Shown here in pieces: positions 1 to 44,189 of a stretch of DNA of 44,189 nt. The DNA is taken from the IMG/VR virus record IMGVR_UViG_3300005527_000094, positions 1-44,189 of that record; one strand, given 5' to 3'. How positions within the stretch are numbered: the first letter of the stretch is position 1; the number at the start of each line of letters is the position of its first letter. The position numbers and the translations under genes were made by a program. Origin of the DNA: a virus. Below the pieces are notes generated by a model. It worked only from the letters and a program-made list of their open reading frames with translations, had not been told where the DNA came from and did not search any database.

Positions 1-318
1 CCAATGAATTAATATATAACTCCAATCATAAACAAAAGGAGCAGTTCCATTTATAGGTGTTGCAGTAAATGTATAGATTAATCCTGTAGCATCAATAGTG
101 TAAGTAATGTTTACATCAAGTGTACAATCTGTTGTTACAGGTAAATTTGGACAAGGTTGTGAATCAACACATTGTAAGTTTATATCTGTACAATCTAACC
201 TATTAATGTAAGAATCTACAAATTCTTTATTTGAAGTATCATCAATGCAGAGTAATCCAAATTTTCTTCGGAGTACTCTTTCATACATTAACTTAACTAT
301 GTTACAATTCCATTTCAT
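1..318 (-). CDS. Tail/appendage protein, N-terminal part (runs off the window)
   Basis: An open frame starts with ATG at 318 and continues without stop to base 1, so only the first 106 residues are seen. It begins MKWNCNIVKLMYERVLRRKFGL, then has scattered Cys residues (LLCIDD, LDCTDINLQCVD, PCPNLP). From about residue 80 it reads IDATGLIYTFTATPINGTAPFVY, which resembles the PKD/SprB-like beta-sandwich repeats of adhesins and tail fibres. It starts two bases downstream of the preceding gene's stop, so it belongs to the same late operon. A role in the tail or receptor-binding apparatus is inferred from position after the capsid and neck genes and from the Ig-like repeat signature. Confidence 0.6.
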   Translation of the reverse strand, partial: MKWNCNIVKLMYERVLRRKFGLLCIDDTSNKEFVDSYINRLDCTDINLQCVDSQPCPNLPVTTDCTLDVNITYTIDATGLIYTFTATPINGTAPFVYDWSYILIHW

Positions 319-319
319 A

Positions 320-1177
320 TTAACATCCACAATTAGAGCATGAATTACTTCCTCCTAACTCACTACAAAGTTTTTTAAATATTTCACATAATTTATCACA
401 ATTACATCCACAATTAGAACCCTCTGTTAAAGTGTAGTGAAGTAAAAAAAGATTAGTTGCTGACTTATTACAATTCTTTAACTCTTCCAATCTTTCAGAA
501 ACTAAACATTTAGTATTACAATCAAAGAAGAAACAACTTGATTGTGAAATCAATTGATTATCTTTTGTAAAAGTAACAGTAAATGAATAAACTCCATCAA
601 CAAATTCAGTTAAATTAAAGAATTCAGGACTAATAACTATTGCATCATTAGTAAAAAATACTCCTTCAACTGGATAGTTTTGAAAATATATTTCAGTATC
701 AACACCATTAATAGTCACTATCATTTTAATAGGAACCATGTTTAATGGTAAGTCATCAACTAAATAAATACAATTAGTACCATCAAAAGAATAGTTTTGA
801 GTAATAGTAGTTGCAAAGTTAGTAGTAAACCATGCTTGAATAATAGGAAATAAGTTTGTAATATCTCCTGTACTGCAAGTATAATCAGCTACATCATAAG
901 TAGTTGAAAGTACATTCCAAGATTGTAAAGTATAGATATTTCCAAATATCAATTCTTTAATAACTGCACTTGTATTTGTAGGAAAAGCTAATGTCCATTG
1001 AGCATTGGCAATTTCTTCAGAATCAATTGATGCAATTATTTCTTCAGTATCACAACAGTTTAAAGTTGCTTTTATTTCAAGATTAGAATAGTCACTTGGA
1101 TTTACTATAAAGTCAGAGATTAACTCTGACTTTATAGCTATGTGTTTACAATCATCTGTTTTAGATAATAGTATCAT
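320..1177 (-). CDS. Virion protein, Cys-rich C terminus (tail/appendage candidate)
   Basis: 285 residues, family not recognised. The body is beta-rich (for example the YSFTVTFTKDNQLI stretch), consistent with Ig-like virion domains. The C-terminal 60 residues are unusually Cys-rich (CFFFDCNTKC, NCGCNCDKLC, SCSNCGC at the very end). The segment SERLEELKNCNKSATNLFLLHYTL resembles the start of the next gene downstream, which hints at a shared assembly or interaction module. It is followed after two bases by the partial appendage gene. Structural role is inferred from operon position. Confidence 0.6.
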   Translation of the reverse strand: MILLSKTDDCKHIAIKSELISDFIVNPSDYSNLEIKATLNCCDTEEIIASIDSEEIANAQWTLAFPTNTSAVIKELIFGNIYTLQSWNVLSTTYDVADYTCSTGDITNLFPIIQAWFTTNFATTITQNYSFDGTNCIYLVDDLPLNMVPIKMIVTINGVDTEIYFQNYPVEGVFFTNDAIVISPEFFNLTEFVDGVYSFTVTFTKDNQLISQSSCFFFDCNTKCLVSERLEELKNCNKSATNLFLLHYTLTEGSNCGCNCDKLCEIFKKLCSELGGSNSCSNCGC

Positions 1178-1194
1178 TTAGTGATTTGTTTTAT

Positions 1195-1707
1195 TTAAAC
1201 ACGAGTATAACGTAAAAACATTCTCAATTTATTACCTGCTGCATGTACTGTACTCCATTCTACAGTTAATGCACCTGCATTTGTAATAAAAGCATAAGCA
1301 TCACATATTGCAACTAATGCTGCACTTGGACTACCTAAATGATATTGGGCACCTGCTGAAGTTACAAATATTAAATCAGCACTAATAAGAGTATCAAATA
1401 CAAACAGTGAAGGATTTGCAGGAGAAGCACCATTTAAGTTAACTTCAATTTGAGAAGCATATACAGGAAGACCATTGTACATTTCACCTGTTAAGTACTC
1501 ATCATTTACTTTAGGTACATCAGACATACCTACAATAGCTTGACCATCAACATTAGTTTCAAATGGTTCACCATTAGGTCTTGTTAGTACAAATTCATTT
1601 TCATTAGTTGGGTCTAATGAAGTTTCTATTAAAGTAACTGCATCTCTTAAATCTTTAGTGCAGCAAGCAATTTGTTGCTTTATTTCTTTTGTTAATTGAT
1701 ATGACAT
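1195..1707 (-). CDS. Small virion-associated protein, unknown function
   Basis: 170 residues, not recognised. An N-terminal helical segment (LTKEIKQQIACCTKDLRDAV) is followed by a beta-rich domain with many small residues and an acidic linker (DPTNENEFVLTRPNGEPF). The C-terminal half looks like a small beta-sandwich ending in LRMFLRYTRV. It is the first gene after a hairpin terminator and lies 17 bases before the Cys-rich gene, so it may start a small tail-protein unit. A virion role is inferred from context only. Confidence 0.55.
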   Translation of the reverse strand: MSYQLTKEIKQQIACCTKDLRDAVTLIETSLDPTNENEFVLTRPNGEPFETNVDGQAIVGMSDVPKVNDEYLTGEMYNGLPVYASQIEVNLNGASPANPSLFVFDTLISADLIFVTSAGAQYHLGSPSAALVAICDAYAFITNAGALTVEWSTVHAAGNKLRMFLRYTRV

Positions 1708-1740
1708 TTCACTTAAATTGAATCAAGTTAGAAAATAAAA

Positions 1741-1770
1741 AAAAGGGAGAGAGTTAATTCCCTCCCTTTT
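1741..1770 (-). terminator. Hairpin terminator after the 392-residue structural gene
   Basis: Read on the minus strand, AAAAGGGAG pairs with CTCCCTTTT, extended by a G-U pair, and is followed by a run of T. It lies between the 1794-2972 gene and the 1195-1707 gene, the usual place for a transcription stop or attenuation point within a late operon. Confidence 0.7.
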
Positions 1771-1793
1771 TATAGGATAATAATTTTTATTGA

Positions 1794-2972
1794 TTAACCA
1801 ATACCATCAGTGGTTACACTTGCAGCAGATGTAAATGCAACTGTATTACAAGTACACAATGCTACATCATCTACCAAAGCATCAAAGTTATCAGTAAAGG
1901 CATCTAAGATTGTGAGCAATGCAGTAAGAGTAACATTAGCACCATTAGTACATGGAATAGCAATAATAGTGTTAAGTTTAGATTTGTTTTGTTCCCAACC
2001 TGCTACTACCTCATTCATGTAATGAAGATTTACTTGATTGTAAATAGCACCATTAGTAGAGAATCTTTCAAATTCTCCAAGTGCTGTACCAACAAGTTCA
2101 CCTACTCTGTATGGGCCTGGTTTTCCATTCCATCCACCTGCTTCATATTCTAACCATCCAATATCAGTACCTTGACCTTCACCAAAAGAAGGTTCTTGGA
2201 AAGTAGCTGTAACTGCTTTGCAACTCAATGGTTCTAAAACAGATACTGTCATTTTAAATTGACGCATTTTGTAATAACGCAAAGGAATATTACAGTAAGC
2301 ATACAATTTAGAAGCTACACTTGTTAATCTTACACCTAAGCATAAGCCTGGGTTAGCAACAATCCAAGCATCAACTCCAGCAGCAGCTACAACAACAGGG
2401 CTACCTGGAGTAGTAGTGAAGTCAAGATAGTCAGCTTTAACAATGCCATCAGTATCAGCATTAACTGCATTAACAAACAATTCAGCAAGTTCATTGCAAT
2501 CTCCATCAGGGCAATCACAACCTGCACCACAACATCCTGTTCTTACAGAGAATGTTTTAGCAAATTGGTTAAAGCCATAATTTTGATAAGCTTGAGTATT
2601 ACCTCTAAACTCTACTTTGAAAGTGTAAGAACTTTCACATTGAATACCACTAAAATCAGTAATATCTACAATGTGTGCTCTTTCAGGATTATAACATCTT
2701 AGGGTATAATCTGTTACACCTTTTCTTTGAATGTTTTGACCTGCTGAAACTCTAATGCTATCCATTACAGTATCACCATCTTCATCAACACCTACAGCTA
2801 AGAAAATAGCTCTTTCATTTGCTACACCAGCAGCATTTAAAGAAAGACCTGTTTCAGCAGAAAACACACCTATTTGTCCAACAGCTAAAGCTGTAACTCT
2901 ACTGCCTGCTGCTAAAACAGCTTGGTCACCTGTTGGGATAAGGACTTGAAATACAGGATTATTTGCACTCAT
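1794..2972 (-). CDS. Virion structural protein (neck/tail component candidate)
   Basis: 392 residues. The N-terminal 60 residues (PVFQVLIPTGDQAVLAAGSRV ... GVFSAETGLSLN) form a compact beta-rich domain. It is followed by a Cys cluster around residue 150 (TGCCGAGC, CDCPDGDC) and a long second beta domain that includes LRYYKMRQFKMTVSVLEPLSC. I recognise the style as a conserved structural protein of crAss-like phages but cannot name its exact position in the particle. It sits just after the probable ring protein and is closed by a terminator, consistent with high late expression. The Cys cluster may bind metal or form cross-links. Confidence 0.6.
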   Translation of the reverse strand: MSANNPVFQVLIPTGDQAVLAAGSRVTALAVGQIGVFSAETGLSLNAAGVANERAIFLAVGVDEDGDTVMDSIRVSAGQNIQRKGVTDYTLRCYNPERAHIVDITDFSGIQCESSYTFKVEFRGNTQAYQNYGFNQFAKTFSVRTGCCGAGCDCPDGDCNELAELFVNAVNADTDGIVKADYLDFTTTPGSPVVVAAAGVDAWIVANPGLCLGVRLTSVASKLYAYCNIPLRYYKMRQFKMTVSVLEPLSCKAVTATFQEPSFGEGQGTDIGWLEYEAGGWNGKPGPYRVGELVGTALGEFERFSTNGAIYNQVNLHYMNEVVAGWEQNKSKLNTIIAIPCTNGANVTLTALLTILDAFTDNFDALVDDVALCTCNTVAFTSAASVTTDGIG

Positions 2973-2986
2973 TTTTTAATAAATTT

Positions 2987-3706
2987 TTAATTGTTCAAAA
3001 GAGAAATCTTTTGTTGTTTGATTTGAAAATCAGGAATCTGCATTTGTCCTGTAAGAATAAGTACAGCTAAATCTACAATTTCTCTATGAGTATGTTCAGG
3101 TAATTCACAATCTTGACTTCCTGTTAATACAGTACCATCAGGTAAATTGTAAGTTCCCCCTACATAATCTTGAGCATTATGGATATAGGCAGGTTTCCTA
3201 ATGTAATTAAATTCGCATATAGATTCAATAATAAAGGTTCCATCAGTAAACACTCTGAGTCCACTTTCAAAAAATCTACAATTGATTTCTCTCCATTCAA
3301 AGGAGCTTGAATCAAAAGGAGATTCTTCATGCATGTCATCATGTTGCTTTACAAACAATCTTGATTGAATGTTTTCACAATTTCCTTTAGTTATACAAGC
3401 ATAACCTGAAATGAAAAACATATAATTGTTTGGTAAGAGTACTTCATAAGAAGTAGTATTAAAAACAGCAGCAGAAAGAGGAGTAAGTTCATTCACTACC
3501 AAAGTACGAATATCATCAATACTCCTCTGATTCACTTCAAATCCAAATCCATTTTTATTTCTTGGTTCTGCAATGAGTTTAATAAAAACTTCTTGAGCTT
3601 CATTTAATGCCCAATCAATTTCAGGAACTCTTAAATTCCTGTATTGTTGAGAATCAACTTTATTCAGTTTAGTCTTTACATCATACTGCATTCCTCGGAT
3701 ATCCAT
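2987..3706 (-). CDS. Probable head-tail connector / ring protein
   Basis: 239 residues. The N terminus (MDIRGMQYDVKTKLNKVDSQQYRNL followed by PEIDWALNEAQEVFIK) has the helical character of phage adaptor proteins that dock under the portal. The rest is beta-rich, and the C terminus is helical again (HREIVDLAVLILTGQMQIPDFQIKQQKISLL). In crAss-like phages a protein of this size and start follows the capsid genes and is a neck ring component. The assignment is by resemblance and order, moderately sure; a general neck protein is the alternative. Confidence 0.55.
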   Translation of the reverse strand: MDIRGMQYDVKTKLNKVDSQQYRNLRVPEIDWALNEAQEVFIKLIAEPRNKNGFGFEVNQRSIDDIRTLVVNELTPLSAAVFNTTSYEVLLPNNYMFFISGYACITKGNCENIQSRLFVKQHDDMHEESPFDSSSFEWREINCRFFESGLRVFTDGTFIIESICEFNYIRKPAYIHNAQDYVGGTYNLPDGTVLTGSQDCELPEHTHREIVDLAVLILTGQMQIPDFQIKQQKISLLNN

Positions 3707-3725
3707 AACAACTGCTTATTTTAGA

Positions 3726-4532
3726 CTAATTAATTTTTTCAAGAATTCTTGCTTTAATTTCTTGGTTTTGAGGATTAGCAAAGTATTCAACTACTTCATC
3801 AATTGAGTGACCAAGAATATCTCCCATATAATAAATACCTGCACCTTCTTTTGTAAGTATATTTTTATAGATAGCTTCAGTAACTAAACCTTTAACAAAA
3901 AGTGTTTTTTTATCTGATTTAGCAAGTTTGATAAAATCATTAATAAGGTCACTTTCAATTAACTCACCTAACTTAACATCAATATAATCATTAGATTGAT
4001 TTCTTACTGAAACATCTAAAAGAATTTGGATCATTGAAGTTTTTTGTTCTTTAGTAAGTTTGTCAACAAGTTTATATGCTTCTAACTTTTTATTCATTTT
4101 GTGAGCTTCAATTTCTACGTGTTCACTTTCATCATATAGAATGTGAGTAGCTTCAGGCCACATACCATCTTGTAATTCTTTTTCAGAGTTAGCTACAAAT
4201 GGAGAAACTTTATAAGCTTTAACTTTAATAAAATCCATTGGTTTAGTAATGTCAAAGATAAGTGTCTTATTAGGAAACTTTAATTGAGCAGCTTTAGTAC
4301 CCCAAAATGGATGAGGTGTTAAGGGATTAAACATATCACTTAGGTCTAATCCTAATTTAGCACCATATTCTTTTGCTTCTTGTTCAGTTAAGCCAGTAGC
4401 ATATTTACCTGTTCTTGAATCATAAAGAATTTGACTTGCATGGTCTTGAGTAAATGAATCTTTACCTTCTTTTCCATGCCATTTTTTTACATTTGCAATA
4501 GGACGTAATTCTACAATATTTGGATTTTTCAT
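3726..4532 (-). CDS. Structural protein downstream of major capsid protein
   Basis: 268 residues, mostly mixed alpha/beta with a helical C-terminal half (KLVDKLTKEQKTSMIQILLDVSV ... EVVEYFANPQNQEIKARILEKI). An early motif, HPFWGTKAAQLKFPNKTLIFD, is followed by a domain rich in charged residues. It lies directly after the capsid gene, separated by a strong terminator hairpin, and is conserved in that place in crAss-like phages as far as I recall. A head-auxiliary or capsid-vertex role is possible but not shown by any motif. Confidence 0.5.
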   Translation of the reverse strand: MKNPNIVELRPIANVKKWHGKEGKDSFTQDHASQILYDSRTGKYATGLTEQEAKEYGAKLGLDLSDMFNPLTPHPFWGTKAAQLKFPNKTLIFDITKPMDFIKVKAYKVSPFVANSEKELQDGMWPEATHILYDESEHVEIEAHKMNKKLEAYKLVDKLTKEQKTSMIQILLDVSVRNQSNDYIDVKLGELIESDLINDFIKLAKSDKKTLFVKGLVTEAIYKNILTKEGAGIYYMGDILGHSIDEVVEYFANPQNQEIKARILEKIN

Positions 4533-4561
4533 TTTAAAAAGATTTGAAGTATAAAAATAAA

Positions 4562-4590
4562 AAAAGGAGGAAGGATTAATTCCTCCTTTT
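4562..4590 (-). terminator. Strong hairpin after the major capsid gene
   Basis: AAAAGGAGGAA and TTCCTCCTTTT form a perfect 11-bp stem around a 7-base loop, with a T run on the minus strand. It lies 17 bases after the capsid stop codon, as expected for the end, or partial end, of a very abundant late transcript. Confidence 0.8.
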
Positions 4591-4606
4591 CAAACTAAAA
4601 TCACAA

Positions 4607-6061
4607 TTATCCGCGAGCAAGAATAAGTTCACCACAACGAGATACATCTTCAAGATGTATTCCACATTGGTCTTTAACATGCATCTCATAGTAGTCACCT
4701 GAGTGAGAAGCAAGTTTATTATTTACAGGGCCAAAAGGTGTAACCAAACCTGCTGTGTAAATCAAAGACATACCACCTTTTTTCTTAATACGTTTTACAT
4801 TACTTTCATAACCTTGACCACTAAAGTCTAAGAAAGTAAAACGCATAGATTCAGTTGGATAACCTGTTACAGGGTCAATCTCAAAGTTAATTTCTCTATC
4901 GTCATAAAGTGGGTTATGGATAAGCTCAAGCTCTGCACCATTTGCCATACGATATTTAACATACTGATAACCTGCTGCAAGTCCATTTTCATGATAAGCA
5001 GAGGATGTCTTATCAATAAAGAGTTGGTCAACAACTTGAATGAAACCTTTTTTCTCCATCCAATCTTGGATTGCACGATGGAAAATAATCATACCATATT
5101 CACCAGTAAATGCTTTGATTTTACGTTGTCCACCAGGTTTAACACGAGAGTAGAAAATGTCCATCAAATACTCTTCAATCAGAGTTGCAGTTAAGTGTGT
5201 ATATCTATGGATGTGAGAATCTTCAAGTTGTTCTTGAATACCAGGGCCTGAATAAATAGGTCTTCCATTAGCACCAGGAACTGAGTTAGTACTACGAGAA
5301 TACCAGTAACCTCTTTCCAATTCCTTATACCATTGTTGCCAGTATTCTACTTCTGCATATTTCATCCAAGAATCATGCATTTTACCTTGTGAGTCAGGTA
5401 CTTTAACTGCAAGAACTTGATTATGTGCATCACCTGTAATTTGATACTTCTTACGGAAACGAGAAAGTCTGTTAGTAAGAGTAATAGGTAATGAATATTG
5501 AGTTGAACCTGATTGTTCACCAGCTTCCTCATATTGAGAGAAGAGTTTAGCCCATTGTGTACCAGGTTGCAAGTAAGTGACAGGTAAGAAATCAGAACCA
5601 TTATCTGACATCAAACGTACTACATAAACCCAACCTTTACCATGTCTGTAAGGTTCTTCTTGAATACGAACTTGAAGCTTTTTATTACTTGTACCTGGAT
5701 GAATAATATCACCTGGAACAAACCAGTTTTCATCAAGCTTTAACTTGAAAGTTTGTTTCAATTTACCAGGAGTAGTATTAGCAGCAGGTTCTACATTTTC
5801 TATCACCACCAAAGGACGACTTGAAGCTGTTCTCAAACTCCATTCCCAGTTGTTACTTGAAATCTCTTCTTCCTTTGCACTTGAAGATAAGAGATAAGTC
5901 ATTGGGTTATCTGAATAACGATTAGCTGTAAACAGCTTAGTCATTGTAGATTCAAATACATGTGGCTTTGCCATAAGAGCTGCACCTAAGTGATTCAACT
6001 CTGTCATATTAGCATGCCAAGGCATTTGCTTTGTAATTAGTTTATTATTTAATTGTGCCAT
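4607..6061 (-). CDS. Major capsid protein (HK97-fold, crAss type)
   Basis: 484 residues, the usual size for crAss-like capsid subunits. The N-terminal region (MPWHANMTELNHLGAALMAK, then a stretch including TKLFTANRYSDNPMTYLL) and later GEYGMIIFHRAIQDWMEKKG match my memory of the crAss major capsid family. The order terminase, portal, acidic scaffold-like, capsid is also that of the family. The gene is preceded at 18 bases by the scaffold candidate and followed by a strong terminator. The product assembles the icosahedral head. It has no long N-terminal delta domain, consistent with a separate scaffold protein. Confidence 0.85.
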   Translation of the reverse strand: MAQLNNKLITKQMPWHANMTELNHLGAALMAKPHVFESTMTKLFTANRYSDNPMTYLLSSSAKEEEISSNNWEWSLRTASSRPLVVIENVEPAANTTPGKLKQTFKLKLDENWFVPGDIIHPGTSNKKLQVRIQEEPYRHGKGWVYVVRLMSDNGSDFLPVTYLQPGTQWAKLFSQYEEAGEQSGSTQYSLPITLTNRLSRFRKKYQITGDAHNQVLAVKVPDSQGKMHDSWMKYAEVEYWQQWYKELERGYWYSRSTNSVPGANGRPIYSGPGIQEQLEDSHIHRYTHLTATLIEEYLMDIFYSRVKPGGQRKIKAFTGEYGMIIFHRAIQDWMEKKGFIQVVDQLFIDKTSSAYHENGLAAGYQYVKYRMANGAELELIHNPLYDDREINFEIDPVTGYPTESMRFTFLDFSGQGYESNVKRIKKKGGMSLIYTAGLVTPFGPVNNKLASHSGDYYEMHVKDQCGIHLEDVSRCGELILARG

Positions 6062-6079
6062 ATTGAAAAAAAGTGTTTT

Positions 6080-7180
6080 TTAAAAGAAGTCAGCCAGACC
6101 TTTATTTCGTGAACCTTTATTATTTACTGAACCTTGTTTGTTTGACTCAAGTTTCTGCTTTGTTTGTTTAATGACTTCAGTCTTTGCTTTTTCTTTAATG
6201 TCTTTAACATCAAAATCATTATGCATTATTTTTGCTAACAAAATCATTTTTTCTTTATCAGCAAAAACTTTCTGAAGGTCACTTTGAAATTTAGTAAGAT
6301 ATTGACCATTTGCTGTTTTTTCAACAGTCTTAGTCATATAGCCATGTAACTCTTTTTTATCTTTTTGAGTAATTGACCAATCTTTAATTTCAGTAACAGA
6401 ATCTATTGTATGTTTTAAATCTTTGATTAACTGTTTTTTATTTTCTTCTTGACGCATCCGCATTTCTTGTTGCTTTTTAACAGCGTCTTCTTTAATACTT
6501 TCTTGATTTTGCTCAAACTCTTCATAATATTTATTTGCATATTTACTAAGTTTTCCTGTTTCTTCCATCCATGAAATCTTATCTTCAATGTCTTCATCCT
6601 CCATATCTTCTACAACTCTGTAGTAATATTCTAAGAATTTCTTTTGAGATTTAACATCATTTCCTGGTTCAGGCACTTCACTCATTTGTGCATAAATCTG
6701 AAAAAATTGTTTGGTGTCACCACCTTCTTTTTTGAATTTAAGAAAAGCTTTTGCATCTTCATCAAGTTCATCCATAAACTCTTGAATTGTTTCATCAAGT
6801 CCTGTTTGGATTTCTTCCTCAATTATTTCTGCAAGTTTCTCCTCATCAATTTCTTCTCCTTCTTCTACATCAATAGAAATAATTCCTTTGTCTTTAAGCA
6901 GCTTGTAAGTACTTGACCATTGAGATGAAGGTGTAGTTGATTTACCTTCTACTTCATCCTCATCATCAAAAGAAAACTTATCTTGTTCTTTATCAGGTTG
7001 TTCTCCTTCTTCTTGATTAGTAAGTTTATCAGCTTCTTCACCATCATTGTCTTCATCTACTTCTTTAATGTTAGTAGTTGTTTCAATTTTAGTAGTTGGA
7101 TTTGCTTCACTTCCAAAAAAATCATTAGGATTATCCCAATTAAAATCTGCTAATGTTGTTTCTTCTTTTTCCTTTGCCAT
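6080..7180 (-). CDS. Acidic coiled-coil protein, probable capsid scaffold
   Basis: 366 residues. Residues 1-110 are strongly acidic and low in complexity (runs of E and D around DEDNDGEEAD, FDDEDEVEG, EEGEEIDEEK). Residues 110-350 are helical and charged with coiled-coil character. It sits between portal and capsid genes, where tailed phages put scaffold or internal capsid proteins. A short motif occurs at both ends: LADF at residues 10-13 and LADFF as the last five residues. This could be a capsid-binding peptide. No protease motif was seen. An ejected internal protein is the alternative. Confidence 0.6.
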   Translation of the reverse strand: MAKEKEETTLADFNWDNPNDFFGSEANPTTKIETTTNIKEVDEDNDGEEADKLTNQEEGEQPDKEQDKFSFDDEDEVEGKSTTPSSQWSSTYKLLKDKGIISIDVEEGEEIDEEKLAEIIEEEIQTGLDETIQEFMDELDEDAKAFLKFKKEGGDTKQFFQIYAQMSEVPEPGNDVKSQKKFLEYYYRVVEDMEDEDIEDKISWMEETGKLSKYANKYYEEFEQNQESIKEDAVKKQQEMRMRQEENKKQLIKDLKHTIDSVTEIKDWSITQKDKKELHGYMTKTVEKTANGQYLTKFQSDLQKVFADKEKMILLAKIMHNDFDVKDIKEKAKTEVIKQTKQKLESNKQGSVNNKGSRNKGLADFF

Positions 7181-7250
7181 GTTGATAACACAAATTTAAG
7201 TTTGAAAATTAATATTTCTTAAGTTTTATTCTTAAAGTTTTTTCATAATC

Positions 7251-9686
7251 TTAATCACCTTTTTTATTAAGCTTCTTCTTTTCTAAAGCTATTTTCTCTT
7301 TATCTACTTCTTTTTGATGCTGAAACTGTTCTTCATTTAAGTTTTGTTTTCTCATTTTAATATCAGCATCAATGCCTTGTTTAGCTACTTCTAATACATC
7401 TAACTTACCATCATTGTCTGCATCTTTTTCTTCAGAGAATCCTAATGACATAATAGTTTGTTTTTGTACCTCTCTATTTGTTTTTTCTTTTTCCATCAGT
7501 AAGCCTGTTTCTCTATCAAACATCATCTTCTCTTTTTCATGAGCTAACATTTGTTGCTGCATTTTCTCTTGTTTTTCAAGACCTGCCATTTGTTCTCTTT
7601 GCATTTCTTCTCTTTTCTTAGCTTCAGATGTTTCAAGCATTTCTTCAGCTTCTTGAATTCCTTCAGCTCTTACCACTTTAATTACATCACTTAAATCTAT
7701 TTTTTGTGATTGCATTGCAGCATGAGCTAATTGAGATACAAGTTCTTTAACTTCATGTGCTTTAGTAGCATTAGATACAAATAATCCATAAGAAGAATTC
7801 TCAAGTAAATCAAAATCTATATCTAAAAGTTTCCTTGAAAAATCATCTAAGATGTAGTAAAGTTTTCTTGCAGGATTTTCTTTATATGCAACTTTAGCAG
7901 TATCTATTAATCTTTGAAGTACAGATTTCTTAACATGATTGTGTAATTCAAATACAGGTTCTAACACATGAGATGCTTGTATTAAAGTTTGCTTAGTATT
8001 TGTTACAGCAGCATTAGGCCCTATTTGTCCTTCAGCTTCAGGTGGAATACCAATAGATACTCCTGCTCTTCTTTCAATATATTCTGCTAAATTAATATAT
8101 TTTTGAATATCAGAAGCTAAAGACATATCTATTTCTTTAACTGCATTAGTTATAGAACCATCACCTTTACTTCCTTCTTCAGCAGGATTCATAAATCCTA
8201 TCTTAGAAGACTCTAAAAAGTACAACCATTTTTCAGTATCAATTCCTGCACTTTCAGGAATCAATCCAATGTTCATCATTAAGAGTTTACCTTTATCAGA
8301 AGCTAATAACAACTCTAACCTATACATGATAATATCATAATAGTACTGATAACCTTTAATCCTATCTACAAATGAAGTAGGAAGAGAGTTAGTAGAGTCC
8401 ATTACTGCACCAATGTAAGGTAGCTTACAATCATAAAGATTATCTAAGTCTTTAACTTGTCCAGCTACAGGCCCTAACTTCACATAAATATCTGTACCTA
8501 TTTTATATCCTTCATATACTTCAGGAATCCATTCCCATTTACAAGAAATATCTCCTTGAGTTCTGTTAAGAGTATAACCTTCATCAACTATAGTTTCTTG
8601 AATTTCTCCCTTTTCATCAGTATAAGAAAGGAATCCTATTTTTCTAAGTGCTTTCCAAGTGCAATGAACTACTCTTACAGTCCACCCTTCATCTTCTTTA
8701 TTTACATTAAAAGTAAAATTAGCATCTACCACATGACTCATAGTTTGACTGTAGAAACTATATATCTTATCTATTTGTGTTTCAGTCAATTCATCACCAA
8801 AAAACTTTACAACTTGTGAAGGAGATAATCTATATGTACATACTGCCCATTCTCCATCTTCAATAAATTCTTGGTCAGGAGATTTATCATAATCAAAGTA
8901 TAGTGGATTAACTACAGAAAGGGCAGGTTCTCCATTGAGAATTCCTACCCAAAAGATTTCTTTTGCAGTAATACATAAGTGTTTAAATCCTTGATTAAAC
9001 TTAGTAGATATATCTTCTTTTTGTACTAAGTATTCTAAGAGTTGATGTGCAAGAGCTTCAGCAGGGTCTTGATGTTCCCTTTGCATATACTTTCTTACTT
9101 CAGGAGGAGTAAGAGATTTCATTTCTTCTTCTATTTGCTGTTGTATTTGTGCAGCTTCTTCTTCTGTTAATTCTCTACCTTTAAGTTCAGCTTGTTTCTT
9201 CTTTTCTAAGTCTGCTCTAATAGGAGCTAATGTTTCATTAATGACAAAATCTTTCATCATTTTCATTTCTTCCTTTTCTCTCCTTGTGGTAGCTTCTTCA
9301 TTAACAGCAAGTACTTTCCAAGAAAAAGGTCTTTTCATTTCCATACCTAAGAGCATTTTAATCTTAGGAGAAATTATATCTCTATTCACAAAGTTAGCAG
9401 GTAACTCACCTGCTTGAGCACCAAAGGGTTTTGTTACATATTCAAAGTCACGAATATTAATTATATTGTTAAACAAGTCATAATTAACTTTCATTCTTTT
9501 ATACTCTGATACACTATTAGTATCAAAAGTATCAAACCCATTAAACCCTACTTGAGAAAATGACCTTTTATCTAAAAAGTCAAGATTCTGTTTGTACCAT
9601 TGTTTATTTTGAGCATTCTTAAATGCTCTTGAAACTCTGTGCTTAGGCATCCCTACACTAAAGTTACCATCAGTACTTTCAATCAT
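7251..9686 (-). CDS. Portal protein
   Basis: 811 residues. It directly follows the large terminase (ATG overlaps the terminase stop by four bases) and precedes the scaffold and capsid genes, the canonical portal place. The central portion (YRLSPSQVVKFFGDELTETQ, LPTSFVDRIKGYQYYYDIIMYRLELLL, GVSIGIPPEAEGQIGPNAAV) has the helical and beta mixture of large podovirus portals. The C-terminal 150 residues are a long charged coiled coil (many E, K, Q, M), matching the barrel or tail extension of crAss-like portals. It would form the dodecameric DNA channel at one head vertex. Confidence 0.85.
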   Translation of the reverse strand: MIESTDGNFSVGMPKHRVSRAFKNAQNKQWYKQNLDFLDKRSFSQVGFNGFDTFDTNSVSEYKRMKVNYDLFNNIINIRDFEYVTKPFGAQAGELPANFVNRDIISPKIKMLLGMEMKRPFSWKVLAVNEEATTRREKEEMKMMKDFVINETLAPIRADLEKKKQAELKGRELTEEEAAQIQQQIEEEMKSLTPPEVRKYMQREHQDPAEALAHQLLEYLVQKEDISTKFNQGFKHLCITAKEIFWVGILNGEPALSVVNPLYFDYDKSPDQEFIEDGEWAVCTYRLSPSQVVKFFGDELTETQIDKIYSFYSQTMSHVVDANFTFNVNKEDEGWTVRVVHCTWKALRKIGFLSYTDEKGEIQETIVDEGYTLNRTQGDISCKWEWIPEVYEGYKIGTDIYVKLGPVAGQVKDLDNLYDCKLPYIGAVMDSTNSLPTSFVDRIKGYQYYYDIIMYRLELLLASDKGKLLMMNIGLIPESAGIDTEKWLYFLESSKIGFMNPAEEGSKGDGSITNAVKEIDMSLASDIQKYINLAEYIERRAGVSIGIPPEAEGQIGPNAAVTNTKQTLIQASHVLEPVFELHNHVKKSVLQRLIDTAKVAYKENPARKLYYILDDFSRKLLDIDFDLLENSSYGLFVSNATKAHEVKELVSQLAHAAMQSQKIDLSDVIKVVRAEGIQEAEEMLETSEAKKREEMQREQMAGLEKQEKMQQQMLAHEKEKMMFDRETGLLMEKEKTNREVQKQTIMSLGFSEEKDADNDGKLDVLEVAKQGIDADIKMRKQNLNEEQFQHQKEVDKEKIALEKKKLNKKGD

Positions 9687-11749
9687 TTTTTATACCAATT
9701 TTTAAATGAGTTTAATAATGTTTGTGCTGCTTTACTTTTACCTGTATCTTGGTCATATTTCTTTTCCCCATCTTCCTCTAACTGAAACATCACCATCATA
9801 AATGCCATTACTCGGTCAAAGTTTCCTTTTCTATTAAAAGATATTAACTCTTCTAAAAGTCCAGGGTCACAGATTGTATCTAAATTTAAAATTTTATTTC
9901 CATTTTCATCAACATCTCTTTCTTTAAGCAACCACTGTTTTATATATTTTGCACCTGCATCTTTTAACATGTCATTCATGTGAATACCATATATCCTTGC
10001 TACCTTAGAATTCTTGATAGTTTTAGATATTACAGCATCAGGTTGAGCAGCTAATAAGTGAAGTTTCTTTCTTTTTTCAAAATAAGACTTAACATCTCTA
10101 ATCATATTTTCATGCATTATTTCAGCACCATAAAGTTCTGCTAACATTTCTACAATTCTATTAGTATCATCTGCTGTTTTCATTCTACCAACATAAGATG
10201 CAACTACTATATCTCTTGTGTATGAAAATACTGCATTACTTTTATAAACATAAACTGCTGCTAATGAAGTTCCTTGGTCTTGTTGATAAGGGTCATAACC
10301 TATTTTATATAAACCTTTAGGAGAATTAGGAATAGGATATTCATAAATTACAGGTGAACCTGCTAAGTCAAGAGTCTTAGGTTTTTGATGCCATACAGGA
10401 TTTAGCTCTCTTTTTAAGTCAGGAATTGCTTTTACTTTTCCTGTTTCATCTCTTATAAGAAAAACAGCTTGTCCTTTTTTATCATATAACTTTTCTCTTT
10501 CAACTAAGTTCAATCTATTTCTAAGTTCAGTAATAGGAAAGTCATTAGTAGATACAGTTAAGAAAGCTTCACTTGGGCTTAAAGGATATTCTTGTACTCT
10601 TCTTTGAATTACACCTACACCATTAGATGAATTCTTTATAATCCTTTCTCTTTCATCTAACTCATACTTAATAGCATCATCTTTTATAGAGTTACCTTGT
10701 TTATCATAAAATCCATCCATATTCCAAAATATAGGATGGAAAAAACCACAATTAGTATTTTCTGCATTCTCATCCCATACATTTTCAAATGGCATTAAAT
10801 TATAAGTATCAGGGTCATAAAACATTTCAGCAAAATCTACTGTTCCTCCTTCCATATCACCACCTGTACCAAATATAAGAATCTGTCCAGTTATAAACTT
10901 ACCTGCTTTAAGTGTAGGTTCAATAGCCATGTAAGAATCTTTAAGATTAGGAAACTTACCTGCTTCTTCTAACAACACATAAACAGCATCTTTACCACGA
11001 GCAGCATCAGGATTATCTTTAAAAGTTAAAGCCATTACTTGACTACCATAACCTTTTTCAATTGCAACACCATTCATAACTTCTTTAAATGATGCTTTTC
11101 TATGGTCTTGTTTATCAATGTAATCTCTATTCTTTCTCCAACCTGTATGTTCATTTAAAAAGTTAAGGTAATCAGATACCATACCCATTGTACCTTCAGG
11201 ATAAAGATATTTCTTTTCAAATGCACCAATAATAGAAAGTGAATCTCTTGTATTATTGTATTTGTTAGCTACCTTACCTGCATTCTTATATGAATAACCT
11301 TTCCTTCTACTCTTACCTGCAATTACATGCCTACCTCCATCTAAATACATAGGGTTTATCTTAACCTCTAAGTTCAATGCTTTCACATCTTTTTCAATCA
11401 TTCCATTATAAGCAATTTCTGTTGCCCATTCATAGTTATAATCTCCATCCCAAAAGTCAGGAAATCCACTAAGCTTCTTTGCTTTTCTACCACCAGCACC
11501 TTTCTCCACCCTCATCATAGGACAGAAGTTTAAGTAAAAATAATGGTCACCAGTTATCTTACTTCCACCTACTTCATATCCTTCAATTGTTCTTCTAAGT
11601 TGTTCTTCCCAATACATTTGCCAAGAAGGAGAACCCCAAGGGTCAGGACAATAATATCCATATTTTTCAAAGTGCTTTGCTTCTTCTCTGAAAACTTCAA
11701 CATTAATCCAATGACCATTGGGATTTCTAACTGCTCCTACTTTACTCAT
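9683..11749 (-). CDS. terL: Large terminase subunit
   Basis: 688 residues, typical of crAss-like TerL. The ATPase half has a Walker A-like loop (AGKSRRKGYSYK, about residues 144-155) and a Walker B strand with catalytic Glu (YVLLEEAGKF, residues 257-266). A coupling-type segment EYPLSPSEAFL lies near 387-397. The nuclease half starts at YKIGYDPYQQDQGTS (residues 481-495), with Asp486 as the likely first metal ligand, and continues through HENMIRDVKSYFEKRKKL. It packages DNA through the portal encoded next. A tiny Lys-rich frame overlaps its start by eight bases. Confidence 0.9.
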   Translation of the reverse strand: MSKVGAVRNPNGHWINVEVFREEAKHFEKYGYYCPDPWGSPSWQMYWEEQLRRTIEGYEVGGSKITGDHYFYLNFCPMMRVEKGAGGRKAKKLSGFPDFWDGDYNYEWATEIAYNGMIEKDVKALNLEVKINPMYLDGGRHVIAGKSRRKGYSYKNAGKVANKYNNTRDSLSIIGAFEKKYLYPEGTMGMVSDYLNFLNEHTGWRKNRDYIDKQDHRKASFKEVMNGVAIEKGYGSQVMALTFKDNPDAARGKDAVYVLLEEAGKFPNLKDSYMAIEPTLKAGKFITGQILIFGTGGDMEGGTVDFAEMFYDPDTYNLMPFENVWDENAENTNCGFFHPIFWNMDGFYDKQGNSIKDDAIKYELDERERIIKNSSNGVGVIQRRVQEYPLSPSEAFLTVSTNDFPITELRNRLNLVEREKLYDKKGQAVFLIRDETGKVKAIPDLKRELNPVWHQKPKTLDLAGSPVIYEYPIPNSPKGLYKIGYDPYQQDQGTSLAAVYVYKSNAVFSYTRDIVVASYVGRMKTADDTNRIVEMLAELYGAEIMHENMIRDVKSYFEKRKKLHLLAAQPDAVISKTIKNSKVARIYGIHMNDMLKDAGAKYIKQWLLKERDVDENGNKILNLDTICDPGLLEELISFNRKGNFDRVMAFMMVMFQLEEDGEKKYDQDTGKSKAAQTLLNSFKNWYKK

Positions 11750-11831
11750 GTTTATTTTTAGCTTTAACTTCTGATTTAGTTTTCAGTTCTTTAGGTCTTT
11801 TCTTGATTAACTTTTTAATAAGCTTAAACAT
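11742..11831 (-). CDS. 29-residue Lys-rich small frame
   Basis: An ATG at 11831 opens a 29-codon frame (MFKLIKKLIKKRPKELK, then TKSEVKAKNKHE) that ends in TAA overlapping the terminase start by eight bases. It fills the only gap between the 146-residue gene and terL. This overlap pattern is common for real coupled genes in this window. The product would be a strongly basic amphipathic peptide. It may instead be a leader that couples terL translation. Coding status is uncertain. Confidence 0.4.
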   Translation of the reverse strand: MFKLIKKLIKKRPKELKTKSEVKAKNKHE

Positions 11832-11832
11832 A

Positions 11833-12273
11833 TTATTGCATTGGTTGAGCTGTTACAAATTTTAATCTATACATAGTATGTGCAATAAGTTGTAACATTT
11901 CATCAATTTGATTAAGAATCCATGTTTCACTATACATAGTTTTAGCTTTATTTACTTCATTGTATAAACTTTCCATATAAGCTAATGGATTACTTATACC
12001 TGTAGCACTAAAAGACAATGTCAATTGACCATGTACAGCCATAACAGTTTCAGCAAAAGTATCTAACAACCCATCAAGTGAAGTATAAAATATACTTAAA
12101 GCTTCATGTATTGCAGATGACTTTACCTTTTGTTCAATATGAGTAATGTGGGCATCCTCTTTTGCTTTAAACAATTTAGAAATAAAAGCAGAACATGATT
12201 CAGGATGTTTAGAAGATGTTGTACTCTTTTCAAAGTAATCTCCTATTGATGGTTTAGTTTTATCTTTTGTCAT
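11833..12273 (-). CDS. Conserved-position protein upstream of terL, unknown
   Basis: 146 residues, mostly helical, with a low-complexity start (TKDKTKPSIGDYFEKSTTSSKHPESC) and long helices after residue 40 (FISKLFKAKEDAHITHIEQK and IHEALSIFYTSLDGLLDTFAETV). The start overlaps the stop of the previous gene by four bases (ATGA), so the two are translationally coupled. Its place just before the terminase would suit a small-terminase-like DNA-binding subunit, but no helix-turn-helix is evident, so this is only a possibility. Confidence 0.5.
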   Translation of the reverse strand: MTKDKTKPSIGDYFEKSTTSSKHPESCSAFISKLFKAKEDAHITHIEQKVKSSAIHEALSIFYTSLDGLLDTFAETVMAVHGQLTLSFSATGISNPLAYMESLYNEVNKAKTMYSETWILNQIDEMLQLIAHTMYRLKFVTAQPMQ

Positions 12274-12824
12274 TTTTCAAAATGGTTTATTTCCTTACCT
12301 GCTTTGGTTTTGGAACTTTCATATAACTCTTGCTCAACTCTTTCTTGTAATTCTGTCATTGACTTTAACACCTCATTTGCAGATTTAAGTGCAGGAATAA
12401 CTTCACTAATCTTATAAACTGGTGCCCCTTTATCTGTCCTTTCTTCAAAGTCAATGTTTTGAAAAAAGTTAATAGTTTGTTCTATACCTGCTTTAACTGC
12501 ATTGTAATATCTCATTGAAGGTGAAGCATCTTGTAACCATTTACTATAAACTTCAATTCCTTTTTGCACAAATAAATCAGGATTCCACTCTTCATCTTTC
12601 CATAAACCTTTTATAATATTCTCACTTTTCACTTCATCTTTATATCCTGCATAAGGATTTGATTTTTTAGGAGAAGCAATAAAATAAATATAAGAAAGTT
12701 CTTTTATAGCAGTTTCTTTATGTTTAGAAGTATCTCTTTCCCATATTTCTTTAAAAGGAAATATTAAAAGAACTTCTACTTTTGGTCTTACAAAAGAATT
12801 ATGTAACTCAAATATATCAACCAT
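12270..12824 (-). CDS. Uncharacterised late protein
   Basis: 184 residues. It begins MVDIFELHNSFVRPKVEVLLIFPFKEIWER, contains a probable helical core with TAIKELSYIYFIASPKKSNPYAGY, and ends in a charged coiled coil (LKSANEVLKSMTELQERVEQEL). It overlaps the previous gene by eight bases and the next by four. It is probably virion-associated or packaging-related from its place two genes before terL. No catalytic motif seen. Confidence 0.5.
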   Translation of the reverse strand: MVDIFELHNSFVRPKVEVLLIFPFKEIWERDTSKHKETAIKELSYIYFIASPKKSNPYAGYKDEVKSENIIKGLWKDEEWNPDLFVQKGIEVYSKWLQDASPSMRYYNAVKAGIEQTINFFQNIDFEERTDKGAPVYKISEVIPALKSANEVLKSMTELQERVEQELYESSKTKAGKEINHFEK

Positions 12825-13347
12825 TATCTTCTTGTTTAGGAGTCCAACAATATCCTTGATTTTTAATTCTTTCTTTCATTATACTGATGTAAAATTCAAA
12901 AGTGCCATCAAAGTATTTATCTTGAGATACAGCTCCAAACCATATTGAATGTGTACTTCCATCTACCCCATACTTTGTACTACCATTAGGTACATACATA
13001 TCTTCAAACAAACACTCTAATTCTTCATCTAAGTTTTTACTTAACCAATCATTGTTGTAATTAACAGTCCAATCATCAAGTACATTCTGAACTTCGTGTA
13101 AAGATAATTCTTCTTTTAACTTTACACAACTAACTTCAGGTATTTTTAACCACTTCTTTCCAAACAATTTATAATACCATTTTAAATTAGAGTAACCTTG
13201 AAAGAATCTCCATGACTTTTCTAACAACATATACTCACCTTCAGGAAAACAAACAGAACTTACTTCTAATTTTTGTATTCTTTTCTCTGTAAAAGTTTTA
13301 CCTAAAAAAGATGAAATTGCTGCGGATAATATTAGATAATTAATCAT
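12817..13347 (-). CDS. Uncharacterised protein with hydrophobic N terminus
   Basis: 176 residues. The first 16 residues (MINYLILSAAISSFLG) are hydrophobic and could be a signal anchor. The rest is rich in Trp and aromatic residues (KSWRFFQGYSNLKWYYKLFGKKWLKI), with an acidic middle (NLDEELECLFEDMYV). It starts within the stop of a 40-residue frame (ATGA overlap) and sits two genes after the endolysin, so a membrane-linked lysis accessory role such as holin or spanin helper is conceivable. That is inference from position only. Confidence 0.45.
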   Translation of the reverse strand: MINYLILSAAISSFLGKTFTEKRIQKLEVSSVCFPEGEYMLLEKSWRFFQGYSNLKWYYKLFGKKWLKIPEVSCVKLKEELSLHEVQNVLDDWTVNYNNDWLSKNLDEELECLFEDMYVPNGSTKYGVDGSTHSIWFGAVSQDKYFDGTFEFYISIMKERIKNQGYCWTPKQEDNG

Positions 13348-13466
13348 TTGTAATTTGTTTTACTTAAAAATTCAGTCTTTTTTGTAAAAATATCTGTAAG
13401 CCAAGCTTTTAACATATCTAATGTTAATTTTTTAGGCATTGATTTACCTTTGTTTATTGAACTCAT
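13344..13466 (-). CDS. 40-residue coupled small protein
   Basis: ATG at 13466 overlaps the endolysin stop (TAATG), and the TGA at 13344-13346 overlaps the start of the next gene (ATGA), so the frame is exactly tiled between two genes. The peptide (MSSINKGKSMPKKLTLDMLK, then AWLTDIFTKKTEFLSKTNYK) is basic with one amphipathic helix. The tiling on both sides is the main evidence that it is translated. Confidence 0.55.
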   Translation of the reverse strand: MSSINKGKSMPKKLTLDMLKAWLTDIFTKKTEFLSKTNYK

Positions 13467-14263
13467 TAGAATATATTTTTTTCAGGTACACCAATTTCTC
13501 TTAAAAACTTTGGAACATCAAAAGAAGGGCAAGCTTTATTTGCTACTTGATTGTGTCCTAACACCTTAATATCAGGATGCATTTCAATAGTATAAAGTAT
13601 TTCTTCTTTCAAAGATTCTATTTGACCTTTAGTTCTTGTATCTTTAGGTATTTGCCAATTTACTTTTTCTGCACCGCCTACATACACAATATGCCTACAA
13701 TTATTATTAAATGCTAAAGCACCAAAAGTAACTTCAAAACTTTCAATAACTGAATCTTCATTAACAGGATTAATAATAGAAGTAGAACCATCTAAATGAA
13801 TCATCTTATGATAACCTGGTTTAGTCCAACCTCTACCTTGTAAATTTCTAATATGTACTCCACCAATTAACTCATCAGGCAAATCATTTTTAGTTTTGTA
13901 CCTTTTAGTTTTGTAAATCCATTCTCCTGTTGGTTTACCATTAACAAGAACAGGACATGGTCCCATGTGAGTTTGTCTAATATTATCAGCAGTCCATTCT
14001 TGTCCTTCACGAGATGCAGTACAATGAATCATTAAATACAAAAGTCTATTAGAAAGAATTGCTGTCTTGTTATTAAGTGCATTCCAAGTTTGTTGTCCAA
14101 CAATTCCATCAACAGATAATCCTGCTATCTTTTGAAAATCCATTACAGCTTTCTGCACTTTATCTCCAAAGAAACCATCTATAGTTTCCTTATATAATCC
14201 AACTTCTCTAAGTGCTACTTGTAGTTGAATTACACTTTCTCCTTTTGAGCTTTTACTTAACAT
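13466..14263 (-). CDS. Endolysin: N-acetylmuramoyl-L-alanine amidase with PG-binding domain
   Basis: 265 residues. Residues 1-65 are a peptidoglycan-binding type 1 domain (SKGESVIQLQVALREVGLY, ending VDGIVGQQTWNALN). Residues 72-255 are an Amidase_2/PGRP-type domain with likely zinc ligands His80 (LMIHCTAS), His237 (LGHNQV) and Cys245 (KACPSFDV), and a GYHKMIHLDG strand at 150-159. It cuts the bond between muramic acid and the stem peptide during lysis. No signal peptide is seen, so export needs a holin or similar. It sits at the start of the late operon, near small unknown genes. Confidence 0.88.
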   Translation of the reverse strand: MLSKSSKGESVIQLQVALREVGLYKETIDGFFGDKVQKAVMDFQKIAGLSVDGIVGQQTWNALNNKTAILSNRLLYLMIHCTASREGQEWTADNIRQTHMGPCPVLVNGKPTGEWIYKTKRYKTKNDLPDELIGGVHIRNLQGRGWTKPGYHKMIHLDGSTSIINPVNEDSVIESFEVTFGALAFNNNCRHIVYVGGAEKVNWQIPKDTRTKGQIESLKEEILYTIEMHPDIKVLGHNQVANKACPSFDVPKFLREIGVPEKNIF

Positions 14264-14268
14264 GATAA

Positions 14269-14565
14269 TTATGATTTAATAATGAAACCTTTAATGTACA
14301 ATACTTGAGTAGTGCCATCACTAAAAGTAATAGTTAGATTTTTAACAATTTGTTGCTTAGTTTGTGTATCCTTTAAATGAGATGCAATAGCAGGAACATC
14401 ATAAGTTGCCTTAATGACATTACTCCCTTCTTTGTAATCTACTAAAGTACAACCACACCCTGCTTTAATTTCAGTAATCTTTTTATCTCCTTGATACTCA
14501 AATTCAGCAATGACTACTGTACCTTTTTTAGCATCTCCAAAATCATAAGTTGTTGTGTTCCACAT
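14269..14565 (-). CDS. DUF1573-family Ig/ASH-like protein
   Basis: I chose the ATG at 14565, one base after the upstream stop; a longer start at 14601 would overlap that gene by 35 bases. From this start (MWNTTTYDFGDAKKGTVV) the protein is a single DUF1573 domain. Recognisable are the FGDAKKGTVVIAEFEYQG strands, the GCGCT motif with paired Cys, and a C-terminal strand (TQVLYIKGFI). DUF1573 proteins are abundant in Bacteroidota and usually secreted; this one lacks a signal peptide. It lies just before the endolysin. A role in the virion or at the cell envelope is possible but unknown. Confidence 0.7.
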   Translation of the reverse strand: MWNTTTYDFGDAKKGTVVIAEFEYQGDKKITEIKAGCGCTLVDYKEGSNVIKATYDVPAIASHLKDTQTKQQIVKNLTITFSDGTTQVLYIKGFIIKS

Positions 14566-14566
14566 A

Positions 14567-14920
14567 TTATTTGTTTTTATTGATTTCATTTTTAATATCA
14601 ACCCAATGTTCTCTTATTTGTTTCCAATCTTTTCTATTATGAAATGCAGGATAACATTCACCTTCACAAGATTTATTAGAAAGGGTAAGTGCAGGAATAT
14701 CACAACCACAAATCTTACATTGTCCATTGTTGTAACACTCTCTATCCATTAACTCTAATCTCATTTCAAATTGTTCCTTGATATGTTTTCTCATTAAGAA
14801 CTTCCATCTTGAATAATACAACTTCTCCCTGTAATGACCTTGAAAGAAATACCAAACATCAATCCACTTTCTTTCTCCTCTTATAAGCTGCATCAAATAA
14901 TAAGGGATTCTTTTCAACAT
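14567..14920 (-). CDS. Small Cys-rich protein, probable zinc-binding
   Basis: 117 residues, basic and aromatic in the first half (RKWIDVWYFFQGHYREKLYYSRWKF). A Cys cluster follows at about residues 66-90 (CKICGCDIPALTLSNKSCEGECYPAFH), with spacing that suggests one zinc site. The first ATG gives a 62-base overlap with the upstream gene; an internal ATG at 14893 would shorten this to 35. I keep the longer form because its upstream context is the A/T-rich one typical of starts here. Function not recognised. Confidence 0.55.
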   Translation of the reverse strand: MLKRIPYYLMQLIRGERKWIDVWYFFQGHYREKLYYSRWKFLMRKHIKEQFEMRLELMDRECYNNGQCKICGCDIPALTLSNKSCEGECYPAFHNRKDWKQIREHWVDIKNEINKNK

Positions 14921-15218
14921 AATTTTTTAAGTTTTGTAATTGTTGAAAACATTCATAATTTTCAACAGGGTGATTAAAATGTCTATAAGTGCTAATCTTT
15001 TCCTCTAATCTTCTTATACCTGAAAGTACAGGTTTTGCAAATATCTGAAAACTACCAAATCCTTTTAATCTAACATCAGGTAAATCTTCACTTCCCATCT
15101 TCTTTTTAAAATACCTAAAAGTAGAATTAATAGCATCATGAAATTCAGATTCATTTAGTTGTGGATATTTATCCTTAACCTTACTATAGTATCTTTCAAC
15201 TAATGGATTCCTTGCCAT
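14859..15218 (-). CDS. IHF/HU-like DNA-binding protein (candidate)
   Basis: 119 residues. The stretch EFHDAINSTFRYFKKKMG followed by DVRLKGFGSFQIFAKPVLSGIRR resembles the helix-helix-strand start of HU/IHF proteins, where a GFGxF turn is diagnostic. The C-terminal part is helical and charged. crAss-like phages commonly encode IHF-like proteins near the late-operon start, which fits. It would bend or coat DNA for packaging or late transcription. The assignment is moderate because the DNA-binding arm is not clearly delimited. Confidence 0.5.
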   Translation of the reverse strand: MARNPLVERYYSKVKDKYPQLNESEFHDAINSTFRYFKKKMGSEDLPDVRLKGFGSFQIFAKPVLSGIRRLEEKISTYRHFNHPVENYECFQQLQNLKNYVEKNPLLFDAAYKRRKKVD

Positions 15219-15558
15219 CTTTTTTGTTTATTAGTTGAATTAAATATTCTTGTTTATCTTCACTTGGCATTAATGCAGAAAGTATCTCATTTGCATCAGA
15301 GATAAACTTCTTTTCTTTTAAACTTTTAAGATAGTTTCCTAATCCACCATCAGATAAGTTAAGAGTTTGTTTTACAAACTTTCTTGCAGTAGCTCCAAAT
15401 CTATCTTTAGCTATGTCACCTTTAAGTGACATAAAACAAGCTAACACCTCTATCTCTTTAGGTGTTAGTTTAACAGGGATAAGTGCATTAACAATAGATA
15501 AATGCACAATATAATACTGATTTGGCTCAAGTGTTAATTTCTTGCTTAATGGTTTCAT
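15196..15558 (-). CDS. Winged-helix-like regulator (first gene of late operon)
   Basis: 120 residues. LTPKEIEVLACFMSLKGDIAKDRFG is followed by ATARKFVKQTLNLSDGGLGNYLKSLKEKKFI, the pattern of a winged-helix domain (recognition helix around SDGGLGNYLKSLKEK, then the wing). It is the first gene transcribed leftward from the divergent region and overlaps the next gene by 23 bases, so it may control late transcription or its own divergent promoter. The function is inferred from fold resemblance and place. Confidence 0.55.
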   Translation of the reverse strand: MKPLSKKLTLEPNQYYIVHLSIVNALIPVKLTPKEIEVLACFMSLKGDIAKDRFGATARKFVKQTLNLSDGGLGNYLKSLKEKKFISDANEILSALMPSEDKQEYLIQLINKKDGKESIS

Positions 15559-15630
15559 GATTATAATTTTTACAAAGATAAAAAAAGTAATAACAAAGTA
15601 AGAAATTAAACTGAAAAAAGGTTCAGATTT

Positions 15631-15758
15631 TTTTGAAAATAATTTTAGGAGATAGTGTGTTTTATTTTTTATAAAATTTTTAGGAGTTATGTGAATAGTT
15701 GATGTGTGGATTTTTTATAAAATTTTTTAGAAGTTGTAGAAATAGTTAATGTGTGATT
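15631..15758. repeat. 46-bp imperfect tandem repeat with a shorter third copy
   Basis: Copies begin at 15665 and 15711 (period 46). Each reads T-rich/ATAAAATTTTT, then TAGGAGTTA or TAGAAGTTG, an AATAGTTxATGTGTG core, and then the next copy. A shorter related copy (AATTTTAGGAGATAGTGTGT) precedes them at 15640. Such iterons in a divergent promoter region usually bind a regulator or initiator. Confidence 0.7.
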
Positions 15759-15846
15759 CCCCTCTAATAAAACCCCACCCTTTTCTAATTTGATTTTCAT
15801 ACCCCCACCTTTGCTCCAATGTTTTCTTTTCTTGGCACATAAATAT

Positions 15847-15879
15847 CCTTTCCCTTTCCACTTCCCTTTAGTTTTGACA
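15847..15879 (+). promoter_or_regulatory. Phage promoter-like element, copy A
   Basis: C/T-rich tract ending CTTTAGTTTTGACA, followed by AATACTC and then TATCATG, the start of the 15915 gene. The same layout precedes the 16939 gene (TATAATACTC then TATCATG). It is one of five similar elements in the window; TTGACA could serve as a -35 box. Confidence 0.65.
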
Positions 15880-15914
15880 ATAAATTAATTTAAACCATTT
15901 AATACTCTACTATC

Positions 15915-16184
15915 ATGGCTGATGTAAAATTCTTCTCAGTGGCTCAGGTCAAAGCACACTTTGGTGTGACAGAAATTAAAGTTGTGAAAAACCCAAAGAC
16001 AGACAAACTATTTGTCATTGTCGATGAAGATACCGCACTCAAATGTCAACAAGACATTGATGTTAAAGGTAATCTCTCATTCATCTGTAGTGAATTTGAT
16101 AAGAAAGGCAATCCTATTATGGAATCTGCATGTCTTATCAATGTAGCAGAAGGTGCAGGACTCACAACCTTAACCACACTCTAA
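15915..16184 (+). CDS. Small conserved early protein, unknown
   Basis: 89 residues (MADVKFFSVAQVKAHFGVTE then IKVVKNPKTDKLFVIVDEDT), predicted as a small alpha/beta fold. It is the first rightward gene after the divergent region, with its own promoter-like element 36 bases upstream of the ATG and a perfect hairpin terminator 17 bases after the stop, so it is a single-gene unit. Its codon use is less AT-biased than its neighbours, consistent with high expression. No function recognised. Confidence 0.7.
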   Translation: MADVKFFSVAQVKAHFGVTEIKVVKNPKTDKLFVIVDEDTALKCQQDIDVKGNLSFICSEFDKKGNPIMESACLINVAEGAGLTTLTTL

Positions 16185-16200
16185 CAAATCACAAACCATT

Positions 16201-16232
16201 GAAATACTATATCCCGTAAGGTATAGTATTTC
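16201..16232 (+). terminator. Hairpin terminator after the 15915 gene
   Basis: GAAATACTATA and TATAGTATTTC form a perfect 11-bp stem around a 10-base loop, followed by CTTTTTATTT. Confidence 0.8.
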
Positions 16233-16264
16233 TTTTTATTTAACCTATCACATTTCACACTATT

Positions 16265-16447
16265 ATGAAACTATCATTCATCATGCTCAAACTTATACCT
16301 TTCATTGTAGGTATAAGTTTTATAATCATGGCATTTATACCACAAACTTATGTTGACCAAAAAATAGGTGACTTCATACAAATGTATTTAGGCATTTCTT
16401 TTGGTCTAATATTCATTTGGATGTCTTTTATTAAATTAGATAAATAA
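16265..16447 (+). CDS. Small membrane protein, two transmembrane segments
   Basis: 60 residues. Two hydrophobic helices are evident, about residues 5-25 (FIMLKLIPFIVGISFIIMAF) and 39-57 (MYLGISFGLIFIWMSFI), joined by a short polar loop with QTYVDQK and ending in KLDK. It lies alone between a terminator and the second promoter-like element. Small two-helix proteins of phages can act as holins or in superinfection exclusion; neither is shown. Confidence 0.6.
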   Translation: MKLSFIMLKLIPFIVGISFIIMAFIPQTYVDQKIGDFIQMYLGISFGLIFIWMSFIKLDK

Positions 16448-16478
16448 AAGAGTATTTTACTTTTTTATTTCTATTAAT

Positions 16479-16511
16479 CCATTCCCTTCACACTCCCATT
16501 AAGTTTTGACA
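16479..16511 (+). promoter_or_regulatory. Phage promoter-like element, copy B
   Basis: CCATTCCCTTCACACTCCC tract followed by ATTAAGTTTTGACA. It directly precedes a 350-base stretch with no gene but much predicted secondary structure, so it probably drives a non-coding RNA. Confidence 0.6.
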
Positions 16512-16868
16512 GGGTAGACTCATAAAACCCTGCTTTCCGAAAGAAGGCGCATAATTATGACAAGACGAATTTACAATGCACTTGGTTTAAAAGCATTGTT
16601 AACTATTAACAACATACTAATTAAGATACAATCAGTTTGTGAAAACTGATGCAGTACAACAAGAAGTAACTAAGCAATGGTGCACAATTGTTTAGAAGAA
16701 AATTGCTACTGTGAGTGATGTCAGTTGGAAGACTATATTCTCTACTTTATCTTAATGAAATAATGTATGCTCTGTTAATAGTTTTTTAAATAATCAAGTG
16801 TACTAAGCTGTACACACTTAAATCCACAGCCGAGTCATCGAATAAAGGGAGCTTGATTATTTATTTTT
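16512..16868 (+). ncRNA. Structured non-coding transcript candidate, about 350 nt
   Basis: No convincing frame is present. Visible hairpins include CAGGGT/ACCCTG at its 5' end, ATCAGTTT/AAAACTGAT near 16630, and GTGTAC/GTACAC at 16798-16815. A closing stem of AAATAATCAAG (16788-16798) with CTTGATTATTT (16852-16862) is followed by a T-rich run, a terminator. A promoter-like element lies directly upstream and another directly downstream. Together these bound one independent RNA gene. It is not recognisable as a known RNA family by eye. Confidence 0.55.
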
Positions 16869-16874
16869 TATTTA

Positions 16875-16908
16875 TCCCTTACCTATCCACCCCAACTTAG
16901 TCTTGACA
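16875..16908 (+). promoter_or_regulatory. Phage promoter-like element, copy C
   Basis: Tract ATCCCTTACCTATCCACCCC followed by AACTTAGTCTTGACA, then TATAATACTC and TATCATG at the next gene. TATAAT with TTGACA resembles a -35/-10 pair but with a short spacer of 13, so a phage-specific polymerase or activator is possible. Confidence 0.65.
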
Positions 16909-16938
16909 TTTATTACAAACTTATAATACTCACTTATC

Positions 16939-17301
16939 ATGAAAGCTGTACTCACTCTTATCCTAATCATGTTGTTGACTTGTCTTCATTTGTCAACTTA
17001 TGCACAAAATACTGTTGCTACTCACAAAACTGTAGTAGCAACACCTACAGTTACCCTCAAGTTAGAGGGTAAAGTACAAGTTGTAGAAGCAAAAGGTAGC
17101 AGAATCATTGTTGAAACCTATGTTAGCACTAATGGTGGCACTGTAGCTACTCAACAAGTTGCTAACACTGCAACACCAATTGCAACTGTAGTTAATGAAA
17201 ACAATACTGTTATCTCACAAGGAAAACAGTTCATTGTGAATAATCACAATGCAAGTGTTTCATACAAAGTGTTCATACCTAAAGGAACAACTGTAAACTA
17301 A
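16939..17301 (+). CDS. Small secreted protein with signal peptide
   Basis: 120 residues. A classical signal peptide (MKAVLTLILIMLLTCLHL, cleavage probably after TYA before QN) is followed by a Thr/Val-rich beta-type domain (VATPTVTLKLEGKVQVVEAK ... NHNASVSYKVFIPKG). Cleavage before Gln is typical of Bacteroidota. It would reach the periplasm or outer membrane. It has its own promoter-like element and terminator. A role such as blocking superinfection or shielding the surface is a guess. Confidence 0.65.
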   Translation: MKAVLTLILIMLLTCLHLSTYAQNTVATHKTVVATPTVTLKLEGKVQVVEAKGSRIIVETYVSTNGGTVATQQVANTATPIATVVNENNTVISQGKQFIVNNHNASVSYKVFIPKGTTVN

Positions 17302-17305
17302 TTTC

Positions 17306-17329
17306 AGAGAGAGTGTAACAACTCTCTCT
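17306..17329 (+). terminator. Hairpin terminator after the secreted-protein gene
   Basis: AGAGAGAGT and ACTCTCTCT pair perfectly around GTAACA, followed by TTTTTTC. Confidence 0.85.
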
Positions 17330-17358
17330 TTTTTCTTTATTTTTTAAAACCTAAAGAC

Positions 17359-17637
17359 ATGCTACAAACAAATGTAAATTATACAGTAGAACAAATAGCA
17401 AAAGCAGTTGAAATTAAATCTCAACTTGCTAAAAACTTTGACAAATTTACTAAAACACAAGAAGATGAATCTTTCACTTGTGCATGGAGTACTGAACCTG
17501 ATGCAGATGGAGATTGTAATTGGGAAACTTTTAGATTTTTTACAAATGGTAGATGTCAAATATCAGGAAACAATTACCATAGAGTTAAAAAATATATTAT
17601 CAGAACTGATGATGGCTCAATTGAATTTATCAACTAA
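17359..17637 (+). CDS. Small protein, unknown
   Basis: 92 residues (MLQTNVNYTVEQIAKAVEIK, then a Cys- and Trp-containing centre FTCAWSTEPDADGDCNWETF). It is enclosed by terminators on both sides. The N-terminal helix and C-terminal strands (YIIRTDDGSIEFI) suggest a small alpha/beta fold. An overlapping longer frame in another phase (17408-17692) runs across the downstream terminator and is judged a shadow. Function unknown. Confidence 0.6.
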   Translation: MLQTNVNYTVEQIAKAVEIKSQLAKNFDKFTKTQEDESFTCAWSTEPDADGDCNWETFRFFTNGRCQISGNNYHRVKKYIIRTDDGSIEFIN

Positions 17638-17641
17638 TCAT

Positions 17642-17668
17642 AAGGGAATCCCTAACAAGGATTCTCTT
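17642..17668 (+). terminator. Hairpin terminator
   Basis: AAGGGAATCC pairs with GGATTCTCTT (one G-U) around CTAACAA, followed by TTATTTTTT. Confidence 0.75.
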
Positions 17669-17699
17669 TTATTTTTTAATTTAACTAAATAATAAAGCT

Positions 17700-18059
17700 A
17701 TGAGTTTAGATATTTATGGTACAATGCCTGTACAAACACATCAATGTCCTAATTGTGGACATTGTGAAATAGGAACTTATGAAACCATATTTGAACATAA
17801 CATTACTCATAACCTTAGAGATATGGCAAGAGAATCAGGTTGTGGTATTTTATGGGATATGGATTATGATACAAAAGCAGGTGCTTTAATTGCTCCATTA
17901 ACTGAAGCAATACAAAATTTGCAAAATCATCCTGAAAAATTCAATGTATTTTCAGCATCTAATGGTTGGGGAACAAGAGAACAATTCATTCCTTGGTTAC
18001 AAAAACTATTAGTTGATTGCATTGCATTTCCACATGCAACTTTAAATATATCCAAATAA
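17700..18059 (+). CDS. Small protein with N-terminal zinc-ribbon-like Cys pair
   Basis: 119 residues. CPNCGHC at about residues 17-23 provides a Cys knuckle; the rest is helical with WDMDYDTKAGALIAPLTEAI and a Trp-rich centre (FSASNGWGTREQFIPWLQKL). A second Cys knuckle is not obvious. Bounded by terminators on both sides, so transcribed alone or by read-through. Function unknown. Confidence 0.6.
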   Translation: MSLDIYGTMPVQTHQCPNCGHCEIGTYETIFEHNITHNLRDMARESGCGILWDMDYDTKAGALIAPLTEAIQNLQNHPEKFNVFSASNGWGTREQFIPWLQKLLVDCIAFPHATLNISK

Positions 18060-18065
18060 CAAACC

Positions 18066-18097
18066 AAAGAATAACTGTAGAAATACAGTTATTCTTT
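18066..18097 (+). terminator. 14-bp hairpin terminator with GAAA tetraloop
   Basis: AAAGAATAACTGTA pairs perfectly with TACAGTTATTCTTT around GAAA, followed by T-rich sequence. Confidence 0.85.
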
Positions 18098-18112
18098 TAA
18101 ATTTATTTAAAC

Positions 18113-18313
18113 ATGAGTGAAGATTCAATTGTAAGACAAAACTTAATGGAAGTAGAAAATTACTCTCCTTATTGTGGTAATGACAATTGTAAACATAGAA
18201 ATCCAAGAACTACTTGGAGTCCACAAATTGAACAATTTACTTGTTCTTGTGGTTGGAGTTCTAAGTTTCCAATTGACTTTATTACAAGATATAAAAAGAA
18301 ATGGAACAAATAA
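18113..18313 (+). CDS. 66-residue zinc-ribbon protein
   Basis: Contains CGNDNCKHR near residues 21-29 and FTCSCGWSSKF near 43-53, giving two Cys/His pairs of a likely zinc ribbon, and a basic C terminus (RYKKKWNK). Twelve bases separate it from the next gene, which also ends in a zinc knuckle. It may bind nucleic acid or a host protein; not recognised. Confidence 0.6.
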   Translation: MSEDSIVRQNLMEVENYSPYCGNDNCKHRNPRTTWSPQIEQFTCSCGWSSKFPIDFITRYKKKWNK

Positions 18314-18325
18314 AACTATATAATT

Positions 18326-18616
18326 ATGAGCAATGAAAAAATGCCTGAAACTATCAAAGTTAATTTTTGGTGTAATGCAGGTTATACTGAAGAAATAGTT
18401 GAAGTAAAACTATATGAAGACAACGGCACCATTGAAGAACAAATACAAGAAGCATTTGAAAAATGGCTTGATAACAATGAAGATGTAGGTTGGGATATAG
18501 TTACTGATGAAAATGATATAACTTGCCCTTTTTGTGAAAGTGAAGAGAAAACAGAACTAAATACATATTGTAAATGGTTATGTTCTAATTGTGATAATGC
18601 TTACGGAGAAAACTAA
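18326..18616 (+). CDS. Small acidic protein with C-terminal zinc ribbon
   Basis: 96 residues. The first 65 are acidic and probably alpha/beta (IKVNFWCNAGYTEEIVEVKL ... EKWLDNNEDVGWDI). The last 30 hold CPFCESEE and WLCSNCDNAY, a four-Cys zinc ribbon. It forms a pair with the preceding zinc-ribbon gene and ends at a terminator. Function unknown. Confidence 0.6.
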   Translation: MSNEKMPETIKVNFWCNAGYTEEIVEVKLYEDNGTIEEQIQEAFEKWLDNNEDVGWDIVTDENDITCPFCESEEKTELNTYCKWLCSNCDNAYGEN

Positions 18617-18620
18617 AAAA

Positions 18621-18642
18621 AGAGAGCTTTAATTAGCTCTCT
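18621..18642 (+). terminator. Hairpin terminator
   Basis: AGAGAGCT pairs with AGCTCTCT around TTAATT. The downstream T run is weak (TATTG), so it may stop transcription only partly. Confidence 0.6.
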
Positions 18643-18671
18643 TATTGTAAACTTTTAAATATAAACAAATT

Positions 18672-18953
18672 ATGCAATATATATTATCAATCAAATTCCC
18701 TAAAATTGGATGGTGTTCTTATGAAACTTATAAAACTGAAGCAATGGATACAGTTGCATTAAGTTTTAAAGATTTTCCACATCATATTCTTGTAACTGTA
18801 TTTCATGAACAATTAAAATCAGGGCCTACAAGTGTAGGAGATTTTATTAAAGTTATTGCAGTAACAAGGGATGGAAATGTGAATGAGTTTAAATCTTATG
18901 AAGATTTTAAACAATATTTAATTGATATTTTTGATACTGAATTTGATTATTAA
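18672..18953 (+). CDS. Small protein, unknown
   Basis: 93 residues, mixed alpha/beta (MQYILSIKFPKIGWCSYETY ... DFIKVIAVTRDGNVNEFKSY), acidic C terminus. It is followed immediately by a long inverted repeat. No family recognised. Confidence 0.6.
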   Translation: MQYILSIKFPKIGWCSYETYKTEAMDTVALSFKDFPHHILVTVFHEQLKSGPTSVGDFIKVIAVTRDGNVNEFKSYEDFKQYLIDIFDTEFDY

Positions 18954-18955
18954 AC

Positions 18956-19064
18956 ACAAATGTCAATATGAAAAAAACTTTACAGGGGTTTCCTCTCTCT
19001 GGACTCTCTCCTTTACCAATATATAAGGGAAGGGAGTAAAGTATTATTTCATATTGACATTTGT
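18956..19064 (+). ncRNA. Long-armed inverted repeat, structured RNA candidate
   Basis: The 18-base arm ACAAATGTCAATATGAAA (18956-18973) is the exact reverse complement of 19047-19064. A second stem inside pairs ACTTTAC (18977-18983) with GTAAAGT (19036-19042). Between them is a C/T-rich stretch with CTCTCTC. There is no T run, so it is not a simple terminator. It could be an RNA, a processing site or a protein-binding cruciform. The right arm overlaps TTGACATTTGTCAA just before the next gene. Confidence 0.5.
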
Positions 19065-19093
19065 CAATTTTTATCAATTTTTAATTTATAAAA

Positions 19094-19597
19094 ATGAACA
19101 TATTTTTTAAAAGATTAGTTCATTATAAAACAAATATTTTTATGCTATGTCAAAACTTTTTAATTACTTATAAAAATGCAGAGGGATTACATTATGCTCC
19201 TTATGTTGTAACTAAAGCAACAGAACTTTTATATTTAATATCAGAACAATTATGTTATTTAGATTTAGAATATTCTAAGATTAGAAATGTATTAGTGTTT
19301 TCAGGTGGTAGTTGGGATTTTAAATATAATGAATATGGCCCAAAAATTATTACAAAACACGAGCAAAGAATAGATTCAGGTACAGGAATGATTACTTGGG
19401 ATATAGAATACAATGAAGAAATGGTTACAGCATTCTACAATTTAATACTAAAATGGGAAATGCTTCCACATTATTTTAACACACTTGCAGAATTTGTAGA
19501 AATCTATGGTGAGCAAATAAATTTATTACTTGGTGATTTTAAATCTATTAATAATATTGAATTAGTTATTCAACTACTTGATAGTTTAATGAGTTAA
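19094..19597 (+). CDS. Uncharacterised protein
   Basis: 167 residues, mainly helical with aromatic residues (VTKATELLYLISEQLCYLDL ... LPHYFNTLAEFVEIYGEQIN) and a central strand region (NVLVFSGGSWDFKYN). It is preceded by the inverted repeat and ends directly at a terminator whose first bases overlap the stop. No function recognised. Confidence 0.6.
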   Translation: MNIFFKRLVHYKTNIFMLCQNFLITYKNAEGLHYAPYVVTKATELLYLISEQLCYLDLEYSKIRNVLVFSGGSWDFKYNEYGPKIITKHEQRIDSGTGMITWDIEYNEEMVTAFYNLILKWEMLPHYFNTLAEFVEIYGEQINLLLGDFKSINNIELVIQLLDSLMS

Positions 19598-19624
19598 ATA
19601 TAAAAGGAGAAATCCTTTTATATT
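19597..19624 (+). terminator. Hairpin terminator with GAAA tetraloop
   Basis: AATATAAAAGGA pairs with TCCTTTTATATT around GAAA, followed by TTCTTTTC. Confidence 0.85.
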
Positions 19625-19634
19625 TTCTTTTCAT

Positions 19635-19667
19635 CCATTCCCTCTCCACCCCCACTTATTTTGGACA
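19635..19667 (+). promoter_or_regulatory. Phage promoter-like element, copy D
   Basis: CCATTCCCTCTCCACCCCC followed by ACTTATTTTGGACA. A TATTAGTTTG box, matching the Bacteroidota -7 consensus TAnnTTTG, lies at about 19690. It stands before a non-coding stretch closed by a terminator. Confidence 0.6.
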
Positions 19668-19875
19668 ATTAAATTATTACAGTTATCGTATTAGTTTGAC
19701 ATGGTGTATTAGTGTAATAATGTTATGGAAATAAAACAAACTAAAGGTGTTTTCCTTATTGCTTTGGAAATGTAAATCCACAATCTCAGAGCATTAGCAA
19801 ACTCGAATTCTAAAATTAAAGAGTGTTAAGCTCAAACTTAAAGGGAATGTCAATGAAAAACATTCCCTTTATTTT
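19668..19875 (+). ncRNA. Small non-coding transcript candidate, about 180-200 nt
   Basis: A promoter-like element precedes it, and a terminator hairpin ends it: AAAGGGAATGT (19840-19850) pairs with ACATTCCCTTT (19860-19870), then ATTTTACT. No reading frame of useful length is present. The unit is therefore best read as a short RNA gene, or as a leader attenuator for the structured region that follows. No known family recognised by eye. Confidence 0.5.
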
Positions 19876-19879
19876 ACTA

Positions 19880-20400
19880 AATAACAAAAGTCCAAACATC
19901 TAATAATATTGATTGTAGTTTTCTATAGGGAAACATAGTTGATATTGTTATACAAATTATTAAAATCATGTAATATTAAAACGTAGTTCTTGGTTATTCA
20001 GCATACCAAACAATAAGTTAAAATAAACAAACAGGCTAAACATTGATTCCTGAATGAACAGAAGTAAGCTTACAGCAATAAGGTGTAATTCCTTAACATG
20101 TTAGTGGATTAAAGTTCTACTGTAAGCTAAGTAAGCAAAATTCATTAAAGATGTCCAATGAAAGTTGGAATGTGTTGTTCTCTTGAGAAAGGAATAAAAA
20201 TCTATAGGTAAGAGGGAAAGCCAAGTAGCCCTACAACACAAATGAGTTCTCAGCAAGTGATTATGTATAGTTGAAAGTACTGCACTATCTGAAATATTGA
20301 TAGAACGAAATCATTGAAATAATCACGTGACCCTACTCTTACAATGACAGAGAAATCGTTTCCTTTGGGGATAGTTGTAAGAGAGGGTTCTAAAAAAATA
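19880..20400 (+). ncRNA. Large structured non-coding region upstream of HNH gene
   Basis: About 520 bases with no gene but many exact long-range pairings. AGCTTACAG (20067-20075) pairs with CTGTAAGCT (20120-20128) and encloses TAAGG/CCTTA. TGTGTTGT (20171-20178) pairs with ACAACACA (20233-20240). GTGATTAT (20257-20264) pairs with ATAATCAC (20319-20326) and encloses the CTATC/GATAG hairpin. A 14-bp stem with one bulged A joins 20330-20344 to 20375-20388. This looks like one multi-branched RNA. It may be an ornate phage RNA, as known near phage tRNAs, or part of a self-splicing intron. The strand is taken from the surrounding genes. Confidence 0.55.
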
Positions 20401-20410
20401 AATTTATCAT

Positions 20411-20725
20411 ATGGAAAAGTGGAAAAACATTGAAGAATCTAATAATTATGAAATATCTAATTATGGCAGATTTAAAAACAGAAAAGGTAAAATATTAAAA
20501 TGTAATATAAATAAAAGAGGATATTTATATTGTAACATTAGTATTAAAGGTAAAGTTAAAAAAGTAAAAATTCACATCTTAGTAGCTAAAGCTTTTTGTG
20601 AAAATTTACAAAACAAAGATACAGTTAACCATATGGATGGGAATAAACTCAATAATAACAGTTCAAATTTAGAATGGTTAACAAGAAAAGAAAATGTTCA
20701 ACATTATTATAAAAACAAAAAGTAA
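20411..20725 (+). CDS. HNH homing endonuclease with NUMOD4 motif
   Basis: 104 residues. The start (EKWKNIEESNNYEISNYGRFKN) is the NUMOD4 motif. The HNH motif follows: His55 in KIHILVAKAF, NHMDGNKLNNN at 73-83 with His74 and Asp76, and NLEWLTRKENVQH at 86-98. Such enzymes nick or cut DNA and spread as selfish elements, free-standing or inside introns. It sits inside a highly structured non-coding stretch, with structured RNA on both sides, so it may have inserted into, or be carried by, an RNA element. Confidence 0.88.
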   Translation: MEKWKNIEESNNYEISNYGRFKNRKGKILKCNINKRGYLYCNISIKGKVKKVKIHILVAKAFCENLQNKDTVNHMDGNKLNNNSSNLEWLTRKENVQHYYKNKK

Positions 20726-20851
20726 AAATGGTTATATGTAGTCAGCCCTGAAAGTTGGCAGCTAACCATTTGTTTAACAATGTAAAGAAATAGTTAGTCA
20801 GCTGGTGTATAGTTGCCTAACGTCCACAATTTAGCACGTACATTGTTTTTT
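20726..20851 (+). ncRNA. Structured RNA segment downstream of HNH gene
   Basis: Two adjacent hairpin modules. AAATGGTTA (20726-20734) pairs with TAACCATTT (20763-20771). AACAATGTA (20776-20784) pairs with TACATTGTT (20839-20847) and is followed by TTTTTAA, a terminator-like end. Each module contains TAGTCAGC, so they may be duplicates. With the structured stretch upstream of the HNH gene this may form one RNA interrupted by the gene. Confidence 0.5.
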
Positions 20852-20888
20852 AACTAATTTAATAACTCTAAATAAAACTCAAAAAACC

Positions 20889-21635
20889 ATGAAAAACTAT
20901 CAAAAAATTACAACAGAAGAAATCTTAAATTTCTTAATGCAATTTTCTATTTTTGGAAATGCTTCAGAATTTATTAGACAATACCTTTGCCTTATGTTTA
21001 TGATTAAAACTGAAGACAAAGATGTAAAATTACAAATTGACCTTGTAACTAAAGGTTATAAAGAATTAATAAGAACTTTAAAAATGCAAAGTGCTAATCA
21101 CACTTATGATGAAGATGCACGAGTATTTGTTATTCCTGAATTACTTATTATTTGGGATAATAAAATAGAAAGAAGATGTATTGAAGATTTTAAAGACCTT
21201 GAACTTTTACATGCTGATGATTGGACTTTAATATCTAAGAAAACTTTCTTATTAACTTCTGACAAAGGTTTGCAAAGAACAATTATGTATTTTGAAGAAA
21301 TAGAAAACAATTTTTACACAACTCCCGAACAAGGAAATTATTTTCAAGAAAGTGAGCCAAAACTTATGTTCTTTCAATTGATGTTTCTTAACATGTTTAA
21401 AAAACAAGTTAACAATAGAAATTGTAATTGGCCTGTAATGAATCAAATGTTTAAGGGAGCATTTGAAGAACTTTGTGAAATCCCTGTAGCTATCAATATT
21501 GACACTAAAAGAATTTTCAATTTTAATCATTATCTTAGACAATCAAGAGAATACAATGAAATTGATGATTGTATTTATGTTAATAACACAATCATTGATG
21601 AAAATTGGCACATAGAAAATAAAATTGCAGCATAA
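20889..21635 (+). CDS. Uncharacterised 248-residue protein
   Basis: 248 residues, largely helical, with aromatic and charged residues (ITTEEILNFLMQFSIFGNAS, then EDARVFVIPELLIIWDNKIE, later LMFFQLMFLNMFKKQVNN). No signal peptide and no recognisable catalytic motif. It is the largest gene of the accessory region and stands alone between the structured RNA stretch and a GAAA-loop terminator. Confidence 0.6.
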   Translation: MKNYQKITTEEILNFLMQFSIFGNASEFIRQYLCLMFMIKTEDKDVKLQIDLVTKGYKELIRTLKMQSANHTYDEDARVFVIPELLIIWDNKIERRCIEDFKDLELLHADDWTLISKKTFLLTSDKGLQRTIMYFEEIENNFYTTPEQGNYFQESEPKLMFFQLMFLNMFKKQVNNRNCNWPVMNQMFKGAFEELCEIPVAINIDTKRIFNFNHYLRQSREYNEIDDCIYVNNTIIDENWHIENKIAA

Positions 21636-21640
21636 TCATT

Positions 21641-21662
21641 AGGGGAGTAGAAATATTCCCCT
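21641..21662 (+). terminator. Hairpin terminator with GAAA tetraloop
   Basis: AGGGGAGTA pairs with TATTCCCCT (one G-U) around GAAA, followed by TTATTTTTT. Confidence 0.85.
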
Positions 21663-21693
21663 TTATTTTTTAATTTTGATAATAATTAACATT

Positions 21694-21984
21694 ATGAACA
21701 GCATCATAGAAGCAATTGAAAAAGAAGTCAAAAGACTTATGTCAACTTCTAATAGATTTGGAGGTAAAAGACAAGAAACTTATGAAACAGCATTAAAAGA
21801 GGTATTGAGATTTATAGAACCTCTTAAAAATCAAGAATTAACAAATCAACAATATCATTTTAATCATGGAAAAACTCATGGTTTTGAACAAGCAAAATCA
21901 GTTTATGACCCTCAAGTAAATCTTTTACAAAACATTTTGAAATTAACCAATGAATTTAATCAACAAAATCCACCATTAACATGA
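21694..21984 (+). CDS. Small helical protein, unknown
   Basis: I take the ATG at 21694; an upstream TTG at 21676 would add six residues but is less likely. The 96-residue product is helical and charged (MNSIIEAIEKEVKRLMSTSN ... YETALKEVLRFIEPLKNQEL). Its stop overlaps the next start by four bases (ATGA), so it is coupled with the outer-membrane-like gene. Function unknown. Confidence 0.6.
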   Translation: MNSIIEAIEKEVKRLMSTSNRFGGKRQETYETALKEVLRFIEPLKNQELTNQQYHFNHGKTHGFEQAKSVYDPQVNLLQNILKLTNEFNQQNPPLT

Positions 21985-22436
21985 AAAACATTATTATTTT
22001 ATTAGCACTTTTTATTGTTCAGTTTAGCAATGCACAAGTTAATCCTCATTTTGGATTAGGCATTGATTACGGAGTTGAACAAGAAACAAAACCTGCAATT
22101 ATTGTAGGAATTGATTACAAATTACTACGTGCTCACATTGGAGTATTCCCTAATTTTTATAAATTGGGAATAGGAATGCAAAAGGGATATTGTGTATTTG
22201 ATGTACACCAAAAATACTTTGTCACTAACAAAGAGATAACAGTAAATTGGTCAAATATCATTTACAAACATAAGAGTTTTGTAACTGGTGTAACTGCTGG
22301 AGGTAGATACATATTTAAAGATAAGTTAGAAGTTAATTTAAACTTTGGACTTGATTGGATATGGAAAAGTCAAAAAGCAAATACTAATGTTACATTCTCA
22401 CTATTATTTCACATTAAACCACATGAGTTTAAATGA
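21981..22436 (+). CDS. Signal-peptide protein, small outer-membrane beta-barrel candidate
   Basis: 151 residues. A signal peptide (MKNIIILLALFIVQFSNA, cleaved before QV) is followed by alternating strands with aromatic ends (FGLGIDYGVEQ, AIIVGIDYKLL, RAHIGVFPNFYKLGIGMQKG, VTAGGRYIFKDKLEVNLNFG, TFSLLFHI). This fits a small beta-barrel or surface beta protein of a Bacteroidota envelope. It overlaps the genes on both sides by four bases. If made during infection it could change the host surface, for example by masking a receptor; that role is inferred. Confidence 0.6.
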   Translation: MKNIIILLALFIVQFSNAQVNPHFGLGIDYGVEQETKPAIIVGIDYKLLRAHIGVFPNFYKLGIGMQKGYCVFDVHQKYFVTNKEITVNWSNIIYKHKSFVTGVTAGGRYIFKDKLEVNLNFGLDWIWKSQKANTNVTFSLLFHIKPHEFK

Positions 22437-22735
22437 ATAAAGTAAAATGTATTAATGACAACTTTTCAAAAGTAATTGAAGAGTTAACAAGAGAAGCTAA
22501 AGGATTGCCATTATCTTTTCCTGTAAAAGGAGAAACTTACACCATTAGAGAAACATTTGACAATGATGGATTAGTAGTTTCTTATTTACTTGAAGAGATA
22601 AGAAATCCTACATTTACCATTCCTTCATTGGGTGGTATTAGAAGAGAACTCTCATTTGCTGAATGGAGATTTGAACATATTCATGAAGACATTACAGCAG
22701 AAATAGAAGAAACACAATTATTACAAACTATTTAA
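22433..22735 (+). CDS. Small protein, unknown
   Basis: 100 residues, alpha/beta (VIEELTREAKGLPLSFPVKG ... YTIRETFDNDGLVVSYLLEE), acidic C terminus. ATGA overlap with the outer-membrane-like gene upstream shows translational coupling. The fold resembles small phage early proteins, with no motif I can name. Confidence 0.6.
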   Translation: MNKVKCINDNFSKVIEELTREAKGLPLSFPVKGETYTIRETFDNDGLVVSYLLEEIRNPTFTIPSLGGIRRELSFAEWRFEHIHEDITAEIEETQLLQTI

Positions 22736-22747
22736 TTAAAACAAATC

Positions 22748-23056
22748 ATGAAAAACATCAAATTCAAAAGCACAGGAGCTGTAATCAGAGCAACAAATGA
22801 AGAAGCTAAATTACTTCATCAAGAAGATTTAGTTGTATATGTAAATAAAGGAAAACAAAAATCCTATGCTAACAAACAACTAAAGAAATTGAACAATTAT
22901 GTGTTTGGTAAACTAAGAGCAGGCAAGAAACAAGTAATTGTTAATGAAGCTAAAAAACAATTTAGTTTCATTCATATCAAAACACAAGGCAAAACCTCAT
23001 ACCCTGTACATGCAGGAATGAGAAACAGTTATGACATAAAATTCCAAGAGAATTAA
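22748..23056 (+). CDS. Small basic protein, unknown
   Basis: 102 residues, Lys-rich (MKNIKFKSTGAVIRATNEEA ... NKGKQKSYANKQLKKLNNYV). Mixed alpha/beta with a positively charged surface, so nucleic-acid binding is possible but not shown. It starts 12 bases after the previous gene and is followed by a perfect GAAA-loop terminator. Confidence 0.6.
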   Translation: MKNIKFKSTGAVIRATNEEAKLLHQEDLVVYVNKGKQKSYANKQLKKLNNYVFGKLRAGKKQVIVNEAKKQFSFIHIKTQGKTSYPVHAGMRNSYDIKFQEN

Positions 23057-23067
23057 TTAGTAACATT

Positions 23068-23093
23068 AAAGGGAATGAGAAATCATTCCCTTT
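23068..23093 (+). terminator. Hairpin terminator with GAAA tetraloop
   Basis: AAAGGGAATGA pairs perfectly with TCATTCCCTTT around GAAA, followed by TCAATTT. Confidence 0.85.
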
Positions 23094-23108
23094 TCAATTT
23101 ATAAAACT

Positions 23109-23384
23109 ATGGGAAAAAAGAAATATAATGTAGAGCAATTAATTCAAGAAGCTTTACACAATGAATGGGTAGGTAAAACAATACATTATGACTATTATTT
23201 AGATACAAATAAAATAATGGTGAGTGATGAAGTTGAACCTAAACATAACTTGTTAGTGAGTAATGTGAAAGTTGAAACAATACTTGGAAAACATCATGTG
23301 TATTTTCAAGGATATGATATTTCTACAACAAGAGAAGAATCTAAATGGGTTGAAGTAATTTCATTTTTTCGTAACACTTTTTAA
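23109..23384 (+). CDS. Small protein, unknown
   Basis: 91 residues, beginning with a basic helix (GKKKYNVEQLIQEALHNEWV) and then strands (TIHYDYYLDTNKIMVSDEVE ... HHVYFQGYDISTTREES). It opens a new unit after a terminator and precedes a 29-residue frame. No family recognised. Confidence 0.55.
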   Translation: MGKKKYNVEQLIQEALHNEWVGKTIHYDYYLDTNKIMVSDEVEPKHNLLVSNVKVETILGKHHVYFQGYDISTTREESKWVEVISFFRNTF

Positions 23385-23396
23385 TTTCAAACAACT

Positions 23397-23486
23397 ATGA
23401 ATATTCAGAATAATGGTGGAGAAACCACTACAGGACAAGAAGCACCTTCTCAAACACAAATTAAGACTGGAGCAGGACAAAGATGA
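23397..23486 (+). CDS. 29-residue Gln/Gly/Thr-rich small protein
   Basis: ATG at 23397, TGA at 23484-23486 overlapping the ATG of the next gene (ATGA). The peptide (MNIQNNGGETTTGQEAPSQT, then QIKTGAGQR) is polar and probably disordered. The ACTATG start context and the exact stop/start overlap support translation. Function unknown; it may mainly couple translation of the next gene. Confidence 0.5.
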   Translation: MNIQNNGGETTTGQEAPSQTQIKTGAGQR

Positions 23487-23752
23487 GCAAACAAGAAATA
23501 GAAGAATTCTTAGATGAATGTTATGGAAACATAAAGAAATCTATAGATTCAGGAGCAGTTGAGGGATGTACTAAAGCAGTAATTAAAGCTAATTTATTAT
23601 ATTGCTATACCCAATTACAAATGAGATTTTTAGAAAATCATAATCTCAGAAAATTTGAAGAAAACAAAGAAATTATACATGCTTGTGTTGAATTAAGTAA
23701 TGAACAAGCAGTATTTGTAAATAACTATTTTAAATCATTGAAAAAACCATAA
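23483..23752 (+). CDS. Small helical protein, unknown
   Basis: 89 residues, all-helical (SKQEIEEFLDECYGNIKKSI ... ANLLYCYTQLQMRFLENHNL). Coupled to the preceding 29-residue frame by ATGA and followed after two bases by a membrane protein gene. Unknown. Confidence 0.6.
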   Translation: MSKQEIEEFLDECYGNIKKSIDSGAVEGCTKAVIKANLLYCYTQLQMRFLENHNLRKFEENKEIIHACVELSNEQAVFVNNYFKSLKKP

Positions 23753-23754
23753 TT

Positions 23755-23937
23755 ATGACATATTTATTATTTTCAGTATTAGTTGCACTTGGAATGACAA
23801 TTGGTGAAATTGATTGGAAAAAACCAAGTTTTCTTGAAATATTAGTTTCTTTCATAGTTCTTTTTCCATTACATTTTGCAATATGGCCTATACTTATGGG
23901 TGCAACATTTGTAAAAATTAAAAGAAATCTCAAATGA
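23755..23937 (+). CDS. Small membrane protein, two transmembrane segments
   Basis: 60 residues. Helices at about 2-17 (TYLLFSVLVALGMTIG) and 27-50 (FLEILVSFIVLFPLHFAIWPILMG), basic tail (VKIKRNLK) suggesting a cytoplasmic C terminus. The stop overlaps the next start by four bases. An antisense frame of similar length is a shadow. Role unknown; holin-like size, but it is far from the endolysin. Confidence 0.6.
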   Translation: MTYLLFSVLVALGMTIGEIDWKKPSFLEILVSFIVLFPLHFAIWPILMGATFVKIKRNLK

Positions 23938-24188
23938 AAATAGAAATTATAAATGGAGCTGATGACAGTATCATAGAATCTTATGATTCTAATGTTGTAG
24001 AATCTGCAATTTATCTTCCAATGTTACATGTAGGAGATAGTGTGTTAACAATTGGTGGATTACATGGAATTATCATTTATAAAGAATTAGATATTTTTAG
24101 AAAAATTCTTAGAATATTCTTATCTTTAAGTATTGATAAAATGGATGATACATTAAGTGCACAACCACAACAAAGAAATGGGGAATGA
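23934..24188 (+). CDS. Small protein, unknown
   Basis: 84 residues. A beta-rich start (MKIEIINGADDSIIESYDSN ... GDSVLTIGGLHGIIIYKEL) is followed by an amphipathic helix (FRKILRIFLSLSIDKM). Overlaps the membrane protein gene by four bases. Unknown. Confidence 0.6.
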   Translation: MKIEIINGADDSIIESYDSNVVESAIYLPMLHVGDSVLTIGGLHGIIIYKELDIFRKILRIFLSLSIDKMDDTLSAQPQQRNGE

Positions 24189-24417
24189 AAAGTATAAGGC
24201 AAGTGATTCTTGCATGAAAAAGATGTTTGGAGATTTAGTTGTTAATTCTCCAAAAAAAGATGTAATAATACTAAGAGGAGAAAACTCTTCTCTTAGTATT
24301 TTTGTTGGAAAGTATAATAACAAAAGCATATTAAAAAAGTGGATAGATGATAACAACATTAATCTTAATGCTGATGACGATTGTGTGTTTAATACTGATA
24401 ATCCTCAAACAACGTAA
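24178..24417 (+). CDS. Small protein, unknown
   Basis: I use the ATG at 24178, which overlaps the previous gene by eleven bases; a GTG at 24157 is possible but less likely. 79 residues (MGNEKYKASDSCMKKMFGDL ... VIILRGENSSLSIFVGKYNN), ending in a polar Asn/Asp-rich tail. Unknown. Confidence 0.5.
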   Translation: MGNEKYKASDSCMKKMFGDLVVNSPKKDVIILRGENSSLSIFVGKYNNKSILKKWIDDNNINLNADDDCVFNTDNPQTT

Positions 24418-24433
24418 AAGAAAACAAATAACT

Positions 24434-24631
24434 ATGTTAACTACAGACATAAAAGTTGATGAACCAATACTTATTCTTTTACAAATTGCTAATGAGAATT
24501 CATCTGCACTTGTAATTAAAGAGCATATACCTAAATCAATGGTTATAGGTACAACTGAAAATGTTAGTGGTGTTATACAAGAATTAAAGAAAACTAATGA
24601 AATATCTTTAATGGTTTTTCATTTAAACTAA
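24434..24631 (+). CDS. Small protein, unknown
   Basis: I use the ATG at 24434 (context AACTATG). A longer form from 24347 would overlap the previous gene by 71 bases with a spurious hydrophobic leader. The 65-residue product (MLTTDIKVDEPILILLQIAN ... VSGVIQELKKTNEISLMVFH) is alpha/beta. Its stop lies inside the following terminator stem. Unknown. Confidence 0.55.
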   Translation: MLTTDIKVDEPILILLQIANENSSALVIKEHIPKSMVIGTTENVSGVIQELKKTNEISLMVFHLN

Positions 24632-24652
24632 ATCTGTAAAAGGATTTAGTTT
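24625..24652 (+). terminator. Hairpin terminator closing the accessory gene run
   Basis: AAACTAAATC pairs perfectly with GATTTAGTTT around TGTAAAAG, followed by ATTTTTTA. The stop codon of the gene lies in the left arm. Confidence 0.8.
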
Positions 24653-24662
24653 ATTTTTTATT

Positions 24663-24698
24663 AGTCCTTCCCCTCAACACCCCCCCTTAGTTTTGACA
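24663..24698 (+). promoter_or_regulatory. Phage promoter-like element, copy E (tRNA unit)
   Basis: GTCCTTCCCCTCAACACC then CCCCTTAGTTTTGACA, followed by TTATAATTC. A second, host-like box TATATTTG (24737-24744, matching TAnnTTTG) lies 12 bases before the tRNA. The tRNA unit may thus be served by both phage-type and host-type promoters. Confidence 0.6.
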
Positions 24699-24756
24699 AT
24701 TTTTCCTTATAATTCTATGAAAAACAAAAAAAGAATTATATTTGTGGAGAGGTTCA

Positions 24757-24829
24757 GTTTCCATAGCTCAATTGGAAGAGCAACAACCTTCTAAGTTGTA
24801 GGTTTCAGGTTCGAGTCCTGATGGGAATA
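24757..24829 (+). tRNA. tRNA-Arg (anticodon UCU)
   Basis: Cloverleaf: acceptor GTTTCCA pairs with TGGGAAT (two G-U), D-arm AGCTCAATTGGAAGAGC, anticodon stem ACAAC/GTTGT with loop CTTCTAA (anticodon TCT), T-arm TCAGG-TTCGAGT-CCTGA. CCA is not encoded. It reads AGA, the main Arg codon of these AT-rich genes, so it should support translation of phage mRNA. Confidence 0.93.
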
Positions 24830-24966
24830 CTAAAACAAAAATTAAATAATTATTTAAAGGCTAAATCTGAAGAATCATTACTGTTTGGCGTGTAATGAGA
24901 TTATTTAATTTAAGATTAAAACAAAAAGTTCATAGGGTAACGTGGGGTTACGTTTATTGTCAATTT

Positions 24967-24992
24967 AATTGGGTATAGAAATATACCCAATT
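24967..24992 (+). other. Hairpin with GAAA loop directly before tRNA-Leu
   Basis: AATTGGGTATA pairs perfectly with TATACCCAATT around GAAA, six bases before the tRNA-Leu 5' end. It has the loop of the phage terminator family but only a weak T run (TTCTTAT). It may be a terminator of the tRNA-Arg unit or a processing signal. The 130 bases between tRNA-Arg and this hairpin carry no gene. Confidence 0.65.
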
Positions 24993-24997
24993 CTTAT

Positions 24998-25086
24998 GCT
25001 TCAATGGTGGAACAGGTATACACGCAGGACTTAAAATCCTGTAATCTGAAAAGATTGTGAGGGTTCAAATCCCTCTTGGAGTACCA
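24998..25086 (+). tRNA. tRNA-Leu (anticodon UAA), CCA encoded
   Basis: Acceptor GCTTCAA pairs with TTGGAGT, and ACCA follows at 25083-25086. The anticodon stem CAGGA/TCCTG encloses CTTAAAA (anticodon TAA). A long variable arm (AATCTGAAAAGATT) marks a class II tRNA, and the T-arm is GAGGG-TTCAAAT-CCCTC. It reads TTA, the commonest Leu codon here. Confidence 0.93.
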
Positions 25087-25122
25087 ATATACATTTTTGA
25101 TAGTTTTGGTTTTTAGTTAGTT

Positions 25123-25180
25123 AATAGCTTTGAGAAATAATATGATGGGTGTAACTCGTTAACAGAAACTCAAAGCTATT
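25123..25180 (+). terminator. Wide-loop hairpin terminator after the tRNAs
   Basis: AATAGCTTTGAG (25123-25134) pairs perfectly with CTCAAAGCTATT (25169-25180), then TTTTCATTT. The 34-base loop contains GTAACTCGTTAAC. It probably ends the tRNA transcript. Confidence 0.65.
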
Positions 25181-25225
25181 TTTTCATTTAACAATAAGTT
25201 TTTTTCATAGAGTTTTTAGGTTTAG

Positions 25226-25247
25226 AGAGTTGTAGAAATACAACTCT
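25226..25247 (+). terminator. Hairpin terminator with GAAA tetraloop before replication arm
   Basis: AGAGTTGTA pairs perfectly with TACAACTCT around GAAA, followed by TTTTTTTA. It is the second of two hairpins between the tRNAs and the 25307 gene and has no gene of its own directly upstream. Confidence 0.8.
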
Positions 25248-25306
25248 TTTTTTATGTAAATAATCAAATTAATATACCATTTTTAAACATTTTAAATTAA
25301 ACAACC

Positions 25307-25912
25307 ATGAGTAACGCAACAAGAATTAGCACGAAAAAAGGAAAAGTTACTTTTAGCCGCCTTTACAAGGCTGAAAAACAAAAACAAGGTTCAAAAACTG
25401 TAGAAGTAAAGCAAGTTATTACTACTACAAGTTATTATGCAGGAAAGAAATACAATAGTGATTTGCAGGATGCTCTTGTAGATGATTCTACATTTGGTGC
25501 TGAAGAGCAATCATTTAGCAACACAAGTACAAGAGTTGCTTGGTTACTTGTACCAAGTGATTACACTGAAGCAAAAGTAAAGGAAATGTTGGCAAAACAT
25601 CCTAATCAATGTATTCAACAAATCACATCTAATGCTCCAATTCTGAATGATAATCAGAAACAAGCAATTAATAGTGGTTTGACTACACTTGATAGTTTTG
25701 CAAACAGTCAAGCTATCAGATATGGTAGCAACAGTGATAATGCTGGACAGTTAATTTTGGATGGTTCAGGTAGAATCCAATACAAAGTTAATGTTTGGAA
25801 AAAGGAAGCTACTGAAGACATTGATTTGAGAGGTAATGGTGAAATGTATGCTTCTCAAGAATTGATTGAAGAAATGAATGGTGCAAGCATTTATGCAGAC
25901 CAAGGATTGTAA
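25307..25912 (+). CDS. Early replication-arm protein, unknown (nucleic-acid-binding candidate)
   Basis: 201 residues. It starts SNATRISTKKGKVTFSRLYK with a basic N-terminal third, then a polar, beta-rich body (TSTRVAWLLVPSDYTEAKVK ... SNSDNAGQLILDGSGRIQYK). It stands alone between two terminators just ahead of the DNA polymerase, and its codon use is less biased than the polymerase gene's, suggesting strong expression. This would suit a DNA-coating or other abundant replication protein, but no OB-fold motif is clear. Unknown. Confidence 0.55.
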   Translation: MSNATRISTKKGKVTFSRLYKAEKQKQGSKTVEVKQVITTTSYYAGKKYNSDLQDALVDDSTFGAEEQSFSNTSTRVAWLLVPSDYTEAKVKEMLAKHPNQCIQQITSNAPILNDNQKQAINSGLTTLDSFANSQAIRYGSNSDNAGQLILDGSGRIQYKVNVWKKEATEDIDLRGNGEMYASQELIEEMNGASIYADQGL

Positions 25913-25933
25913 AATGATAAGTGTGTAAATTTT

Positions 25934-25973
25934 AGGAAAACTGAATTATCTTTACTGATGATTTGGTTTTCCT
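25934..25973 (+). terminator. Hairpin terminator before DNA polymerase
   Basis: AGGAAAAC pairs with GTTTTCCT around a 24-base loop, followed by TTTTTTC. It lies just upstream of the polymerase start and may limit read-through from the abundant gene before it. Confidence 0.7.
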
Positions 25974-26001
25974 TTTTTTCTTTTTAACCATTTGTAAACT
26001 T

Positions 26002-27924
26002 ATGAAGCAAAAATTTATATATGACATTGAAGTATTATTAAACATGTTTTTATTTTGTGCAAGAAACATAGATACAAAAGAAGAAATATGTTTTGAAATA
26101 TCTCAAAGAAAAGTACAAACTAAAGAATTTATTGAGTGGTTATTAGAACCTAAAGAACTATATGGATTTAACTGTATAAACTATGATGGTAAAGTAATAC
26201 AAAAACTATTACTAAATAAATCACTAAAACCTAATATGTTATGCAGTACTTTAAAACATCATTCAGATAAATTAATTAGTGATGAAAATTACAGTAGATT
26301 TCAAAAAAGATTAGCTTTGCCAAATGTACTTCATGTAGATTTATTCTTGCTTCATCATTTTAACAATGATGCAAAGTGGACATCACTCAAAGATTTAGAG
26401 TTTGCATTTCAAATGCCAAACATTCAAGAATTACATGTGGATTGGAGTAAACCAATACCTGTTGAGAGAATGGATGAAGTAATAAGTTATTGTTGGAATG
26501 ATATTGAAGCCACAGAAATTCTATACAATAAAAGTATAGAAGCTTTGGACTTTAGAAGAGAATTAAGTATTAAGTACAATCTTGATATGATGTCATTTGA
26601 TTCTCCTAAACTTGGTGAAAAATCTTTTACATTTCAACTTAAAGAAAAGTTAGGAGATAAAGTAAATCTTAAAACACCAAGAGAATCAATAAATATTGGA
26701 GAAATTGTATTTCCTTATATTACTTTTCAAAACCAATGTTTTACTAACTTACTAACTTATTTTAAATCAAAAGTAATTAAAGGTACATACAAAGTATTTA
26801 GTGAAATACCATTTGAAGAATTAGAAGTAATTGATGGATGTTATCAAGTGCAAAAAACTAAAGGTGTACAAAAGAATCTTAATATTGTACATCAAGGAAT
26901 AAAGTTTGTATTTGGTACTGGAGGAATCCATGCTTGTATTGAACCAGGAGTATATGAAATAGATGATGAACATGAAATTATAGACATTGATGTTTCATCA
27001 TTTTATCCTAATCTTGCAATTAAAAATAAATTATTCCCTGAACATTTAGGAGTAGAATTTTGTGATATTTATGAAGATAGATACTATGAAAGAGGTAAAT
27101 ATCCTAAAGGTTCAATACTCAATACTTCTATAAAGTTAGAACTTAATGGTGCTTATGGTAAATCTAACTCTAAGTTTAGTGTTTTCTATGACCCTAAGTA
27201 CACTATGAGTATAACCATTAATGGTCAATTACTTATAGTTATGTTAGCTGAACAACTTATGGAAATATCTCAACTTTTACAAGCTAATACAGATGGTGTC
27301 ACTATTAGAGTACATAAAAGTAATGTGTACATAGTTGAAGATATTATAAAATGGTGGCAAGAGTTAACTTCTCTTACTCTTGAAACTGCACATTATTCTA
27401 AGATGATAATTAAAGATGTATCTAATTACCTTGCTGTTTATACAAATGGTAAAGTAAAAAGAAAAGGTGCAGCTTTTAAAACTAAGAAAGAGTTGGAGTT
27501 ACATGAAAATCATAGTGCATTAGTAGTACAAGAAGCTATTAATGACTATTTTATTTATGGTACAAATCCAATTGAATTTCTTAATTCATATCTTGAAAAA
27601 AATGGAATAATGGATTTTTGTTTAAGAGCAAAGATTCAAAAACAACACCAACTTGTACTTAGAACAGCAACTGAAGATATTCTTTTACAAAAAACAGTAA
27701 GGTATATTGTCGCAAATGAACAAGATGGAAATTCTCTTATAAAGATAATGCCACCACTTGAAAAGAAACCTGATAAGTGGAGGGAATCAGAAATAGAAGC
27801 AGGTTGGAAATGTATAGTACTCAATGATTTAAGAAATGTAAATCTTGAAGAAATAAAAGAAAAAATAAACTTAACTTATTACCTTAACGAAGTAAACAAA
27901 GTAATAAATGCAATTAACACGTAG
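26002..27924 (+). CDS. Family B DNA polymerase with 3'-5' exonuclease
   Basis: I take the ATG at 26002; the frame opens earlier (25963) only through an AT-rich leader. The 640 residues hold all three exonuclease motifs: DIE at 8-10, FNCINYD at 56-62 and YCWND at 163-167. The three polymerase motifs also appear: DIDVSSFYP at 328-336 (motif A), KLELNGAYG at 378-386 (motif B) and NTDG at 429-432 (motif C). The stretch between motifs A and B is only about 40 residues, shorter than in phi29- or T4-type enzymes. It copies the phage genome. The next gene overlaps by 17 bases. Confidence 0.9.
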   Translation: MKQKFIYDIEVLLNMFLFCARNIDTKEEICFEISQRKVQTKEFIEWLLEPKELYGFNCINYDGKVIQKLLLNKSLKPNMLCSTLKHHSDKLISDENYSRFQKRLALPNVLHVDLFLLHHFNNDAKWTSLKDLEFAFQMPNIQELHVDWSKPIPVERMDEVISYCWNDIEATEILYNKSIEALDFRRELSIKYNLDMMSFDSPKLGEKSFTFQLKEKLGDKVNLKTPRESINIGEIVFPYITFQNQCFTNLLTYFKSKVIKGTYKVFSEIPFEELEVIDGCYQVQKTKGVQKNLNIVHQGIKFVFGTGGIHACIEPGVYEIDDEHEIIDIDVSSFYPNLAIKNKLFPEHLGVEFCDIYEDRYYERGKYPKGSILNTSIKLELNGAYGKSNSKFSVFYDPKYTMSITINGQLLIVMLAEQLMEISQLLQANTDGVTIRVHKSNVYIVEDIIKWWQELTSLTLETAHYSKMIIKDVSNYLAVYTNGKVKRKGAAFKTKKELELHENHSALVVQEAINDYFIYGTNPIEFLNSYLEKNGIMDFCLRAKIQKQHQLVLRTATEDILLQKTVRYIVANEQDGNSLIKIMPPLEKKPDKWRESEIEAGWKCIVLNDLRNVNLEEIKEKINLTYYLNEVNKVINAINT

Positions 27925-29035
27925 GCAAATTGTACAAGAACAAGCAACAAATTCCATAATCAGTACTGATTTTAATGGAATAATCCATATTGCACCAAGA
28001 GTAGGAAAAAGTAAAATTGTATGTGATGCACTTAAAAAAATTACTGCAAAACACAAAGTGTTAATTACAGTTCCTTTTAATCCTATTATTGAATCATGGA
28101 CTACAGAGTTTACTAAATGGAAACTCAAGAAATCACAAATGAAAAACATTAAAGTAATTAACCAAAGAAACTTAGATAAAGAAACTTTGACTAATTATGA
28201 TATTATTATTTGTGATGAAGTACACACTCTTAGTGATGCACAAATAGCATTGTTAAAAGATGTAAAAAAGAATTACATGAATAGTGGTATAAACATACTT
28301 GGTGTTAGTGGTTCTGTTTCAAGTGAAACTGAAAAGATTTTAAAAAAAGAATTGAATCTTAAACCTATTTATACATATTCAATTGAAGATGCTATAAAGG
28401 ATGGGATTGTAGCTAATTATGAAATCATTTTAGTACCTGTTAATTTAGATAGAACTAACAAATATATTGAAGCAGGTACTAAAGATAAGAAGTTTATGAC
28501 TACAGAACTTGCTCATTACCAATACCTTACTGCACATTTTGAAAAGATGAAAAGAGCAGCTTGGAGTAATAAAGGATTAGAAGTTGTTAAAATGCAAGCA
28601 GCTTCTAAAAGAGCTAATTTCATATATAACTGTAAATCTAAAGTAGAAGCTGCTAAAAAGATTATAGATAAATATGAAAGATGCTTAATTTTTACTGCAA
28701 GAACTGAAGTAGCAGACACTCTTAGTAATGGAAATGGTTATCATTCTAAATCATCCTCTGAAGTACTTGATAAATTTATGTCAGGAGATATAAATAAACT
28801 TGGAGTATGTGAGATGACAAACATGGGAATTACATTTCCTAATTTGAAAGTTGGCATATTTCATCAAATGAAAAGTGGAGAAGAATCTGCAATTCAAAAA
28901 GTTATGAGAATGTGTAACTTAGAAGGAGATGAAGTAGCAAGAATTTATATCATTTATTACAAAGATACTGTTGATGAAACCTGGATTAAAAAAGCCTTAG
29001 AAGGTTTTGATGATGCTAAAATTACAAAATTATGA
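27908..29035 (+). CDS. SF2 helicase (DEVH-box)
   Basis: 375 residues. Walker A is PRVGKS (30-35), motif Ia-like VLITVPFNPI follows, and motif II is DEVH (103-106). A motif III-like LGVSGS is seen near 133-138. The C-terminal domain has LIFTARTEVAD and a motif VI-like QKVMRMCNLEGDE. It resembles SNF2/UvsW-type phage helicases, probably acting in branch migration or repair with the polymerase encoded before it. Overlaps on both sides (17 and 4 bases) place it in the replication operon. Confidence 0.85.
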   Translation: MQLTRRQIVQEQATNSIISTDFNGIIHIAPRVGKSKIVCDALKKITAKHKVLITVPFNPIIESWTTEFTKWKLKKSQMKNIKVINQRNLDKETLTNYDIIICDEVHTLSDAQIALLKDVKKNYMNSGINILGVSGSVSSETEKILKKELNLKPIYTYSIEDAIKDGIVANYEIILVPVNLDRTNKYIEAGTKDKKFMTTELAHYQYLTAHFEKMKRAAWSNKGLEVVKMQAASKRANFIYNCKSKVEAAKKIIDKYERCLIFTARTEVADTLSNGNGYHSKSSSEVLDKFMSGDINKLGVCEMTNMGITFPNLKVGIFHQMKSGEESAIQKVMRMCNLEGDEVARIYIIYYKDTVDETWIKKALEGFDDAKITKL

Positions 29036-29571
29036 CATTAAACCAAGAGTTATTTAAGTTCTTAAAAGAACACAAAGTGTCTGATATTGACCAGGCACTT
29101 TGTTATTTACTGTCAATATATCATGAATTAGCTTGTAGTACATTTTCAGAACAAACCATTAGAGAAGTTAATTCTTTAGGAATTGTAGAAAGAAACTACA
29201 AAGATAATACTGTTGAGTGGCATATAGCTTTATATGATGGTCAAAATACTGATTCTGTTTGGGAATGGGTAAATGATTATCGTAAACTATTTGCTTCTAA
29301 AAACAAGGAACGAGAAGGACACAAGAAAACTTGTGTTCAAAGAATGAAAAAGTTCTTTACAGAGTTTCCTCATGTAAGAAAAGATGATGTACTTGAAGCT
29401 ACTAAAATGTATCTTAGAACTGTTGAACCTAAATTTGTTAAAACAAGTGAAAGGTTTATATATGATGGGCAAGGTGCATTTAGACAAAGTAACCTAAGTG
29501 TTTGGGTTGAAAAGTATTTAGAGTTAAATAAAAAGAATAAAGTTGACCCTAACATTAAAATGATGAAATAA
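29032..29571 (+). CDS. Replisome accessory protein candidate (helicase-loader-like place)
   Basis: 179 residues. The N-terminal half looks like a small helical DNA-binding domain (LFKFLKEHKVSDIDQALCYL). The C-terminal half (DVLEATKMYLRTVEPKFVKT ... FRQSNLSVWVEKYLELNKKN) has the helical layout seen at the ends of phage replication initiators and helicase loaders. It overlaps the SF2 helicase gene by four bases, and its last base is the first base of the DnaB-like helicase gene (TAATG), so the three are coupled. Function by context only. Confidence 0.5.
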   Translation: MTLNQELFKFLKEHKVSDIDQALCYLLSIYHELACSTFSEQTIREVNSLGIVERNYKDNTVEWHIALYDGQNTDSVWEWVNDYRKLFASKNKEREGHKKTCVQRMKKFFTEFPHVRKDDVLEATKMYLRTVEPKFVKTSERFIYDGQGAFRQSNLSVWVEKYLELNKKNKVDPNIKMMK

Positions 29572-30665
29572 TGAATTTTAAAAATACTTTTGCTCAAGGT
29601 CAACAGGGGAATAACAAAGGTTTACCTACAGGTTTAAAAGCACTTGATAGAGCTATAGATGGAGTTCAAAAGAAATCTATTTATGGTGTAGCAGCAGGCC
29701 CTAAAGTTGGTAAAAGTACTTTAGTAGATTTTGCATTTGTTATTCATCCTATACTTTACTGTTTAGAACAAGGTATTCCAATTAGCATTATTTATTTCTC
29801 TTATGAGATAGATAGAGTTAAAAAAGAATTTGATTTTGCTGCTTTCTTTTTCTACCATGATTATCAAATAGATAAAGTCAAGTATGAAGGAGTTTATTAT
29901 CCAATGTCTGCAAGATACCTTTTAGGTAAATTACAAGATGATAATGGAAATACTATTCCTGTATTAGATGAACATAAAGAACTACTTAACACAATTTATG
30001 AACAAAGAATTGTACCTCTATTTGGAGAATATGATGAAAAGGGAAATAAATTAAAAGAAGGAGTTATTATATTTATGGAAGATAGAGATAATCCTACAGG
30101 TATGAGAAATACTATTCTTGATTATGCTAAAAAGAATGGTCAATTTACATTTCAAGAATATGAAATTGTAGAAGAAGGAAAGAAAGTAAAAAAACAAAGA
30201 CTTTTAGGGTATATACCAAAAGACAAGGAAAAAAGAACCATCATTATTACAGACCATATTAGAAAATTAAAAAGAGAAAGAGGTTATTCCATGAAAGAAA
30301 ACATGGATAAATGGATAGAATATACAGTAGAACTTAGAAATTTTTGTCATTTTACATTTGTACATATTGTTCACTTAAACAGGTCTATTTCTAATATAGA
30401 AAGATTAAAGTTTAATGGTGAATTTATATACCCAACAGGTGAAGATGTTAAGGATTCAGGTAATTTAAGTGAAGAATGTGATTATCTATTAACTCTCTTT
30501 AATCCAACTGATGAAAAATATGGATTAGAAGTACATTTTGGACACACATTAAGTGATTATCCTAACTATAGGTCTATACACTTAGTGGAATCTCGTGATA
30601 CAGAATGTCCACAACACTTAGCTGTACAAATGCTTGGTAATGTAAAACATTTTAAAACTTTATAA
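29571..30665 (+). CDS. DnaB-like replicative helicase (SF4)
   Basis: 364 residues. It starts with GLPTGLKALDRAIDG, the usual lead-in to a RecA-type core, then Walker A GPKVGKST (43-50). Walker B-like IIITDHI follows, then a conserved VHIVHLNRS segment (similar to DnaB motif H3 Q/H-L-[NS]-R), and EDVKDSGNLSEECDYLLTLF resembles DnaB motif H4. The product has no separate N-terminal DnaB domain. It should unwind DNA ahead of PolB with the primase encoded downstream. Confidence 0.82.
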   Translation: MNFKNTFAQGQQGNNKGLPTGLKALDRAIDGVQKKSIYGVAAGPKVGKSTLVDFAFVIHPILYCLEQGIPISIIYFSYEIDRVKKEFDFAAFFFYHDYQIDKVKYEGVYYPMSARYLLGKLQDDNGNTIPVLDEHKELLNTIYEQRIVPLFGEYDEKGNKLKEGVIIFMEDRDNPTGMRNTILDYAKKNGQFTFQEYEIVEEGKKVKKQRLLGYIPKDKEKRTIIITDHIRKLKRERGYSMKENMDKWIEYTVELRNFCHFTFVHIVHLNRSISNIERLKFNGEFIYPTGEDVKDSGNLSEECDYLLTLFNPTDEKYGLEVHFGHTLSDYPNYRSIHLVESRDTECPQHLAVQMLGNVKHFKTL

Positions 30666-30670
30666 TTATA

Positions 30671-31015
30671 ATGGAAATACAAATTTTATCTGCTACATTT
30701 TCAAATCAAAAAGCTGAATTAAAATGTAAAGTTACTACTAATACTATTAGTGTATCAATTCTTGATAATTTAAAAAAATCATCTGTCATAGAAATGAAAT
30801 TATCTGATGACATTAATAAATATTTTAAACATGTAAATACAATTTTTGAAAATTCAGAAATTATTTTAGTTTTAAAATCTTTTGCTTATGATGTACTTCC
30901 ATCTGAATTGTTATTTTTATTAAGTGGTACAACGTGGCTTGAGATAAAACAATTGGATAATTTTGAAGACAAAGAATTAATTCAAAAATTACATAAAATA
31001 GAATCTTACATTTAA
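30671..31015 (+). CDS. Small protein, tandem relative of next gene
   Basis: 114 residues, beta-rich (MEIQILSATFSNQKAELKCK ... EIILVLKSFAYDVLPSELLF), ending LHKIESYI. The next gene has a similar size, a similar layout and an end reading LDKIESYC, so they are probably diverged tandem copies. Both lie between the DnaB-like helicase and the Sak4-like ATPase. Unknown. Confidence 0.55.
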   Translation: MEIQILSATFSNQKAELKCKVTTNTISVSILDNLKKSSVIEMKLSDDINKYFKHVNTIFENSEIILVLKSFAYDVLPSELLFLLSGTTWLEIKQLDNFEDKELIQKLHKIESYI

Positions 31016-31017
31016 CT

Positions 31018-31341
31018 ATGTTTATATTAAATATCCAAGAAATTACTTTTGAAAAAAGTAAATGTTTTCTTCAAGTAAAAAGTAAAGAAATTATTGAATT
31101 AGACAATTACTTGTGTGTTAATAACTTTGGTAATAATAACAGGCAATTGTTTTTCAAAGTTAAGAAAATATCTATGAGTTCAAATGGAATAATTTTAACT
31201 CTTCAATCTTATGGTTGTACAGTTAGAACTTCTGATGTTGAGAAAATTAACATTAAAACCTTAGAAGATAACGGCACAGCATTTAATTGGTGTACAGAAA
31301 CACAAGAAAAAGAATTAGACAAAATAGAATCTTATTGTTAA
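31018..31341 (+). CDS. Small protein, tandem relative of previous gene
   Basis: 107 residues, beta-rich (MFILNIQEITFEKSKCFLQV ... KISMSSNGIILTLQSYGCTV), ending LDKIESYC. Two bases separate it from its presumed relative. No family recognised. Confidence 0.55.
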   Translation: MFILNIQEITFEKSKCFLQVKSKEIIELDNYLCVNNFGNNNRQLFFKVKKISMSSNGIILTLQSYGCTVRTSDVEKINIKTLEDNGTAFNWCTETQEKELDKIESYC

Positions 31342-31358
31342 AATATAAAATAACAACT

Positions 31359-32063
31359 ATGTCAAAAATTATGATTATTTCAGAGAGTGGATTTGGTAAA
31401 TCTACCTCTATTTGTCCAAGTGAAGAACTTGGAATTAAGGGTTTAGACCACACCAAAACTTTTGTTATAAATGTTAATAACAAAGATTTACCTGCAAGAG
31501 GTTGGAAAAAGTTATACAAACATATTCAAGGTAAAGACCTTAGTACAGGTAATTATGTAGAAACTAACAATGGTTTAGATATTGCAGGACTTATCAGTAT
31601 TTTAAATGAAAAGAAACCTGAAATTACTACTTTAGTAATTGATGATTTTCAATACATTATGTCAGATTACTATATGGAAAAGGCCAAAACAAGTGGCTTT
31701 GATAAATTCCAAGATATAGGATTCTTTATAGGTAAGATATTTTCTGCAATTCAAAAGTTTAAAGGTCATGTAGTTATCCTTACACATCCTGAAGAAGTGC
31801 AAGGTACTTATGGAACTTCATATAAAGCAAAAACTGCTGGAAAAATGGTTGACCAGTATATTACAATGGAAGGTAAATTTGATATTGTATTGTATGGTTC
31901 TCAAGAATTTGACAACAAAACTAAAAAAGCACTTAAACAATTTGTGACTAATTTTGATGGGAGATACCCAGCAAAATCACCAGTTGGTATGTTTCCACTT
32001 ACAATGCCTAATGATTTAGGAGTAGTTATTGAACTTGTAAACAAATACTATGAAGGAGAATAA
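31359..32063 (+). CDS. Sak4-like RecA-fold ATPase
   Basis: I choose the ATG at 31359 (ACTATG context); the longer frame from 31287 would overlap the previous gene. 234 residues with Walker A ESGFGKST (9-16) and Walker B LVIDDF (92-97), then a sensor-like VVILTHPE. The size and order match Sak4-type single-strand annealing ATPases (AAA_24) of phages. It probably acts in recombination or recombination-dependent replication. Overlapped by a 40-residue frame at its end. Confidence 0.75.
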   Translation: MSKIMIISESGFGKSTSICPSEELGIKGLDHTKTFVINVNNKDLPARGWKKLYKHIQGKDLSTGNYVETNNGLDIAGLISILNEKKPEITTLVIDDFQYIMSDYYMEKAKTSGFDKFQDIGFFIGKIFSAIQKFKGHVVILTHPEEVQGTYGTSYKAKTAGKMVDQYITMEGKFDIVLYGSQEFDNKTKKALKQFVTNFDGRYPAKSPVGMFPLTMPNDLGVVIELVNKYYEGE

Positions 32064-32172
32064 AAAACCAAGACCAAGAATAACTAAACAAGTTAAAAAC
32101 TTTGTATTAGTATTTTCAACTGATAAAAACAATTTGTTAATTGTCAAAAATACATTGCATGGTGTGCAATAA
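32050..32172 (+). CDS. 40-residue basic small protein
   Basis: ATG at 32050 lies 14 bases inside the end of the Sak4-like gene; stop at 32170-32172. The peptide (MKENKKPRPRITKQVKNFVL, then VFSTDKNNLLIVKNTLHGVQ) has a basic N terminus and a short beta-prone end. A host-like -7 box TAAATTTG (32179-32186) follows immediately. Coding status is plausible but not certain. Confidence 0.4.
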   Translation: MKENKKPRPRITKQVKNFVLVFSTDKNNLLIVKNTLHGVQ

Positions 32173-32178
32173 TTTTAT

Positions 32179-32186
32179 TAAATTTG
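32179..32186 (+). promoter_or_regulatory. Host-type promoter -7 box upstream of the 32228 gene
   Basis: TAAATTTG matches the Bacteroidota -7 consensus TAnnTTTG. An ATTG about 21 bases upstream (32154-32157) could serve as the -33 box. It is about 42 bases ahead of the HTH-like gene. Confidence 0.45.
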
Positions 32187-32227
32187 TACTCAAATCTTTT
32201 ATATAATTTAAACTTCATTCAAATCCA

Positions 32228-32500
32228 ATGGAAAACAAAAATCAAATTACAGTAACTGTAAGTGGTGTACTTACAGACCTTAACAATGGTATGTCAAGAA
32301 AAGAAATCAAGACTAAATACCAATTGAACAATGACCAAATGAAACAACTTTTCTCTAATGAAAACCTAAAAGGTAGAAAGGCTAAGAAGAGTGTTGGTGA
32401 ACTAATCATCATTGATGACATTGCAACACCTGTTACTCAAAGAGAAGTAGTTGCAACTAAGGAAGAAATTGAAGAAGCTGAATTAGTAGCTACTATCTAA
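32228..32500 (+). CDS. Small helix-turn-helix-like protein
   Basis: 90 residues. VLTDLNNGMSRKEIKTKYQL followed by NNDQMKQLFSNENLKGRKAKK reads as a helix-turn-helix of the type in small phage regulators, with the recognition helix near NNDQMKQLF. A basic patch (GRKAKK) and an acidic C-terminal tail follow. It has its own promoter-like box and a strong terminator, so it is a separate unit within the replication arm. Probably regulatory or DNA-binding. Confidence 0.55.
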   Translation: MENKNQITVTVSGVLTDLNNGMSRKEIKTKYQLNNDQMKQLFSNENLKGRKAKKSVGELIIIDDIATPVTQREVVATKEEIEEAELVATI

Positions 32501-32526
32501 GCTTAACTTTAACAAACTTTTATTAT

Positions 32527-32557
32527 AAAGAAAAGGAGAAAAACTCTCCTTTTCTTT
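32527..32557 (+). terminator. 13-bp hairpin terminator
   Basis: AAAGAAAAGGAGA pairs with TCTCCTTTTCTTT around a 5-base A-rich loop. Confidence 0.85.
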
Positions 32558-32617
32558 TTGTTTTTACAAAACATACTTCATATATTTATCTTTTAATTTT
32601 AAAAAAACAATAATACT

Positions 32618-33376
32618 ATGTACGGATATAGTGATGAAACTACAAGTGGTTTAAAATTTGGTATTAACCAAGCCAAAATGACAAAGTTTGAATTTAACCC
32701 TAATGGTGGTAAAGATGGTGCAGCTCAAGAATGTCTTGAAATTGTCTTTGAAATTAATGGTTCTCCTAAAAGTTATCGTCAATTTCCTGTAACTAAGGCT
32801 TATGAAAAGGGAGTAGAAATTACAGACCCTAAACATCCTGCACTCAAGAAAGAATTTAATGCTTTCAATGCAAAAATTTCACAACTTATGAAGTGTTTTG
32901 TTTCTGATGAAGAATTGAAACAAGGATTAATGGGTGTTTCAAACTTTAAAAGTTTCTGTAATGCACTTCAAAGTTTACTTCCATCTGATTTTGCTGAAAT
33001 TGAACTTGATATTTTCTGTCAATATCAGTATCAAGCAAAAGAAGATAAACCTAAGTTTGTAGAAATTCCTAAAGATACCAAACAAGGCAAAGTGTTTACT
33101 CCTCATGTTGAAGGTGATTTTACAACGGTAACTATTAATTCTGAAACTAATGAATTTGTAATGAATGAAGTAGTTCATGAATTAGTACCATTTGGAACTA
33201 AGGAATATGCTCTTGAAATTGGTGAACATACTATAAATGTAGCTAAAGACAAAGGTATTATTTTTGTTAATGAAGCAGGTGAAGTTCATCCAATTAGCAG
33301 AACTGCATGGTTTGCAGCTTCTAATTGGGCTAAAAAAGATAATGGAGAAGAAGCTATTCAATCATCTTGGGATTAA
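32618..33376 (+). CDS. Candidate single-stranded DNA-binding protein
   Basis: 252 residues. The first 60 residues (KFGINQAKMTKFEFNPNGGK ... CLEIVFEINGSPKSYRQFPV) look like strands of an OB-type fold as in phage SSBs. A helical segment with KEFNAFNAKISQLMKCFVSD follows, then a second beta domain, and the protein ends in AIQSSWD. It lies directly before the primase, where phage SSB-like genes are often found. The assignment depends on order and fold impression; other replication roles remain possible. Confidence 0.45.
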   Translation: MYGYSDETTSGLKFGINQAKMTKFEFNPNGGKDGAAQECLEIVFEINGSPKSYRQFPVTKAYEKGVEITDPKHPALKKEFNAFNAKISQLMKCFVSDEELKQGLMGVSNFKSFCNALQSLLPSDFAEIELDIFCQYQYQAKEDKPKFVEIPKDTKQGKVFTPHVEGDFTTVTINSETNEFVMNEVVHELVPFGTKEYALEIGEHTINVAKDKGIIFVNEAGEVHPISRTAWFAASNWAKKDNGEEAIQSSWD

Positions 33377-33390
33377 AATAAACTAAAACT

Positions 33391-34362
33391 ATGTACGGCT
33401 ATCATGAACTAACTTATGATTTAACTGATGTTTTTAATCAAATAAATCAAACTGAAATCTTTAAACACATATTTGGAGATTTTAATGTGGGAGAATATAT
33501 ATGTTCTCCTTTTAGGAAAGATGATAGCCCAGGGTGTTGGATTCAGTTTAGAAATGGAAAACTTTACTTTACAGATTTTGGAAGTAGTAAAGTTAATTTA
33601 GATGCTATAGGAATTATTCAAGAAAAATATTCATTTTCTTTTAGAGAAGCTATTGAGTTTGTACTAAACTTTAAAGCTGAAAATAAAGAAAGTGAATATT
33701 TCTTGTTTAAACAAAAGAATTTTAACTCTGATAGTGGAGAAACATACATTGAAGTATGTCCAAAACCTTTTGATAATTATCAAATGGCATATTGGTCACA
33801 ATTTGGTATTACAAGTACTCAATTGATTCAAGATAATGTTTTTGCTGTTAAATGGTATAGTGTAAATACTAAATCATTTACTCCATTTCCTATAGAAGCT
33901 TGTTATTCAATTAATTTTGGACAAGCTGTTAAAATATGTCGTCCTAAAGCTATCACTTACAAATGGATAACCAATGTAACTAAAAATACAATTGGTGGAT
34001 ACAAGTCTTTACCTTTTTTGGGTAAAGACTTATTCATTTCTAAAAGTTACAAAGATTGGAGAGTACTTTCCAATCTTGGTTTAAATTCCATTTACTTTCA
34101 AAATGAAGGTATGTTTCCTGAAATGGAAGTGCTTGAAACATATTTAAAACTATGGGATAATGTATATATATTATTTGATAATGATGATGCAGGCAAGAAT
34201 GCTTCATTGAAACTTAAGCAATATATAAACAATGCTTATCCTAATAAATCACAAATACTTACACTTCCAACTATTGAAAAAGACCCTGCTGATATAATAA
34301 AAGCAGGTAAAAAATCACAATTACAACAATTTTTAAATTTAACAACAAATGAGAACAGTTAA
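33391..34362 (+). CDS. DnaG-like primase
   Basis: 323 residues. The N-terminal part has ICSPFRKDDSPGC (37-49), the characteristic SPFRxDxxP turn of phage primase zinc-binding domains, and LYFTDFGSS. The Toprim domain shows LFDNDDAGKNAS (261-272), and a conserved Glu before it may lie at EMEVLE. It makes RNA primers for the DnaB-like helicase and PolB system. The next gene (ubiquitin-like) starts 14 bases inside its end, tying that cassette to the replication operon. Confidence 0.85.
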   Translation: MYGYHELTYDLTDVFNQINQTEIFKHIFGDFNVGEYICSPFRKDDSPGCWIQFRNGKLYFTDFGSSKVNLDAIGIIQEKYSFSFREAIEFVLNFKAENKESEYFLFKQKNFNSDSGETYIEVCPKPFDNYQMAYWSQFGITSTQLIQDNVFAVKWYSVNTKSFTPFPIEACYSINFGQAVKICRPKAITYKWITNVTKNTIGGYKSLPFLGKDLFISKSYKDWRVLSNLGLNSIYFQNEGMFPEMEVLETYLKLWDNVYILFDNDDAGKNASLKLKQYINNAYPNKSQILTLPTIEKDPADIIKAGKKSQLQQFLNLTTNENS

Positions 34363-35074
34363 AATTTATTCTACAACCAATGGTTTAAACCAATTGGAAA
34401 CTAAAGCAACAACTTGGGGTCAATTAAAAAATGAAATGAACCTTAGAGGTATTAATTACAGTGGTATGAAAGCTACAGAAAGTAGCAAAAATAACACTCT
34501 TGAATTAGATGAAGCAGGATTACCTGAAGGTAATTTTGTACTTATGTTATCTCCACAAAAAACTAAAAGTGGTAATGGTATGAGTTACAATGAATTGAGA
34601 GCTGCAATTAAAGCTCTTGTAGATAGTAGTGATGAAGCTAAAGCTCACTTTAATCATAGTGGTAAAAACTACACAAACAGAAGTAGAGCAGAATTAGAAG
34701 AGTTATATGAATCTTATTTGAAACTTGTACCTGCTAAATCTGAAACTGTAAAAGTTGAAGAAAAAGTAGAATTTAGTCGTCCAATAATGAATCTTGTAGA
34801 AGATGAATCAGGTGAAATTGTTGGAGAATTTCCTGAAGATGAAGAAGGAAATGAAGGCATGATTACAGATTGCATTGATGACTTAATGCTTACTGATGAA
34901 TATAATGAAAGAACTGATGATTTTGAATTAGCATTTCAATTGTTAAGAGGAGAAATTACTGCTGAAGAACTTAGAAGTAAAACTCCAATGATGCCAATTG
35001 TTCAAGAAAAAACAGCTCCTAAACTTTCACAAGAAGAAGAGGAGTGGATTAGAAAAATGCAAAATAAAGTTTGA
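34349..35074 (+). CDS. Ubiquitin-like (beta-grasp) protein with C-terminal extension
   Basis: 241 residues. Residues 1-70 read as a beta-grasp domain: strand MRTVKIYST, strand NQLETKA, helix TTWGQLKNEMNLRG, strands around MKATESSK and NTLELDE, and last strand FVLMLSPQ. The tail KTKSGNG (71-77) is followed by a helical domain (SYNELRAAIKALVDSSDEAK) and an acidic disordered tail. If it works like ubiquitin, the chain must be cut near Gly75 or Gly77 to expose a C-terminal Gly; the JAMM peptidase two genes on could do this. Resembles MoaD/ThiS-like proteins of Bacteroidota mobile elements. It overlaps the primase gene. Confidence 0.65.
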   Translation: MRTVKIYSTTNGLNQLETKATTWGQLKNEMNLRGINYSGMKATESSKNNTLELDEAGLPEGNFVLMLSPQKTKSGNGMSYNELRAAIKALVDSSDEAKAHFNHSGKNYTNRSRAELEELYESYLKLVPAKSETVKVEEKVEFSRPIMNLVEDESGEIVGEFPEDEEGNEGMITDCIDDLMLTDEYNERTDDFELAFQLLRGEITAEELRSKTPMMPIVQEKTAPKLSQEEEEWIRKMQNKV

Positions 35075-35101
35075 AAGTCAACTCTTTTAATTATTGCAAT
35101 T

Positions 35102-35152
35102 ATGGTTTTAGGTAGTATAGGCTTATTACTTTTAGTTGCTTATACATTATAA
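35102..35152 (+). CDS. 16-residue hydrophobic peptide frame
   Basis: ATG at 35102 opens MVLGSIGLLLLVAYTL and stops at 35152. The segment could insert in the membrane. It lies between the ubiquitin-like gene and a terminator. The frame is very short, and the upstream codons (ATTATTGCAATT) extend the hydrophobic stretch without an ATG. Coding status is doubtful, but the position deserves a ribosome-profiling look. Confidence 0.25.
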   Translation: MVLGSIGLLLLVAYTL

Positions 35153-35156
35153 AATT

Positions 35157-35184
35157 AAGGTCTTGGTAGAAATATCAAGACCTT
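35157..35184 (+). terminator. Hairpin terminator with GAAA loop inside the conjugation cassette
   Basis: AAGGTCTTGGTA pairs with TATCAAGACCTT (one G-U) around GAAA, followed by TTTAATTT. It separates the ubiquitin-like gene from the E2/JAMM/E1 genes and may set the ratio of modifier to enzymes. Confidence 0.85.
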
Positions 35185-35199
35185 TTTAATTTAACAACT

Positions 35200-36465
35200 A
35201 TGCTAAGTGTAAAACATTATTTAAGTAAAAAAAATTGGGGTGAATACATTCCAATAATTGAAAGAAAATTAAGAAGTGAAGATGTAACAACTTGGTTTCC
35301 ATATTATAATGAACTAAAAACAGTATTAGATAATCTTGGATTGGAATATGAAATATCTTTAAGTTATTCTTTTAAGGTGCATCATGTTGATTACAAGAAT
35401 CATTTGTATTTTACAAGTGAAGATGTTCATCCACTTGTAGTCAAACATTTTACAAGTTATGACACTTGTGTAGTATGTACACCTGTTGTTAAAGTAACTA
35501 TTCATTACCCTAAGATTCAAATTACTAACTCCAAAAAAGAATCAGTTGAAATTGAAGATTTATTTATAAGTTCTACATTTCATCTTAATGGAAAAGTATG
35601 TAATGATGGTTCATTTATGGAAGGTATGAAAACTACTTATTCAGCAGAACATCTTAAAATGGGTTATGTACATTCACATTTGCCAAGTAAGTCAAAATAT
35701 CAAAGTCAACAAGGTAAAATTTTTATCAAAGAAGAACAATATCAAAGATTTAGTAAATTTTGTACAGGTGAGGGGCCTATTACAAGTGTGTTTGTACTTA
35801 TAGAATCACATTTTAAATCTAATCCAATTAAAGATGATTCTTTTAAAGAAGAATTACAAAATCTTTATCAACTATGGTTTAGTGTAATAGATACAACTGT
35901 AAAATGGGAATCATTAGAAGGTACTCCTCATTACAGAATGGAAGCTATACATGAAACAGATTCTATCTTAAATGATAAAAATATTGTTGATACTCTTAAA
36001 GTTGCATCAAATTATTATGGAAAAATTAGAAATGTAATTGATACCAGTAAATATGATTTTTTCAATGAAAAAGGACAAATTGTAAAAAAACATGATTTTG
36101 AATTACTTGCATTTAAAGAAATTCCTGCAATTACTCCTAACTTTTTAGTAGCTTATAAAAACTTTTTAATAATTACTTGTGATGGGGTAGTTGTTGAAGA
36201 TGTTGCTACCTCTAATCAAGTATTTGAGTTTGTTATAACCCCTTCTAAAGTAGGATTTTACTTTAACAAAAATAAATTTAACTTAACTGTAAAACAAGAA
36301 ACAAGTAATGGAAAAATTGAATTTAGATTTAAACAGTTCTTCAAAGAACTTATCTACAAACTCTTTGAAAAACAATCATTCTACCACTCAAGGAACTACT
36401 ACCAAAATGTTCAAACAAGAAATCAAGCAACAATTGCCATTTCTGAACCTGATGGGGAGTCCTAA
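35200..36465 (+). CDS. E2-like conjugating enzyme candidate
   Basis: 421 residues. The centre has HYPKIQITN (102-110), VEIEDLFISSTFHLNG (116-131), GYVHSHLPS (155-163) and FCTGEGPI (187-194). A Tyr-Pro strand, His-containing segment and single Cys in a CxGxGP turn (Cys188) fit the E2/UBC-like families described in bacterial mobile elements, where Cys takes the modifier from E1. The order modifier, E2, JAMM, E1 supports it. The C-terminal 200 residues are unassigned. The HSH triad resembles but does not complete a JAMM motif, as no Ser/Asp follows at the right spacing. Confidence 0.5.
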   Translation: MLSVKHYLSKKNWGEYIPIIERKLRSEDVTTWFPYYNELKTVLDNLGLEYEISLSYSFKVHHVDYKNHLYFTSEDVHPLVVKHFTSYDTCVVCTPVVKVTIHYPKIQITNSKKESVEIEDLFISSTFHLNGKVCNDGSFMEGMKTTYSAEHLKMGYVHSHLPSKSKYQSQQGKIFIKEEQYQRFSKFCTGEGPITSVFVLIESHFKSNPIKDDSFKEELQNLYQLWFSVIDTTVKWESLEGTPHYRMEAIHETDSILNDKNIVDTLKVASNYYGKIRNVIDTSKYDFFNEKGQIVKKHDFELLAFKEIPAITPNFLVAYKNFLIITCDGVVVEDVATSNQVFEFVITPSKVGFYFNKNKFNLTVKQETSNGKIEFRFKQFFKELIYKLFEKQSFYHSRNYYQNVQTRNQATIAISEPDGES

Positions 36466-37492
36466 TGTAGTACTTTCAGAAACTGTACAAAAAAAGATTA
36501 ATCATCTATGTAAAGTAATTAATACTGTAGAGTGGAGTGGTTGTATGTTTTACAGTATAGAAGGTACTTTACTATCTCCTGAAACTTTAAAAATTGAAAT
36601 TGTAGATTTAATTCCTTTAGATAAAGGTACTACAGGATTTACAGAATATAGTTTTGATGAAAGAGTAATGCAATATCTTATAACTAATGATTATTTTCAT
36701 TTGAAAATTGGACATATTCATAGTCATCATAACATGAAAACCTTCTTTTCAGGTACAGATTTAGAAGAAGTAAATGAAAACTCTGAACACATGAATCCCT
36801 ATCTCTCCTTAATTGTGAATAATGCAGGAGATTTTAGTTGTAAATTAGCATTCAGAGTTAAATCATTACACACTCCAAGTTATGAACTACAAGACATTAA
36901 CAATAACAAGATTACTTTTACTAAAAAAGAAGCTACTGAATTTGTAGCTAATTATGATTGTAGAGTAACAAGTGCTGTTTCTTTAGATGATAGTTTCTTA
37001 AATCAAATTACAGAAATTTCTAAGAAAAGAGATGTAATTAATGAACAAAAAGCCATTGCTACTTTAGCACCACATTTTAGTAAAACTACTCCATTACATG
37101 ACTTTAACTTTAAAAATGATTTAGAGTTAAGTAATCCATTTACTTTTGAAGAAGATAATGAAGTTACATTAGAATCTGAAGAAGGATTTTATTGTTATGT
37201 ACTTAGATTAGGTCAAGCAATAAATGGAGATACAATGGAAGAAGTAATGGAAGATATTGAAGAATCTATTAAAGTTGATGGATTTAGTTTTGAAGAAGTA
37301 TCTAATATTATTAAAAAGAACTTTAGAAAATTTATCAAAGATTTTTATAACATGAAAGTTGTTGATAAAGAAGAGTTTAACTATTTATGGGAAGGATTAT
37401 TAGATGAAATTCAATTTTCAGAATTTGAATTTGTTGATGATTTTTTAGAACACTTAAACATGAAGGAAAATGGAAACAATAGAAAGAAATAG
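36407..37492 (+). CDS. JAMM/MPN+ metallopeptidase (deconjugase or modifier-processing)
   Basis: I choose the ATG at 36407 (59-base overlap); an ATG at 36308 would overlap by 158. From this start the 361 residues hold Glu42 (VEWSG) and a full JAMM motif: His105-Ser-His107, seven residues, Ser115, Gly-Thr, Asp118 (HSHHNMKTFFSGTD). These bind zinc and catalyse isopeptide cleavage in JAB/RPN11-type enzymes. The C-terminal region is acidic and helical. Likely substrates are the ubiquitin-like precursor at 34349 or its conjugates. Its last bases overlap the E1 start by 23. Confidence 0.85.
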   Translation: MFKQEIKQQLPFLNLMGSPNVVLSETVQKKINHLCKVINTVEWSGCMFYSIEGTLLSPETLKIEIVDLIPLDKGTTGFTEYSFDERVMQYLITNDYFHLKIGHIHSHHNMKTFFSGTDLEEVNENSEHMNPYLSLIVNNAGDFSCKLAFRVKSLHTPSYELQDINNNKITFTKKEATEFVANYDCRVTSAVSLDDSFLNQITEISKKRDVINEQKAIATLAPHFSKTTPLHDFNFKNDLELSNPFTFEEDNEVTLESEEGFYCYVLRLGQAINGDTMEEVMEDIEESIKVDGFSFEEVSNIIKKNFRKFIKDFYNMKVVDKEEFNYLWEGLLDEIQFSEFEFVDDFLEHLNMKENGNNRKK

Positions 37493-38204
37493 ATTTAAAG
37501 ATGCCTTATGGTTTGGTAAAGATTGTAAAATGTTAATTGGAGGAAGTGGTGGCATTGGCTCATGGTTAGCTTTCTTTTTAACAAGAGCAGGATTTAGCAC
37601 AACTGTTTATGATTTTGATACTGTAGAAGCTCATAATCTTGGAGGTCAGTTATTCAAAGTTTCAGATGTAGGTAAACCAAAAGTAGATGCTTTGACAGAT
37701 GTGATTGAAGAATTCAATGGTTATGATGTAAATATCACTACATATAATCTTAGATTAACTCATGAAACTGATTTAAGTACAATTACAAGATATTATCATG
37801 GGCCTGTTTTCTATATTAGTGCATTTGATAATATGGAAGCAAGAAAAATACTGTTTAGTAAATTTAAACTTCATCAATCAAGATATGATTACCCTGCCTA
37901 TTTTATTGATGGTAGATTACTCATGGAACAAATGAGAATTTATTGTTTTAATCAAAAACAAGAGAAACTTATGAATGATTATGAAACTAATCATTTATTT
38001 GATGATTCAGAGGTGATAGATGCTTCATGTACAATGAAACAAGTTTCTCATACAGCAGCTATGATAGCTTCTCACATGACTGCATTTATTACAAATGCAA
38101 TTACAAACATGTATGAATTTAACAGAGAAGAAGTATTTAAAGTACCTTATATTTGGGATTATCTTATTCCAAATAATTTAATAACTGAAACTCACACACT
38201 ATGA
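37470..38204 (+). CDS. E1/ThiF-family activating enzyme
   Basis: 244 residues. The Rossmann-type adenylation domain has GGSGGIGSW (24-32), Asp48 and Asp50 in VYDFDTVEAHNLGGQ (46-60), the DVGKPKVDAL segment (66-75) with a conserved Lys, and AFDNMEARK (118-126) with Asp120 and Arg125. Cys187 (DASCTMK) is placed where ThiF/MoeB-like enzymes carry the catalytic or metal Cys. The product should adenylate the ubiquitin-like protein and pass it to Cys188 of the E2 candidate. The stop overlaps the next gene by four bases. Confidence 0.87.
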   Translation: METIERNRFKDALWFGKDCKMLIGGSGGIGSWLAFFLTRAGFSTTVYDFDTVEAHNLGGQLFKVSDVGKPKVDALTDVIEEFNGYDVNITTYNLRLTHETDLSTITRYYHGPVFYISAFDNMEARKILFSKFKLHQSRYDYPAYFIDGRLLMEQMRIYCFNQKQEKLMNDYETNHLFDDSEVIDASCTMKQVSHTAAMIASHMTAFITNAITNMYEFNREEVFKVPYIWDYLIPNNLITETHTL

Positions 38205-38749
38205 GCTTTATAGATTATGCTTTACCACCAAGATTTATTTCAGGTAGGTATCAACAAACAAGGTTAGATATATTCAAAGGAGCAGATTATGATATGGAAT
38301 ATAGATTCTATCATGATAACTCTTATGATATTCTTAGTCTTGAAAAGAAATCTACTAAGTATTTAGAACAAGTGTTTTTAGCTGGAAGTTACAGGTTAGT
38401 TAAGTTTGTAGATAAGTTTTATGCAGGTCATGGGTTAATAATGAATACTCAATTAGAAATAATAGGTGCAATTGTAACTCTAAGAAGTACTTATGAAAAT
38501 GGTTTTCATTTTAAAAGAGGTAAGAACAGAAGAACAAATATTAGACCTGAAGCATGGTTTGCATTTTTTAGTTTTGAGTTTGTAGATAGTTTCCCAAAAG
38601 AATTCAGTAAAATTGTAAAATATTTGGGAGAAATTGGCATTTCTATTAAAATCATGTCAACTAAAGAACTAAATAAAACATTGAATAAAAAAAGAAATAC
38701 AATTGGACATCAAATTAACAATCCACAATTTTATTCATCTTTAAAATAA
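38201..38749 (+). CDS. Unknown protein coupled to the E1 gene
   Basis: 182 residues, aromatic and basic (YALPPRFISGRYQQTRLDIF ... FHFKRGKNRRTNIRPEAWFA), with a helical C terminus. It starts within the E1 stop (ATGA), so it is made together with the conjugation enzymes. It may be a substrate, a target adaptor or an unrelated replication protein. It is not recognised. Confidence 0.6.
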   Translation: MSFIDYALPPRFISGRYQQTRLDIFKGADYDMEYRFYHDNSYDILSLEKKSTKYLEQVFLAGSYRLVKFVDKFYAGHGLIMNTQLEIIGAIVTLRSTYENGFHFKRGKNRRTNIRPEAWFAFFSFEFVDSFPKEFSKIVKYLGEIGISIKIMSTKELNKTLNKKRNTIGHQINNPQFYSSLK

Positions 38750-38753
38750 CACA

Positions 38754-39125
38754 ATGGCTACAAATACTAATAGAAATAAAGGGCACTCAGCAGAAAGATT
38801 ATACTCTACTAAGTTCAAAACTCTATTCCCTGATTGTCAAACATCAAGATATGCATCAAGAATGTTAGATGATGCAGGAGTTGACCTTGCTAATATTCCT
38901 CTTTTAGTACAAATAAAAGCAGGAGTACATAAGGGAATGAAACCTCAAGATATTCTTAAAAATATCAAAGATAATCTTCCTAAATCTGAATTACCTAAAG
39001 TACTAATTCACCACAAACAAGGTAAACCTGGAGTTAAAAGAGATGAATTTTCATCTTTAGTTACAATGACATTTGATGATTTTTTTAAATTGTTACAATT
39101 AGCTTATGATAATAAGGAGCAGTAA
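38754..39125 (+). CDS. Holliday-junction-resolvase-like PD-(D/E)XK nuclease
   Basis: 123 residues. KGHSAERLYSTKFK (9-22) with Glu14, then DDAGVDL (39-45) with Asp44 and LVQIKAG (51-57) with Gln53 and Lys55, match the archaeal Hjc-type/VRR-NUC nuclease core. A basic helix-turn region (KVLIHHKQGKPGVKR) follows. It probably cuts branched DNA before packaging or in recombination. It overlaps the following exonuclease gene by 20 bases. Confidence 0.75.
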   Translation: MATNTNRNKGHSAERLYSTKFKTLFPDCQTSRYASRMLDDAGVDLANIPLLVQIKAGVHKGMKPQDILKNIKDNLPKSELPKVLIHHKQGKPGVKRDEFSSLVTMTFDDFFKLLQLAYDNKEQ

Positions 39126-40170
39126 AGAAGATGTGCAGGAGTATATAAATTCTCCTGCACTTAATCAATCTAAATTGAAATTACTTGGAATTTCAGCACA
39201 AGCATTTCAAGAAGTTAAAGACCCTGAAATGTTTTTTGAAGAAAAAGAACACTTCATCATTGGTAAAGGTGTTGATGATTTCATTACAATGGGAGAATCA
39301 TACTTTGAGGAAAACTATTATGTAAGTAGATTCTCTAAACCAAGTGCTGTAATTATGAGCATTGTACAAGAATTATTTGCAAATAGAAGTACTGATATTT
39401 GGTTAGATATTCCATCTGATGACATTTTAGAAATCATAGTTAAACATGAATACCAGCCAAATTGGAAACCTGAAACTAAAATTAAAAAGATTTCAGAAGA
39501 AGGTGAAATGTATTGGTTTGAGTTACGTGAAAGTGAAGGTAAGTCTATACTAAGTATTGAACAATACTCTAAAATCATGAGTATAATTACTCAATTAATT
39601 ACTCATGAATACACTAAAGAGTTATTTGTACATGATACACATGAAGATGCTTATTACCAATTACCTATTTACTTTGAAGTTGAAGGAGTATTATGTAAAG
39701 CACTTCTTGATATGGTAATTGTTAATCATGAAACTAAAGAAGTAATTCCCTATGACATTAAAACTATGGGAGATTATACTAAGTTTTTTGATTATCAATC
39801 ATTTAAGAGGAGGTATGATATACAAGCAGCATGGTACACTGAAGGTTTATACCAATGGATGATTAACAATTATCCTGATTACAATTTATGTACATTTAGA
39901 TTTATAGTTGCAAGTACTACGCAAAAATGTGACCCATTATTATTTATTACTACACCTGATTTCTTAAATGCAGGTATGTTTGGATTTGAAAAAGAAGTAC
40001 TCCACTTTGTAGGACAAGATGAAGTTTATGCTAATTCTAAATACAAAGGTTGGAAAGAACTTTTAGAACAATACAAATGGCATGAAGAAAATGGATGGGA
40101 GCATGATTATGAATGTTTTCACACCAAAGGTGTATTTTCTTTGTCATCAAGTTTTAAAAGAGAGTGTTAA
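39106..40170 (+). CDS. PD-(D/E)XK exonuclease, RecB/RecE-like
   Basis: 354 residues. The N-terminal SPALNQSKLKLLG and FIIGKGVDDFI (50-60), followed by LLDMVIVNH (200-208), VIPYDIKTMG (213-222) and DIQAAWYTEGL (238-248), are the motifs of RecE/Cas4-type nucleases (Asp202, Asp217, Lys219, Gln240). Such enzymes resect DNA ends for recombination and pair with the Sak4-like ATPase encoded upstream. Close to the family known as DUF3799. Confidence 0.8.
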   Translation: MIIRSSKEDVQEYINSPALNQSKLKLLGISAQAFQEVKDPEMFFEEKEHFIIGKGVDDFITMGESYFEENYYVSRFSKPSAVIMSIVQELFANRSTDIWLDIPSDDILEIIVKHEYQPNWKPETKIKKISEEGEMYWFELRESEGKSILSIEQYSKIMSIITQLITHEYTKELFVHDTHEDAYYQLPIYFEVEGVLCKALLDMVIVNHETKEVIPYDIKTMGDYTKFFDYQSFKRRYDIQAAWYTEGLYQWMINNYPDYNLCTFRFIVASTTQKCDPLLFITTPDFLNAGMFGFEKEVLHFVGQDEVYANSKYKGWKELLEQYKWHEENGWEHDYECFHTKGVFSLSSSFKREC

Positions 40171-40171
40171 A

Positions 40172-40726
40172 ATGGAAGGGATTAAAATTCAATTAAATCA
40201 AATTACCTTAAATAAAACAAAGAGATTTTTATCTCCTTGTTTAAAGCTATATGGAACAGAATTTATAAAAAAGATAAGTTCTATTTACAAATTAGCTTAT
40301 GGAATAGGTGATATGTATGTCAATCAAGAGTATCAAAAACATATATTTGTGTTAGTAGATACTGAAAGATGTACAAACTTTTTTGTATCATTTATAGAGT
40401 GGATAAGAGAACAAGATTACTATGAGGATGATTATTCTTTTGATAACTTGTTAGTAGGTCATTTACACATGGTAGTTATTAAATTACCTGATGTAATTGA
40501 TTTCTCTAATTTCTTATCAGGTAAATACAGTAAAATGTACACCAATGAAGAAATTATCTCTTTACTAAATGATGATGAAAAAGCAATTGTGATAAAAGAT
40601 AAAAACTACAAATTCAAATTTGTGAAAAGATTAAATGAATTATTTGGAACAAACGTGAAAGAATCAGAAATAGAACCAATTGAATTTGAAATCCCACCAC
40701 ACATAATTGAAAAAGAAATATTTTAA
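40172..40726 (+). CDS. Uncharacterised protein of the replication arm
   Basis: I take the ATG at 40172, one base after the exonuclease stop; a longer frame from 40082 overlaps heavily. 184 residues, alpha/beta (MEGIKIQLNQITLNKTKRFL ... YINEEIISLLNDD-type C terminus with a GTNVKESEIEPIEFE tail). It ends the long operon at a GAAA-loop terminator. Unknown. Confidence 0.55.
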   Translation: MEGIKIQLNQITLNKTKRFLSPCLKLYGTEFIKKISSIYKLAYGIGDMYVNQEYQKHIFVLVDTERCTNFFVSFIEWIREQDYYEDDYSFDNLLVGHLHMVVIKLPDVIDFSNFLSGKYSKMYTNEEIISLLNDDEKAIVIKDKNYKFKFVKRLNELFGTNVKESEIEPIEFEIPPHIIEKEIF

Positions 40727-40733
40727 TAACCTT

Positions 40734-40759
40734 AAGAGTGTAGAGAAATCTACACTCTT
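40734..40759 (+). terminator. Hairpin terminator with GAAA tetraloop, end of replication operon
   Basis: AAGAGTGTAGA pairs perfectly with TCTACACTCTT around GAAA, followed by TTTTAAATT. Confidence 0.88.
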
Positions 40760-40775
40760 TTTAAATTAATAAACT

Positions 40776-41513
40776 ATGAGTTTAATTGTTGGTATATCAG
40801 GAAAAGCAGGGGCAGGTAAAGATACTGTTGCAATAGCTTTGCAAATGATTCATTATTTTGAACAAGTTGATATGTGGGGAATTGACACTAAAGAAATTAC
40901 AAGTAAAAACTTTTATAATATAGAGAAAAAATTATTTTCTATTGATAAAACTCTTACTTATTTAGATTCAACTTATCAAAGAATGTTTCAAGTAATTAAA
41001 TTTGCAGACCCATTAAAACAAATGGTAGCATTAATGTTAGGAGTAAATGTTGAACAATTAGAAAATAGAGAATTTAAAGAGTCTGAATTAGATGAAAATT
41101 GGTGGAAATATGTTGTTAGAGAAACTTTTAATTATTTAGAAAATAAAGGAAATTTTAGTGACCTTTATTTGGAAAAATTAACTCCAAGAAAGATACTTCA
41201 GTTAATGGGTACTGAAGTAGGTAGAAATATTCATCCTAATGTTTGGGTAAATATTGCAATGCAAAAAGCTGATAAATCAGATAAAATTGTATTGATACCT
41301 GATATGAGATTTAAAAATGAAATGAAAGCTGTACAATTTAGAAGAGGAATAACAGTTAGAGTAAATAGAAATGTTGAAACTGGTACACATCCATCTGAAA
41401 CTGAATTAGATAATGAATCATTTGATTTTGTAATTGATAATAATGGTTCATTAGATGATTTAATAGCTCAATGTCACAAATTATATAAATTTATAAAAGA
41501 AAATTGTATATGA
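40776..41513 (+). CDS. Deoxynucleoside monophosphate kinase
   Basis: 245 residues. The P-loop GISGKAGAGKDT (6-17) has Asp after GK as in phage dNMP kinases (T4 gp1 type). TPRKILQLMGTEVGRN and VLIPDMRFKNEMKAV are typical later blocks of this family. It phosphorylates dNMPs to supply DNA synthesis and fits with the thymidylate synthase-like gene two genes on. The stop overlaps the next ATG. Confidence 0.85.
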   Translation: MSLIVGISGKAGAGKDTVAIALQMIHYFEQVDMWGIDTKEITSKNFYNIEKKLFSIDKTLTYLDSTYQRMFQVIKFADPLKQMVALMLGVNVEQLENREFKESELDENWWKYVVRETFNYLENKGNFSDLYLEKLTPRKILQLMGTEVGRNIHPNVWVNIAMQKADKSDKIVLIPDMRFKNEMKAVQFRRGITVRVNRNVETGTHPSETELDNESFDFVIDNNGSLDDLIAQCHKLYKFIKENCI

Positions 41514-41758
41514 GATATTTTTTAGTTGGTTACTCTCAACAAAATGCAAAAGCACTTGGTTTTGCAAACATAGGAATAGGTTTTCCTATAACTGAATTTC
41601 CTTCAAGACCTTTACTTGAAGATACAATTAGAAATAATTCAAAAGAAGGTAAAGAATTAATTGATGCAGGTTTAAACCCTAAAGTAAATATTCAAATTGT
41701 AATTCTTGGAATTACTGAATTATCTGAAAAAGATTATAATTCATTCTTTGAACTTTAA
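41510..41758 (+). CDS. Small protein, unknown, in nucleotide operon
   Basis: I start at ATG 41510, overlapping the kinase stop (ATGA); an earlier TTG is possible but unlikely. 82 residues, alpha/beta (MRYFLVGYSQQNAKALGFAN ... VNIQIVILGITELSEKDYNS). The short conserved-looking GFANIGIGFP stretch suggests a small binding domain. Unknown. Confidence 0.55.
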   Translation: MRYFLVGYSQQNAKALGFANIGIGFPITEFPSRPLLEDTIRNNSKEGKELIDAGLNPKVNIQIVILGITELSEKDYNSFFEL

Positions 41759-41769
41759 AATATAAAACA

Positions 41770-42900
41770 ATGATTAGTGCAAAAATAATATGTGATTCTT
41801 TATCACCTCAAGGAAAGAGATTAACTACAATGCAAATTACTTTTCCAAGAATAATCTTAGCAGAAACCAATACTCACAGGTTATTTAGTAGAAACTCTGC
41901 AAGTAGTAGAGCTATTCCATTTAGTAAAATGTTAAAAAGTGTAATCAATAATCCATTTATTCCTATAGCAGTTCAAACACATCATTCAGGTATGCAAGGA
42001 ACTGAATATCTTGATATGGATAGAGAATACACTTTTGAAGAAATACGTGAAACATTGCAAGAATTTCTCACAAAAAACTTTAAAAATGATGATGGTACTT
42101 GGGATGAAGATTATCTCGATATTGATGAAGTTCTTAACACTTATGTTTTGCCACTATTAAATAATGGTGAAATAATTACATGGCGTAAATGGTGGTTAAA
42201 AACAAGAGATTTAGTTATTGCAGCAGCTATGATTAGTTTTGCAATGGGTGCAACTAAACAACTCTGCAACAGATTACTTGAACCATTTATGTGGCATACA
42301 GTTTTAATTACAGCAAGTGAATGGGAGAATTTTTTTGAATTAAGATGTCCAATATATGAATCTATTAAAGACCAAAAGTTCAAAAGTAGAAAAGATGCAA
42401 TTAAATATTATCCTGATTGGAATATTGGAACTGATATAGATTGGCTAATGTCTAATTCAGGACAATCTGAAATACACATGATGCAATTAGCTGAATGTAT
42501 GTATGATGCAATGAATGAAAGTGTACCTAATCAATTAAATCCTGGAGAATGGCATGTACCTTTCAATGGGTTAGATGCAAATGATGAACAAGTTGATAAA
42601 ATTTTAGAATCTTGGATAAATGATAAAAATAGTCATTTCCCTACAGCTTGGAATTTTGAAAATCTTAAAATTAAAATAGCAACAGCAAGATGTGCAAGGA
42701 TTAGTTATACAGTAATTGGTGAAGAATCAAAAGAACCTAACTATGCAAATGATATTAGATTACATGATTCTTTAATTCAAAATGGGCACTTATCTCCAAC
42801 GGAACACTGTGCCCAGGCTCAAGATGATTCAGAAATGTATGCAAATTTTAGAGGATTTAAACAATATCGTAAATTTTTAGAAGAAAATTCAAGTATTTAA
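41770..42900 (+). CDS. ThyX-like thymidylate synthase with permuted motif order
   Basis: 376 residues. The N-terminal part has NTHRLFSRNSASSRAIP (34-50), similar to the RHRxxSxNxxSxR substrate/FAD motif of ThyX. The C-terminal part has CARISY (308-313) and GHLSPTEH (339-346), blocks that precede the RHR motif in ordinary ThyX. The order is thus reversed, and the protein is about 150 residues longer than bacterial ThyX. Similar long forms occur in phages. It should methylate dUMP with FAD and folate, in the nucleotide operon with the dNMP kinase. Confidence 0.75.
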   Translation: MISAKIICDSLSPQGKRLTTMQITFPRIILAETNTHRLFSRNSASSRAIPFSKMLKSVINNPFIPIAVQTHHSGMQGTEYLDMDREYTFEEIRETLQEFLTKNFKNDDGTWDEDYLDIDEVLNTYVLPLLNNGEIITWRKWWLKTRDLVIAAAMISFAMGATKQLCNRLLEPFMWHTVLITASEWENFFELRCPIYESIKDQKFKSRKDAIKYYPDWNIGTDIDWLMSNSGQSEIHMMQLAECMYDAMNESVPNQLNPGEWHVPFNGLDANDEQVDKILESWINDKNSHFPTAWNFENLKIKIATARCARISYTVIGEESKEPNYANDIRLHDSLIQNGHLSPTEHCAQAQDDSEMYANFRGFKQYRKFLEENSSI

Positions 42901-42902
42901 TC

Positions 42903-42938
42903 ATTGTTTTGTATCTTTGTATTATAATACAAAACAAT
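42903..42938 (+). repeat. Perfect 12-bp inverted repeat before GIY-YIG gene
   Basis: ATTGTTTTGTAT (42903-42914) and ATACAAAACAAT (42927-42938) are exact reverse complements around CTTTGTATTATA. The loop side contains TATCTTTG, a match to the Bacteroidota -7 box TAnnTTTG. It lies between the ThyX-like stop and the nuclease start. It may be an operator, a terminator without T run, or a signature of the mobile gene. Confidence 0.7.
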
Positions 42939-42944
42939 AAAACA

Positions 42945-43730
42945 ATGATAGGAATTTATAAAATTGTCAATGGAATTACAAAAGATTTATACATTGGAAG
43001 TTCTCGTGAATTAGAAAACAGAAAAATACGACACTTTAAAGATTTAAGAAAAAATAAGCATCATTCAATAATTTTACAAAGAGCTGTTAATAAATATGGA
43101 ATACATAATTTCACTTTTGAAATTATTGAATATTGTAATGAAGAAGAATTAATGATAAGGGAACAATATTATTTTGATACATTGTTCCCTTTATACAATA
43201 TTGCACCAATTGCAGGAAGAGCATTAGGAATTAAACATTCAAAAGAATCTAATGCTAAAAAAAGAAAATATGCTTTAGAAAATAATGTAAGACCTCCATC
43301 TTCAACATGGATTGATAGGCAAAAATCTGTTAAAATGCTTGATTATAACACATTAGAGGTGTTAAATACTTTTGAATCTATTTCAGAAGCTTGTAGATTT
43401 ATTGGTAAAAATAGTACATATTGCTCAACTATTTCATCTTGTTGTGAAAATAAACGTTATTCTGCATTTGGTTATAGATGGTGTTATATTGAAAATTCTA
43501 TAGAAAATTTAAGAGCAAAGAAAGAAATCAAATGTTGGAATAAAGGATTAAAAATAAATAATAGAAAAAGTAAAAAAGTAAATCAATATGATTTACAAAA
43601 TAATTTCATAAAAGAATGGTCATCAGTTAAAGAAGCTGAAAAAATTTATGGAAAAGGTATTTCAAATTGTGCATTAGGTAAAAGCAAAACTTCTAATGGT
43701 TATATTTGGAAATATTCAATTAACAAATAA
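42945..43730 (+). CDS. GIY-YIG homing endonuclease with NUMOD1 repeats
   Basis: I take the ATG at 42945, inside an earlier TTG-started frame. 261 residues. GIY at 3-5 and YIG at 16-18, with the rest of the nuclease domain to about 95 (KYGIHNFTFEIIEYC, then EEELMIREQYYFDTLFPLYN). The C-terminal half carries two NUMOD1-type DNA-binding repeats (FESISEACRFIGKNSTYCST and EWSSVKEAEKIYGKGISNCA). Such enzymes spread to empty sites in related phages. It follows a palindrome and sits just after the ThyX-like gene, a common landing place. Confidence 0.9.
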   Translation: MIGIYKIVNGITKDLYIGSSRELENRKIRHFKDLRKNKHHSIILQRAVNKYGIHNFTFEIIEYCNEEELMIREQYYFDTLFPLYNIAPIAGRALGIKHSKESNAKKRKYALENNVRPPSSTWIDRQKSVKMLDYNTLEVLNTFESISEACRFIGKNSTYCSTISSCCENKRYSAFGYRWCYIENSIENLRAKKEIKCWNKGLKINNRKSKKVNQYDLQNNFIKEWSSVKEAEKIYGKGISNCALGKSKTSNGYIWKYSINK

Positions 43731-43742
43731 AATTCAAAACAA

Positions 43743-44180
43743 ATGAATCATGTAACATTTGAACAAGCTGTAAAACTTAAACAAAAAGGTTTCCAAGAAC
43801 TTGTTAATTATTTTTATACTAAAGATGGTAAATTTTATCCTAACTCAAAAGAATCAGGTGATGAACCAATGGAGTTTGAACCTGATGATTTTTATGATAA
43901 CTTTAATTATAAAAATTTAACAATGCAAGTTAATGGTGAAGGTAAATATTTACAAGTTTATTCAGCACCTGAAATACATCAAGTTATTGATTGGTTATTT
44001 ACTTCTCACAACATTCATATTGAAATATGTTTAAGTGATTCATCACCTTATAGTACTTTTTATTATCGAGTATTAAAAGTAGGACAATATTTTACATTAT
44101 CACATGATGGAATTTATTCAGATACTCCTGCAAAGGCATATTCTTCTGCAATTGATTATGTACTTAATAATTTAATATGA
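43743..44180 (+). CDS. Small protein, unknown
   Basis: 145 residues, beginning MNHVTFEQAVKLKQKGFQEL, a start I associate with small proteins of Bacteroidota phages and prophages. Acidic centre (DEPMEFEPDDFYDNFNYK), aromatic strands later (STFYYRVLKVGQYFTL). The stop lies within the window. No function known to me. Confidence 0.6.
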   Translation: MNHVTFEQAVKLKQKGFQELVNYFYTKDGKFYPNSKESGDEPMEFEPDDFYDNFNYKNLTMQVNGEGKYLQVYSAPEIHQVIDWLFTSHNIHIEICLSDSSPYSTFYYRVLKVGQYFTLSHDGIYSDTPAKAYSSAIDYVLNNLI

Positions 44181-44189
44181 AATCATTTG

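Follow-up and report, generated by a model that had tools for sequence, protein, structure and literature searches.

The window, that is, the whole 44,189-nucleotide stretch of DNA analysed here, is part of the genome of a crAss-like phage. Its terminase shares ~51% identity with the terminase of Flavobacterium phage FpV4 (Fipvunavirus) and 38% with that of a gut crAss-like phage; the kinship with Flavobacterium phages suggests a freshwater origin. CrAss-like phages as a whole are among the most abundant human gut viruses. Yutin et al. regard the Fpv3-like phages as lying alongside the five main groups of crAss phages (PMC7886860). A search for closely similar DNA among phage records gave zero matches, and a 62-kb contig, G001, overlaps the window with a 100% identical terminase protein and extends past it into the structural and transcription block. 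The window shows the two-arm layout typical of the group: the minus strand carries the head and packaging genes (320-15558), and the plus strand carries the early arm followed by the replication genes, "early" being assigned by homology and gene order. The features of the plus strand on which our analysis centers are the following.

15846-15879, plus strand: element copy 1, predicted start G 15876, heading the gene at 15915-16184 with a leader of 39 nt (basis: the sequence, and 23-50 bits with the relatives-only and own matrices)
15915-16184, plus strand: first early gene, 89 aa, PHROG 15744, function unknown
16478-16511, plus strand: element copy 2, predicted start G 16508, heading non-coding unit A, with a hairpin CAGGGT...ACCCTG directly 3' of the core (basis: sequence and matrices)
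16508-16860, plus strand: non-coding RNA unit A, marked by sequence conservation in the L022 relatives and in L007
16875-16908, plus strand: element copy 3, predicted start G 16905, heading the gene at 16939-17301 with a leader of 34 nt (basis: sequence and matrices)
16939-17301, plus strand: early gene, 120 aa, function unknown
19634-19667, plus strand: element copy 4, predicted start G 19664, heading non-coding unit B (basis: sequence and matrices)
19664-20400, plus strand: non-coding RNA unit B, with a conserved core block and covarying stems
20411-20725, plus strand: HNH homing-type endonuclease gene (NUMOD4 and HNH_3), adjoining RNA B
24640-24660, plus strand: terminator hairpin CTAAATC...GATTTAG with T-run; the first few bases of the hairpin lie 5' of this range, and the T-run ends 4 bases before copy 5
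24665-24698, plus strand: element copy 5, predicted start G 24695, heading the tRNA-Arg/tRNA-Leu unit (basis: sequence and matrices)
24757-24830, plus strand: tRNA-Arg (TCT), in the copy 5 unit
24998-25086, plus strand: tRNA-Leu (TAA), in the copy 5 unit
25224-25249, plus strand: terminator-like hairpin that ends the tRNA unit, upstream of the replication genes starting at 25307; similar hairpins occur in several relatives

The five elements lie on a single strand within 15846-24698, are 34 bp long and align without a gap to the consensus TCCWTYCCCTYTCCACNCCCACTTAGTTTTGACA; in register, copies 1 to 5 read TCCTTTCCCTTTCCACTTCCCTTTAGTTTTGACA, TCCATTCCCTTCACACTCCCATTAAGTTTTGACA, TCCCTTACCTATCCACCCCAACTTAGTCTTGACA, TCCATTCCCTCTCCACCCCCACTTATTTTGGACA and TCCTTCCCCTCAACACCCCCCCTTAGTTTTGACA. 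A sequence-only reading of this DNA had placed five copies here, and its coordinates agree to 1-2 bases with those that we re-read from the sequence. The C/T-rich tract and core that it described are likewise present, although the elements proved longer and more regular than it had stated, each being an ungapped 34-bp unit with the common 5' beginning TCC[TAC]T[TC]. No further copy was found in the 44-kb window or in the near-identical 62-kb contig G001.

The core word TTTTGACA by itself is no more frequent than chance would give in a genome this rich in AT (6 found vs 7.2 expected); it is the composite element, with tract and core together, that is unusual. When both strands were scanned with a matrix made from the relatives' copies only, the window sites took ranks 1-5 at 33.4, 32.5, 25.7, 23.3 and 18.0 bits, and the next-best site on either strand reached 11.8 bits. 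In the corresponding null, the top score per simulated 44-kb sequence had a mean of 10.7 (sd 3.5, n=100) and a maximum of 20.0, so that the weakest copy, at 18.0 bits, is not significant alone in the relatives-only test; with a matrix of 26 sites from other phages the same copy scores 27.8, as compared to a null maximum of 24.4.

As had been read from the sequence, the copies precede two protein genes (15915-16184 and 16939-17301), two non-coding units (from about 16508 and from about 19664) and the tRNAs. Relatives have homologues of the gene at 15915-16184 as the opening gene of their early arm; in L023 and L007 these are duplicated, and each duplicate has its own element. RNA A is conserved over 184 nt at 93% identity in the L022 group and in its 3' part in L007, while 88 IMG/VR stretches contain the core block of RNA B, some of them on contigs of up to 373 kb. 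In RNA B, 56 of 70 pairs are fully complementary, as compared to a mean of 34.6 with shuffled partners, and 11 distinct stems are represented. Neither RNA was matched in Rfam.

Hairpin and T-run terminators of the preceding units end 2-7 bases before copies 2-5, which leaves no room for another promoter at these copies. The same arrangement bears on the idea that the element acts in RNA, as a leader or Rho-loading (rut-like) element that terminates the upstream unit: the sense strand of the tract is C-rich and G-poor and lies directly 3' of the upstream units, yet these units are already closed by intrinsic terminators, and copy 1 has no co-directional gene upstream. Furthermore, rut sites are long C-rich, G-poor stretches of RNA that are independent of a downstream core, whereas the tract is short and keeps a constant register relative to both TTANTTT-GACA and the downstream start codons, and replacement of C by T in L022 and L197 leaves the remainder of the element intact. 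We thus consider a role at the RNA level very unlikely. Copy 5 as driver of the replication operon was also considered and found unsupported, as a terminator lies between this copy and the gene at 25307 in the window and in several relatives. Since a terminator precedes the operon, the latter probably has its own start.

At least eight lineages besides this one, cultured Flavobacterium phage FpV4 included, carry copies of the element, and the 38 sites from nine lineages align without a gap. Conservation in related phages, which the sequence-only reading had set as a check, is thereby borne out, with a sequence that is specific to each lineage. FpV4 carries five copies, G002 (85 kb) five copies on one strand inside 5.3 kb, and L023, L024, L030 and L034 at least three copies each. 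The FpV4 copies lie at about 83.7 kb, 87.8 kb and 0.3-0.4 kb of NC_041872. The relatives' sites were first picked by resemblance, partly guided by the window motif, and their collection is to that extent circular; two tests depend less, or not at all, on the prior motif. In G003 (85 kb), a matrix made from five copies retrieved an unseen sixth at 47.1 bits, the next site scoring 12.8. A repeat search of contig L197 with a general tool and no motif input returned, as the largest family, four copies of TCCTTYYTTNACTTTAYTTTNAYTTATTTNNGAYAT, and a fifth copy is readable at about 4201. Scans with each phage's own matrix found copies solely on the early strand, spanning 9 kb (window/G001), 5.3 kb (G002) and 3.4 kb (G003); the copies begin early units, and the late genes of these three contigs are free of the element.

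The consensus differs by lineage, being C-rich in most of them but T-rich in G003 and L197, and the core variants include TTTTGACA, TTTGGGACA, TTATGATA and TTTATAGC. Cross-lineage matrices do not recover the G003 copies and recover those of FpV4 weakly; the case for homology of these copies is hence made by where they lie, their strand, their register and the core they share. In phi14:2 (100 kb) and crAss001 (68 kb searched), where early transcription was studied, no significant copy was found. With no significant site even in phi14:2, whose virion RNA polymerase (vRNAP) is proven, extending this promoter type to the order at large is unsupported. Judged from the sequences, divergence between lineages under a kept architecture is as expected if the element has co-evolved with a phage-encoded reader.

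Repeated, strand-asymmetric elements clustered near the switch between the gene arms, in phages whose module content differs, might also serve as repeats bound by proteins in replication or genome partition, or mark hot spots of early-module shuffling. The copies, however, open units and, where the unit is coding, lie at a near-constant distance from the start codon, and their arrangement is neither inverted nor regularly spaced, which makes such a role highly improbable.

The anatomy of the element was derived from the 38 sites, with positions counted from the invariant core G, which served as the alignment anchor. Between -30 and -10, G makes up 2.5% of the bases, and C dominates at -15 to -12 (34, 23, 22 and 26 of 38). 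Position -9 is only C or T, -8 mostly T, -6 mostly A, -5 only T or G and -4 to -2 mostly T; the fixed G is followed by A, C/T and A. The putative promoter would thus consist of a pyrimidine/A tract that lacks G and spans roughly -30 to -10, its C block being at -15 to -12, and, on the 3' side, of [CT]T[TA]A[TG]TTT, the invariant G and ACA. In 18 coding units the ATG lies 31-41 nt 3' of the core G. Initiation at the G of GACA, or a few bases away, would give leaders of 31-41 nt and make a separate -10 element dispensable, and we give about even chances to a start at the invariant G or at most 3 bases from it. Perfect stems beginning exactly at this G are found in L024 (GACAGA..TCTGTC), L030 (GCAGA..TCTGC) and L197 (GACAAC..GTTGTC), and in L007 a stem begins no more than three bases away. 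The sequences of the stems differ, and they resemble hairpins at the 5' end of an RNA, which would favor initiation at this G or close to it; 5' hairpins are present in a minority of units.

The context AATACTC...TATCATG, which had been noted as a nearly identical -10/start region of two copies, is indeed common to these two units. Its reading as a -10, in contrast, did not hold: the distance from AATACTC to the ATG is 14 bases in each unit, but the core G lies 25 bases upstream of AATACTC in one and 20 in the other. We thus rejected it as a tight -10 of the two units, its spacing being constant to the ATG and variable to the core. Because it moves with the start codon and not with the element, it belongs to the translation start.

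This bears on whether the reader of the element is the host RNA polymerase, acting by itself or redirected by a phage factor, either injected or made early, with affinity for the C tract. The core in the window resembles TTGACA, copy 3 has TTGACA 16 bases 5' of AATACT, and Bacteroidota promoters are also known to carry an upstream TTG or TTTG. Against this, TTG is missing in 9 of the 31 sites and TTTG in 16, and the core of relatives is GGACA, GATA or TAGCAT. The layout had been described as different from the Bacteroidota host consensus, and we come to the same view, with TTTG in the core of 15/31 sites and TAnnTTTG downstream of 2/31 (1 in the opposite-strand control). None of the 31 sites has a full sigma-70 pair (TTGACA, 15-19 bases, TATAAT), sigma-70-like sites are rarer than in shuffles (49 vs 59), and the -10-like downstream bases shift with the ATG. 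Reading by the host enzyme, in either form, thus appears unlikely.

A candidate for a phage-encoded reader lies outside the window. Contig G001 holds a giant ORF with the motif DFDID that matches PHROG 16227; in BLASTP it aligns at E 2e-25 with the phi14:2 gp66 record (catalytic RNA polymerase subunit), DFDID facing DFDID. Given this homology, a vRNAP is very probably packaged by this phage. The vRNAP of phi14:2 is injected, and its transcription of the early genes is resistant to rifampicin (review PMC10136315). As judged by its sequence and placement, we hold it highly likely that the element is an early promoter, and we infer that its probable reader is the injected vRNAP, which in crAss-like phages is a single-chain two-barrel enzyme and which would use the element to open the first (early) transcription units. 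Reading by a phage polymerase, one of two possibilities raised in the sequence-only reading, fits best with elements that keep to one strand and to the early region, lie immediately 5' of units and are conserved in a lineage-specific manner, and with the vRNAP encoded in G001. The injected crAss-like polymerase is structurally closest to the eukaryotic RNA-interference polymerases. We lean towards regarding the element as a promoter class for this RNA-interference-polymerase-like virion enzyme, namely a 34-bp double-stranded element of C tract and start-site core that diverged together with the polymerase between lineages. In the open papers covered, a set that does not include PMC12127119 on the phi14:2 vRNAP, we found no description of a DNA signal or promoter for a crAss-like vRNAP. 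With a multi-copy element, many natural variants and a cultured carrier, FpV4, promoter recognition by the enzyme becomes directly testable, and early non-coding RNAs are indicated among its first products.

Among known systems, the first-gene leaders of phi14:2 and crAss001 offer a lead at most: ahead of the first early gene they have one C-rich stretch and then a hairpin (CCCCCACTCTTTTTTGGAATTGGGGAGTATCCCC; CCTCCCCCATCACTTAGCCAGTGGGGTCCTACCCC), and these look-alikes are single in each phage and not significant by matrix. With the Bacteroidota primary sigma promoters (TTTG / TAnnTTTG) the element shares TTTG in some cores and an AT-rich context, but it is without TAnnTTTG at a fixed distance, and the core of relatives changes to GATA or TAGCAT. 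In coliphage N4, several copies of an early promoter for a virion-injected polymerase stand before the first units, and the sites are hairpins upstream of the start. The element is alike in that several copies lie ahead of the first units; unlike in N4, however, no upstream G-C hairpin was found (mean pairing probability <0.3 at -20 to -10), such a hairpin being impossible in a tract that is nearly G-free, and the N4 enzyme is T7-like, whereas the crAss-like enzyme is of the two-barrel type. The promoters of the vRNAP and nvRNAP of the Thermus phage P23-45 have motifs that are AT-rich and GC-rich, respectively, as opposed to the C-rich tract with CTTANTTT-GACA described here in an unrelated phage, and the P23-45 vRNAP motif is found only in relatives that encode this enzyme (PMC10770324). 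Like the element, these promoters are short motifs 5' of pre-early or early starts, and their reader in P23-45 is a single-chain two-barrel RNA polymerase related to the crAss enzyme (PMC10770324).

RNA B, the non-coding unit after the fourth copy of the promoter element, is apparently an undescribed and widespread phage RNA family. Its core is carried by phi14:2 and by 88 IMG/VR stretches, on contigs of up to 373 kb, its stems covary, and comparison with Rfam returned no match. RNA A, the unit after copy 2, turned up only in close relatives of the window phage, where the sequence TTAACAACATACTA...AATGTATGCTCTGTTAA is conserved.

Features in the window and in compared stretches (L-numbers)
Window 19664-20400: RNA B, large structured non-coding RNA; key block ACAAATGAGTTCTCAGCAAG near 20239
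L081 about 3150-3380 (phi14:2); L092-L178: RNA B core
Window 16508-16860; L022 5926-6325; L007 about 4900-5140: RNA A, second conserved non-coding RNA
L081 4031-4500 (phi14:2); L128; L166: tmRNA genes
Window 25224-25249; L183, L189, L193, L197: terminator hairpins, loop context GTAGNAATAC
Window 18954-19095; L023 3441-3498; L030 about 3840; L024 about 4116: intergenic sequence AAAACTTTACARGG...CTCTCT, conserved
L083 47997-48070 (phi14:2 97997); L082 184-100, minus strand (crAss001): C-rich stretch and short hairpin

In phi14:2, RNA B lies close to the tmRNA gene, and a tmRNA-like sequence is visible by eye at about 81-83 kb of the cultured Flavobacterium phage FpV4.

The replication operon is directly preceded by the terminator hairpins, which in the four compared stretches lie just 5' of the homologue of gene 25307, the first replication gene. 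Judged by sequence, the hairpin segment of L183, L189 and L193 could pair with a copy further upstream, in an attenuator-like manner.

In L071, the giant ORF of the virion RNA polymerase, the proposed reader of the element, holds two further domains in one frame with the polymerase, a helicase resembling Dda and an ART-PolyVal ADP-ribosyltransferase; a weak ubiquitin-like match (E 0.17) is also present.

The conserved intergenic stretch is C/T-rich like the promoter element, yet lacks its core. In phi14:2 and crAss001 alike, a single C-rich stretch followed by the short hairpin lies 5' of the first early gene; these leaders, whose matrix score is not significant, are possibly a distant counterpart of element copy 1.

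Follow-up and report, generated by a model that had tools for sequence, protein, structure and literature searches.

A conserved structured RNA with exchangeable inserts beside an HNH gene in a crAss-like phage

Background

Does the DNA around a short HNH endonuclease gene in a phage genome encode one large structured RNA and, if so, does the gene interrupt that RNA or adjoin it? The question is raised by a stretch of 44,189 nucleotides (the whole of which is called the window here), in which an initial annotation had placed such an RNA at 19880-20851. The source record is a crAss-like phage; its portal protein is about 50% identical over 96% of its length to those of crAss-like phages, with the best matches in Flavobacterium psychrophilum phages such as Fpv1, and the terminase, portal and DNA polymerase families are consistent with this assignment. 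A 62-kb IMG/VR contig overlaps the window, and the two are 100% identical over 10.7 kb around the RNA.

Identification and structure of the RNA

Perfect Watson-Crick stems of at least 9 bp number six, against 4.1 ± 2.1 in shuffled sequences (49 of 200 shuffles reach six), and the z-score of single-sequence folding (-1.3 to -2.0) is not decisive. The at least six perfect stems noted initially are therefore not above chance in number, although several of them do form helices in a conserved RNA. It is comparison, and not the counting of stems, that identifies this RNA as real. A 19-base word from helix P7 (see below) was found in an unrelated contig, L004, the flanks of which carry the whole core without an HNH gene. 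A BLAST search matched the Cellulophaga phage phi14:2 (E-value = 3e-4 with 30 bases and 2e-13 with a composite query), and further relatives were recovered by two pattern scans for which parts of the core served as bait. The 66 distinct long-form relatives are on phage contigs, one of them in the cultivated phi14:2, where the element spans about 2908-3365. The only matches to the exact core word beyond viral contigs were in two MAG contigs, both with phage-type genes.

The structure was drawn by hand from anchors in the relatives (P0, S2, hp3, P1/P2, the pseudoknot, P6 and P7). Its parts in the window are as follows.

20032-20394, + strand: conserved structured RNA, long form, 5' hairpin through CUAA tail
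20032-20052, + strand: hairpin P0, CAGG-CUAAACAUUGAUU-CCUG; 4/4 paired in the window, two-sided changes in 4/4 family pairs
20053-20146, + strand: stem S2 (20053-20058/20141-20146), enclosing variable insert V1; 6/6 paired, two-sided changes in 7/7 family pairs
20154-20169, + strand: hairpin hp3, UCCAA/UUGGA, with the loop AGUAAU in most relatives; 5/5 paired, two-sided changes in 5/5 pairs
20171-20240, + strand: P1, UGUGUUG/CAACACA, enclosing P2 and variable insert V2; 7/7 paired, two-sided changes in 6/7 pairs
20178-20194, + strand: hairpin P2, UUCU-CUUGAGAAA-GGAA; 4/4 paired including one G-U, two-sided changes in 3/4 pairs (alignment A1)
20183-20253, + strand: pseudoknot of the P2 loop UUGAGAA (20183-20189) with UUCUCAG (20247-20253); 7/7 paired including one G-U
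20257-20326, + strand: P6, GUGAUUA/UAAUCAC, enclosing variable insert V3; 7/7 paired, two-sided changes in 8/8 pairs
20330-20388, + strand: P7, ACCCU(A)CUCUUACAA/UUGUAAGAG-AGGGU, enclosing variable insert V4; 14/14 paired, with one bulged A

The conserved RNA thus takes up only part of the extent first annotated. Its 5' hairpin was set by the motif GGCUAAACAUUGA, which is common to most relatives, and by pairwise alignment with the HNH-free relative L173; the start at 20032 is accordingly a placement by motif and not by the model, which put P0 at 20104 because the S2 insert of the window is long. Within V1, a substem AGCUUACAG/CUGUAAGCU (20067-20075/20120-20128) forms a perfect 9-mer. L173 has a V1 insert similar to that of the window and so shares part of the long S2 insert. 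An example of covariation in P2 is UCAC/GUGA in L197. The two strands of P7 (20330-20344 and 20375-20388) are nearly invariant in the outer part of the helix and covary in the inner part. This helix is the 14-bp stem of the initial annotation; it does have 14 pairs, but they are broken by the bulged A, and the unbroken perfect maximum is 10. The pseudoknot is paired in 62-66 of 72 relatives, yet it lacks covariation in the long form because it is nearly invariant there.

Covariation in the family as a whole is very strong. In a 66-member alignment (A3) fitted to a covariance model, 41 of 48 pairs have two-sided changes among the distinct relatives, a figure reached in none of 500 shuffles of this model-aligned set, and the covariation score is 0.336, compared with 0.099 for shuffled alignments and no more than 0.081 when the structure is slid. 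In a separate MAFFT alignment of 24 trimmed sequences, two-sided changes occur in 28 of 55 pairs, as against 11 in shuffles (0/500). A model made from 23 relatives without the window (R2) recovers the element of the window at 20104-20394 (80.5 bits, E-value = 1.9e-22) and no second copy. G-U pairs are common and, at one position in hp3, U-G is the commonest pair, which indicates that the constraint acts on RNA. Relatives free of the HNH gene carry this same RNA, and not an ordinary coding gene. The conserved fold agrees with the first proposal of an RNA that is large and multi-branched, pairs over long range and is of the sort known from phages and the neighborhood of tRNAs.

Setting of the long form

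A tRNA gene is located within 500 bases of the long form in nine of 59 cases, every one on the same strand. The element of the window is 4.4 kb from its nearest tRNA, in agreement with the 4 kb noted before. A tmRNA adjoins some long-form copies, likewise on the same strand. The next ORF starts within about 40 bases in about 16 of 49 relatives, and a role in the transcript of that ORF is possible. The downstream ORFs and RNA genes, however, differ among the relatives, without the consistent downstream gene that a cis-regulatory leader or riboswitch would have, and the RNA is therefore not the leader of one gene.

Several matches and annotations at these loci were set apart from the family. A BLAST match in a Lak phage was examined and is not this RNA, and weak model matches in crAss001 and DAC15 fall inside or straddle annotated protein genes and were taken as chance. 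The model search gave no match in ProJPt-Bp1 or in Flavobacterium phage FPSV-S29, and in Fpv1 only a 24-base partial match (E-value = 0.05). A reading of AUGAGUUCUCAGCAAGUA as a short reading frame was rejected, as its AUG is not conserved. Three short reverse-strand ORFs annotated across the RNA of phi14:2 (L128 3106-3431, gp007-gp009) are probably not genes. In L079 and L099, the RNA is just upstream of a tmRNA gene backed by Rfam (about 93 bits); an ARAGORN call of a tmRNA near the phi14:2 copy is not backed by Rfam and was not used.

A short form and exchangeable inserts

About 76 further copies belong to a short form, in which the same P1/P2 core is followed by a hairpin (for example, GAGGA-CUUCUCA-UCCUC) with a loop complementary to that of P2. 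The stem of this hairpin covaries (GAGGU/ACCUC, GAGGC/GCCUC, GGGGA/UCCCC and AAGGU/ACCUU). Support for the pseudoknot comes from the short form, where the partner strand is in the hairpin loop and where a copy in L123 has both loops changed by two compensatory exchanges; a loop-independent scan recovered UGAG in real copies. All 55 nearest-tRNA placements within 500 bases of the short form are on the same strand and none is on the opposite one. The short form begins 1-3 bases after one tRNA and usually ends 5-7 bases before the next, and it was found directly between tRNA genes in L014, L030, L043, L112 and about 70 other loci, with up to four copies in the sampled locus L112.

A single insert can be 86-100% identical between members whose other slots are unrelated. 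L150 and L199 share an insert in this way in V3, L100 and L155 share one in V4, and that in V2 of the L107 long form is shared with the L098 short form; some inserts were also found in other scaffolds. As far as comparison of sequences reaches, the RNA is a conserved scaffold with four slots for variable, exchangeable inserts. The idea that the inserts are stable hairpins on their own is unsupported (mean fold z of -0.8 to +0.1).

Upstream of the RNA in L157, L170 and L197, a third scaffold (AATCAGAAACCC...GAAAGACACAGGTTGGTAA) was recognized, which is either empty or filled by the insert also present in slot V4 of L107. Besides these, L112 (3770-3870), L014 (2650-2750) and L031 (6500-6620) contain tRNA-like genes in which the acceptor, D- and T-arms are good but the variable middles are very long; ARAGORN mostly gives no call for them.

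The HNH gene, a neighbor here and an invader elsewhere

The gene in the window is located on the same strand as the RNA.

20411-20725, + strand: NUMOD4-HNH homing-type endonuclease gene (Pfam NUMOD4 3.1e-11 and HNH_3 7.4e-9; PHROG_59 6.7e-35)

It is intact, encodes 104 amino acids and begins 16 bases after the RNA element. Only a handful of 64 sampled relatives have an HNH gene near the RNA, within flanks of at most 2.5-3 kb that are limited by the locus ends, and in L173, L004 and phi14:2 no such gene adjoins the RNA. Because the gene is outside the RNA, and the RNA occurs without it, the gene in the window is a neighbor and not a part of the RNA. The first description, of an RNA that an HNH gene interrupts or that carries one, thus does not apply to the window, but it does to other phages.

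Direct reading of L018, L029, L144/L175 and L203 places a NUMOD4-HNH gene, either intact or in decay, inside the RNA gene, where a first copy of the RNA is truncated after AAATGAGTTCT and followed by the HNH gene; in L190 and L165, the right-hand junction, the HNH gene and the upstream unit are recognized. The 3' end of the cassette carries a second version of the 5' part of the RNA, with its own covarying P1/P2 and a loop of the UGUAUGAGAUA type, and this cassette-borne part is joined to the resident 3' half. Uninterrupted relatives of such 3' halves were found in L189 for L190 (239/240 identical) and in L110 for L029, and in L135 and L149 the replacement half is present without an intact HNH gene. 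The entry site of the cassettes is GAGTTCT, the uninterrupted site being GAGTTCTCAGCAAG. The arrangement suggests that the cassettes home into the RNA gene and restore the RNA as they do so, the endonuclease presumably cleaving the entry site. At the same GAGTTCT site, L178, L201 and L204 have long inserts devoid of ORFs, with the common motifs ATATAGTCC and AGTAATGGTAAAGATTGTAAT.

Both the gene of the window and those inside the relatives belong to the NUMOD4-HNH endonucleases (PHROG_59). The cassette of the relatives is distinguished by its entry into an RNA gene, for which it supplies a replacement half, with no intron recognized. The Allomyces mitochondrial atp6 element is a mobile gene that carries a copy of one end of the gene it invades and thereby restores it. 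In both cases the invader provides a substitute for what it has displaced; in Allomyces, however, this is the end of a protein gene, whereas here it is the 5' half of a non-coding RNA.

Nature and possible role of the RNA

No Rfam family was matched by the window or the relatives, either at the gathering thresholds or at E 10, and GOLLD, ROOL and the group I and group II introns, of which all but the last had been suggested as identities, were among the models searched. GOLLD is a phage RNA of unknown function that is often near tRNA islands and has kissing loops, and ROOL, which occurs in phages and prophages close to tRNA islands, has no known protein partner (PMC12286853). The element resembles both in being phage-encoded and often near tRNAs, a likeness of setting only, and one more marked in the short form than in the long one, and a distant relative missed by the Rfam models might be imagined from this setting and the kissing loops (PMC12286853). 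However, neither model gave a match at E 10 with lax filters over 401 and 1361 bases, and the core of about 195 positions is far shorter than the roughly 600-800 or more of those RNAs and has different helices. GOLLD is also unlike it as regards the short, tRNA-abutting form and the exchangeable inserts, and we regard such kinship as extremely improbable. A self-splicing intron is equally hard to credit. HNH genes are common in introns, and long-range pairing and a pseudoknot are present here; but neither the group I core model nor the group II models were matched at E 10 in the window or the relatives, no split gene or joinable exons were found (as the initial annotation had also remarked), the relatives lie between genes or tRNAs, and nearly all of them have no HNH gene nearby. 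Two other classes were examined and set aside. HEARO, the omega RNA of IscB, was not matched, and the 104-residue protein is of the NUMOD4-HNH_3 and not the IscB type; and neither a covariance model nor ARAGORN calls the element a tRNA or tmRNA.

There remain readings in which the element works where it lies. A cis-acting leader or processing element, which would shape, protect or free neighboring transcripts (tRNAs, tmRNA or the next ORF), fits the short form, placed exactly between tRNAs, and the many long forms closely followed by an ORF or a tRNA. The long form, however, adjoins unrelated genes with no consistent target, and is bigger and more conserved than a spacer needs to be. A cis role is thus possible, particularly for the short form, but unlikely as the general explanation. 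A DNA-level element, such as a site of replication, packaging or recombination with the hairpins formed by single strands, would account for the exchange of inserts and the dispersed copies, which resemble recombination hot spots; the free use of G-U pairs and the strict same-strand placement with tRNAs speak against it, and it seems very improbable. In our view, the element at 20032-20394 probably encodes a structured RNA that stands alone and acts in trans, and that belongs to a phage family not included in Rfam. The general kind, a structured phage RNA near tRNAs, is already known. The family itself appears to be new, with the caution that our search of the literature, in which no description of it was found, covered neither most subscription journals nor any preprints.

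If the RNA acts in trans, it would be transcribed with its own cluster of RNA genes or with neighboring genes, freed by ordinary RNA processing, and would build up in folded form in infected cells. Its invariant core (the UUGAGAA/UUCUCAG pairing, AUAAAGAU, GCAAGU and GUGCUAA) would then act on a host or phage factor, while the inserts may be tolerated or diversified. On this reading, the HNH gene of the window is an independent mobile gene, and elsewhere HNH genes have invaded the RNA gene at GAGTTCT with a substitute 5' half, such that the downstream RNA stays complete. More tentatively, these features may together represent a modular phage RNA system, in which a fixed pseudoknotted scaffold, in long and short forms, has slots that trade inserts across phages and scaffolds, and which is parasitized by HNH cassettes that enter its most conserved strand with a replacement 5' half. 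About 140 long and short copies were sampled, from crAss-like and from larger phages, so that something common in phage biology would have gone without a name, and the exchangeable inserts and HNH cassettes would offer a case of mobile genes and recombination remodeling RNA genes. Since the cultivated phi14:2, a phage of Cellulophaga baltica, carries a copy, expression and function are directly testable.

Sequences flanking the RNA and the HNH gene

The 125 bases after the HNH gene, initially taken as a part of the same RNA, contain instead a local hairpin and a separate element.

20726-20771, + strand: local hairpin AAAUGGUUA/UAACCAUUU; 9/9 paired
20776-20850, + strand: small conserved element d3, the core of which recurs in L014 and L205-L209

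Relatives of the local hairpin were sought and none was found. The element d3 is a second conserved element, distinct from the RNA at 20032-20394. Its outer stem, AACAAUGUA/UACAUUGUU (20776-20784/20839-20847), is a perfect 9-mer, and its inner stem pairs GUUAG (20793-20797) with CUAAC (20817-20821). In L014 and L205-L209, which are near-identical to each other, the core lies just upstream of tRNA-Ala within tRNA arrays, and both stems have compensatory changes. The element resembles the acceptor and D-arm of a tRNA, yet no tRNA is called.

The terminator-like stem that was thought to end the region was not borne out, as a terminator scan found no such site. On the 5' side, no relatives of 19600-20030 were found among the loci compared. 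At 19839-19871, a perfect 12-bp hairpin is followed by T-rich sequence, and is plausibly the end of the upstream transcript.

What the first reader, a model, noticed from the sequence alone, without database searches (positions are those of the whole stretch)
34349..38204. Phage-encoded ubiquitin-like conjugation cassette: modifier, E2-like, JAMM, E1
Four successive genes read as a beta-grasp modifier, a protein with an E2-like Cys turn (Cys188), a metallopeptidase with a complete JAMM motif (HxHx7SxxD) and a ThiF/E1 enzyme with intact GxGGxG and Asp residues. E1 and JAMM are clear; the modifier is likely; E2 is tentative. Known relatives are PRTRC plasmid loci, the bacterial Bil system and CBASS Cap2/Cap3, but those act in plasmids or host defence. 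Here the set is in a crAss-like phage replication operon. It could modify replication proteins, virion proteins or host defence proteins. The combination deserves biochemical work.
Basis: partly seen in the sequence, partly recalled or inferred. Interest (0 to 1): 0.92.

Follow-up and report, generated by a model that had tools for sequence, protein, structure and literature searches.

The report
Phage-encoded ubiquitin-like tagging cassette
A family of gut and environmental phages, including cultured crAss-like phages, carries a four-gene kit that looks able to cut out, activate and attach a ubiquitin-like tag to proteins; no attachment has yet been shown, but the kit is inherited as a unit and could be tested in the laboratory now.

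Summary
At 34349-38204 lie four genes: a precursor of a ubiquitin-like protein (Ubl), an E2-like candidate, a JAMM peptidase and an E1.

The Ubl is only residues 1-75 of gene 1. It is a confident beta-grasp model that matches ubiquitin-family structures. It ends at the one invariant residue of the family, Gly75 (69/69), followed by a tail of 1 to ~260 residues, so it must be cut to mature. All JAMM ligands and the E1 and E2-candidate cysteines are invariant in 70-74 homologues.

The four genes keep order and strand in 84/84 phage loci with enough DNA, including crAss001 and DAC15. E1 and JAMM are homologues of plasmid PRTRC ThiF and PRTRC_A, in the same gene order as PRTRC. In relatives fetched by their primase, the Ubl domain and the three enzymes are present or absent together (20/20 against 0/4). 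Where they are absent, the tail stands alone as its own gene and rIIA-rIIB homologues occupy the slot.

The E2 fold is not confirmed: no PDB fold match, and only a weak active-site match to PRTRC_B. Substrate and activity are unknown.

Verdict: a phage-borne variant of PRTRC-type Ubl systems, apparently unreported in the open literature searched.

The parts
33391..34362 (+). DNA primase (Toprim), the gene directly upstream; conserved neighbour
   Evidence: phrog_12622 1.5e-45; primase hit at or near g1 in 83 of 84 cassette loci
34349..34573 (+). Ubl domain of gene 1 (residues 1-75), beta-grasp, ending at invariant Gly75 (codon 34571-34573)
   Evidence: AF2 pLDDT 95-98 over residues 1-70, bbabb; Foldseek: ubiquitin, NEDD8, SUMO, BfUbb; Gly75 69/69
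34574..35074 (+). C-terminal tail of gene 1: helical HeH/LEM-like segment (res 80-126), disordered linker, C-terminal helices; predicted to be cut off after Gly75
   Evidence: Tail length 1 to ~260 aa in relatives; same module is a free-standing gene in relatives without the Ubl and enzymes
35200..36465 (+). Gene 2, E2-like candidate; Cys188 codon 35761-35763, His160 codon 35677-35679
   Evidence: C188, H160, G190 72/72; predicted alpha-beta4-Cys-alpha order; weak active-site match to PRTRC_B; no PDB fold match
36407..37492 (+). Gene 3, JAMM/JAB metallopeptidase (ORF open from 36308); E75 36530-36532, H138 36719-36721, H140 36725-36727, S148 36749-36751, D151 36758-36760 (numbered from 36308)
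   Evidence: Ligands invariant; CSN5 and PfJAMM1 best PDB hits; hhalign to PRTRC_A E=3.6e-6
37470..38204 (+). Gene 4, E1/ThiF-like activating enzyme; GxGGxG 37542-37559; invariant Cys187 codon 38028-38030 (C-[ST]-x-K-Q)
   Evidence: ThiF 3e-22; UBA5 best PDB hit 1.5e-14; PRTRC_ThiF hhalign E=2.9e-22
38201..38749 (+). Gene 5, fast-evolving gene of unknown function in the same run (crAss001 gp75 position); membership uncertain
   Evidence: Found in 65 of 91 loci by iterated HMM, no conserved catalytic residue

Best explanation
The four genes form a working Ubl conjugation system carried by the phage, of PRTRC-like ancestry. The Ubl is made as the N-terminal part of a fusion to a small HeH/LEM-like protein. 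The JAMM peptidase cuts after Gly75 to free the Ubl C-terminus and the tail protein (inferred). The E1 adenylates Gly75 and takes it on Cys187 as a thioester (inferred). It passes to Cys188 of the E2-like protein, which attaches it to a target, possibly a phage or host replication or defence protein (inferred; weakest step). The JAMM can also remove the tag (inferred). Shown here: folds of Ubl, JAMM and E1, invariant catalytic residues, the invariant cleavage-site Gly, and co-inheritance of Ubl domain and enzymes. Not shown: any activity, the E2 fold, the substrate.
For: Beta-grasp fold. Gly75 the only invariant residue of gene 1, at the end of the domain, always with at least one residue after it. 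Invariant E/H/H/S/D of JAMM, invariant E1 and E2-candidate Cys. Four genes in the same order and strand in 84/84 loci; the 7 others are cut by contig ends. Same order as PRTRC C-(F)-B-A-ThiF. Homology to PRTRC_ThiF and PRTRC_A above all 200 column shuffles. In a primase-based sample, Ubl domain present means all enzymes present (20/20 loci with >5 kb downstream); tail-only gene means none (0/4; 3 distinct). In PRTRC, Ubl tails after the Gly occur only where a JAMM is present (4/7 against 0/8, p=0.026). Precedent: BilC processes BilA to expose its Gly (PMC11354881); Cap3 cleaves at the cGAS C-terminus (PMC10097602).
Against: Gene 2 has no E2 hit by Pfam, PDB profile or Foldseek; AF2 model only pLDDT 75. 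The Arg of the E1 N-x-x-R-Q motif is Gly in 72/74 phage E1s, which could weaken adenylation. Gene 1 shows no profile similarity to PRTRC_C. Association tests are not corrected for phylogeny. No substrate is known.
Confidence: 0.72

Rival explanations
1. Activation and processing without protein conjugation: the Ubl is cut and adenylated/thiocarboxylated, and used as a sulfur carrier (ThiS/MoaD/Urm1-like) for nucleotide or tRNA modification, with gene 2 the acceptor enzyme rather than an E2.
For: E1 hits MoeB/ThiF models; many JAMM-ThiS pairs act in sulfur metabolism (Iyer 2006, PMC1779556); gene 2 has no confirmed E2 fold.
Against: Closest E1 relatives by PDB profile are UBA5 and other canonical E1s; closest cellular operon is PRTRC, which carries an E2 family D protein; no rhodanese or sulfurtransferase in the locus; single Gly and C-[ST] thioester-type Cys rather than GG.
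Confidence: 0.13
2. The Ubl is conjugated, but gene 2 is not an E2; it is a scaffold, substrate or non-E2 ligase, and the E1 transfers directly or through a host factor.
For: No E2 match by several methods; long extra C-terminal region and N-terminal extensions up to 695 aa.
Against: Cys188-x-Gly invariant 72/72 with upstream His160; same operon slot as PRTRC_B and a Cys-on-Cys local match above 200 shuffles; alpha-beta4-Cys-alpha-alpha order as in E2s.
Confidence: 0.12
3. Degenerate or decoy set: the genes are kept for non-catalytic roles (for example sponging host defence Ubl systems such as Bil or CBASS).
For: Arg-to-Gly change in the E1 motif; phages are targets of Ubl-based defence (Cap2/Cap3, PMC10097602).
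Against: All catalytic residues of JAMM, E1 Cys, E2-candidate Cys and Gly75 are invariant at 20-50% overall identity, which decoys would not need.
Confidence: 0.03

Closest known systems
PRTRC systems (Iyer et al. 2006 type 6d; PRTRC_A/B/C/E/F/ThiF on plasmids)
   Same: Ubl - E2-like - JAMM - E1 in the same order; E1 and JAMM homologous (hhalign E 2.9e-22 and 3.6e-6); shared HSH-x5-FFS-x-TD in JAMM; Ubl ends in a single Gly; also placed with replication or partition genes (ParB, dnaN, SSB, primase)
   Different: No ParB, PRTRC_E or PRTRC_F genes found among the neighbours scanned; Ubl has no sequence similarity to PRTRC_C; Ubl always carries a tail, often a separate protein domain; phage genome; E1 lacks the R of NxxRQ
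Bil (BilABCD) anti-phage defence
   Same: Four parts: Ubl, E2, JAMM, E1; precursor maturation by the JAMM (reported for BilC/BilA, PMC11354881)
   Different: Bacterial defence, ISG15-like double Ubl, CEHH E2 motif and E1 with a large Cys domain; the phage E1 is a 244-residue minimal enzyme and matches the BilD model only weakly (9e-4)
CBASS Cap2/Cap3
   Same: E1, E2 and JAMM chemistry; single C-terminal Gly/Ala
   Different: E1-E2 fused; the conjugated protein is the CD-NTase, not a Ubl; bacterial defence
Lambdoid tail assembly TAPI/TAPK (Ub-like + JAB)
   Same: Phage-encoded beta-grasp domain with conserved Gly followed by a C-terminal domain, plus a JAB peptidase (Iyer 2006)
   Different: No E1 or E2; tail assembly genes, not replication

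Membership tests
PRTRC (type 6d) system | E1 of PRTRC_ThiF family | tested here: inconclusive
   Homologous: NCBIfam 2.9e-10 but 39.9 bits against cut-off 144.75; hhalign 99.5%, E 2.9e-22
PRTRC (type 6d) system | JAMM of PRTRC_A family | tested here: inconclusive
   No NCBIfam PRTRC_A hit; hhalign 87.5%, E 3.6e-6, shared FFS-x-TD
PRTRC (type 6d) system | E2 family D protein PRTRC_B | tested here: inconclusive
   Local C-x-G active-site match, raw 23.4 against shuffle maximum 16.0, but E 0.016; no Pfam Prok-E2_D hit
PRTRC (type 6d) system | Ubl PRTRC_C | tested here: not met
   No NCBIfam hit, no profile similarity; beta-grasp fold with terminal Gly only
PRTRC (type 6d) system | ParB, PRTRC_E and PRTRC_F present | tested here: not met
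   No such hit among the adjacent genes scanned; no profile similarity of the five genes to PRTRC_E or F; gene order in relatives
Ubl conjugation system (general) | Beta-grasp modifier with exposed or exposable C-terminal Gly | tested here: met
Ubl conjugation system (general) | E1 with nucleotide-binding motif and catalytic Cys | tested here: met
   NxxRQ Arg replaced by Gly
Ubl conjugation system (general) | E2 with UBC fold and catalytic Cys | tested here: inconclusive
   Cys invariant; fold not matched
Ubl conjugation system (general) | Covalent Ubl-target adducts | not testable with these tools
   Needs biochemistry or proteomics
JAMM/MPN+ peptidase | E...H-x-H-x7-S-x2-D | tested here: met
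   Invariant in 70-71 homologues
Bil defence system | BilA-BilB-BilC-BilD homologues | tested here: not met
   PADLOC: only a weak BilD hit for the E1 (9e-4), none for genes 1-3

The most novel reading that the evidence does not exclude
Crass-like phages use a reversible ubiquitin-like tag of their own during infection to modify replication or host-defence proteins. The system does the job that rIIA-rIIB does in sister phages, because the two sets replace each other at the same site. The Ubl is released from a fusion protein, much as eukaryotic ubiquitin is released from ribosomal-protein fusions.
Probability: 0.2. Interest if true: 0.96.

Novelty: new variant of a known kind. Interest (0 to 1): 0.85.

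Why it matters
Bacterial Ubl conjugation systems studied so far are mostly anti-phage defences or plasmid loci of unknown role. Here a complete-looking set is a standing part of a major phage lineage, including cultured Bacteroides phages (crAss001, DAC15); in crAss001 two of its genes are listed as 'thiamine biosynthesis protein' and 'metalloprotease'. It makes phage protein tagging directly testable, offers a short route to the function of PRTRC systems, and the swap with rIIA-rIIB suggests a role in host takeover or counter-defence.

Tried and rejected
Ubl similarity of gene 1 to PRTRC_C by profile: none beyond shuffles. E2 fold of gene 2 by Pfam (58 members), PDB profile, Foldseek PDB and BFVD: significant matches only to other viral proteins, the named ones from crAss-like or uncultured podophages. 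Gene 2 as a second JAMM because of its HSH: rejected, first His not invariant (60/72) and no Ser/Asp. Gene 5 as PRTRC_E or F: no match. Prok_Ub (Pfam) in the crAss001 genome: none. Cellular copies of the phage E1: one MAG contig only. Fpv1 JAMM interruption as a known intron class: no Rfam hit. Literature: no paper in the open library was found that joins crAss-like phages or Crassvirales with a Ubl system; subscription papers and preprints could not be searched.

Full report
Observation. The four ORFs lie at 34349-35074, 35200-36465, 36308/36407-37492 and 37470-38204 on the + strand, tightly packed after a primase and before RusA-like and exonuclease genes. The window has crAss-like head genes (MCP phrog_11589, portal, TerL) on the - strand and replication genes on the + strand. 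Its nearest cultured relatives by E1 are Fipvunavirus (48.7%) and, further off, Steigviridae such as crAss001 and DAC15. NCBI does not place Fipvunavirus in Crassvirales.

Conservation. An E1 profile fetched 80 further loci from viral contigs. HMMs seeded from the annotated phages found all four genes in the same order and strand in 84 of 84 loci with enough DNA; the seven without gene 1 are cut by contig ends. The annotated phages show the same run: in crAss001 primase gp80, gp79, gp78, gp77 'metalloprotease', gp76 'thiamine biosynthesis'. This sample is biased towards E1, so a second, primase-based sample was taken (below).

Gene 1, modifier. The only invariant residue in 69 sequences is Gly75, in [KR]-x-K-[SA]-G or close variants. 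AF2 gives a beta-beta-alpha-beta-beta domain over residues 2-69 with pLDDT 95-98 and a flexible stretch that holds Gly75. Foldseek returns ubiquitin, NEDD8, SUMO and Bacteroides fragilis ubiquitin (best E 4e-4; TM on the target up to 0.71). After Gly75 the tail varies from 1 residue (L051 ends KSGE, L055 KSGK) to about 260 and is never absent, so the Ubl must be cut to expose its Gly.

Gene 2, E2 candidate. Cys188, Gly190 and His160 are invariant (72/72). AF2 (pLDDT 75) orders the elements as alpha, four strands, His, Cys, two helices, which is the E2 order. But Foldseek finds no E2 in the PDB, and Pfam and PDB profiles are empty. The best partner among PRTRC proteins is PRTRC_B, with Cys on Cys in C-x-G: raw score 23.4 against a maximum of 16.0 in 200 column shuffles, but E only 0.016. 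I treat E2 function as likely but unproven.

Gene 3, JAMM. Glu75, His138, His140, Ser148 and Asp151 are invariant. PDB profile hits are CSN5 (0.003) and P. furiosus JAMM1. The start is probably 36407: the 59-nt overlap with gene 2 recurs in crAss001 (62) and cr106_1 (59).

Gene 4, E1. ThiF 3e-22; best solved relative UBA5, 1.5e-14. Nucleotide motif, D48, D50, N56, K71, D120, R125 and Cys187 in C-[ST]-x-K-Q are invariant or nearly so. The Arg of N-x-x-R-Q is Gly in 72/74, an unusual feature.

Relation to PRTRC. The nearest plasmid E1s are mostly PRTRC ThiF. PRTRC order is ParB-E-C(Ubl)-F-B(E2)-A(JAMM)-ThiF, collinear with the phage set. Profile comparisons: E1 with ThiF E 2.9e-22, JAMM with PRTRC_A E 3.6e-6, both above all shuffles; gene 1 with PRTRC_C none. 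In 15 PRTRC-type loci, Ubls with residues after the Gly occur only where a JAMM is present (4/7 against 0/8, Fisher p 0.026, not tree-corrected). PRTRC also sits beside dnaN, ParB, SSB, Rad52 or primase genes, a shared replication setting.

Co-inheritance and the alternative occupant. In the primase-based sample, all 20 loci with a Ubl domain and more than 5 kb downstream hold the full set. In L149, L156/L157 and L168 the gene after the primase is the tail alone, starting MTRAE, MATRSE or MTRKE where the fused form reads SG-A-MSRAE, and none of the enzymes is found at the site; an E1 profile finds nothing elsewhere in those records (the records are fragments). Flanking genes are the same, and rIIA and rIIB homologues (phrog_612 1e-56, phrog_609 7e-32 in L149) lie where E2, JAMM and E1 would be. 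L158 has rIIA directly after the primase too (from coordinates). Over 46 records, 0 of 34 with E1 have rIIA; 3 of 12 without it do (p 0.014, not tree-corrected). More distant primase loci often have neither. So the Ubl domain comes and goes with the enzymes, the tail is a separate protein, and Ubl plus enzymes alternate with rIIA-rIIB. What rII does in T4 (overcoming Rex exclusion) is my own knowledge, so the idea of equivalent roles is a lead only.

Mechanism. Shown: Ubl fold, intact JAMM and E1 residues, invariant Gly, unit inheritance. Inferred: maturation by the JAMM (precedents BilC/BilA in PMC11354881; Cap3 cutting at the cGAS C-terminus in PMC10097602), E1 thioester, transfer to Cys188, reversible attachment to a target. 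The target is unknown.

Novelty. Iyer et al. 2006 described the type 6d operons and a Ub-like plus JAB pair in phage tail genes; the passages read do not describe a phage E1-E2-JAMM-Ubl set. The main texts of the crAss001 genome paper, its structural atlas and the 2021 crAss-like survey do not contain the terms searched. Subscription literature and preprints were not searchable. I rate it a new variant of a known kind.

Noticed in passing
L149 5419-8581; L156 10411-13722; L168 10317-14882; L158: rIIA and rIIB homologues occupy the cassette's slot between the primase (plus stand-alone tail gene) and the recombination genes in relatives lacking the Ubl and E1.
   Followed up: partly
L074 3313-4248 (residues 162-224): A crAss-like phage Ubl precursor carries a ribosomal L7/L12 C-terminal domain in its tail (PF00542, 3e-10), reminiscent of eukaryotic ubiquitin-ribosomal protein fusions.
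   Followed up: no
L006 1725-2928 (cr106_1): An HNH endonuclease gene splits gene 1 directly after the Ubl domain (ends KSGKF), leaving the tail as a separate ORF.
   Followed up: no
L001 6722-9014 (Fpv1): The JAMM gene is split near the active site, with a minus-strand ORF in the gap; hit spacing suggests FpV4 lacks about 1.7 kb here. No Rfam intron hit.
   Followed up: partly
L092, L095-L102, L105, L106, L108-L111 (PRTRC plasmids): PRTRC Ubls have residues after the terminal Gly only in loci that also encode the JAMM PRTRC_A (4/7 against 0/8).
   Followed up: yes
window 37470-38204, residue 59: Phage E1s replace the Arg of the E1 N-x-x-R-Q motif by Gly (72/74) while an Arg in D-G-R (149) is invariant.
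   Followed up: partly
L059, L060, L064, L068, L072, L085: Gene 2 homologues of 571-695 aa, longer than the usual 330-485; in L059 and L064 the extra length is N-terminal.
   Followed up: no
window 42909-43730: GIY-YIG/HNH-type homing endonuclease (phrog_314, 5e-25) next to thymidylate synthase.
   Followed up: no
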